Origin: a bacterium
GTDB lineage: Bacteria; Patescibacteriota; Saccharimonadia; Saccharimonadales; JAGQNK01
Assembly: GCA_029557815.1 (NCBI GenBank)
Contig: JAKQHX010000053.1
Span: forward strand, 1 to 34,061
Direction: 5' to 3'
Length of the DNA: 34,061 nucleotides
Position numbers and translations under genes: made by a program. This document shows positions 1 through 34,061 of this stretch, piece by piece. Position 1 is the stretch's first letter, and the number at the start of each line of letters is the position of its first letter. The notes beneath the pieces were generated by a model, which saw nothing but the letters and a program-made list of their open reading frames with translations, made no database searches and was not told the DNA's origin.

Positions 1-984
1 TACTTGGCCCAAGAACTGCCCAAACATACGTGCTGCCGACCGCCCGGAAAGATCCGGCTCGGCCTGAACGCGTATGGCTTCAAATTGACCGTAAACCGGC
101 TCAACGCCACAGGGTTGACGCTCAAAAAAATCGTCAAAAACCCGCCTGAAGGCGAAGGCCGCTCGGTGCGGGTCGTACCTAACAATGCGATGGAGCTCAA
201 TACCGCACAGGTCATCCACAACCAGCTGACCGGACCGACCGGTTTTGACCTTATCCTCATAAAAAACGGTGATAAAACCATCTTGGCACAGACGTTTGCC
301 GTCCAGGATATCGACGCGTACGCAGCCCGCGACCAAAAGCGTCCCAAGCGCGACGCCCGTGTCGGTATGCTTCCACCCAAGCTTGCCCAAATCATCATCA
401 ACCTAGCGACCAAAGATGCACACCCTCATCATGGTGCCATCTTATTAGATCCCTTTTGTGGAACAGGCGTAGTCCTTCAGGAAGCGCAGCTGATGGGCTT
501 TGACGTGTATGGTACCGATCTGGAACCGCGCATGGTCGAGTACAGTCAAGTAAACCTTGAATGGCTCCATAATACGCATGGGACTGCGGCCAATTATTAC
601 AGGCTTGAGATCGGTGATGCCACTGACTTCCAGTGGCATAATCCTTCTGCAATTCATTTCATTGCCTGTGAAACGTACCTTGGCCGACCATTTTCTGGCC
701 CACCTACTCCGCCCGTACTAAAAAAGGTCATGCAAGACGTCGACATTATCCACCGCAAGTTTCTCCAGAATGTCGCACGCCAGACTAAATCCGGCTTCCG
801 TATGTGTATAGCCGTGCCAGCGTGGCGTACAAAGAACGGATTCCAGCACTTGAAAATGCTTGATTCTCTCGAGGAATTAGGGTATACTCGTACGAGTTTC
901 GCTCATGTGAGTAATGAGGATCTCCTCTATCACCGCGCCGACCAGATCGTCGCCCGTGAGCTCGTAGTACTAACAAGGAAGTAA
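1..984 (+). CDS. TRM11-like SAM-dependent methyltransferase, 5' truncated by window edge
   Basis: The reading frame is open to the first base, so the true start probably lies upstream; a TTG at position 4 is the first possible start inside the window. Numbered from that TTG, the C-terminal half is a Rossmann methyltransferase: SAM-binding motif DPFCGTG at residues 149-155, then a TDLEP motif at about 171-175. The segment before it (RDARVGMLPPKLAQIIINLA) resembles the linker of Trm11/tRNA-guanine-N2 methyltransferases. The N-terminal part may be a THUMP-like RNA-binding region, but this is not clear. The usual catalytic (D/N)PPY motif is absent; its place is taken by CETYLGRP around 222-229. 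Substrate is therefore uncertain (tRNA or other nucleic acid). It ends 2 nt before rpmA and probably shares its transcript. Confidence 0.75.
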   Translation, partial: YLAQELPKHTCCRPPGKIRLGLNAYGFKLTVNRLNATGLTLKKIVKNPPEGEGRSVRVVPNNAMELNTAQVIHNQLTGPTGFDLILIKNGDKTILAQTFAVQDIDAYAARDQKRPKRDARVGMLPPKLAQIIINLATKDAHPHHGAILLDPFCGTGVVLQEAQLMGFDVYGTDLEPRMVEYSQVNLEWLHNTHGTAANYYRLEIGDATDFQWHNPSAIHFIACETYLGRPFSGPPTPPVLKKVMQDVDIIHRKFLQNVARQTKSGFRMCIAVPAWRTKNGFQHLKMLDSLEELGYTRTSFAHVSNEDLLYHRADQIVARELVVLTRK

Positions 985-986
985 TC

Positions 987-1259
987 ATGTCAAAAGTCAA
1001 AGCAGGTGGTAGTAGTAAGAACGTTCACGACAGTCCGGGTCAACGCCTTGGCGTCAAGCTATTCGGCGGCCAAAAAGTCAAAAACGGCCAGGTTATTGTT
1101 CGCCAAACCGGCCTGACCAAGCGCGCCGGCGATGGAACGTACTTCAGCCGCAACTACACTATCCACGCAGCAAAAGACGGTGTCGTGAAATTCAGCAAGC
1201 GCCGTGTGCGCCTATTCACCGGCAAAACCGTCCAGCGCACCGAAGTCACCGTCGAGTAA
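987..1259 (+). CDS. rpmA: 50S ribosomal protein L27
   Basis: Ninety residues, the normal length for L27, a large-subunit protein whose N-terminus reaches towards the peptidyl transferase centre. The N-terminal KAGGSSKN...DSPGQRLGVKLFGG block and the following QVIVRQTG motif are diagnostic. There is no Firmicutes-type cleavable N-terminal extension: the lysine-rich tail begins directly after the start Met. The ATG is preceded by an AAGGAAG ribosome binding site 5 nt upstream. The partner rplU is not in view; the upstream neighbour is instead a methyltransferase gene ending 2 nt away. A strong terminator follows the stop codon by about 20 nt. Confidence 0.97.
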   Translation: MSKVKAGGSSKNVHDSPGQRLGVKLFGGQKVKNGQVIVRQTGLTKRAGDGTYFSRNYTIHAAKDGVVKFSKRRVRLFTGKTVQRTEVTVE

Positions 1260-1280
1260 CCTTCAGTTCTGCATACCCTA

Positions 1281-1309
1281 ACCGTCGCTAACTAGCGACG
1301 GTTTTTTTT
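1281..1309 (+). terminator. Rho-independent terminator after rpmA
   Basis: A perfect 10-bp inverted repeat, ACCGTCGCTA (1281-1290) with TAGCGACGGT (1293-1302), is followed by a run of seven T. It ends the methyltransferase-rpmA transcript. The T run overlaps the stop codon of the convergent gene on the minus strand. Confidence 0.92.
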
Positions 1310-2132
1310 AGGTGGCCTGCAGCTGAGGGCCAATCGCCTGATTACCTGCATTCCGAGCCACTCTTTCACGTTGCTCTTCGGGTCGCAGGTAGTCCCAACC
1401 TCGCTTACGGCCTTCGCTGTCTTCCAGTGGTCCAAAATAACCCTGAGCAACATCCAAGATCACCACTGCACCGCTATGTGATGTGTATCGAACCCACGCG
1501 TGTCCTTCCGGCTCGCCTTTCGGACTCCAGCGTTGGCTACGATCGACACTGACCTGTCCACGGATAAGCCCGTCATCCTTGAGCCGCTCCAACAGCACGC
1601 CAGCCGCCAACGCCTGGTGCCGGCAGACTCCCACGCCTTCTAATATAAACTCGTTTAGCGGAATTTTTGTACCGTCCCTGAAGTCACTTCTGCCCTGATT
1701 TTCGGCAATCTCTCCAAGAATTTTCTCTACTCCTTCCTGGGAATACCGCATTTTTTCTGACACCACATCAAAAACTGCACCCAGAACCTTGCCTCTCTGC
1801 TCGCGTCCGCTTTTATCCACGATTCGCGACCGCACATCCGACAGTAATTCCTCGAATTCATCAGGATATTTCTCAGTATCGACTACAATGGCCTCCCCAC
1901 CGTACGTACCTGTATAGACACCGCCGTTAAGGGCACTATCCCGTCCGATAATATGCCTGCCTTGGTAGGTATCCCCGCCCTCACGGCGTTTAATAGCGTG
2001 CGTGTATTCCCAACCATCATCTTGAAATCCAGTTGGGACCTGTAATTGCGACTTATCAAATACAGGAACACCTGTAATTAGCTCCGTAGGCTGGGCTGCG
2101 GCATGCGTGGGGTAATTTTCGTGTTGTGGCAT
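1308..2132 (-). CDS. Transglutaminase-fold (EDR1/CTR1-like) cysteine peptidase-like protein, function unknown
   Basis: 274 residues, no signal peptide or membrane segment, so probably cytosolic. The C-terminal half carries a papain/transglutaminase-type triad in the expected order: Cys170 in GVGVCRHQALA, His211 in EGHAWVRY and Asp227 in VVILDVAQG. The CRHQA context is like the EDR1/CTR1/ARMC3 peptidase-like domain. The N-terminal third (1-60) is Gln/Pro/Gly-rich and probably disordered. Residues 60-165 have alternating helices and acidic stretches. Family members can be proteases, deamidases or inactive binding domains, so the reaction is not known. It has its own promoter with a perfect TTGACA and lies next to another peptidase-like gene on the same strand. 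The stop codon sits inside the T run of the convergent rpmA terminator. Confidence 0.6.
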   Translation of the reverse strand: MPQHENYPTHAAAQPTELITGVPVFDKSQLQVPTGFQDDGWEYTHAIKRREGGDTYQGRHIIGRDSALNGGVYTGTYGGEAIVVDTEKYPDEFEELLSDVRSRIVDKSGREQRGKVLGAVFDVVSEKMRYSQEGVEKILGEIAENQGRSDFRDGTKIPLNEFILEGVGVCRHQALAAGVLLERLKDDGLIRGQVSVDRSQRWSPKGEPEGHAWVRYTSHSGAVVILDVAQGYFGPLEDSEGRKRGWDYLRPEEQRERVARNAGNQAIGPQLQAT

Positions 2133-2160
2133 ATGTTTTTTTCTTATTAGAGGTAATTAT

Positions 2161-2189
2161 ATACTAACATAATAGTGGTATTATGTCAA
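2161..2189 (-). promoter_or_regulatory. Sigma70-type promoter for the transglutaminase-fold gene
   Basis: On the minus strand a perfect TTGACA (2184-2189) is followed after 17 bp by TAGTAT (2161-2166), preceded by TGT, an extended -10 arrangement. A second possible -10, TATAAT, lies a few bases further down. The 94-bp gap is strongly AT-rich. The same TATGTTAGTAT string occurs upstream of pyrG. Confidence 0.75.
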
Positions 2190-2226
2190 TAAAATATTTT
2201 CCTTTTGTTTTTGCCATGAAATGGGA

Positions 2227-3699
2227 TTAAGCCGCTTCTTCTCGCGGTTTCAAGCCAAGCTCTTCAGCACGGCGCGCAACCAAGTCGGTCACTACATTTA
2301 AGCCTTGTCTCTTTTTGAAAGTCCAAAGCCATTCATTTCCAGGCTTAATCCTTTCTGCAAGCATCTGGGCACGCTTCGTAATCCTGTCTTCTACGTCCTG
2401 GCCACGCCCAGCCGCAGTCTCCGAGTCAATGAGGCGAGCCGCTACCCCATCGAAGCCTCCGAGGTATTTGTCCACGTTGCGAGAAAATTCATTACTTTGG
2501 TCATCAACATAATTTCGTGGTGACGCCATTACGACTTCAAGCATATTCCGTAGGCCTACTCTCCTTGCAATCGAAGCAAAAACTTCGGCAACTGAACCAC
2601 CCTTTTCCAGGCCACTGAACATATCTGCCGGATGCTCACCTGTAATCGTAGCGTAGTCTAGGAAGAATCCTTTTATGTCCTGATAGCCCTGCTTGTTGCC
2701 CGAGAAATGTTCAGCACGCAGTTCTTCAAGATTAATTCCAACCTGAACATCATGGTCAACATTAACGCCACCCTGAGTGTGTACATATTCGTGCTCCAAG
2801 ATAGCCATATCACGCTGGAAATCATCGTCACCGTAACTCCTTGAGGCTTCCGTTAGCTCGGGGCTGGTTATTTTTTCAGCTAGTGGCATCGAAATACAAA
2901 GCATCGTCTTGCCATCAAGCCTTGTCACCCAAGCTGGAGCAAATAGTTGATCCCGCCCCAGCTCCTTGGCCATTTTCTCACCGCGCGCGACGAGGCCGCC
3001 GCGCTGATCGGTGACTGCATCCTGAAGCTTAATAGCTTCATCAAAAGCCGCCATTTTTTCCGTGCGGTCGCCAGGCAGACCATCCCAGTCCGGTGCCGAA
3101 GGTGCCTCAAGGCCATATGACTCAGTTTCGGTCGAAGAAATACTCAGAACGCGCACTTCATACGCGTCTTCGTTATCGCCAGTAATGCCCATCTTCTCTT
3201 TGACGCTGGCTAGGAACTGTCCCTGCTGTATTTTTTCGGTGACTGCATCACTTAGTGCTCTGTCTGTATACCTATCATATACCGCAAGCACACCCCTCTC
3301 GCTCAAGGGAGATGACTCGCCGTCTATGCTTTGCTTAGCACCCTCCAAGACCGGACTATATTCGCGCGCCAGCAAGGCAACTGCATCATGAAGGAAATGT
3401 CGCTCTTCTTCACTCTCTTCTGGGCTCTCACCAGACAGATCTGACCATCTATCCGCAATAGCAGCAAATGTCATAGCCCTTCCTTCGTCTTCGAAAAATT
3501 CAGGCCTGATATCAAAGGTTCCGATAATGTCCTTTGCTGCCTCATCAATGCGCTCCCGTTTGTCATGAATTTCAAGCACCTGCAGGGCTAACTTGTCAAA
3601 TGACTGTCGCTGCAAAGTCTCAGCTGGGGACACTGGCTGCTCTTCTGGCATCTGTTGCCCTAGTTCAGTTGGTGGTAAAACAGGTTCTTTTTCATGCAT
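2227..3699 (-). CDS. HExxH zinc metallopeptidase-like protein, unknown family
   Basis: 490 residues, no signal peptide or membrane segment. A zincin motif HEYVH (His303-Glu304-His307) lies in an amphipathic helix, ILEHEYVHTQGG. A cluster of Glu at 326, 327 and 330 (NLEELRAEHFSG) about 20 residues later is well placed to supply the third zinc ligand, as in gluzincins. The N-terminal 300 residues are acidic and helical with no recognisable domain; a helical, basic C-terminal region follows. I do not recognise the family, and hydrolytic activity is an inference from the motif. It is upstream of and on the same strand as the transglutaminase-fold gene, but that gene has its own promoter. The ATG lies just after a run of A/T with no clear Shine-Dalgarno sequence. 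Confidence 0.6.
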   Translation of the reverse strand: MHEKEPVLPPTELGQQMPEEQPVSPAETLQRQSFDKLALQVLEIHDKRERIDEAAKDIIGTFDIRPEFFEDEGRAMTFAAIADRWSDLSGESPEESEEERHFLHDAVALLAREYSPVLEGAKQSIDGESSPLSERGVLAVYDRYTDRALSDAVTEKIQQGQFLASVKEKMGITGDNEDAYEVRVLSISSTETESYGLEAPSAPDWDGLPGDRTEKMAAFDEAIKLQDAVTDQRGGLVARGEKMAKELGRDQLFAPAWVTRLDGKTMLCISMPLAEKITSPELTEASRSYGDDDFQRDMAILEHEYVHTQGGVNVDHDVQVGINLEELRAEHFSGNKQGYQDIKGFFLDYATITGEHPADMFSGLEKGGSVAEVFASIARRVGLRNMLEVVMASPRNYVDDQSNEFSRNVDKYLGGFDGVAARLIDSETAAGRGQDVEDRITKRAQMLAERIKPGNEWLWTFKKRQGLNVVTDLVARRAEELGLKPREEAA

Positions 3700-3726
3700 A
3701 TGTATGTTTTGCTATTTAACATATGT

Positions 3727-3755
3727 ATATTAGCATAAAAATTACAAAAAAGCAA
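3727..3755 (-). promoter_or_regulatory. Promoter for the HExxH gene, overlapping the upstream terminator
   Basis: Minus-strand TTGCTT (3750-3755) and TAATAT (3727-3732) are separated by 17 bp. The -35 hexamer is formed by the distal arm and T run of the response-regulator terminator, so the two signals share DNA. Confidence 0.6.
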
Positions 3756-3779
3756 TAGCGTGTTAGAACTATTGCTTTT
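3745..3779 (-). terminator. Rho-independent terminator after the response regulator
   Basis: A perfect 11-bp inverted repeat, AAAAGCAATAG (3748-3758) with CTATTGCTTTT (3769-3779), has a 10-nt loop and continues into more T on the minus strand. It lies 11 nt past the response regulator stop codon and ends the pyrG-response regulator transcript. Confidence 0.9.
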
Positions 3780-3789
3780 GTGTGCTCAG

Positions 3790-4212
3790 TTACTGTATAC
3801 CAAGGTGGTGCTTAATGCGTTCGACGACATCAGCGATAACAACTTGAGATTTGACGAGATAATCATCGACACCCATATCCTCTGCCCGCTGGCGGTCTGA
3901 TTCTTGACTGAGCGCCGTCAACATGATGACCTTTGCATTTGTCGTCTCTGGGGTGTTGCGCAGGATATCGAGCACGTCAAAGCCGCTCACTTTTGGCATC
4001 ATGACGTCCAGCAAGATAAGATCCGGCTTGTATTCCAGTGCAGCTGCGAGAGCCTCTTCTCCGTTTGGCACTCGCTTAAGGTCAAACCCTTCGGCATGTA
4101 AACGGGTTTTATATACATTTGCAAGCGTGTCGTCGTCTTCTACGAGAAGGATTTTCTTGGTGTTTGTATTTTCTGCAGGTGGTGGGGTTGTTTGTTCATC
4201 CATACTGCTCAT
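3790..4212 (-). CDS. Stand-alone response regulator receiver domain protein
   Basis: 140 residues, essentially one CheY-like receiver domain (residues 19-139) with a short Pro/Thr-rich N-terminal tail and no output domain. All receiver signatures are present: acidic pocket Glu25-Asp26-Asp27, phospho-acceptor Asp69 in LILLDVMMP, Thr99 in VIMLTA and Lys121 in YLVKS. Single-domain receivers usually relay phosphate or act by binding a partner. No histidine kinase is in the window, so the partner is unknown. The gene starts 18 nt after pyrG and should be co-transcribed with it; a GGAG lies 4 nt before the ATG. A second in-frame ATG three codons later is possible. Pairing with CTP synthase has no obvious functional logic. 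Confidence 0.92.
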   Translation of the reverse strand: MSSMDEQTTPPPAENTNTKKILLVEDDDTLANVYKTRLHAEGFDLKRVPNGEEALAAALEYKPDLILLDVMMPKVSGFDVLDILRNTPETTNAKVIMLTALSQESDRQRAEDMGVDDYLVKSQVVIADVVERIKHHLGIQ

Positions 4213-4230
4213 GCTACTCCGTTACTTACT

Positions 4231-5847
4231 TTATTTCAAGGCCGTTTCAAGCGTTGCTTTTACGAAACCACGGAACATAGGATGGGCACGGTTGGGACGG
4301 GACTTGAATTCTGGATGGAACTGGCTCGCCAGGAAGAATGGGTGGTTGATGCCTTCTATGATCTCGACCAATGAACTGTCGGGGCTGGTACCGCTCGCCC
4401 GGATACCCCATGATTCGTACTTCTCCCGGTAGGCATTGGCGCACTCATAGCGATGGCGGTGGCGTTCCTGGATTTCCTTTTCGCCGTAAACCTTAGCCGC
4501 CAAACTGCCCTTTTCGAGTTTGCATGGATAGTTGCCAAGCCGCATAGTGCCACCGGTGTTTTCTTTGCCTTTTTGGCCGTCCATCGTATTGATGACAAGG
4601 TTTTTGCCATTCGCTTCAATTTCCGCAGTATTGGCATCTGTGATGCCCGCCGACCGGGCTGCGGCAATAACCGCCATCTGCAGCCCTAGACAGAGCCCCA
4701 GATATGGCAAGTTATTTTTCAGGGCATACTGGGCAGCCTTAATCTTGCCCTCGATGCCCCTGGTTCCGAAGCCACCAGGCACCACGATACCATCAAGTCC
4801 TTCAAACGCTTTCGCGACATCTGCACTAGGATTATCAAGTGCTTCGGCATCGATCCAACGAATGTCTAACTTGGCATCCTGTGACCAAGCAGCTGCACGC
4901 AGCGCCTCAAACACTGACATGTATGTGTCGGTATTGTCCATGTATTTGGCTACGACACCTATTGTCGCTGTACTCGTGAAACCGTTCGTTGCCCGCCTGA
5001 CGACTTCGCGCCATTCCTTTAAGTGAGGCTTGCTGACCTTGAGGGAAAGTCGCTGACTGATGACATCGGCAATACCCGTATCCTCTAGGGTGAGTGGTAC
5101 TTCGTAAATACTTGGTGCATTTGGCAACAGAGCGATTGCCTCTTGGGGTACGCCAGAGAAAAGGCTGAGCTTTTTGACGACCCCTTCTGGCGCCGCCCGC
5201 TCGGAGCGGGCTACCAGCACATCTGGCACGATTCCATACCCGCGAAGGTCGCGTACGGCATTCTGGGCTGGTTTGGTCTTGAACTCCTGGCTGGCACCCA
5301 GGTATGGCATGTATACGACGTGCACATAGAGCGAGTTTTCGCGGCTGACCTTGAAACCGAGTTCGCGAATCGCCTCGATAAAACTAAGGCCTTCGTAGTC
5401 GCCGACTGTGCCGCCGATTTCCACGATATGGACATCAAAACCTTTTGACGCTTCAAGGATTTCTTCCTGCATTGCACGGACGACATGGGGAATATATTGG
5501 ACTGTCTTGCCGAGGTACTTGCCTGCACGCTCGTCAGTGATAACCTTCTGCAACACCCGGCCGCTCATGAGGCTCGACGACTGTGTCAGTTCCTGATCCA
5601 AAAATCGTTCGTAATGACCAAGGTCGAGGTCTGTTTCTGCGCCGTCTTTGGTCACAAAGCATTCGCCGTGTTCGGCGGGATTGAGCGTACCAGCGTCAAT
5701 GTTCAGGTACGGATCACATTTCTGGATATTTACGTTGAGCCCGCGGGCTTTGAGGAGATTTCCGATTGAGGCGGCGGTGATACCCTTTCCAAGTCCGGAA
5801 AGCACGCCACCAGTTACAAACACAAATTTAGTCGGCTTTTTTGCCAC
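4231..5847 (-). CDS. pyrG: CTP synthase (glutamine hydrolysing)
   Basis: 538 residues, full length. It makes CTP from UTP, ATP and glutamine, the last step of pyrimidine nucleotide synthesis. The N-terminal amidoligase domain has the P-loop GGVLSGLGKGITAAS (13-27) and a CDPYLNIDAGT motif; EIGGTVGDYEG follows at 143-153. The C-terminal class I glutamine amidotransferase domain has the nucleophile Cys386 in LGLCLGLQ and the partners His511 and Glu513 in SQFHPEF. The start is GTG, supported by a GGGGGA sequence 9 nt upstream. It leads a two-gene unit with the response regulator. Confidence 0.98.
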   Translation of the reverse strand: MAKKPTKFVFVTGGVLSGLGKGITAASIGNLLKARGLNVNIQKCDPYLNIDAGTLNPAEHGECFVTKDGAETDLDLGHYERFLDQELTQSSSLMSGRVLQKVITDERAGKYLGKTVQYIPHVVRAMQEEILEASKGFDVHIVEIGGTVGDYEGLSFIEAIRELGFKVSRENSLYVHVVYMPYLGASQEFKTKPAQNAVRDLRGYGIVPDVLVARSERAAPEGVVKKLSLFSGVPQEAIALLPNAPSIYEVPLTLEDTGIADVISQRLSLKVSKPHLKEWREVVRRATNGFTSTATIGVVAKYMDNTDTYMSVFEALRAAAWSQDAKLDIRWIDAEALDNPSADVAKAFEGLDGIVVPGGFGTRGIEGKIKAAQYALKNNLPYLGLCLGLQMAVIAAARSAGITDANTAEIEANGKNLVINTMDGQKGKENTGGTMRLGNYPCKLEKGSLAAKVYGEKEIQERHRHRYECANAYREKYESWGIRASGTSPDSSLVEIIEGINHPFFLASQFHPEFKSRPNRAHPMFRGFVKATLETALK

Positions 5848-5880
5848 TTGAAAGGTTCCCCCGCCAAACTTAATGCATAC

Positions 5881-5909
5881 ATACTAACATAGCAGATAGG
5901 AAACATAAA
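5881..5909 (-). promoter_or_regulatory. Candidate pyrG promoter (extended -10)
   Basis: Minus-strand TGTTAGTAT provides an extended -10 (TAGTAT at 5881-5886); a weak -35 TTTATG (5904-5909) is 17 bp upstream. The TATGTTAGTAT string is identical to that at the 2161 promoter, which raises confidence. The rest of the 113-bp gap shows nothing else clear. Confidence 0.5.
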
Positions 5910-5960
5910 GAACCAGACAATTTACCATGCCTTTCGCGTAATGACCGGTTAGCAAAAACC

Positions 5961-7304
5961 TCAACGCGTCAGGCGATAGATACGTGACATACGACGACTG
6001 CCAATATAGAGTATGGTCGTTGCCGCCAGAACTATCATCGAAAGTACTCCCTTCGCAAACACATCTGTACCTGTATTTGATAGGCTTTCTTTGGGTGCGC
6101 CCCTATCATTTGTTGGCGTATCCACCGACGTATCTTCTTCCTCGTCATCATCACTGCCTACCGGCTGGTAGACAAAGTTGATAGTGTTTGCGCCAAGGAC
6201 AAAAGTAAGATTTTGGGCGGATGGAGCGATGTAGTTGGCAATAGTTGGTGGCGTGAAGACATCACTGCCCCCTACCCGATAGTAGAGGTTGAGGTCGTTG
6301 GTCGTGTTTTCGCTAATCAAGTATGACGTAAGGCCAACCCCCGTATGCGTCGTGTTTGATGCAATTGAGGCACCTACCCCATTTTGATAAGTTATAGTGA
6401 CCTGAGCCGGATTGATGAGATGGCCACCGCCGTTCTCACCTCCATTAATAGCCATCGCATCCAGCAAGCCGTTTGGATTATCTGTATCTTCGGTGTAGAG
6501 TTGAGCATACCATACAGTATCTTGTGAAGCCTCTATAAGAGTGGGGTTACCGCTTAAGAAAAAGTCAAAGTATATCTGCGAACCACTAAGCGAAGACTGA
6601 ACGGCAAACGCTGTCTCGTGTATGCTCGTTACCGAACTGGGAATCGTGACAGAGGTGAGTTGATTACACATAAAAACGGTATGGCCTATGGTCGTCAATG
6701 CATTAGGGAGGCTCACCTCAGTCAGATCGTTAATACCAAATGCACCGTCACCGATACTTGTAACTGAGTTAGGCAGTACGACTGAGGTCAGTTTATTATT
6801 CATAAAAGCAGAAGAACCTATAGAAGCCACGGAGTTTCCAAAAATGACAGAGGTGAGTTGATTGCTGTTAAAGGCTCCGGTGGCAATACTCGTAACTGAG
6901 TCAGGGATTACGACAGAGGTGAGTTGATTATACTGAAAAGCAAGATTGTCAATGGCTACTACCGTTGATGGAATAGTCGCACCAGTAAGGTTTTTACTAT
7001 AGAACGCCTGATAGCCAATCACTTCTACCGGAGTTCCGCCTATACTGCTCGGTATCTCTACGTCGTATGGGCAGGTAGTGCCGTTTGGCATGTAATCCGT
7101 AATAGTGTTGGTGCCGCTATTGAACGTGAAGCAACCCTCATCAGTGGGAGCGGCCTGGGCGTACTCGGGATTGTGAAAGTTAACGGCAGCCAGAGTGGAG
7201 ACAGCCATAACCAGAGCCAGACCAACGCCGATAGTCGCCTTCCTGCGGTGCAAGAAGAGCTTGTAGGCTGTGCCGAAACTAAGGTTTTGTTTGATGGTGT
7301 ACAT
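5961..7304 (-). CDS. Secreted BspA-like leucine-rich repeat surface protein with LSNTG sorting signal
   Basis: 447 residues. A basic N-terminus and hydrophobic segment (24-41) followed by AQAA (49-52) form a signal peptide. Residues 101-233 are six LRR_5 (BspA/Treponema-type) repeats of exactly 22 residues, with Phe at 101, 123, 145, 167, 189, 211 and 233 and the core LTSVxIPxSVTSI. Residues 297-381 resemble a MucBP-type beta module. An Asp/Glu-rich linker (385-400) leads to a C-terminal sorting signal: LSNTG at 408-412, a hydrophobic stretch and a basic RRMSRIYRLTR tail. Likely role is adhesion or host-cell contact, by family analogy only. The neighbour upstream (7376-8860) has the same architecture and probably the same transcript. 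No clear ribosome binding site precedes the ATG. Confidence 0.85.
   Translation of the reverse strand: MYTIKQNLSFGTAYKLFLHRRKATIGVGLALVMAVSTLAAVNFHNPEYAQAAPTDEGCFTFNSGTNTITDYMPNGTTCPYDVEIPSSIGGTPVEVIGYQAFYSKNLTGATIPSTVVAIDNLAFQYNQLTSVVIPDSVTSIATGAFNSNQLTSVIFGNSVASIGSSAFMNNKLTSVVLPNSVTSIGDGAFGINDLTEVSLPNALTTIGHTVFMCNQLTSVTIPSSVTSIHETAFAVQSSLSGSQIYFDFFLSGNPTLIEASQDTVWYAQLYTEDTDNPNGLLDAMAINGGENGGGHLINPAQVTITYQNGVGASIASNTTHTGVGLTSYLISENTTNDLNLYYRVGGSDVFTPPTIANYIAPSAQNLTFVLGANTINFVYQPVGSDDDEEEDTSVDTPTNDRGAPKESLSNTGTDVFAKGVLSMIVLAATTILYIGSRRMSRIYRLTR
6609..7004 (-). repeat. Six tandem 66-bp coding repeats (LRR_5 units)
   Basis: The six 22-residue leucine-rich repeats are encoded by six diverged 66-bp units. 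Short strings such as GAGGTGAGTTGATT (plus strand) recur at the same phase, showing duplication at DNA level. Copy number is likely to vary between strains. Confidence 0.8.
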
Positions 7305-7375
7305 GGCTTTGGTGGCTTTATCTTCTTTTTGTATCGTTTGTTGGCTGTTTGTGCCTTTGCTGGCTTGTGTGTTTT

Positions 7376-8860
7376 CTATGCCCTGGCGAGAATGTACTTC
7401 CGTATCTTTGGCCTAAGTTTATAGGTAATAAGGGTTAATGTCGATATAAGGAGCGCCAATCCGGTGCTGGCCATGACGTAAGCACCTGTGTTGGCGAGCT
7501 TGCCATTAGCGGCACCGGCCTGACTGCCCTCTGACTGATCATCACTCCCAGCCGAACCACCACTTGAGTTGCTATTGCTGCCGCCATTGTTACCCCCAGA
7601 ATTGCCGGAGCCAGAATTTTCATCCTGCTCCAGCTCAAAGGCACCAACGTCATAGGCGCTGCCTTGCGGACGGGCCACACCCCGGGCATCGGTGGTCACC
7701 GCACCGAGCGTAGCCCCGGCATCAATAGCCGGTGAGCCGGCCAGCAGTGCCATAGTCGGTACTACCCCGCCGTTATCTTGCAGCGGACCAAGCGTACTGG
7801 CCAGGCTGGCAAGGTTTTGCTGGTCACCTGAGGCTGCCAAACCGCAACTGCTGTCATCGGCGAGGTTGTTACCAAGAGAGGTGAAGGTGACTGCGCCCAT
7901 AATAGTCGCGCAGTTCGTGCCATTGGCCATCAGGTTGTTTTGCAGATTGACATGCAAGCTGCCGGAGCCAGTCATCCCTGCTATGCCGCCGGCAAACGGA
8001 AGGGGCGAAATATCGTTGCCGACTATTGTACTGTTCTGCAGATTTACGGTAGCAGGGCTGGCATCGCTGACCACCAGCATACCGACGCTGGGGCCATCAT
8101 TTGACGTGATAGTGGTATTGATTACCGAGATATTATAGGTGTTGTTGTTGCTCCATTTGTCGTTAAAGAATATTCCTGCAAAATACATGCCATCCGGATG
8201 AAGCGCGTTTCCGGATATCGTAACGTCAGACACCATAACATCTATCGTCGTATCAGATACAGCGCCGCTGCTTCCATCTACCGCAATAGCAATACCGCCG
8301 TTTGCACTGTTGTCGTGTATGTATACGTTCTCTGCCTTTACCTGAAACGATTGATTGCTTTTGCTCGCCGTCATGTCGATACCGCCGAAGCCGATTGTGT
8401 CAGTGATTTCAACATTTTTTGCATCCAGATTGCAATTCACACCAGATATCGCAGAGAAGATGGCCTCGGTAGGTTGAAACCGGTCAGTACGCGTAATGGT
8501 CATGTCGTACACATTCATGTCATAGGTCTCCGCTGTGCCGTCGCAGACAAAGGCATAGTACTGATTATCGCCATCAATGATGGTCTGTCCTACGCCGCTG
8601 CCCTGAAAAGTAATATTACTGGTGGTTACGGTCGATGACGTCAGCGTCCAGGTGCCAGCCGGAATGTTAATTGTGTCATCGCCGTAGGCGCCGGTACCGA
8701 CGCAGCCGCCACTATCAGCGTCGTTGTTGGTTGAAATAATGGCATTATCAATGCTGCACGAGCCGGATACATCAATTGTCGCGGCACTGGCGGTGCCCTT
8801 TTGCATCAGTATAACCGTACAAACCACGGCCAACAGCAGCAGGTATTTTTTGTATTTCAC
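7376..8860 (-). CDS. Secreted beta-helix (choice-of-anchor Q-like) surface protein with LANTG sorting signal
   Basis: 494 residues. Signal peptide: MKYKK, hydrophobic 6-19, cleavage near TASA-A (24-27). Residues 60-330 contain many short Ile/Val/Asn/Asp-rich strands typical of right-handed parallel beta-helix proteins. The LGPLQDNGG...GSPAIDAG...DARGVARPQG...YDVGAFE block (358-409) matches the conserved tail of the choice-of-anchor Q domain. A Ser/Gly/Asn linker (414-450) is followed by LANTG (455-459), a hydrophobic span and a basic KLRPKIRKY tail, so it should be attached by a sortase; none is encoded in the window. The ATG is preceded by a CGGAG-containing leader and a strong promoter. Ligand is unknown. 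Confidence 0.85.
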   Translation of the reverse strand: MKYKKYLLLLAVVCTVILMQKGTASAATIDVSGSCSIDNAIISTNNDADSGGCVGTGAYGDDTINIPAGTWTLTSSTVTTSNITFQGSGVGQTIIDGDNQYYAFVCDGTAETYDMNVYDMTITRTDRFQPTEAIFSAISGVNCNLDAKNVEITDTIGFGGIDMTASKSNQSFQVKAENVYIHDNSANGGIAIAVDGSSGAVSDTTIDVMVSDVTISGNALHPDGMYFAGIFFNDKWSNNNTYNISVINTTITSNDGPSVGMLVVSDASPATVNLQNSTIVGNDISPLPFAGGIAGMTGSGSLHVNLQNNLMANGTNCATIMGAVTFTSLGNNLADDSSCGLAASGDQQNLASLASTLGPLQDNGGVVPTMALLAGSPAIDAGATLGAVTTDARGVARPQGSAYDVGAFELEQDENSGSGNSGGNNGGSNSNSSGGSAGSDDQSEGSQAGAANGKLANTGAYVMASTGLALLISTLTLITYKLRPKIRKYILARA

Positions 8861-8901
8861 TTCTTTTCTCCGTTTTTGTTGTACTAAAGTGCTTGCGTTT
8901 A

Positions 8902-8930
8902 ATGGTATCCCCCTCCCCGAACTATGTCAA
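8902..8930 (-). promoter_or_regulatory. Sigma70-type promoter for the surface-protein pair
   Basis: Minus-strand TTGACA (8925-8930) and TACCAT (8902-8907) are separated by exactly 17 bp. The start codon at 8860 lies about 35 nt past the expected transcription start and the leader contains a GGAG. The second surface-protein gene, 71 bp beyond the first, lacks an obvious promoter and probably depends on this one. Confidence 0.75.
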
Positions 8931-8981
8931 CAAATACATAGGCCGCTGGGGCCTTAAAAGCCTTACTGCTGGAACGTTTGC

Positions 8982-10196
8982 TTACTTCCTGAGGAAGTCA
9001 AGGGCGGCGTCTTTTTGCGGATCACGACCCTCTTGGATATCTTCGATGCTACGGCTGACTTTTTTATCCGGCTCGATGCCTTCTTTGTCGATATTTTTGC
9101 CGTTCGGCCTAAACCAGCGAGCAATCGTGACCTTTAGCACACCGCCATTCGGCAGCTTTTCGAGTGTTTGGACCGACCCTTTGCCAAATGATTTTTCACC
9201 CAAGAGCGTTGCTGCATTGCTATCCTTGAGTGCACCAGCGGTAATTTCTGAGGCGCTCGCACTACCTTCGTTAATAAGCACGACTGTCGGCATCCCTTGA
9301 AGTGTCGCTGGCCCATTGGAGTCATATGTCTTGATGGTAACTCCATCACGTTTTTCCTGGAGTACGGTTTTGCCATCAGACAACCAGATGCCGGATAGAG
9401 AGACTGCGGCGTCAAGCAAACCGCCGGGGTTATTGCGCAGGTCTAGAATAACGCCTTTTACCCGTGCGTTTTTGAAATCCTGGGCCGCTTTGCGCGCCAA
9501 CTCACCCGTCGTTTCGTCAAAACGTGATACCTGCATGTAGCCGGTATCGCCATCGAGGATTCTAGATTCAACACTCGGAATAGTAATCGTAGCCCGTGTG
9601 ATTTCGAAATCCAGCTGTTCCTTACTGTCACGGATAACCTTGAGCTTTACTTTTGTCCCAGCTTCACCACGTATCTTCTCAACCGCATCGTTTACACTCA
9701 GGTCATAGGCAGATTCACCGTTGATTTCTACGATAACATCACGCGCTCGCAAGCCTGCTTTCTCGGCCGGGTACCCTGCCAATGGCGTTTCAATCATTAC
9801 CATATCGTTCTCATCGGTTGTCAGCCGAGCGCCGACACCACTGAATGTGCCATTCAGTTCCTCGTCAAACTCCCTGGCTTCTTCGGGACTGAGATATTGC
9901 GTATACTTATCACCTGCCGCGTTTACAAGGCCTTCTTTGAGACCTTGGATAAGTTCCGCTTCGCTGAGCTGTCCGTCGAAGTTTTGACGCAACCTATCGT
10001 ACAGCTCCTCGACCTCACTATAGTTTAAGTTATTGGGTAGGTTCTTGGACACGTTGCCAAGTCGATTCTGACCAAATGTGATATTACCCCTACCCACACT
10101 AACGCCAAGCGCAAATATGAAAAATGCTGCTACCAACACTACGACGCCACGAGATACACCACGCGGTCTTTTGTTTATATTCGTCGACTGCGCCAA
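8982..10196 (-). CDS. S41 C-terminal processing protease (CtpA/Prc-like)
   Basis: 404 residues from the start chosen here. A TTG at 10196 is preferred because AGGGAG lies 7 nt upstream; the longer frame beginning at 10244 has no ribosome binding site and its ATG is part of a TATAAT hexamer. The protein has one N-terminal membrane anchor (about residues 17-34), a PDZ domain (about 120-205) and the S41 catalytic domain. The Ser/Lys dyad is Ser314 in EGSASASE and Lys339 in SFGKGSVQ, with the family's 25-residue spacing. It should cleave C-termini of extracytoplasmic proteins. It is downstream of the CHAP hydrolase gene, separated by a terminator. In other bacteria such proteases trim cell-wall hydrolases; a similar role here is an inference. 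Confidence 0.94.
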   Translation of the reverse strand: MAQSTNINKRPRGVSRGVVVLVAAFFIFALGVSVGRGNITFGQNRLGNVSKNLPNNLNYSEVEELYDRLRQNFDGQLSEAELIQGLKEGLVNAAGDKYTQYLSPEEAREFDEELNGTFSGVGARLTTDENDMVMIETPLAGYPAEKAGLRARDVIVEINGESAYDLSVNDAVEKIRGEAGTKVKLKVIRDSKEQLDFEITRATITIPSVESRILDGDTGYMQVSRFDETTGELARKAAQDFKNARVKGVILDLRNNPGGLLDAAVSLSGIWLSDGKTVLQEKRDGVTIKTYDSNGPATLQGMPTVVLINEGSASASEITAGALKDSNAATLLGEKSFGKGSVQTLEKLPNGGVLKVTIARWFRPNGKNIDKEGIEPDKKVSRSIEDIQEGRDPQKDAALDFLRK

Positions 10197-10242
10197 AATA
10201 CTACTCCCTATAACCCTAAAGAAATGAAAATCAGACGTAACC

Positions 10243-10248
10243 ATTATA
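10243..10248 (-). promoter_or_regulatory. -10 element (TATAAT) of the S41 protease gene
   Basis: A perfect TATAAT on the minus strand covers the first bases of the longer reading frame, so that upstream ATG cannot be in a transcript started here. It places the transcript start about 40 nt before the TTG with the good ribosome binding site. No convincing -35 was found. Confidence 0.5.
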
Positions 10249-10262
10249 CCGCAATCATAGAC

Positions 10263-10289
10263 AAAGCCCCGCTTTTTTCGCGGAGCTTT
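10263..10289 (-). terminator. Rho-independent terminator after the CHAP hydrolase
   Basis: Inverted repeat AAAGCCCCGC (10263-10272) with GCGGAGCTTT (10280-10289). As minus-strand RNA the one imperfect pair is a G-U wobble, whereas on the plus strand it is a C-A mismatch. That polarity fits termination of the minus-strand gene ending at 10318. The U tract is short. Confidence 0.7.
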
Positions 10290-10317
10290 TATGAACTAGT
10301 CAGCGGCTAACGTATAT

Positions 10318-11439
10318 TTAGTAATTCCAAGTTCTCGTCTGGTGGCTTGGCAGTCCATTGAGCCCACCATTGTATTCCAGCGAATAGAAATTATCGCCAG
10401 AAACGCTCTGTACGTACATAGCATGGCCCCAATAACCCGACGTGCTGATAGCGACATCGCCTGGACGTGGCGTACGGTATACCGGTATGCCTCTGGCATA
10501 CGCTGCGGAGACCCAGTCACGGGCATTCCCGTAGTACATCGGTGCTTCTCTGCCGGATGCTTCAACTGCCCAAGCAGCAAAGGATACGCACTGTCTAGTA
10601 CAGTACCCCCATCGGTCAGGGCCATCGTTATCAACGCAGCCAGGCCCGGGACTCATGCCGAAGCCGGCGTTCGCATAGGGGTAGTTTGCCGGGTTGAACT
10701 CCCGTGCGGAACCTGGGAAGCGCAAGAAGTAGTAACCGCCGTCAGGGCTAAAGTTTGCACGGCGCTGCGCAGCTATAAGCTCTTCAATGCGTTGTTGGTT
10801 TTTCTCGGTCTTCCGGTTGAATTCGTTACGTTGCGCCTGATTGTAGGCCAACATGGAGTTCTGCTTCTGACGACTTGAGTTCAACTGGCTCTGTTGGGCG
10901 ACCTGCTCATTTAACAATAGGTCAACAGCATCTTTCTGGGACTTCAGCTTCAATCTGAGGGCCTGAATCTTTTCGAGCGTAACTTTGATTTTATCCTGTA
11001 CCGAGTTTCTATATTGTTCCTTGTCGACGAAATCACTCAAATTTTTACTAGATGCAAGCATTTCGAGCGTCGATATGTCACCTTCTAGGTACATAGTGCG
11101 AATATTTACACCTAATAGGTCTTTTTGCTTTTGAAGCTCCTTTTCGGCCTCAGCAATTTCACGCTTGAGGCGTTCCTGCTGCCTAGTGTTTTCATCGATC
11201 TTGCCCTGCAAGGCAGCAATTTTTGCAGCAAGTTTTTCGATCGCGTCTTCATAGCCGACAGCCTGGTTTTCCAGGGCTGCAACTTTCTCATCGTACTCAG
11301 CATTCTCCTGCTGCAAACGACTGATTTCGCTCGATATGTTGTCGGCAGAAGCAAATGGCGTTGCGACGAACCCTGCCGCAAACACCGCAACGAGCACGAA
11401 GACGATTATTCTCTGACCGAAGGATATTTTGCTTTTCAT
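10318..11439 (-). CDS. Secreted coiled-coil CHAP-domain peptidoglycan hydrolase (PcsB/CwlO-like)
   Basis: 373 residues from the ATG at 11439. That start gives a normal signal peptide (MKSKISFGQRI, hydrophobic core, FASA cleavage near 28-32) and lies 35 nt after a good promoter; the frame is open further upstream to 11541 but the extra residues look non-coding. Residues 34-226 are long heptad-rich coiled coil. The C-terminal CHAP domain (about 234-373) has the Cys284 nucleophile in YCTRQCVSFAAW and His339 in YWGHAMYV. The architecture is that of PcsB/CwlO, whose coiled coil docks on the FtsX extracellular domain and keeps the amidase/endopeptidase off until FtsEX cycles. ftsX is the next gene upstream on the same strand, which supports this assignment. 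Confidence 0.92.
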   Translation of the reverse strand: MKSKISFGQRIIVFVLVAVFAAGFVATPFASADNISSEISRLQQENAEYDEKVAALENQAVGYEDAIEKLAAKIAALQGKIDENTRQQERLKREIAEAEKELQKQKDLLGVNIRTMYLEGDISTLEMLASSKNLSDFVDKEQYRNSVQDKIKVTLEKIQALRLKLKSQKDAVDLLLNEQVAQQSQLNSSRQKQNSMLAYNQAQRNEFNRKTEKNQQRIEELIAAQRRANFSPDGGYYFLRFPGSAREFNPANYPYANAGFGMSPGPGCVDNDGPDRWGYCTRQCVSFAAWAVEASGREAPMYYGNARDWVSAAYARGIPVYRTPRPGDVAISTSGYWGHAMYVQSVSGDNFYSLEYNGGLNGLPSHQTRTWNY

Positions 11440-11473
11440 TTTTTGTAATTTTTGTTTGACTTTCGTCCTATCA

Positions 11474-11502
11474 AATATATCACGCTTTACCATATATTGC
11501 AA
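11474..11502 (-). promoter_or_regulatory. Promoter for the CHAP hydrolase
   Basis: Minus-strand TTGCAA (11497-11502) and TATATT (11474-11479) with a 17-bp spacer. The predicted transcript starts around 11467, downstream of the longer possible start codons, and so supports translation from 11439. The remaining gap to ftsX (11540-11639) shows no clear terminator. Confidence 0.65.
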
Positions 11503-11639
11503 TGTTACCCAAACCTTAATTTTACACACGTCGATAACCAACCGGTCAACCCTCTCCGACGTTAGATAGTTTTATACACGCAGCATACTTAAAGTAATGT
11601 AACCTTTTCTTGATTAAGATTTAATAATAGTTGAGCTGT

Positions 11640-12590
11640 TTATTTCGATGTCTTGAATTTGAGATATCGCCGTGTAGCAATGGCAGACGATGCGGCACCA
11701 ATGAGTATACCAATAGCAAGTTGTGCAGTCAAAATTACCCAGTAGTTATCCTTGAAATACCGGGCTGCATAATTTATGTCCAAAACCCCTAGGCTACTCG
11801 CCTCGAAAGCCGATGAAGACACAACAAATAACGTGTTACATATGACCACAGAGATCATTGCTGAAATAACACCATACATGACCGTTTCTACGACAAATGG
11901 CCCCCGGATAAACCACGTGCTCGCACCAAGTAAACGCATAATCTGCAGCTCGTCACGACGGTTGAATATTGCCATGCGAATGGTATTAAAAATAATCATG
12001 ATCGACACAACCGTAAATATAATAATTCCGACGACACCCGCCCTTTGCAAAAATGATGTCGCTTGGGAAATCTTGTCGATGGCTTCTTTGCGGTCTCCTG
12101 AGTATGAAGTTTCTTCGGATTGCAGTGCCTGGATTTCCGGCTTTTCCAGGTAGGTTTTGATTTCATCTATCCTGTTCGGGTCGACCGGCTTGACTTGTAG
12201 ACTGGCCGGCAAAGGGTTGTCGGTCTGAGAGATTGCCGCCAAAAGATCGGGGTTGGTTTTGTTAGCTTCTTTGTATGCTTCTAGCGCATCATCTTTTGAT
12301 ACAAAATTCACCTCACGGACGTTTTCAAAGGCCCGAAGGTCATTAATGAGCTTCATACGCTGGGTATCATCTGCCGCCACGTCGTCTTTCAGATAGACAG
12401 AAATATCAATTTTATCGGTTATCTGCTGGATGGTATTGCTGAACGTCTGGTTTGCAATGACCGAAAACAAAATAATCGTCAGTGTGATAACCATAACGGC
12501 AATGGCCGCGATAGCAAGTGTCAAATTGCGGACAAAATTTTGTGCGCCTGTTTTGATAATCCGGATTTGAGTAATCAGCCAGTGATTCAT
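11640..12590 (-). CDS. ftsX: Cell division ABC transporter permease FtsX
   Basis: 316 residues, the usual FtsX size and layout: a transmembrane helix (about 24-46), a large extracytoplasmic domain (47-182), then three helices (about 183-204, 232-258, 283-303). The cytoplasmic stretch RRDELQIMRLLGAS (211-224) is the FtsX coupling motif that contacts FtsE. With FtsE it transmits ATP hydrolysis across the membrane to activate septal peptidoglycan hydrolases. The start codon is 4 nt after the ftsE stop, showing translational coupling. The hydrolase gene immediately downstream is the likely target. Confidence 0.96.
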   Translation of the reverse strand: MNHWLITQIRIIKTGAQNFVRNLTLAIAAIAVMVITLTIILFSVIANQTFSNTIQQITDKIDISVYLKDDVAADDTQRMKLINDLRAFENVREVNFVSKDDALEAYKEANKTNPDLLAAISQTDNPLPASLQVKPVDPNRIDEIKTYLEKPEIQALQSEETSYSGDRKEAIDKISQATSFLQRAGVVGIIIFTVVSIMIIFNTIRMAIFNRRDELQIMRLLGASTWFIRGPFVVETVMYGVISAMISVVICNTLFVVSSSAFEASSLGVLDINYAARYFKDNYWVILTAQLAIGILIGAASSAIATRRYLKFKTSK

Positions 12591-12594
12591 GAGT

Positions 12595-13287
12595 CTATTT
12601 AGTCAATCCTTTGTTGTACTCCGCGTTTGCACGGTCACTCACGACTCTCCCGCCCTGTATCGTAACCACGCGCCGCTTGAGTTTGTTGACGATTTCCTGG
12701 TTGTGGGTCGTGAGCAACACGGTCGTGCCATAGCGATTGATCTTTTCCAGCACCTTTATAACATCCCAGGCGTGCTTTGGGTCGAGGTTGCCAGTCGGCT
12801 CGTCGGCAATCAGGATTTTTGGCTGACGCACAATGGCGCGCGCAATCGCCACACGTTGCCGCTCACCGCCAGACAGTTCTGCCGGCATACGCTGCTCCTT
12901 GCCCTTCAACCCTACGATATCAAGTACACGCGGTACCGTGTGATTGATTTCACGGTTTCCAAAACCGACGATCTCTAGCGCAAACGCCACATTCTCAAAG
13001 ACCGTTTTATTTGGCAGTAGCTTGAAATCCTGGAATACCACGCCGATTTTGCGGCGCAAAAGTGGGATATCCTTGTCTTTGAGCTTGTCGTAATCAAGTC
13101 CGCCAATGACAATCTTGCCGGAGGTCGGCTTCTCTTCTCTGGTCAGAAGCTTCAAAAGCGTCGACTTACCCGCACCGGAGGTACCGATGATAATCACGAA
13201 TTCCTTCTGTTGCACGTGCAGAGAAATCCGGTCAAGTGCCGTATTGCTGCGGTTATATACTTTGGTTACCCTGTCCAGTAGTATCAT
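12595..13287 (-). CDS. ftsE: Cell division ATP-binding protein FtsE
   Basis: 230 residues, a complete ABC ATPase: Walker A GTSGAGKST (35-43), Q-loop Gln86, signature LSGGERQR (138-145), Walker B ILIADEPTG (158-166) and switch His195. It drives FtsX at the divisome. The order is ftsE then ftsX, as in most bacteria, though here prfB precedes ftsE as it does in many Gram-positive genomes. The start codon is 10 nt after a TATACT hexamer, so besides read-through from prfB it may be made from a very short-leader transcript. Confidence 0.97.
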   Translation of the reverse strand: MILLDRVTKVYNRSNTALDRISLHVQQKEFVIIIGTSGAGKSTLLKLLTREEKPTSGKIVIGGLDYDKLKDKDIPLLRRKIGVVFQDFKLLPNKTVFENVAFALEIVGFGNREINHTVPRVLDIVGLKGKEQRMPAELSGGERQRVAIARAIVRQPKILIADEPTGNLDPKHAWDVIKVLEKINRYGTTVLLTTHNQEIVNKLKRRVVTIQGGRVVSDRANAEYNKGLTK

Positions 13288-13297
13288 TTACTGGAAT

Positions 13298-13303
13298 AGT
13301 ATA
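13298..13303 (-). promoter_or_regulatory. -10-like TATACT 10 nt before ftsE
   Basis: TATACT on the minus strand lies 10 nt before the ftsE ATG in the 51-bp prfB-ftsE gap. If used, the leader would be only about 3-4 nt. No good Shine-Dalgarno sequence is present. Confidence 0.4.
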
Positions 13304-13338
13304 CCAAAAAACTCCTTATGCTTGAATAGCTGTAAGCG

Positions 13339-14424
13339 TTAGCTTAGCATGCTTTCAAGATAAGCGTTGATGAACTCGTCGAGAGCCCGACCATCCAGCA
13401 CCGCATCGGGATCTGAGGTCTCGTGTCGTGTGCGTACGTCTTTGACTTGCTTATACGGATGTAGGACATAGCTGCGTATCTGGTTGCCCCACGCTGCCTG
13501 TTCGTTAGGACCCTTTAATTCAGCCAGATTTTCCAGGTGCTGCTCATACTGAAGTTGTGCGAGTTTAGACCGCAAGATAGTCAGCGCCGTTTCTTTGTTT
13601 TGTAACTGCGAACGTTCGTTCTGGATAGCTACGACAATCCCTGTCGGCGTATGTGTCACGCGCACAGCGCTATCGGTCGTATTTACGCTCTGGCCGCCAT
13701 GGCCGCCGCTACGGTACACATCAATCTTGAGATCCTTTTCGTCAATTACGACATCCTCCGGTTTGGCGATTTTGGGTAGCACCTCAACTTTTACAAAACT
13801 GGTTTGCCGCAGGTTATCGGCATTGAACGGACTCAGACGTACAAGCCGGTGCACGCCATGCTCGCCTTTCAGCTTCCCGAAGATGAAATCGCCGGCAATC
13901 TCCAGTGTCACGCTTTTGATACCGGCTTCTTCGCCGGCCGATTCATCGACAGTCTTGACGTCGTACCCCTTGCTCTCTGCCCAACGCACATACATACGCA
14001 TGAGCATCTGGGCCCAATCCTGGGCATCCGTACCACCTGCGCCGGCATGAATACTGACAATTGCGTCATAGTCGTCGAACTGACCGGAAAATTTGAGCTG
14101 CTGCTTAAGGGCACCAAGTCGGGTCCGGGCATGCTTGAGCTGCCTAGAGATGTCTTCCTCCAGGCTTTTATCTCCAAGCCCTAAGAGTTCGATAGAATCA
14201 AGTATCACCTGCTCAAGTTCAATCCATGGCTGGGTCCGTGCTTCAAGTTTGGCAATGTGCTTCATCGTTTCCTGGGCGGCCGTACTATCACTCCAAAAGC
14301 TCGGCTCGGCGGCACGTGCCTGCAAACTTCTGAGCTCGTCGGAAAGCTCCCGTATTGCTAGCTTCTTCATTGCGGCATGGACTTCGCCCCGTAATGTATC
14401 GGCTTGTTTTAGCAGCTCATCCAT
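13339..14424 (-). CDS. prfB: Peptide chain release factor 2
   Basis: 361 residues from the ATG at 14424; the frame is open to 14622 but the extra residues overlap the M16 gene and match nothing in RF2. The stop-codon recognition tripeptide SPF (198-200) identifies RF2 (UAA/UGA) and the catalytic GGQ is at 243-245 in SGGHGGQSVN. The N-terminal region reads straight through the place where many bacteria have the autoregulatory in-frame UGA and +1 frameshift, so there is no programmed frameshift here. Its presence agrees with UGA acting as a stop codon. A TATAAT lies exactly 6 nt before the ATG and overlaps the stop codon of the upstream gene. Confidence 0.97.
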   Translation of the reverse strand: MDELLKQADTLRGEVHAAMKKLAIRELSDELRSLQARAAEPSFWSDSTAAQETMKHIAKLEARTQPWIELEQVILDSIELLGLGDKSLEEDISRQLKHARTRLGALKQQLKFSGQFDDYDAIVSIHAGAGGTDAQDWAQMLMRMYVRWAESKGYDVKTVDESAGEEAGIKSVTLEIAGDFIFGKLKGEHGVHRLVRLSPFNADNLRQTSFVKVEVLPKIAKPEDVVIDEKDLKIDVYRSGGHGGQSVNTTDSAVRVTHTPTGIVVAIQNERSQLQNKETALTILRSKLAQLQYEQHLENLAELKGPNEQAAWGNQIRSYVLHPYKQVKDVRTRHETSDPDAVLDGRALDEFINAYLESMLS

Positions 14425-14430
14425 ACGGGT

Positions 14431-14436
14431 ATTATA
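14431..14436 (-). promoter_or_regulatory. -10 element exactly 6 nt before prfB (leaderless start)
   Basis: A perfect TATAAT on the minus strand is separated from the prfB ATG by six bases and shares bases with the M16 stop codon. A transcript starting the usual 6-7 nt after a -10 would begin at or next to the A of ATG. There is no Shine-Dalgarno sequence. Confidence 0.6.
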
Positions 14437-15724
14437 CTTGTTTCCAGAGAGGTTTGATTTGCTCGTGCAGGTCGTGCACAAATTCCTCACCACAACTACC
14501 CAGCGCACCCATACCGCTGATGTTTTCGGTGAAGAGCGCCCGGCTAATTTCAATGATGCGTTCTTTTGATACGGCTTCGATTCGTTCGGGTATTTTGTAA
14601 TAATCCTCCACCGTTTCGTCAAAGAAGTAGCGGTTACTGTAGCCGCTCACGGTTCCACCGACTGTCTGGCCGCTACGCTGGTATCGCCCAAGCGCGTATT
14701 GTTTGGCACTTACCACATCTTGGTCAATAATGTTGCCTTCAAAAACCGCTTGGAGCTCATTTTCGATAATTTTGAAAAGCGCAGGTGCGTTCTTTGGCAT
14801 GACTTGGGCGCCGAACCACCAATTGCTGCTGTCTTTTGTCTGGCCATATCCCGAGCTCATGCCGTACACCAGGCCCCGTTCACGGGCGGTTCCCAAAATC
14901 CGTGAATATAATGTCTCTGTGAGCATTGTGTTAATAAGGCTCAGCGCGTCAGTTTCGGACTCCTCCATGCGGCGGCGCATGAACGTGTCGATATAGAAGT
15001 ACACGTTCTCAATCGTATCGTTGGCAATGTACAGCGGCTTTTTGAGCGTGATTGGATTTTCGTGCGGCAGTTCCAACCGCTCTTCGCCATCAGGAAGTTC
15101 AATATTTTCAATGAGTGATTTTATGACTTTCCGGCGCTCAGCAGGCAGATTCCCACCGATGACAAAGCGTAAATTCTTGGCGGTATGCGTGTTCAAATAA
15201 TGTGCTCGAATATCGTGCAAGTTTACATTGTCCATCAGCCGCAGACGTTCCTGGTCGGTCATGACTTTGAAGCCATAGGCCTGGCGCAGCGCGAGACTCA
15301 AGTGGCGGAAATGGCTGTTCGACCGGGCACTGAGTTCTTCGCGGACGTTGCCAAATTCCGCCCGGAATTCTTCCTCCAAAAACAACGGCTTGGTAATGGC
15401 AATGAGTAGCAGGTCAACAATCCGATCCCACTCGAAATCCGCACACTCTGCTTCATACGTAATATCGTAACTGCCGGTACTGGCATTGCTGTAAGCACCG
15501 TTTTTTTCGAACTCCGCCTGAAAGAGACGAGCTTTTGGCAGGAGCTCGTTCGCGCCCAGCAATACGTGTTCCATAAGGTGCGGCGTTTCCCATTTCTCCT
15601 GCTCCACCAAGTATTCACCGGCACGGAAGTTGATCTCAAAAGTCATGACGGTAGCGTCCGGTACATGGACAAACAGGCCTTTGGCGCCATTTTTTAGAGA
15701 CACTTCGTGGGTCGTGTGCTTCAT
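14432..15724 (-). CDS. M16 family zinc metallopeptidase
   Basis: 430 residues. The inverted zinc motif HLMEH (His49, Glu52, His53) characteristic of M16 peptidases is followed 76 residues later by Glu129 in NVREEL, the expected third ligand. The second, inactive-type M16 domain occupies about 170-400. There is no signal peptide, so it is probably cytoplasmic, like bacterial YmxG/PqqL-type proteins; substrates are unknown. It is 9 nt downstream of secA, making it part of the secA transcript. Position next to secA suggests, but does not show, disposal of signal peptides or misfolded exported proteins. Confidence 0.92.
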   Translation of the reverse strand: MKHTTHEVSLKNGAKGLFVHVPDATVMTFEINFRAGEYLVEQEKWETPHLMEHVLLGANELLPKARLFQAEFEKNGAYSNASTGSYDITYEAECADFEWDRIVDLLLIAITKPLFLEEEFRAEFGNVREELSARSNSHFRHLSLALRQAYGFKVMTDQERLRLMDNVNLHDIRAHYLNTHTAKNLRFVIGGNLPAERRKVIKSLIENIELPDGEERLELPHENPITLKKPLYIANDTIENVYFYIDTFMRRRMEESETDALSLINTMLTETLYSRILGTARERGLVYGMSSGYGQTKDSSNWWFGAQVMPKNAPALFKIIENELQAVFEGNIIDQDVVSAKQYALGRYQRSGQTVGGTVSGYSNRYFFDETVEDYYKIPERIEAVSKERIIEISRALFTENISGMGALGSCGEEFVHDLHEQIKPLWKQV

Positions 15725-15733
15725 AGGACCTGT

Positions 15734-18334
15734 TTACTTGCGCTTTCGGCTTTTAGCTTTTGCTTTGCGTTGACGTTCTTGCTTGCGGGCTTTTTTGCGC
15801 TTTACAGAGGCTTGCTTTTTAGTTTCAGCTTCAACTTTTTGTGGTATGAAATCAGTCTCATGAAATTCCTCACCTTCGGTAATCTTGTCGGCATTGTCAA
15901 CTGACTGTCGGGCTGCTTTGGTTAGCTCAGTCTCAACCGTACGGCTTAGGTCAACCGGTTCCGCATGGAATAATGTACGCACTACGTCATGCCGCAGCGT
16001 CAACTGCATTTCCTCGAACATACGCTGTGCCTGACGACGATATTCGACAAGCGGATCACGCTGACCAACTGAAATCCAGTGGATACCTTCACGCAAATGG
16101 TCCATGTTTTCCAGGTGCTGCATCCAGAGGTTATCAAGTATCTGTAGATAAATATCACGCTCAACTTTGCGCATAATCTCTGGAGTAAAGGCGGCTTCTC
16201 TGGCCTCATAAAGCTCCAGTGCCTCCTGTAGTAACGTCTCGCCGAATTTGTCTGACTCGGCGTCGAATAATCTATCCAGCGTGTTTTCGTCAAATGGAAA
16301 CACTTCTGTGACAAACATCTCGAAGTCTTCGCTCAGAAGCTGCGGTGAGCGAGCAAGCTCCTTGGCCTCTTCTTCGATGAATAGCTTGATGCGCTTCTGG
16401 ATTTCTGCTTGTGTCAAAATTTCACGGCGCATAGCATATGTTGCCTTGCGATGACGGTTCATAACATCGTCATACTGGACAACGTTTTTGCGTGCATCAA
16501 AGTTGTAGCCCTCGACTTTTTTCTGTGCACCTTCAAGGGACTTGCTGATGACACGGTTCTCGATCGGCATGTCGTCATCCACGCCCAGACGGCTCATGAT
16601 GCCAGCAATACGCTCTCCGCCAAAGATACGCATGAGATCGTCCTCGGTGCTGACAAAGAACTGGCTGGAGCCTGGGTCACCCTGGCGTCCGGAGCGTCCA
16701 CGCAGCTGGTTGTCGACACGACGGGACTCATTCCGATCGGTACCAATGACATGTAGTCCACCAAGCTCCTTGACCCCTTTGCCAAGTACAATATCCGTAC
16801 CACGTCCAGCAATGTTGGTTGCAAGCGTAACGGCACCCTTCTCTCCCGCTTTCGCGACGATAGACGCTTCACGCTCGTTGTTTTTGGCGTTTAACATTTG
16901 GTGAGGAATCTTTTCCTTGGTCAACAGCTTGTCCAGGACTTCGTTTTTCTCAATGGTTGCCGTACCAACCAGTACCGGCTGGCCTTTTTCATGAAGTTCT
17001 TTGATTTCCCGGGCGATGGCCTTGAACTTGCCTGCTTCCGTACGATAAATCCTGTCTGGTTTGTCATCACGAATAACCGGGCGGTTAGATGGAATCTCTA
17101 TCACATCGAGTTTGTAAATCTGATGAAACTCCTCGGCTTCGGTCGCTGCCGTACCCGTCATCCCAGCCAACTTTTCGTACAAACGGAAGTAGTTTTGGAA
17201 CGAAATAGTTGCGAGTGTCATGGATTCTTCCTGCACCTCAACGCCTTCTTTTGCTTCAATCGCTTGATGTAGCCCTTCGTTGTAGCGGCGGCCAGCCAAC
17301 AGACGGCCCGTGAATTCGTCGACAATAACGACTTCGCCGTCTTTAGTCACAACGTAATCTTTATCTCGCTTGAAGAGCGCTTGTGCCTTCAGTGCTTGCT
17401 CCAGGTGGTAAATCGTACGGATATTTTCTACGCCGTACAGGTTTTTGATACCGAGAATTTTTTCGACTTTATCAACTCCATCGTCAGTCAACACGACAGC
17501 TTTACGCTTTTCGTCAACTTCATAATGTTCGTCCCTTTTCAGGTTACGTACAACCTTGGAAAACTGGCCGTATGAACTACCGCTCGTCACGCTTGGCGCA
17601 GAAATAATCAACGGTGTCCGCGCCTCATCGATAAGGATAGAGTCGACTTCGTCCACAATCGCATAATGCAGCTCACGTTGCCGCAGCTGGTCTTCTTCGC
17701 GGACCATATTGTCGCGCAGATAATCGAAACCATATTCGTTGTTGGTACCATAGGTGATATCGGCCGCATATGCTTCTTGGCGGGTACATGGCTTGAGGTG
17801 ACGCATACGTGGATCGTCGTGGTCCTTGTTCACGAATTTGGCGTCGTAAATAAAAGAGTGCTCAGGGATAATGACCCCTACGCTCAAACCGAGAAAATCA
17901 TACACTTGGCCCATCCAGCCTGCATCACGTTGCGCCAGGTAATCGTTGACGGTCACGACGTGCACACCTTTGCCAGTCAAGGCATTCAGATATACGGGTG
18001 CGGTGGCGACAAGCGTCTTGCCTTCTCCGGTCTTCATTTCCGCCACGTTGCCTTCATGAAGCGCCATTCCACCGATAAGCTGAACATCAAAATGTCGCTG
18101 ACCAAGTGTCCTGGTAGCGGCTTCGCGAACCACGGCAAACGCGTCTGGCAAAATTGCGTCAAGCGACTCCTTGTCCAGGCGCTTCTTGAGCTTGTCGGTT
18201 TGCTCTTTCAGTTTTTTGTCCGACATCTTTTTGTACTTATCAGATAGCGCGTTTATATCACGTACACGTTTTTTGAGTCTTTTTAGTGTTCGGATTTGGG
18301 GATCACCCAGGACGCGCTTAAAGACTTTCTTCAC
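15734..18334 (-). CDS. secA: Preprotein translocase ATPase SecA
   Basis: 866 residues. SecA hydrolyses ATP to push unfolded preproteins through SecYEG. Walker A is KTGEGKT (101-107), the DEAD-type box is in DEVDSILIDEART, and the VGTATIEKNE and GRGTDIVLG motifs of the second helicase domain are intact. The C-terminus ends in a very basic KR/Q-rich tail and lacks the CxCxSGxxxxHC zinc motif that binds SecB, in keeping with absence of SecB. The start is GTG with a strong GAGGGAGG 5 nt upstream. It leads the run secA-M16-prfB-ftsE-ftsX. Substrates encoded nearby include the CHAP hydrolase and the surface proteins. Confidence 0.98.
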   Translation of the reverse strand: MKKVFKRVLGDPQIRTLKRLKKRVRDINALSDKYKKMSDKKLKEQTDKLKKRLDKESLDAILPDAFAVVREAATRTLGQRHFDVQLIGGMALHEGNVAEMKTGEGKTLVATAPVYLNALTGKGVHVVTVNDYLAQRDAGWMGQVYDFLGLSVGVIIPEHSFIYDAKFVNKDHDDPRMRHLKPCTRQEAYAADITYGTNNEYGFDYLRDNMVREEDQLRQRELHYAIVDEVDSILIDEARTPLIISAPSVTSGSSYGQFSKVVRNLKRDEHYEVDEKRKAVVLTDDGVDKVEKILGIKNLYGVENIRTIYHLEQALKAQALFKRDKDYVVTKDGEVVIVDEFTGRLLAGRRYNEGLHQAIEAKEGVEVQEESMTLATISFQNYFRLYEKLAGMTGTAATEAEEFHQIYKLDVIEIPSNRPVIRDDKPDRIYRTEAGKFKAIAREIKELHEKGQPVLVGTATIEKNEVLDKLLTKEKIPHQMLNAKNNEREASIVAKAGEKGAVTLATNIAGRGTDIVLGKGVKELGGLHVIGTDRNESRRVDNQLRGRSGRQGDPGSSQFFVSTEDDLMRIFGGERIAGIMSRLGVDDDMPIENRVISKSLEGAQKKVEGYNFDARKNVVQYDDVMNRHRKATYAMRREILTQAEIQKRIKLFIEEEAKELARSPQLLSEDFEMFVTEVFPFDENTLDRLFDAESDKFGETLLQEALELYEAREAAFTPEIMRKVERDIYLQILDNLWMQHLENMDHLREGIHWISVGQRDPLVEYRRQAQRMFEEMQLTLRHDVVRTLFHAEPVDLSRTVETELTKAARQSVDNADKITEGEEFHETDFIPQKVEAETKKQASVKRKKARKQERQRKAKAKSRKRK

Positions 18335-18435
18335 TCTTGCCTCCCTCTAACGGATTTCAGGTCATTACAACAATGGAACTATTGTACCGCATAGAGGTAC
18401 TTCAGGCTAAACGTATTTTTGACAATTGCCTGATT

Positions 18436-18804
18436 TCAGGCATCTTGCGGTGCGCGGCGCAGACGGCGCATGACGCGACGATGCAATCGCAGGGTACTGT
18501 GGGCGTCTTTGTATTTCTTTATTTGGTTCTTGAGCTTAGCCTCAACGATATCCACGGCCGCAAAAATGTTCATGGTGGACTCCTTCGCCGTGACATTTCC
18601 CTTCGGCAAGCGAATCGTTACTTCGGCAATACATTCTTTCTTCTTTTTGATCATCTGCTCTTTCAAGAACACCTCCGCGTGTACGCTCTTGCGGGCGTGG
18701 CGTGGCAGGTATTTGTCAAGTTTGCCAATTTTCTTGACCACATAATCGTGCAATTTTTTGTCAACAGTCATGTGAACGCCAGTAATATCCAGTCTTTCTA
18801 TCAT
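18436..18804 (-). CDS. hpf: Ribosome hibernation promoting factor (HPF/RaiA family)
   Basis: 122 residues of the S30AE fold: beta-alpha-beta-beta-beta-alpha with the conserved HDYVVKKIGKLDKYLP helix and the KGNVTAKESTMNIFAAVDIVEAKLKNQIKKYK segment. It binds the decoding centre of idle 30S subunits during slow growth. The C-terminal dimerisation domain of long HPF is missing and replaced by a short arginine-rich tail (RLHRRVMRRLRR), so it is a short form. It begins 18 nt after serS with a GGGGG ribosome binding site and is probably co-transcribed with it. A small GCCTGA/TCAGGC hairpin overlaps the stop codon but has no U run. Confidence 0.9.
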   Translation of the reverse strand: MIERLDITGVHMTVDKKLHDYVVKKIGKLDKYLPRHARKSVHAEVFLKEQMIKKKKECIAEVTIRLPKGNVTAKESTMNIFAAVDIVEAKLKNQIKKYKDAHSTLRLHRRVMRRLRRAPQDA

Positions 18805-18822
18805 GTGTACCCCCTTTGTTTA

Positions 18823-20118
18823 CTAGATTTTTTCTCGACCGCCCATGTATGGCCTGAGCACTTCCGGAATAATCACATCGCCTTCGGGTGTCTGGAAATT
18901 TTCGATAATTGCAATTAATGGCCGCTGTGAAAAAACCGTCGCATCGTTTGTATGCGCCAACTCGATAGAACCATCAGTCCTGCGAACACGTGTCTTCATA
19001 GCGCGCGCTTGGTAGTCGGTAATGTAATCGGCGGTATGGGTTTCCCGATACGTCTGCTGACTCGGCAACCATACTTCAATATCCACCCCTTTAGCATTTG
19101 GCCTACCGATATCTGCCGTACACTTTTCAAGCACGTGGTACGGCAAGCCGAGCTGTTGCATCAGGTATTCCTGGATAGCAACCATGAACAGATGCTCCTG
19201 CAGTGAAGTTTCGGCCGTACAGAAGCTTTCCATCTCCAGCTTGTTAAACTGATGGAGGCGAAAAATTCCTTCGGTATCCTTGCCATATGTACCAGCTTCC
19301 TTGCGAAAAGCAGTCGTGTAACCTACATAACGAATCGGCAGTTCATTTTCGGGCAAAATCTCATCCAGATACATTGGCGAAATCGTGTGCTCGGCACTTG
19401 CGTTCATCCAGAGGTCTTCGTCTTCGAACTTGTACGTCTGTTCTTCTCTGTTCAAGCGCCCTGTCGCTTCAAAGACCGCTTTTTTGGCCACGGCTGGCGG
19501 GAGTACCGGCGTAAATGGCTTGGAGCTCACCATGAGGTTATTCTCGGCAATAATTTGCCGTAAGATCTGTTCATCGCTGAGTACGCTCATACCATACTGC
19601 CAGAGAGCAAACTCCAGCCGTACTAAATCACCTTTTGTGTATACAAAACGAGCCCCTGCTATCTTTGTCGCGCGCTCCTTGTCCAACCAGCCTTTAGATT
19701 CGGCTATTTCCGCATGGTTTTTAGCCTCGAATCCAAACTTTGTTGGCTCTCCGACCGTTCTGATAACGACGTTTTCGTCTTCCGTTTTGCCTACAGGAAC
19801 ATCTTCTAGCGGCATATTTGGCACCGCTCTCAGCAGTTCAATAAACTCCCTGTCAATTGAAGCGAACTGATGCTCCAGGTCGGCAAGTTTATCCTTTATC
19901 TCACGGCCTTTCGCGATGAGCTCGTCAGACGGTTTGCCACCTTTCATGCTATCGGCAATTTCGTTACGCTGGCGGCGTAGTTCATCTACTTGTTGCTGCA
20001 TTTCGCGACGCTTGGTATCAAAACCCAGTAATTGCTGGACGTCGACATCATAGCCTTTTTGTTTTGACTTCTCACGTACGAGTTCCGGATTTTCCCGAAT
20101 AAACTGAATATCTAGCAT
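18823..20118 (-). CDS. serS: Seryl-tRNA synthetase
   Basis: 431 residues, typical length. Residues 1-105 form the antiparallel coiled-coil arm that binds the long variable arm of tRNA-Ser. The class II catalytic core follows, with motif 2 FRKEAGTYGKDTEGIFRLHQF and the motif 3 region RPLIAIIENFQ. The conserved NGT just before motif 3 reads NDAT here, a minor deviation. It charges tRNA-Ser with serine. A TATAAT lies exactly 6 nt before the ATG with a -35 (TTAAGT) at 17 bp spacing, so the mRNA is probably leaderless; no Shine-Dalgarno sequence is present. Confidence 0.97.
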   Translation of the reverse strand: MLDIQFIRENPELVREKSKQKGYDVDVQQLLGFDTKRREMQQQVDELRRQRNEIADSMKGGKPSDELIAKGREIKDKLADLEHQFASIDREFIELLRAVPNMPLEDVPVGKTEDENVVIRTVGEPTKFGFEAKNHAEIAESKGWLDKERATKIAGARFVYTKGDLVRLEFALWQYGMSVLSDEQILRQIIAENNLMVSSKPFTPVLPPAVAKKAVFEATGRLNREEQTYKFEDEDLWMNASAEHTISPMYLDEILPENELPIRYVGYTTAFRKEAGTYGKDTEGIFRLHQFNKLEMESFCTAETSLQEHLFMVAIQEYLMQQLGLPYHVLEKCTADIGRPNAKGVDIEVWLPSQQTYRETHTADYITDYQARAMKTRVRRTDGSIELAHTNDATVFSQRPLIAIIENFQTPEGDVIIPEVLRPYMGGREKI

Positions 20119-20124
20119 GCTTTC

Positions 20125-20153
20125 ATTATACCCGAGGAAGTATATTTACTTAA
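20125..20153 (-). promoter_or_regulatory. serS promoter, -10 six nt before ATG; overlaps a palindrome
   Basis: Minus-strand TTAAGT (20148-20153), 17-bp spacer, TATAAT (20125-20130), then 6 nt and the ATG. The -35 lies inside the palindrome TTACTTAAAGTAA (20146-20158), which could be a repressor site. The palindrome also overlaps the stop codon of the nuclease gene. Confidence 0.65.
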
Positions 20154-20941
20154 AGTAAGCCTGGCCGTTTTTTTGCCCGCACAGCTTTGAGCGTAAGTTC
20201 AGTACGCTGGCGAGCGTATTGGCAATAATCACACGGGCCGCCCATGGCTGCGGTGCCGACGGCCGGCATGTCGCCTTCCATGCAATCTTTCATTTCTACC
20301 AAGGTCGGCTCGACCCAACTGTCATCGCCGGTATATGGAATGATTTTGGTCTTGAATTCCACTTTGTCATAAAACCCATCCAGGTCAAACCGGCCGTTCG
20401 TATAGACGAAGTAGCCCGTATCTTGCACCGTGAAGCCGTTTTGGCGCAGCAACCACTGGTACACTTCCATCTGACGTTTATAGCTGATTTGCCAGTCGGA
20501 GTCGATGCCCACATCGCGGTCCTTGGCCGTCGCCTTGTAATCCACCACGATCAACTCGCCCGCATCATTTCTCCAGATATCGTCGACCGCGCCAAAGACA
20601 TGCAGGTTCGTCGGTTCATGAATTGTCGTCACACCGACGAAGTTCTCTCGCCATTTGTCCAGATGGTCATGCGAAAACGGCACCGCACGGACGCCGAAAT
20701 CCGCCATCATCGGGTGAGGTTCACCCTTTAGTCGATAGCTATCGAACTCTTTCTTCAGCAGTTCATCAATCGCTTTGTTGATGTTAAACGGCGGACTGCT
20801 CGGTCGCTTGATCTTTAGCCGCACATCCAGCCAAAAACAGCGTGGACACTGCTTGTACAGCTCTATTTTACTACGCGACACCTTGAATGGCGTTTTCTGA
20901 CCAGGTTTATACGGCTGCGACCGCTCCCTCCAATAATTCAT
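20150..20941 (-). CDS. Cas4/RecB-like PD-(D/E)XK nuclease with four cysteines
   Basis: 263 residues. The PD-(D/E)XK core is clear: Asp120/Asp121 in FGAVDDIW, Asp134-x-Lys136 in IVVDYKA and the RecB-type Gln157-xxx-Tyr161 motif in QMEVYQWLL. Cys32 and Cys35 (QCPRC) near the N-terminus and Cys237 and Cys240 (PCDYC) near the C-terminus probably bind an Fe-S cluster or zinc, as in Cas4 and AddB nucleases; the 2+2 arrangement differs from the usual 1+3 of Cas4. No CRISPR array or cas gene is nearby, so a DNA repair role is more likely. TACAAT lies exactly 6 nt before the ATG. The gene is divergent from the secreted protein at 20968. Confidence 0.88.
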   Translation of the reverse strand: MNYWRERSQPYKPGQKTPFKVSRSKIELYKQCPRCFWLDVRLKIKRPSSPPFNINKAIDELLKKEFDSYRLKGEPHPMMADFGVRAVPFSHDHLDKWRENFVGVTTIHEPTNLHVFGAVDDIWRNDAGELIVVDYKATAKDRDVGIDSDWQISYKRQMEVYQWLLRQNGFTVQDTGYFVYTNGRFDLDGFYDKVEFKTKIIPYTGDDSWVEPTLVEMKDCMEGDMPAVGTAAMGGPCDYCQYARQRTELTLKAVRAKKRPGLL

Positions 20942-20947
20942 CCCTAC

Positions 20948-20969
20948 ATTGTATCAGCTACGCTATAAT
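20948..20969. promoter_or_regulatory. Overlapping divergent -10 elements
   Basis: The 26-bp gap between divergent start codons holds TACAAT on the minus strand (20948-20953), 6 nt before the nuclease ATG, and TATAAT on the plus strand (20964-20969), overlapping the first ATG of the secreted protein. Each -35 region would fall inside the other promoter, so the two may exclude each other. Confidence 0.5.
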
Positions 20970-21900
20970 GAAGCCCACGAATGTGAAGAAATATATCTCC
21001 TTACTGCTTTTACTTACCCTTTTAGCGAGCCCTTTACGAGTCCAAGCCCTGGATATGAATGGTCACATCGAGGATACGGAATGGTTCGGCCTCAATGATA
21101 AAGCCGGCTACAACAGCCTGTCTGTAGATATTACCCCCGAGAAGTGGGAGGGCGGCAGTCATGGTTACTACTATGCAAACAACGCCAGATTCTCTAACGG
21201 TACGAATATATACGGCGGGCTGCAGACCAACGGGTATGATGGTGCGCGACCGCTCGGCAAGATGGCAATCTTCAGTATATGGAACGCCACGACGGGTATT
21301 GCCGAGAGCGGCGGCATTGGCATCCCTTTTGACGGCGAAGGAACCGGCTATAGCGTGCGACTGCCCTTTGATTGGCAAGTTGGGACAACCTACCGTTTCA
21401 CAATATATATTGACCGGGACGCATCGACTGGAGACCGCCTATGGGGAGCCAGCATCACTGACATGCACTCGGGCACAACGACCCGCATTGGCCGGATCTA
21501 TGCACCGGTTACATTTGGCAAGTTACACAGTCCGGTTACGTTTCATGAGAAGTATATCGGCACTACCAAAAGCTGTTCAGACCTGCAACCATCCCAGGTA
21601 CGCTTCTCCAATATGACCGCCAACGATACCATCCGAGCTACGCGCTGGAAACACTACTTCATAAAGTCCACGAGATGCGGCGATACGGTCAGACTTGAGG
21701 ACGTGGCTGACGGCTACCGCAGCAGCATAGGAAATACGTCCGAACCATCAACCCCTACATCCGTAACCCGTCCCAAGCCCGGAGAGCAAGCCGCTACTGC
21801 AGGAAGTCAACACAGTTCGCTTGCTCTGATACCATTGACGATTCTGGCCGCTCTGATTGCCTTTCTCGTATACCGTGTTCGGAAATCCGGTCACAGGTAA
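20968..21900 (+). CDS. Secreted membrane-anchored protein, DUF3472-like
   Basis: 310 residues from the ATG at 20968. A GTG at 20983 is an attractive alternative: it gives MKKYISLLLLLTLLASPLRVQA, a textbook signal peptide, and the ATG itself lies inside a TATAAT hexamer. The frame is open further upstream to 20887, but that part overlaps the divergent nuclease. The ectodomain has the run ITPEKW...GYYYAN...GGLQTNG...AIFSIWN...GEGTGYS...DWQVGTTYRF, which resembles DUF3472 carbohydrate-associated domains; this match is from memory. A Pro/Ser/Thr linker is followed by one C-terminal helix (SLALIPLTILAALIAFLVY) and a short basic tail, without an LPxTG-type motif. Function is unknown. Confidence 0.7.
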   Translation: MKPTNVKKYISLLLLLTLLASPLRVQALDMNGHIEDTEWFGLNDKAGYNSLSVDITPEKWEGGSHGYYYANNARFSNGTNIYGGLQTNGYDGARPLGKMAIFSIWNATTGIAESGGIGIPFDGEGTGYSVRLPFDWQVGTTYRFTIYIDRDASTGDRLWGASITDMHSGTTTRIGRIYAPVTFGKLHSPVTFHEKYIGTTKSCSDLQPSQVRFSNMTANDTIRATRWKHYFIKSTRCGDTVRLEDVADGYRSSIGNTSEPSTPTSVTRPKPGEQAATAGSQHSSLALIPLTILAALIAFLVYRVRKSGHR

Positions 21901-21925
21901 TTTATACGCGCATACCGTAACGTTC

Positions 21926-21957
21926 GTGCTGGCCGGTTACCGGCTGGCACCTTTTTC
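21926..21957 (+). terminator. Terminator after the DUF3472-like gene
   Basis: The stem GTGC-(2-nt mismatch)-GCCGG, loop TTA, CCGGC-(2-nt mismatch)-GCAC (21926-21950) is followed by CTTTTT on the plus strand. It lies inside the last codons of the convergent diguanylate cyclase gene. Confidence 0.65.
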
Positions 21958-22656
21958 TTGCTTGACCCGGTACATTTCCTGGTCCGCCCGATGCAAAAGC
22001 TCTTCAGGTGTTTCACCTGGTCTGAAGTATGCTACACCGATACTTGCACCCACGAATGGTGCGCCAACTTGCTCTGCTGCCGCGCTTACTTCGTCCGACA
22101 GACGGTTTGTCAGACCTTCAATAACTTCCTCGGGATTCAAGTTTTTGTTACGTCGGCTGTTTCCGGCGTTTTTTGGGTTTACGATCGCAACAAACTCATC
22201 GCCTCCAAGCCGTGCAAGGCTTTCTCCTTCGCGTAGATTTATCTGCAGCTTGTTCGCCACTTCGACCAATAGCTCATCGCCTTTCTCGTGACCGAGCGTA
22301 TCGTTTGCCTGCTTGAATTTGTCCAGGTCGATAAACATCAGCGCGAAGTCGCCTTCCTCGCGCGCCTCACCGGTTCGTCTTACGAGCTCTTGGGCAAAGG
22401 CAAGCCTGTTTGCGATGCCGGTAAGTGCATCGGTATGCAGTTGTTTTTCGAGCACTTCATTACGATGCTGCAACCTTGCTATCAACAAAGCCGAGTGTGC
22501 CAAATCCTTAATCGCTTTTCTGTGGTACTCACCCTCAACTCTTGGCAACGTGCCATGTTCATTCAAAGGAATAAACACGTGGTCAACGAAGCTCAAACCA
22601 AGCGCTGGTGCCTCAGTGTCGTGCTTTTCTGGTGTGGGGATATCTTGAATTGACAT
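21937..22656 (-). CDS. GGDEF-domain diguanylate cyclase
   Basis: 239 residues from the ATG at 22656, chosen because the upstream frame to 22713 is AT-rich promoter DNA. The GGDEF domain (about 75-235) contains the TDALTGIANR helix, metal-binding Asp110 and Asp112 in FIDLDKFK, and GGDEF at 151-155, so it should make cyclic di-GMP from two GTP. The inhibitory I-site, normally RxxD five residues before GGDEF, is REGE, so product inhibition is probably lost. A 14-residue Asn/Lys/Arg-rich insert follows the active site (about 161-175). The N-terminal 70 residues hold no known sensor domain. TATAGT lies 15 nt before the start. No PilZ or EAL partner is in the window. Confidence 0.92.
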   Translation of the reverse strand: MSIQDIPTPEKHDTEAPALGLSFVDHVFIPLNEHGTLPRVEGEYHRKAIKDLAHSALLIARLQHRNEVLEKQLHTDALTGIANRLAFAQELVRRTGEAREEGDFALMFIDLDKFKQANDTLGHEKGDELLVEVANKLQINLREGESLARLGGDEFVAIVNPKNAGNSRRNKNLNPEEVIEGLTNRLSDEVSAAAEQVGAPFVGASIGVAYFRPGETPEELLHRADQEMYRVKQEKGASR

Positions 22657-22730
22657 ATGTTTGTTTACATTACTATACTGTTTTATTCTAGCATAGTTTT
22701 TGTATTTTATCAATGTCCTACCGTTGTATA

Positions 22731-23417
22731 TTACTTCAGTACGAGCGAGCTTGCTACAACGGCGGCAGTTTCGGCCCGGAGCGTGAAATCATGGAGATTC
22801 AGGTGTTTGATGCTTTTCTCTACAAATAGCGCTTTTTCAGCGTCTGACCAACCGCCCTCAGGACCTACTAAGACACCTGTGGCGTTGACACTCTCTGCCA
22901 GTCTGTCTTCGCCGTCTTGCTCGCATATGTATAGTACCGCCTTGTCATGGAGCTGCTCGATAGCCGTTTCTACGCGCATCGGCTCCCGGACTGTCGGTAT
23001 ATCGCTGCGACCACATTGTTCAACCGCTTCAATGACAATCTTTTCCGCGCGCTCCTGATCAAAGCCCGTTCTTTCTGAACGGTCGGCCAATAGCGGCAAA
23101 AAGTGACTTACACCGATTTCCGTACCCTTTTGCAGTATCCAGTCATTTTTGTCCTTTTTAAGTAAAGACCAGAGAAGGTATACGTTCCGCTTCGGCTCTT
23201 TGCGCTCAAAATCCGTGACATGCACCAGGTGCGCTTCGTCTCTCTTTATCTCATCAATCTTATACAGCTTGTCGTGCGCTACACCATCAAACAATACGAC
23301 TTGCTGGCCCGGTTTGAAGCGCAGCACGTGGTTCCATTGATGCAACAACTTCTCGTCGTGCAGCCAGAAATCATGTCGCAGTTCGGTAGCACGAACAAAG
23401 AAACGGTGTAGCCTCAT
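22731..23417 (-). CDS. rsmE: 16S rRNA (uracil-1498-N3)-methyltransferase RsmE
   Basis: 228 residues, a SPOUT-class methyltransferase with an N-terminal PUA-like domain (MRLHRFFV start). The family motifs are present: LQKGTEIGV, EAVEQCGRSDIP, VLVGPEGGWSDAE and the knotted C-terminal LRAETAAVVA. It methylates U1498 of 16S rRNA in the assembled 30S subunit. It begins immediately after the HAD gene with AAGGAG 5 nt before the ATG, so the two are translated from one transcript. Confidence 0.96.
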   Translation of the reverse strand: MRLHRFFVRATELRHDFWLHDEKLLHQWNHVLRFKPGQQVVLFDGVAHDKLYKIDEIKRDEAHLVHVTDFERKEPKRNVYLLWSLLKKDKNDWILQKGTEIGVSHFLPLLADRSERTGFDQERAEKIVIEAVEQCGRSDIPTVREPMRVETAIEQLHDKAVLYICEQDGEDRLAESVNATGVLVGPEGGWSDAEKALFVEKSIKHLNLHDFTLRAETAAVVASSLVLK

Positions 23418-23419
23418 TA

Positions 23420-24055
23420 TTACTCCTTGACAAAGAGATTTTTCAGTTCGGCAGGAGTGCGAACGATATGCTCGGGGTGCTGCGCCGCCAAAATCTCTTC
23501 CCCATTAAAGCCCCACGTTACTGAAATAGGCCGTAGACCGGCTTTTTTGGCTGCAATCACGTCGCGGACCTCATCGCCGACATAATACGTTTTGGCCTTA
23601 TCCAATCCGTGCTGCCTGACGACTCGGTTCAGGACTTTTGCTTTGCCAAAGATGCCGGCACCGCCATATATTTGTTCGAAAGGCTCGCGGACATTATGTA
23701 GTTCTAGGAATTTCTGAACGTTGACCAGACTATTGGAGCTCATGACAAACAGCCGATGCTTCTTGGCCAAGGCCTTAATAGTATCATCCATGCCTTCAAA
23801 AAAAGGTATCTCGTCTATCCGCTTAGTTATTTCCGTCCGGGCCCGCACAGCCATTTGAGGGGCGCGCCACAACGGCACACCAAATTCTTTGAAAATTGCT
23901 TTGATTGTCAGGTTTTTGGTACGTTCATAGTCCTCACGTGTAATTACACGATCAACGAGGTACATCTCGTTCAAGATATCTAAGCCGATACTCATGCTGT
24001 CGGCGAGTGTGCCATCCAAGTCAAATATGATGCTCGTGGCGTTTGACTGGTTCAT
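23420..24055 (-). CDS. HAD-superfamily phosphatase (Gph-like)
   Basis: 211 residues from the ATG at 24055, chosen because GGGAGG lies 7 nt upstream; a GTG 15 nt earlier is less likely. HAD motif I is FDLDGT (nucleophile Asp12, acid Asp14), motif II is the Ser106 in VMSSNS, Lys138 is motif III and GDEVRD (160-165) is motif IV. The helical cap between motifs I and II is of the C1 phosphoglycolate phosphatase/beta-phosphoglucomutase type. The substrate cannot be read from sequence. It sits between the heliorhodopsin and rsmE, 23 nt from the former, and probably shares their transcript. Confidence 0.9.
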   Translation of the reverse strand: MNQSNATSIIFDLDGTLADSMSIGLDILNEMYLVDRVITREDYERTKNLTIKAIFKEFGVPLWRAPQMAVRARTEITKRIDEIPFFEGMDDTIKALAKKHRLFVMSSNSLVNVQKFLELHNVREPFEQIYGGAGIFGKAKVLNRVVRQHGLDKAKTYYVGDEVRDVIAAKKAGLRPISVTWGFNGEEILAAQHPEHIVRTPAELKNLFVKE

Positions 24056-24078
24056 GCTGGGCCCTCCCACCGATAGCT

Positions 24079-25023
24079 CTATTTAGCCAAACCTGCAATG
24101 AGGATAATCGCGAAAGCCGCTTTCGTCAAAATGCTGATAGCGACATAGTTGCGCTCAACTACCAAGTAGTTTGCGCCCCGCAGTGACATACGCTGGTTGC
24201 GTGCCTGTAAAGCAAGACCGGCCAGAAGTGCGGCATACAAGGCATATACGTACCATGGGGAGCGTACCATTCCGTACACAACCGTCGCGACAGCATAGGC
24301 GGCTATCAGAAGCCATGGCAATACGGCAGTAACGATCCCCGTGATGTATGCGCTGCGCACCGGCTTGGCCACGGCATTATTTTGTCTCTCGGCAATCAGG
24401 CCAAGTACCGCCGCTACGACGACGACGCCAGCAATAAGCTTGAGGGTCGGTACATCACTTACGCCGCTCAACAGTGCAGCAATTTCCGTCATCAGTGCGC
24501 CTGTCACCGCCAGATCTATCCAGCGGAATGGGAGCATACGGGTAGTATTCACGTACTGTGCGTAGCGATCCTTTAGCCTGGTCAGATACAGAACAGGCAG
24601 TATGGCAGAAAGCAGCAAGACCGCTACCACGAGCCAGCGTGCTTCGACGTCATACACAGACTGTATCGCAGGCGCAAAAACAGTGTGGGTCCTGCTCGCC
24701 AAGTCGTCTTGCGCCAAGTGGCCAAGCGTTAGCGAATAGCTGGTAGTATTCATAAAATAACCCGCCACAAGAGCCAGCAGCACAAACAGACCCGCAGCTG
24801 CCATGTTCAGGCTGCGGAGTGAATGGAGTGTCACACCTATTCGCTTGAAAGGGCTTGTTGTGCGGGCTGATACAGCCTTTGCTGTCGCCTTTGGAGCAGC
24901 CGTTCTAGCGGCCGTTGATTTTTTGGGCACAGCCTTCTTTGCTACGGTTTTCTTAGTTGGTGATTTTGCTTTTGTGGTTTTTGTCTTTGCCTTCGACGTA
25001 GGTTTCTTTGTAGTTGTTGCCAT
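24079..25023 (-). CDS. Heliorhodopsin with a lysine-rich histone H1-like N-terminal tail
   Basis: 314 residues. Residues 66-314 match heliorhodopsin 48C12 (recalled sequence) over all seven helices, without gaps from Leu138 to Glu212. Shared features include FRW (166-168) before the helix 3 counterion site, LLSG near 184-187, LPW (235-237) in helix 5 and NYLVVERNYVAISILTK in helix 7. Lys301 is the retinal Schiff-base lysine (48C12 Lys241) and Ser297 corresponds to Ser237. The counterion position is Asp170, not the usual Glu107. The two conserved histidines appear replaced: His80 by Pro143, His23 probably by Phe80. Residues 1-61 form an extra tail with 16 Lys, 3 Arg and no acidic residue, containing two SPxK motifs. 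Heliorhodopsins have a cytoplasmic N-terminus, so the tail should face the cytosol. It heads a unit with the HAD phosphatase and rsmE. Confidence 0.9.
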   Translation of the reverse strand: MATTTKKPTSKAKTKTTKAKSPTKKTVAKKAVPKKSTAARTAAPKATAKAVSARTTSPFKRIGVTLHSLRSLNMAAAGLFVLLALVAGYFMNTTSYSLTLGHLAQDDLASRTHTVFAPAIQSVYDVEARWLVVAVLLLSAILPVLYLTRLKDRYAQYVNTTRMLPFRWIDLAVTGALMTEIAALLSGVSDVPTLKLIAGVVVVAAVLGLIAERQNNAVAKPVRSAYITGIVTAVLPWLLIAAYAVATVVYGMVRSPWYVYALYAALLAGLALQARNQRMSLRGANYLVVERNYVAISILTKAAFAIILIAGLAK

Positions 25024-25030
25024 ACTGGAA

Positions 25031-25059
25031 AGTGTACCATCTTTATTTCACTTTTGACA
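25031..25059 (-). promoter_or_regulatory. Candidate heliorhodopsin promoter
   Basis: Minus-strand TACACT (25031-25036) lies 7 nt before the ATG; a weak -35, TGTCAA (25054-25059), is 17 bp upstream. A leaderless or nearly leaderless mRNA is predicted. The 121-bp gap is shared with the divergent SPFH gene, for which TACAAT (25107-25112, plus) is a possible -10. Confidence 0.45.
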
Positions 25060-25144
25060 TTTTTCATTTCACAATATGCCGGCCTCTGTAAGCCATAAGT
25101 CTCTGATACAATATAGCTATACATGATGTAAGGAGGACCGTTCG

Positions 25145-25891
25145 ATGGAAGGATTACTGTTTTTACTGTTCATTATCATAGTTTTCGTGCTGGCGTCTGG
25201 CATCAGGATAATCAACCAGTTTGAGCGTGGGATCGTCTTTACGCTCGGCAAGTACACGAGCACGCGTTCGCCTGGACTCAATATCATCATTCCGATATTG
25301 CAGACTATGCGCAAAGTTGATGTCAGGTCAACTCCGGTTGACGTACCAAAACAAGAAGTCATTACCAAAGATAACGTCACCATCGGTGTCGATGCAGTCG
25401 TCTATTTCCGCGTAATCGATCCAGCCAAAGCCGTATTGGAGACAACCAACTACGCATACGCGACCAGCCAATTTTCCCAGGCTGCCTTGCGTGATGTCGT
25501 CGGGAATGTCGAAATGGATGAGTTGCTCGGCAAACGTGAAGAAATAAGTACCCAGATCAAACAAATCGTAGATTCTGAAACCGACAAATGGGGTATCGAC
25601 GTCGAGAACATCAAACTCCAGAACATCGAGCTACCTCAGGACATGAAGCGAGCCATGGCCAAGCAGGCCGAAGCCGAGCGTGAACGCCGCGCTGTCATTA
25701 TCAACGCGGAGGGAGAAAAGGCCGCAGCCCAGCAGGTCGCCGAAGCCGCCGCCATGCTCAGCCGTATTCCGGGCGGCGTCGCCATTCGCACCCTGCAAAC
25801 GCTGGAGAAGATTTCTGTTGAACCAAGCCAAAAGACTGTATTGGTCCTACCGACCGATCTCGCGGGCACGGTCAAAAACTTGATCAAATAG
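25145..25891 (+). CDS. SPFH/band 7 (stomatin/slipin-like) membrane protein
   Basis: 248 residues. One N-terminal hydrophobic anchor (3-22) is followed by the SPFH domain: INQFERGIVFTLGKY, SPGLNIIIPILQTMRKVDVR, then TKDNVTIGVDAVVYFRV. A helical QAEAERERRAVIINAEGEKAAAQ region follows, typical of stomatins/slipins. These proteins oligomerise and organise membrane microdomains or regulate proteases. The partner NfeD-type protease gene is not adjacent. The ATG has a perfect AGGAGG 8 nt upstream. It is divergent from the heliorhodopsin gene, so co-regulation is possible; a physical link between the two membrane proteins is speculative. Confidence 0.95.
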   Translation: MEGLLFLLFIIIVFVLASGIRIINQFERGIVFTLGKYTSTRSPGLNIIIPILQTMRKVDVRSTPVDVPKQEVITKDNVTIGVDAVVYFRVIDPAKAVLETTNYAYATSQFSQAALRDVVGNVEMDELLGKREEISTQIKQIVDSETDKWGIDVENIKLQNIELPQDMKRAMAKQAEAERERRAVIINAEGEKAAAQQVAEAAAMLSRIPGGVAIRTLQTLEKISVEPSQKTVLVLPTDLAGTVKNLIK

Positions 25892-25910
25892 TTAGGTATG
25901 CGCTTTTATC

Positions 25911-26468
25911 CTAATCGAAGGTGACCACTCTGTTCAGCTGGGGCGTGCCATTACTGAGTGAAACAAGCGTATTTCCTAGAGGCTCCCTTGTACCGTCCAC
26001 CAGTTCAATGCTTGCACCACAGAGCACGACATACAGGCCAAGGTCACCAGTTGCTGCAAGCCGTGGCTCATCGTCACTATAACAATCGACATAAAACGAG
26101 TCTTCCGGTACAAAGCCGGCAAAGTCTCCAAACACCTTTCCGTCAGTACACACAAGTCCCGCACCGCTTCCGACAACGAATACTTCTGCGTGATCAACCA
26201 TCAGTTTTTCACCAAAGCCTACGGATAGCTGCGGGATTATCAAATCACCCATCCGTGCGTGCAGCAAGCTCCAGAGATGAGTAAACTCATCGGTAGCGTA
26301 TTCTTCCAGCATGGCGTGGAAAAATTCCAGTAACTGTTCCCTGGTGGGATCAACGGGCTCCGTATAGTAGGAATTCATGCCTGCCTCTTTGGCGAGCCGC
26401 TCCAATTCATCTGACGTGAATTCGGGGCCGACAATATCAAAGAACAGGTTCCTTTCTTCTGCACTCAT
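25911..26468 (-). CDS. Protein of unknown function, 185 aa
   Basis: No family recognised. The protein is acidic, has no signal peptide or membrane helix, and appears to have two parts: a helical N-terminal region (1-75) and a beta-rich C-terminal region (76-185) with the strands LIIPQLSVGFG, AEVFVVGSGAGLVC and GLYVVLCGASIEL. Coding is supported by even codon use, the absence of a competing frame and a TATCAT hexamer 8 nt before the ATG. The gene is convergent with the SPFH gene, 19 nt away, and downstream of plsC on the same strand. Confidence 0.65.
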   Translation of the reverse strand: MSAEERNLFFDIVGPEFTSDELERLAKEAGMNSYYTEPVDPTREQLLEFFHAMLEEYATDEFTHLWSLLHARMGDLIIPQLSVGFGEKLMVDHAEVFVVGSGAGLVCTDGKVFGDFAGFVPEDSFYVDCYSDDEPRLAATGDLGLYVVLCGASIELVDGTREPLGNTLVSLSNGTPQLNRVVTFD

Positions 26469-26525
26469 AAATCCCGATGATACAGCGGGAGCCGTAAAAA
26501 GAAAATTGCTCGTGCTTGACGACTG

Positions 26526-27248
26526 CTACGACTCAGCCAGATCAACCGCCTGGTTTTTGAGCTTGCTGAGTGTGATATCTAAGTGGTCGGTCAAGTCCCG
26601 CACCCTATCCTCCGTACTATCAGCCTGTTCTATTTCCAGCGGCTCGCCGATGACTACGCCGGCATGGAACAAGCCGGCTCTACGCCTAACCATACCACGA
26701 CGATAACCGAGGCCGACAGGCACGACGAACGTGTTGCCTGAGGCTTGCAGCGCCACCCGCGCCACACCGGTCTTCAGCTTGCCAAGACTACGTCGATCGT
26801 GGGATTTATTGCGCGTACCTTCTGGGTACATGACGACCCATTCACCTTGTTCTATTAGGCTGACTGAGGTTTCCAGCGCGCTACGTCGTGAGTCTTCATC
26901 AGTCCTGTCAACCGAATAAGCACCCACGTCTCGAGCTAGTTTACCAATGTACGGCAGCTTCCACAGCTCCTGCTTGCCCATAAATCGCAGCGGTCGTTCG
27001 GTATTTGCTACTCCTAGTGCAATGATGTCCAGCCAGCTGCTGTGGGTCGGTGCCACGATAGCACCCTGTTCCGATGCAGCTTCATTGAGACTGCTCAATA
27101 CCTCACTACCTTCAATCCGAATATCCGCAACTTCCATAAAGCGCTGCAAATTCGCCTGCACTCGCCAATACCGGTCTACGTCTACAGCCAATTCCGGCGG
27201 TTGCTGCGGTAAACTTTCGCCGTTCGGCATGCCTTCTGGAGTGGTCAT
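26526..27248 (-). CDS. 1-acyl-sn-glycerol-3-phosphate acyltransferase (PlsC family)
   Basis: 240 residues from the ATG at 27248; the frame is open to 27341 but the extension overlaps both divergent promoters and is unlikely to be translated. Motif I of the acyltransferase family, H(x)4D, is His69-SSWL-Asp74, and motif III is PEGTR (142-146) in MYPEGTRNKS. The LRFMGKQELWKLPYIG block is the substrate-binding motif II. It adds the second acyl chain to form phosphatidic acid. CPR genomes usually lack full fatty-acid synthesis, so it may act on scavenged lipids (inference). No long hydrophobic anchor is visible, so it is probably peripheral. TATACT is 10 nt before the start. Confidence 0.92.
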   Translation of the reverse strand: MTTPEGMPNGESLPQQPPELAVDVDRYWRVQANLQRFMEVADIRIEGSEVLSSLNEAASEQGAIVAPTHSSWLDIIALGVANTERPLRFMGKQELWKLPYIGKLARDVGAYSVDRTDEDSRRSALETSVSLIEQGEWVVMYPEGTRNKSHDRRSLGKLKTGVARVALQASGNTFVVPVGLGYRRGMVRRRAGLFHAGVVIGEPLEIEQADSTEDRVRDLTDHLDITLSKLKNQAVDLAES

Positions 27249-27258
27249 ATTGCTCAAC

Positions 27259-27281
27259 AGTATAGCAAAAGGTCGTATACT
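27259..27281. promoter_or_regulatory. Divergent -10 elements of plsC and rhodanese
   Basis: Within a 39-bp divergent gap, minus-strand TATACT (27259-27264) is 10 nt before the plsC ATG and plus-strand TATACT (27276-27281) is exactly 6 nt before the rhodanese ATG. Neither gene has a Shine-Dalgarno sequence; both mRNAs should be leaderless or nearly so. Confidence 0.55.
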
Positions 27282-27287
27282 ATACAT

Positions 27288-27563
27288 ATGGTCAGGCTTA
27301 TCATTGACGTACGCGAACCAGATGAATACGCCAGCGGTCACGTTGCCGGCGCACTGAATATGCCGCCTGCCGACTTACTGGCTGGGGCGCCACAACTGAA
27401 GGATGTCGACAAAAATACTGAGATAATTCTCTACTGTGTGTCCGGAGCGCGCTCCAACGCATCAATGAATATTATGCACTCTCTGGGTTACACGAATCTC
27501 ACAAATGGCATTAATAAAGACCACGTCACCAAAAAGTACAATCTGGATATCATTGCAGATTAG
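27288..27563 (+). CDS. Single-domain rhodanese (sulfurtransferase)
   Basis: 91 residues, one rhodanese domain without signal peptide. The N-terminal IIDVREPDEYASGHVAGALNMP is the CH2A-type signature and the active-site loop is CVSGARS with Cys50 as the persulfide carrier. It would move sulfane sulfur in the cytosol; the acceptor is unknown. TATACT lies exactly 6 nt before the ATG. It is divergent from plsC and convergent with the small unknown gene at 27589. Confidence 0.93.
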   Translation: MVRLIIDVREPDEYASGHVAGALNMPPADLLAGAPQLKDVDKNTEIILYCVSGARSNASMNIMHSLGYTNLTNGINKDHVTKKYNLDIIAD

Positions 27564-27588
27564 GCGTTATCAACCTGTCGCAGGCAGT

Positions 27589-27921
27589 TTACTCATTACC
27601 TATAGCACCGCACCTTGCCGTTCCCCGACAGACCAACTTACCTGCTATCCAAAATTGCGGACGAGGACCATCACAGACCATGGCTATCTCTGGTGCTGGT
27701 TGGTTGCATGCCAGCCTTGTTCTCGGTAGTGTCTCACCAGGGCGTTGGTCAACAGACACAAGCGTGTCTGCTTCTACGGCTGTGACTACCGCAACCATAT
27801 CACTTGCCTGACCTGCAAAACCGCAATTCTCTAAACAGAATCTTGACGCATACACAACAGCGTTGTCGGCTATTCGTACATGTACCCGTTCTCGCGCCTC
27901 AGCAGCCACAACTCTTTCCAT
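27589..27921 (-). CDS. Small protein of unknown function, 110 aa
   Basis: No family recognised. The sequence is Ala/Val-rich with six Cys (29, 33, 72, 83, 98, 104) spread through it, no signal peptide and no hydrophobic helix long enough for the membrane. Coding is supported mainly by its promoter: TATAAT exactly 6 nt before the ATG with a -35 at 17 bp spacing. Conversely, parts of the frame have few features of a folded protein, so some doubt remains. Confidence 0.5.
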   Translation of the reverse strand: MERVVAAEARERVHVRIADNAVVYASRFCLENCGFAGQASDMVAVVTAVEADTLVSVDQRPGETLPRTRLACNQPAPEIAMVCDGPRPQFWIAGKLVCRGTARCGAIGNE

Positions 27922-27927
27922 ATATTT

Positions 27928-27956
27928 ATTATAATGGAAAATAGCTGATAATACAA
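27928..27956 (-). promoter_or_regulatory. Promoter for the 110-aa gene, -10 six nt before ATG
   Basis: Minus-strand TTGTAT (27951-27956), 17-bp spacer, TATAAT (27928-27933), six bases, then ATG. This is among the clearest leaderless arrangements in the window. The rest of the gap to lysS (27957-28038) shows no terminator or other feature. Confidence 0.7.
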
Positions 27957-28038
27957 TTTTATGTATAAATCTTTGAATGGTTCGTCTGCCTCTGACACGG
28001 ATTTTACTTTCACCATCTTTCAGGTGTTGTGCCGAACT

Positions 28039-29547
28039 TTACAGCTTGATATCTGGGTAAATAGCTTTTGTAACCTCATCCACCTCAGCGCGCAACTGCG
28101 GGAACGGTACGCCTTCGCGGGCTGTCACACCTTCGAACACCCAGAACACACGCTCTGAATAGCCCCAACCACAGGCTGGCGGCATCCCATACTCAAGCAT
28201 TTCTACGAAATCGATATCCAGCATCATGGCTTCGTCATCACCAGCATCGCGCATTTGCTGCTGCTCAACGAAGCGATTGAGCTGCTCAATTGGGTCATTC
28301 AGCTCCGAGAAGCCATTGCCGAGCTCTGAGCCGGCAATCACCGGCTGAAAGCGTTGTACCGTATCTGGTCGGTCAGGATTGGCCTTGGAGAGCGGACTAA
28401 TAAATAGCGGCGTATTCACAAGCCACACAGGACCAGCGACGTCTTTGCGGATGTTCTTCCAAAGCTTGTCGATACCGCGAGCGATGTTTTCAGTCTGCTC
28501 TACCTCGAGCTTATTGTCTGCCAGCGCTTTCTTAACTTCATCAATCGTACAATTAAGGGGATCGATATTGTAGCGATTTTTAATAGTCTCCACATAGTCC
28601 CACTCCTCCCACTCCTGCTCAAGATCGATATCGAATTTACCGAGCCTGAACCGCAGCGTTCCAAAGGTAGTTTGCAGCACACGGCGGTACATGTCTGTCA
28701 TAAATTTCATACCATCTCGCCAATCGGCGTATGCCCAGTACCACTCCATAGCGACATGCTCCGGCAGATGCTCGTCAGAGTAATTCTCATTTCGGAAGCG
28801 CGGGCCGATGTCATAGACCTTTTCGAAGCCGGCACCTAGCAGACGCTTGAGCGGCAGCTCGTGACTGATGCGCAGGTAGAAATCCTGATCCAGTGCGTCC
28901 ATGTGCGTGACGAACGGGTTGGCGTCGGCACCGCCAGTGGTGTGCTCCAATACGGGTGTGTTCACCTCTACAAAGCCACGCTCGTTCAGGAAATCACGCG
29001 TCGCTTGCCAGAATCGGCTGCGACGGACGAAACGTTCACGTACGTCCGGATTGACGTTCATATCCACGTAACGGCGGCGCATGCGCTCTTCTTTGTTCGT
29101 GAAGCCGTCCTGCTGCGTTGGCATAGGTCGTAGGGACTTGGTGAGTACGCGAAGACTCGTAACCTCAAGCGAAATTTCGCCGGTCTGCGTCTTGATGACT
29201 TTGCCGGTAGCTTCGATGAAATCACCCGGATCCAGTAGGTTTATGTGTTCAAAACCGACTTGGCTCTTGGTTGCATCCAGCGGTTGCATAACATCGTGTT
29301 TCAAAAACAGCTGGATCTGGCCGCTGGCGTCGCGCAAAACAAAAAACGCAATACGACCGAATTTGCGCGTACTGGCAATCCGTCCGGCAAGCGTCACATC
29401 ACTACCTTCGAGTTCGTCGAACTTCTCTATTATTTCACCCGCCGTACTGGTACGCCTCGCTTCCGCCGGGTATGGATTGATACCGAGCTCTTTAAGCGCT
29501 TCGAGCTTGCGGAGACGCTCGTCTCTGAGTTCTTTTAGGTTTGCCAT
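28039..29547 (-). CDS. lysS: Lysyl-tRNA synthetase, class II
   Basis: 502 residues. The N-terminal OB-fold anticodon-binding domain (about 50-145; LAGRIAS...GQIQLFLKHD) is followed by the class II core, with motif 2 around FRNENYSDEHLPEHVAMEWY and a QQQMRDAGDDEAMMLDIDFVEMLEYGMPP block typical of LysRS. Motif 3, normally GxGxGxDR, reads GWGYSERVFWVFEGV, keeping the essential Arg but diverging elsewhere. It charges tRNA-Lys. The gene starts 9 nt after the upstream 143-aa gene and is probably co-transcribed. A TAGAAT 11 nt and an AGGA 7 nt before the ATG are both possible start signals. Confidence 0.96.
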   Translation of the reverse strand: MANLKELRDERLRKLEALKELGINPYPAEARRTSTAGEIIEKFDELEGSDVTLAGRIASTRKFGRIAFFVLRDASGQIQLFLKHDVMQPLDATKSQVGFEHINLLDPGDFIEATGKVIKTQTGEISLEVTSLRVLTKSLRPMPTQQDGFTNKEERMRRRYVDMNVNPDVRERFVRRSRFWQATRDFLNERGFVEVNTPVLEHTTGGADANPFVTHMDALDQDFYLRISHELPLKRLLGAGFEKVYDIGPRFRNENYSDEHLPEHVAMEWYWAYADWRDGMKFMTDMYRRVLQTTFGTLRFRLGKFDIDLEQEWEEWDYVETIKNRYNIDPLNCTIDEVKKALADNKLEVEQTENIARGIDKLWKNIRKDVAGPVWLVNTPLFISPLSKANPDRPDTVQRFQPVIAGSELGNGFSELNDPIEQLNRFVEQQQMRDAGDDEAMMLDIDFVEMLEYGMPPACGWGYSERVFWVFEGVTAREGVPFPQLRAEVDEVTKAIYPDIKL

Positions 29548-29556
29548 ACTTGTTTC

Positions 29557-29988
29557 CTATTCTACCACTGTTTCAACAAATACGCCGAGATAAAATGAAC
29601 CGCGCGTATCATCGTGTTCAGCAAAGTAAGGCACAATACCCCATCCGCCCCATGCTTCATGACCAAAGTACTCACTGAGCACTTCAAAGGCATCAAATGC
29701 GAATGCACGCATGGTGGCATTATCCGCCCCCAGATCTCCCATGTCCGCGCCCACAACCGCGGGTGGCATGCAGAAAGGCCGTTGAAGCGGTACTGCGTGC
29801 AACAACGTCATGTCCTCTTGGTGCTGTAATTCCTTGGTAATTTCTCCGACGCGAACATCATCACACTGCACCGCCGTCGTCATTGCGCGGCGTATCTGCC
29901 AATCGTGTTGCAATGAGAGTGGTATCGCTCCCAGACCTCCCAACCCAGAGAGCAACTCTTGTTGGCTTGATAGTCTCAATTTTTCCAT
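29557..29988 (-). CDS. Protein of unknown function upstream of lysS, 143 aa
   Basis: The ATG at 29988 is preferred; a TTG at 30012 in the same frame is possible but would start next to the greA terminator. No family recognised. The protein is soluble, without signal peptide, and ends in aromatic, glycine-rich segments (EYFGHEAWGGWGIVPYFAEH) followed by GSFYLGVFVETVVE, suggesting a compact alpha/beta domain. It ends 9 nt before lysS and should be on the same mRNA. TATAAA and TAGAAA hexamers lie just before the start, too close for a normal leader. Confidence 0.6.
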   Translation of the reverse strand: MEKLRLSSQQELLSGLGGLGAIPLSLQHDWQIRRAMTTAVQCDDVRVGEITKELQHQEDMTLLHAVPLQRPFCMPPAVVGADMGDLGADNATMRAFAFDAFEVLSEYFGHEAWGGWGIVPYFAEHDDTRGSFYLGVFVETVVE

Positions 29989-30014
29989 ACATTTATACTT
30001 TCTACTCGTCAAAC

Positions 30015-30058
30015 AAAAAACTCCCAGGGGGTTTCGTCGTAAGGCCCGGGAGTTTTTT
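30015..30058 (-). terminator. Rho-independent terminator after greA
   Basis: A perfect 11-bp inverted repeat, AAAAAACTCCC (30015-30025) with GGGAGTTTTTT (30048-30058), encloses a 22-nt GC-rich loop. A-tract and T-tract arms make it work on either strand; the relevant transcript is greA, ending at 30181. The rest of the 168-bp gap (30059-30180) shows nothing else definite. Confidence 0.85.
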
Positions 30059-30180
30059 GACGTAATAGAATTGAGCTCTGGGCGCCTACGACCAAAGCTT
30101 CGTCTTTATGACTGATGAGAATACGCAACTACACATAGGTATTATATTTATATGGTATAACGATTTATATTTTTGTCAAA

Positions 30181-30642
30181 TCAGCTGATATCTACGATTT
30201 TGTACGTACATGTTTCTGCAGGTGTTTTTATCTCGACTTCTTCGCCTTCCTTTTTGCCAAGCAACGCCTTGCCAATGGGAGACTCGTCAGAAATCTTGCC
30301 ATTTAGCGGATCGGCCTCTACTGTACCGACGACCTGGAATTCCTTAGTCTTACCGCCTTCGCTCTTGAGTTTTACACTCGAGCCCAACTGTACCTTACTA
30401 TCACCCTTTGGTTTTTTTATGACCTCTACGTTTTGTAGGATATTTTCGATTTCCGAGATGCGGCCTTCGACGCGTTCCTGCTCTTGGCGTGCTGAACTGT
30501 ATTCTGCATTTTCACTCAAATCACCAAATTCGCGGGCTGTCTTGATACGTTCCGCGATCGGTCCACGCTGCTCAACAAGCTCCTTGTGCTCAGCCTCCAG
30601 TTCTGCAATACCTTCTTTGGTAAGGTAAAATTGTTTCTTCAT
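30181..30642 (-). CDS. greA: Transcription elongation factor GreA
   Basis: 153 residues, a standard GreA. Residues 1-75 form the coiled-coil that enters the RNA polymerase secondary channel; the tip carries the acidic pair in REFGDLSENAEY needed to stimulate transcript cleavage. The C-terminal FKBP-like domain ends with the usual SPIGKALLGKKEGEEVEIKTPAET. It rescues backtracked polymerase. AAAGGAG lies 6 nt before the ATG and an extended -10 promoter overlaps the end of proS, so it can be expressed independently. Confidence 0.97.
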   Translation of the reverse strand: MKKQFYLTKEGIAELEAEHKELVEQRGPIAERIKTAREFGDLSENAEYSSARQEQERVEGRISEIENILQNVEVIKKPKGDSKVQLGSSVKLKSEGGKTKEFQVVGTVEADPLNGKISDESPIGKALLGKKEGEEVEIKTPAETCTYKIVDIS

Positions 30643-30689
30643 AAAAGGCTCCTTTCTCGGTAAATCACGGGCTCTTGGATTTACTTGTA

Positions 30690-30698
30690 ATTATAGCA
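30690..30698 (-). promoter_or_regulatory. greA promoter (extended -10)
   Basis: Minus-strand TGCTATAAT is a consensus extended -10, which needs little -35 contact; the -35 region is indeed weak. The predicted leader is about 40 nt and contains the greA ribosome binding site. Confidence 0.7.
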
Positions 30699-30701
30699 AA
30701 A

Positions 30702-31955
30702 TTACTTACTTAATGTTTCGACGATTTGATTGGCTGGTAGCACTTTTGTCTCGGCTTCTGTGCGCTTCTTAAGTTCGTGCGTGCCTGCCTGAATCGTCCT
30801 CTCGCTCACCACCACACGATATGGGATTCCCATAAGGTCTGCATCCGCAAACTTTTCGCCGGGGCGAGCATCGCGGTCATCATATAGTACCGTAATGCCG
30901 GCAGCAGTCAAGCGATTATATAATTCATCAGCCGTTGATATCACAGAAGGTATATTTCCGAGTCTTGCGAGGTAGACTTTGGCCGGTGCAATATTTTCTG
31001 GCCAGACCAGCCCACGTTCATCAGAAAAGTGCTCGGCTAGTGCTCCAACCAACCGGCTAACACCGATACCGTAGCATCCGGCGATAATTTTCTGCTGTTC
31101 ACCGTCTGCATCAACGTAGTACACACCAAGCGCATCGGTATATTTACTTTCAAGTGGGAAAATATTTCCGACTTCGATAGCTTTGTATTCTTTCAGCTTG
31201 GTTTTATCGACGCTTGTTGCAGCCAATCTTTCGTCATCTATTACTTCTTTGTTGACTGCAATTTTCTGCTGTTCATCAACATAAATCGTATCCTCACCTA
31301 TTTCGCTCAACATCTGGAATTCGTCACTAAAGCGCGACGTAAATATACCGCCGTCGGCAAAGGTCCGATAGGTAATGTCGCCGATGCCAAGCCTTTCGTA
31401 AACTCGGTGATATGCCTGGGCAACTTTTTCGTAGATTTCTTCATGTTCTTCCTGCGAACGCGCAAAACTATACATGTCCTTCATGACAAATTCGCGACCA
31501 CGAAGCAAGCCTGCTTGCGCCCGTAGCTCGTTGCGGAACTTGGTCTGGATTTGGTAAATAGATACTGGCAAATCTTTGTATGAGCTAATGTAGTCGGACA
31601 ACATATCGACAATTGGCTCTTCGTGAGTCAAGCCCATGCCCAGCTCGGTACCGTTAGACAGCTTGGTCTTAAACCAGTTGTCCACCTTGGCATCATCCCA
31701 GCGATCCGTTTTCTCAAATATTTCTTTAGGCTGCAGTACGGTCATCTGTACTTCTTGGCCACCTACGGCATTCATCTCTTCTCTAACAATTTGCTTGATA
31801 TTCTCTAGTACGCGAAGGCCGAGCGGCATGAAAACGTACACCCCGGCCATTTCTTTGTGAATGAAGCCGGCCTTGATTAGCAACTGGGCGTTTTTAGCAA
31901 CCTCGTCTGCGGGCGCATCTTTGCGGGTTTTGGTAAATAATTCAGATAGTTTCAT
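30702..31955 (-). CDS. proS: Prolyl-tRNA synthetase, short form without editing domain
   Basis: 417 residues against about 570 for E. coli-type ProRS. Class II motifs are present: motif 1 region MAGVYVFMPLG, motif 2 FRNELRAQAGLLRGREFVMKDMYSF and motif 3 GCYGIGVSRLVGAL, then the C-terminal anticodon-binding domain (VYLARLGN...ADADLMGIPYRVVV). Motifs 2 and 3 are joined by a short linker, so the INS domain that deacylates Ala-tRNA-Pro is absent, as in several reduced or alphaproteobacterial enzymes. No stand-alone YbaK/ProX-type editing gene is in the window. It begins 4 nt after proB; the pair is an operon. Confidence 0.97.
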   Translation of the reverse strand: MKLSELFTKTRKDAPADEVAKNAQLLIKAGFIHKEMAGVYVFMPLGLRVLENIKQIVREEMNAVGGQEVQMTVLQPKEIFEKTDRWDDAKVDNWFKTKLSNGTELGMGLTHEEPIVDMLSDYISSYKDLPVSIYQIQTKFRNELRAQAGLLRGREFVMKDMYSFARSQEEHEEIYEKVAQAYHRVYERLGIGDITYRTFADGGIFTSRFSDEFQMLSEIGEDTIYVDEQQKIAVNKEVIDDERLAATSVDKTKLKEYKAIEVGNIFPLESKYTDALGVYYVDADGEQQKIIAGCYGIGVSRLVGALAEHFSDERGLVWPENIAPAKVYLARLGNIPSVISTADELYNRLTAAGITVLYDDRDARPGEKFADADLMGIPYRVVVSERTIQAGTHELKKRTEAETKVLPANQIVETLSK

Positions 31956-31959
31956 GCCC

Positions 31960-32727
31960 TTATCCTATCACAATTCTAGTAACAGATTCTCCGGTCATAT
32001 CATGGTTCGTTGCGGCAATATTGGCTGTGATTCCTGACTGAGCAGCAGCCCAACCAGCTTCCACTTTCGACACTATGCCACCACGACCGATTCCATCCTT
32101 ACCTTCTGCCCCTTTTCTCTTTGCCCGCTCTTGAAGCATGTGAGAGACTTGGCCATAATTACGCCCGTTGACTTCTTCGATCAACCTTCCCTCATCGTCA
32201 ACGATGCCGCCTTTTTTGGTAAAAAGCTGTAACGTATCCGCACTGATAGCGCGAGCGATATGGGATGCCAGCCCGTCGTTATCACCACCGCAGGCTAGCT
32301 TCATGAGTTCAACGTTACTGAGTGCGTCATTTTCGTTAACCACACTTACGACGCCTCGTTCAAGCGCTAATCTCATAGCACGGATGAGTGATGGTCCTTC
32401 TTGTTTGTCTTCGATCTCATGATGGGTCGTCAGCAGACCACCCGCATATATATCCAGGTCATCAAATGCCGTTTCCCAAGCATGGGTTATCGCCACGCTA
32501 CCTAGCTGGGCAAGAGTTATGTCGCTCCAGCATTCTGCACTATCGCCACCTTTTTCAATTCTCCTTCTACCAGCCGCTACAGCACCGGAAGTTACCACTA
32601 CCAGACCACCCTCGCCATATGTTTCGGCAAGGCCGGCTGCGTACTGATTTATACGCCCTTGGTCAATTCCCTGATCGCCAACGACCAGCTCAGAGCCAAA
32701 CTTCGCAACTGTTATTGATGTACCCAT
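31960..32727 (-). CDS. proB: Glutamate 5-kinase-like amino acid kinase (ProB without PUA domain)
   Basis: 255 residues, only the amino acid kinase domain; the C-terminal PUA domain of E. coli ProB (367 aa) is missing. Recognisable segments are VAKFGSELV, VVVTSGAVAAGRRR, SVVNENDALS, GGDNDGLASHIA and GRGGIVSKVEAGWAAAQSGI, in the order of ProB. The LTD motif after strand 6 reads FTKKGG. If it is glutamate 5-kinase it makes glutamyl-5-phosphate, the first step to proline; proA and proC are not nearby. Operon with proS suggests a link to proline supply for translation, though another substrate is possible. A TTGGAG lies 7 nt before the ATG, directly after a terminator hairpin. Confidence 0.82.
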   Translation of the reverse strand: MGTSITVAKFGSELVVGDQGIDQGRINQYAAGLAETYGEGGLVVVTSGAVAAGRRRIEKGGDSAECWSDITLAQLGSVAITHAWETAFDDLDIYAGGLLTTHHEIEDKQEGPSLIRAMRLALERGVVSVVNENDALSNVELMKLACGGDNDGLASHIARAISADTLQLFTKKGGIVDDEGRLIEEVNGRNYGQVSHMLQERAKRKGAEGKDGIGRGGIVSKVEAGWAAAQSGITANIAATNHDMTGESVTRIVIG

Positions 32728-32741
32728 GATATTTCTCCAAT

Positions 32742-32768
32742 AAAAATCCCCTTGGAATGTGCAAGGGG
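32742..32768 (-). terminator. Terminator/attenuator hairpin directly upstream of proB
   Basis: CCCCTTG (32748-32754) pairs with CAAGGGG (32762-32768) around a 7-nt loop; on the minus strand it is followed by ATTTTTATT. It lies only about 2 nt before the proB ribosome binding site, so proB mRNA must read through it. It may end the CPBP transcript or act as a regulated attenuator. Confidence 0.7.
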
Positions 32769-32778
32769 CGTCGTTACT

Positions 32779-32835
32779 TTACTCTAATGATTGCAAGCTC
32801 AAATTAACGCCCAGCTGAGGGCGGGGTCGGTACAT
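32779..32835 (-). CDS. Possible 18-codon leader peptide before the proB attenuator
   Basis: An ATG-started frame encodes MYRPRPQLGVNLSLQSLE and stops 10 nt before the terminator stem. It contains two Pro codons near a small CGCCC/GGGCG hairpin. Position between promoter and terminator is that expected of a leader peptide, but there is no Shine-Dalgarno sequence and only two Pro codons, so it could be chance. Confidence 0.25.
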   Translation of the reverse strand: MYRPRPQLGVNLSLQSLE

Positions 32836-32872
32836 CGAGTTCAAAGTATGTTTTGCAATTCACGACTATAGT

Positions 32873-32900
32873 ACTATACCACTTTGTATATAAATAGCAA
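32873..32900 (-). promoter_or_regulatory. Candidate proB-proS promoter
   Basis: Minus-strand TTGCTA (32895-32900), 16-bp spacer, TATAGT (32873-32878), overlapping the last codons of the CPBP gene; a second TATAGT follows at 32865-32870. It would give a leader of about 140 nt before proB, long for this compact genome. Confidence 0.5.
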
Positions 32901-33647
32901 GACGAAAGCTAGGCCATTTTTGAACATATGGACAAGGATCGGTGACCAGAGACTACCGGTTTTATCACGTAGATACACCAAAATCATGGACAATACGAAA
33001 GTATCAAGCGCCGCGACCCAAAGCAGCGCATTACCGCTTCCCCATTGCAAATGCGCGGCAGCAAACAGTACGCTCGTGATGAACGCCGCCGCAAGCTTTG
33101 GCAGCTTGTTTCGCAGTCCGGTGTACAAGAACCCGCGCATAACGATCTCTTCGGTAACGGGCGGCAAGATCACGAGGCTGGCAAAAACGAGCCAGAGCGC
33201 CCCTCCACTCGTTCCGCGGCTAAAACCAATCTCTTGTTCCTGGTTGAGGTCAAGCCCCGGTACGGCGGCCTTAGCGACGATTGATATGGCAATAAACAGC
33301 GCAAAGTACGCGACGTAGCCGACGATGGCATAACTGATATCGCGTACTTCAGGCCGGACGAGACCGATTGACTTGAGTGTGACCTTACGCGAGCGTACAA
33401 ACAGCCACAGCAGCCACAACGTCAAAACTTCGACAAATAATATTATGAGAAATTTAGCTGGCACCGATTCCGCCAATAATGCCTCGACCCTATCAATCTC
33501 CCACCTCATGACTGCAGGCAACAATCCGATCAACAATCCAACGATAATTTGTGCCCCGAAAAACGCGCTTACGGTAACTATGATCGCGGCAATGGGCCCA
33601 TAACCAATGTGTCGGTATTTGGGAGGCTGTGCTGAATCTTGTTCCAC
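32874..33647 (-). CDS. CPBP-family intramembrane glutamic endopeptidase (Rce1/Abi-like)
   Basis: 257 residues, mostly hydrophobic with about seven to eight membrane segments. The CPBP motifs are present: motif 1 EExxxR as Glu166-Glu167 and Arg171 in VTEEIVMRGFLY, motif 2 His199 in FAAAHLQ and motif 3 His240-xxx-Asn244 in HMFKN. Bacterial members process or protect against peptides, or act in membrane protein quality control; the substrate here is unknown. The start is GTG, 12 nt after the stop codon of the site-2 protease gene, so two unrelated membrane proteases form one transcript. No strong ribosome binding site is visible. Confidence 0.93.
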   Translation of the reverse strand: MEQDSAQPPKYRHIGYGPIAAIIVTVSAFFGAQIIVGLLIGLLPAVMRWEIDRVEALLAESVPAKFLIILFVEVLTLWLLWLFVRSRKVTLKSIGLVRPEVRDISYAIVGYVAYFALFIAISIVAKAAVPGLDLNQEQEIGFSRGTSGGALWLVFASLVILPPVTEEIVMRGFLYTGLRNKLPKLAAAFITSVLFAAAHLQWGSGNALLWVAALDTFVLSMILVYLRDKTGSLWSPILVHMFKNGLAFVLLFIYKVV

Positions 33648-33659
33648 GGATTATCTACC

Positions 33660-34061
33660 TCAGAAAAACCTACGGACATCAACTACCGTAATCACAACAA
33701 ACAGAAGCATAAGGAGGGCAAAACCGGTGCCATGGATAAGATCTTCCTTTTTCTTGGTCAGCGGTTGCCGGATTGTCCGAAAAAGAAGTGTTACGAACAA
33801 TCGGCCGCCGTCGAGCGCTGGAATCGGCAGAACGTTCATGATAGCCAACGTTAGGGAGATGACTGCGATGATAAGTAACACGAACTGGTAGCCTAGCATA
33901 CTACCATCTTTCAAGATGACGAAAATTCCGACAGGGCCCGCAACCTGCTCGGTCGCCTTGCCGCCTTCTCCCCGGAAAAGGTTGCTCAGCGCAGAACCAA
34001 GACCCTGCAGGGTCAGTTGGGTGAACTGCTTGATGACTCCGCCGGCAACGATCGGTGCCGA
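33660..34061 (-). CDS. rseP: Site-2 zinc metalloprotease RseP/M50, 3' part only
   Basis: The frame is open to the window edge, giving the last 133 residues; the start and the HExxH active site lie outside. The visible part contains EQVAGPVGIFVIL, a membrane helix and the M50 motif NVLPIPALDGG, whose Asp is the third zinc ligand, then a second C-terminal helix. The family cleaves transmembrane segments of anti-sigma factors and signal peptide remnants. The following gene, 12 nt away, encodes another intramembrane protease. Confidence 0.93.
   Translation of the reverse strand, partial: SAPIVAGGVIKQFTQLTLQGLGSALSNLFRGEGGKATEQVAGPVGIFVILKDGSMLGYQFVLLIIAVISLTLAIMNVLPIPALDGGRLFVTLLFRTIRQPLTKKKEDLIHGTGFALLMLLFVVITVVDVRRFF

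Follow-up and report, generated by a model that had tools for sequence, protein, structure and literature searches.

Heliorhodopsin function is largely unsolved. Members of the family are frequent in Saccharimonadia (PMC9166423) and have been found to bind glutamine synthetase, photolyase and an ABC transporter (PMC9529153, PMC9769723, PMC11109279), hence partners in the cytosol have precedent. N-terminal extensions of these proteins, namely MORN repeats, zinc ribbons and the types ntv1-ntv10, are catalogued in the sections of PMC8612252 considered here, which cover SxxxK proteins only. The FArhodopsins are rhodopsin homologues in which the retinal pocket is reduced or missing, some being devoid of the lysine, and which are encoded beside an SPFH gene (PMC10308929). 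A literature search for a lysine-rich heliorhodopsin tail or for a heliorhodopsin at an RNA methyltransferase locus found no describing paper, and a search on lysine-rich proteins in Saccharibacteria returned nothing.

Here, we report the analysis of a 34,061-nucleotide stretch of DNA from a member of the Saccharimonadales (the whole stretch is referred to as the window), in which a reverse-strand ORF at 24079-25023 (start ATG, 314 amino acids) encodes a heliorhodopsin-fold protein with a lysine-rich N-terminus. The original prediction described this N-terminus as a histone H1-like tail through which a light-sensing membrane protein could touch the nucleoid, RNA or the acidic membrane surface. 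The part that stood is a selected cationic tail on a heliorhodopsin-fold protein; the histone H1, SPKK and nucleoid part was not supported.

Features of the locus

The features of the window referred to in the text are as follows.

18823..20118, reverse strand: seryl-tRNA synthetase (SerS), which marks the conserved end of the locus; name taken from sequence and cluster
20150..20941, reverse strand: protein of the PD-(D/E)XK nuclease superfamily, a conserved member of the locus
22731..23417, reverse strand: RsmE-type 16S rRNA methyltransferase (Methyltrans_RNA and PUA_4), which follows the HAD gene at 2 bp and is a neighbour kept across the branch
23420..24070, reverse strand: HAD-like hydrolase, whose gene follows the heliorhodopsin gene at a distance of 8 bp, putative operon
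24079..24840, reverse strand: heliorhodopsin-fold seven-transmembrane (7-TM) core, residues 62-314 and stop (PF18761, Foldseek, AB-loop beta-strands)
24841..25023, reverse strand: lysine-rich, acid-free tail, residues 1-61, predicted to be cytosolic (composition, AlphaFold, same-genus relative)
25145..25891, forward strand: SPFH/Band 7 gene of the stomatin/flotillin-like kind, transcribed divergently from the heliorhodopsin gene
28039..31955, reverse strand: genes for LysRS, GreA and a ProS-like protein, on the upstream flank of the conserved locus; names taken from sequence and cluster

The gene order common to the locus is SerS, PD-(D/E)XK, RsmE, often an RNA methyltransferase with TRAM and tRNA_U5-meth_tr domains or a HAD gene, heliorhodopsin, MsrA, DUF427, LysRS, GreA and ProS-like, with MsrA and DUF427 lying just upstream of the heliorhodopsin gene in many relatives. 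The SerS, PD-DExK, RsmE, heliorhodopsin, LysRS, GreA and ProS-like block, which is conserved across Saccharimonadales, corresponds to 18823-31955 of the window. The gene 3' of the heliorhodopsin gene is usually on the same strand and often belongs to the TRAM-type uracil-methyltransferase family or is RsmE, and the gap to it ranges from an overlap to ~140 bp, mostly below 60 bp. Among the loci compared, the SPFH gene adjoins the heliorhodopsin gene only in the genus of the window. On the opposite strand inside the locus (20887-21900) lies a gene for a DUF3472 protein, which has a hydrophobic segment at its N-terminal end and a TM segment at its C-terminal end.

Core fold and retinal site

The Pfam Heliorhodopsin family (PF18761) spans residues 69-311 of the window protein (95.7 bits, cut-off 26.7), and the AlphaFold core is confident and helical, with the AB-loop beta-strands present. 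All ten of the best Foldseek matches are solved heliorhodopsins (top 7u55, TM-score 0.89 over the target, 22% identity). An SPFH gene is adjacent, but the core matches heliorhodopsin in both Pfam and Foldseek, and the protein is not a FArhodopsin.

The SxxxK motif is found in TM7 (S297-K301, SILTK), though several close relatives have lost it, and the counterion position in TM3 is taken by D170 instead of Glu; the E108D mutant of TaHeR has already been crystallised (7clj). The window protein retains 26 of the 67 positions (39%) that are conserved in the canonical copies found away from the locus, and F80, P143 and I306 replace the canonical His, His and Trp. From these residues, K301 and D170 could still hold retinal in a remodelled pocket, and the protein may or may not bind it. 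Searches of its own genome for a type-1 rhodopsin or the retinal-forming enzyme Blh gave no match, as they did in the control genomes. We infer from homology that the N-terminus lies in the cytosol.

The cationic tail and its start codon

Residues 1-61 comprise 16 Lys, 14 Thr, 13 Ala, five Pro, five Ser, three Val, three Arg, one Met and one Phe, with neither Asp nor Glu, and include both SPTKK and SPFKR, just as had been described from the window sequence. Neither MORN repeats nor a CxxC zinc ribbon was found in the tail (no Pfam match in residues 1-61, no Cys). The pLDDT of the AlphaFold model is below 50 at residues 7-61, thus the tail is predicted to be disordered. The original prediction had also called its length unusual, which agrees with a median N-terminus of 11 residues in untailed relatives; canonical heliorhodopsins of the same order have an N-terminus of ~10 residues with two or three Lys. 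In the ~897 ORFs called over nearly all of the 933-kb genome, one further protein has a 61-residue stretch with at least 19 Lys and Arg and no acidic residue, and the net charge of the N-terminal 60 residues of the window protein (+18) ranks fourth. When read in the other frames, the tail DNA contains stops.

The homologue in a genome of the same genus (G001, Candidatus Saccharibacteria HKST-UBA66) opens MATTTKKSTSRSKTNTSKAKSSTKQ..., has the same gene context, and shares the MATTTKK start with the window protein at 65% identity between the two proteins. Between these copies the tail changes faster than the core (tail pS 0.57 and pN 0.31; core pS 0.83 and pN 0.18), and its composition is nevertheless held. 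The same-genus tail has 17 Lys or Arg and neither an acidic residue nor a stop, a result matched by 0 of 2000 neutral simulations of the tail DNA, which gave on average 2.5 stops, 3.5 acidic and 12 hydrophobic residues. The tail is under compositional selection. A mis-called start, with translation beginning near residue 60, was rejected because the MATTTKK opening and the cationic composition persist in the same-genus relative and selection on composition is seen in the relatives.

Distribution of the tail in Saccharimonadales

A total of 106 heliorhodopsin homologues were gathered from Saccharimonadales genomes, and N-termini of at least 35 residues with at least 20% Lys and Arg and few acids were scored as tails. 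The rule selected 29 homologues, one of which (L016) probably has a mis-called start. Lysine-rich N-termini are thus present in the same-genus relative and in further homologues, which rules out a tail unique to its own genome, an outcome that would have told against the original prediction. The tails share a MAT(T)KK-like start, 12 of them opening with MATT, and their pooled composition is 27% Lys, 18% Thr, 16% Ala, 13% Ser, 3% Arg and 3% Pro. SPxK-type motifs occur in 2 of the 29 tails; there are two in the window protein and none in its same-genus relative.

On a tree built from the cores, with the tail columns excluded, the tail label requires at least nine changes, three of them forced by well-supported branches. 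The tail marks most of the divergent branch of the window and, separately, canonical copies of family f6, and is thus a trait of a branch. A profile built on the divergent branch was run on 380 genomes sampled from the phylum, and no genome outside the order scored within the range of the branch.

The homologues divide into 63 copies at the locus and 43 elsewhere, some of the latter being judged from 1.5 kb of flank only. Every one of the 29 tails belongs to a locus copy, and the 43 off-locus copies have none. The Fisher p of ~1e-8 for this split is too strong a measure, as most off-locus copies come from a single clade and are not independent events. The tail is missing from 34 of the 63 locus copies, about half, so it is not essential to the role of the core. 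The window protein is a locus-resident, divergent heliorhodopsin-fold protein of Saccharimonadales.

Loss of the retinal lysine

The TM7 retinal lysine is absent from 23 of the 63 locus copies (including L033, L034, L035, L036, L039, L040, L045, L046, L049, L050 and L053), where it is replaced by R, Q, A, V, L, I, S, T, E or W, and is kept in all 43 off-locus copies. Twelve of the 23 are tailed, and since every lysine-less copy is at the tail-bearing locus, the tail is retained in copies that have lost retinal binding. The genus mate of the window keeps the lysine and others of the branch carry R, Q or A. Four genomes (G012, G043, G041 and G047) encode both a canonical copy away from the locus and a lysine-less copy at it, as would be expected of two proteins with separate jobs. 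The description of the protein as light-sensing is accordingly doubtful for the branch.

In an independent-pairs test on the tree, the tail and the loss of the retinal site did not correlate more than clade membership explains. A causal tie between tail gain and loss of the lysine is thus unsupported, both being clustered in one branch, and it is not established because tails are also carried by the f6 copies, which keep SLVAK, WxEY and a highly conserved pocket.

Other cationic tails in the same genome

Cationic segments on the cytosolic side were found in several other proteins of the genome: YidC, those which we take from sequence recognition to be SecE and the RNA-binding protein bS20, an 8-TM protein, a 2047-residue surface protein and several anchored proteins. 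In YidC the cytosolic C-terminal tail ends KTKTTKKKSSKKTANKRRK, and bS20 has a similar tail, also C-terminal. Lysine-rich cytosolic tails of the YidC type can bind ribosomes. In the unrelated 8-TM, 2047-residue surface, 755-, 889- and 349-residue proteins, the first TM helix comes after a long cationic segment, and the mean N-terminal charge is +2.2 for membrane proteins versus +0.2 for soluble ones. Several of the tailed membrane proteins are surface-anchored and have no RNA link. Given such segments on SecE, YidC, bS20 and anchored proteins, the cationic tail is a general device of membrane and RNA-facing proteins in this genome and is not specific to light sensing.

Two further observations were made. 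SecA, encoded at 15734-18334 of the window, has a strongly basic C-terminal tail, KRKKARKQERQRKAKAKSRKRK. The gene for the 2047-residue predicted surface protein (L119, contig C48 of the same genome, 9197-15338) encodes a 90-residue cationic N-terminal segment before TM1.

Discussion

We tentatively favour a tail that serves as a tether by electrostatic attraction to a polyanion on the inner face of the membrane. The tail would lie in the cytosol and the 7-TM core would anchor the protein and may bind a partner, while retinal, and hence light control, would be optional in the locus-resident branch. RNA or ribosomes are slightly the likelier polyanion, ahead of anionic phospholipid, because the operon partners act on rRNA or tRNA; gene neighbourhood in streamlined genomes, however, need not imply shared function. 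Candidate partners are RsmE, the TRAM-type RNA methyltransferase, ribosomes and anionic lipid.

It is possible, if somewhat doubtful, that the tail is instead a membrane-surface or topology element, which would bind anionic lipid and enforce the N-in orientation by the positive-inside rule with no nucleic-acid partner. The cationic segments before TM1 of unrelated membrane proteins and the higher mean N-terminal charge of membrane proteins suit such a role, and the tailed surface-anchored proteins that have no RNA link favour lipid or topology, fitting these roles equally well. The charge, however, is well beyond what topology needs, given that canonical heliorhodopsins manage with their short N-termini, and the tails are confined to the RNA methyltransferase locus.

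For the branch as a whole, we make a proposal that we regard as speculative: a vertically resident homologue at a translation and RNA-modification locus may have taken on a new role, in many cases with retinal gone, in which its lysine-rich tail lets it anchor ribosomes or RNA to the membrane, making it a post-photoreceptor heliorhodopsin fold. Retention of the locus, and in about half of the copies the tail, together with repeated loss of the chromophore site, suggests a light-independent job at the cytosolic face.

A light-gated tail, in which isomerisation of retinal alters the contacts of the tail, is improbable. K301 and D170 are retained in the window protein, the tailed f6 copies have a well-conserved pocket, and known heliorhodopsins regulate cytosolic partners (PMC9529153, PMC9769723). 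These points are set against the small share of canonical positions kept, the loss of both His and the Trp, and the branch members with R, Q or A in place of the lysine; the missing type-1 rhodopsin and Blh matches count only weakly, as the control genomes were also matchless.

More doubtful still is a histone H1-like nucleoid tether, in which SPKK motifs would place the tail in the DNA minor groove. Two strict SPx[KR] motifs are rare in shuffles of the window tail (P=0.005), whereas two of the looser [ST]Px[KR] are not (P=0.08). However, the same-genus protein lacks the motifs despite its 65% identity, as do 27 of the 29 tails. The tails are rich in Lys, Thr, Ala and Ser and poor in Pro, and the unconserved H1/SPKK motif was rejected as a functional unit. 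The tailed protein is probably not a histone-like light switch, since the tail is branch-wide and beside RNA-modifying enzymes and the retinal residue is often lost. That the tail reflects an annotation error, or N-terminal drift free of selection, with the true start near residue 63, is barely credible: a GTG is in frame at codon 63 and the Shine-Dalgarno sequence 5' of the ATG is not clear (by a heuristic that scores most relatives the same), but the conserved MATTTKK opening and composition-level selection in relatives oppose it.

Surveys that require the retinal lysine, as PMC8612252 and PMC9601134 do in the sections considered here, would have dropped many of these proteins, and not every heliorhodopsin match in Saccharibacteria should be read as a light sensor.

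Comparison with known systems

With the canonical heliorhodopsins (48C12, TaHeR; PF18761), the window protein shares the fold, the AB-loop beta-strands and SxxxK. The canonical proteins have a Glu counterion, two His and a Trp near the lysine and an N-terminus of ~10 residues, whereas the window protein has Asp, has lost all three of the other residues and carries a 61-residue cationic tail. A cytosolic N-terminal extension is common to MORN-HeR and Znf-HeR, the two classes of PMC8612252 compared here, but that of the window protein is lysine-rich and of low complexity. Linker histone H1 tails and bacterial H1-like proteins resemble the window tail in being Lys/Ala-rich and disordered and in the two SPxK motifs; the motifs of the window tail are unconserved, the tail is Pro-poor and no further H1 features were found. 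The cytosolic C-terminal tails of YidC are alike in being lysine-rich and borne on a membrane protein, an analogy of working only, as the cores are not homologous. The FArhodopsins belong to the proteorhodopsin family, whereas the window core is a heliorhodopsin and its SPFH gene is genus-limited and divergently transcribed; with an adjoining SPFH gene and an eroded pocket in both, they are the closest conceptual parallel (PMC10308929).
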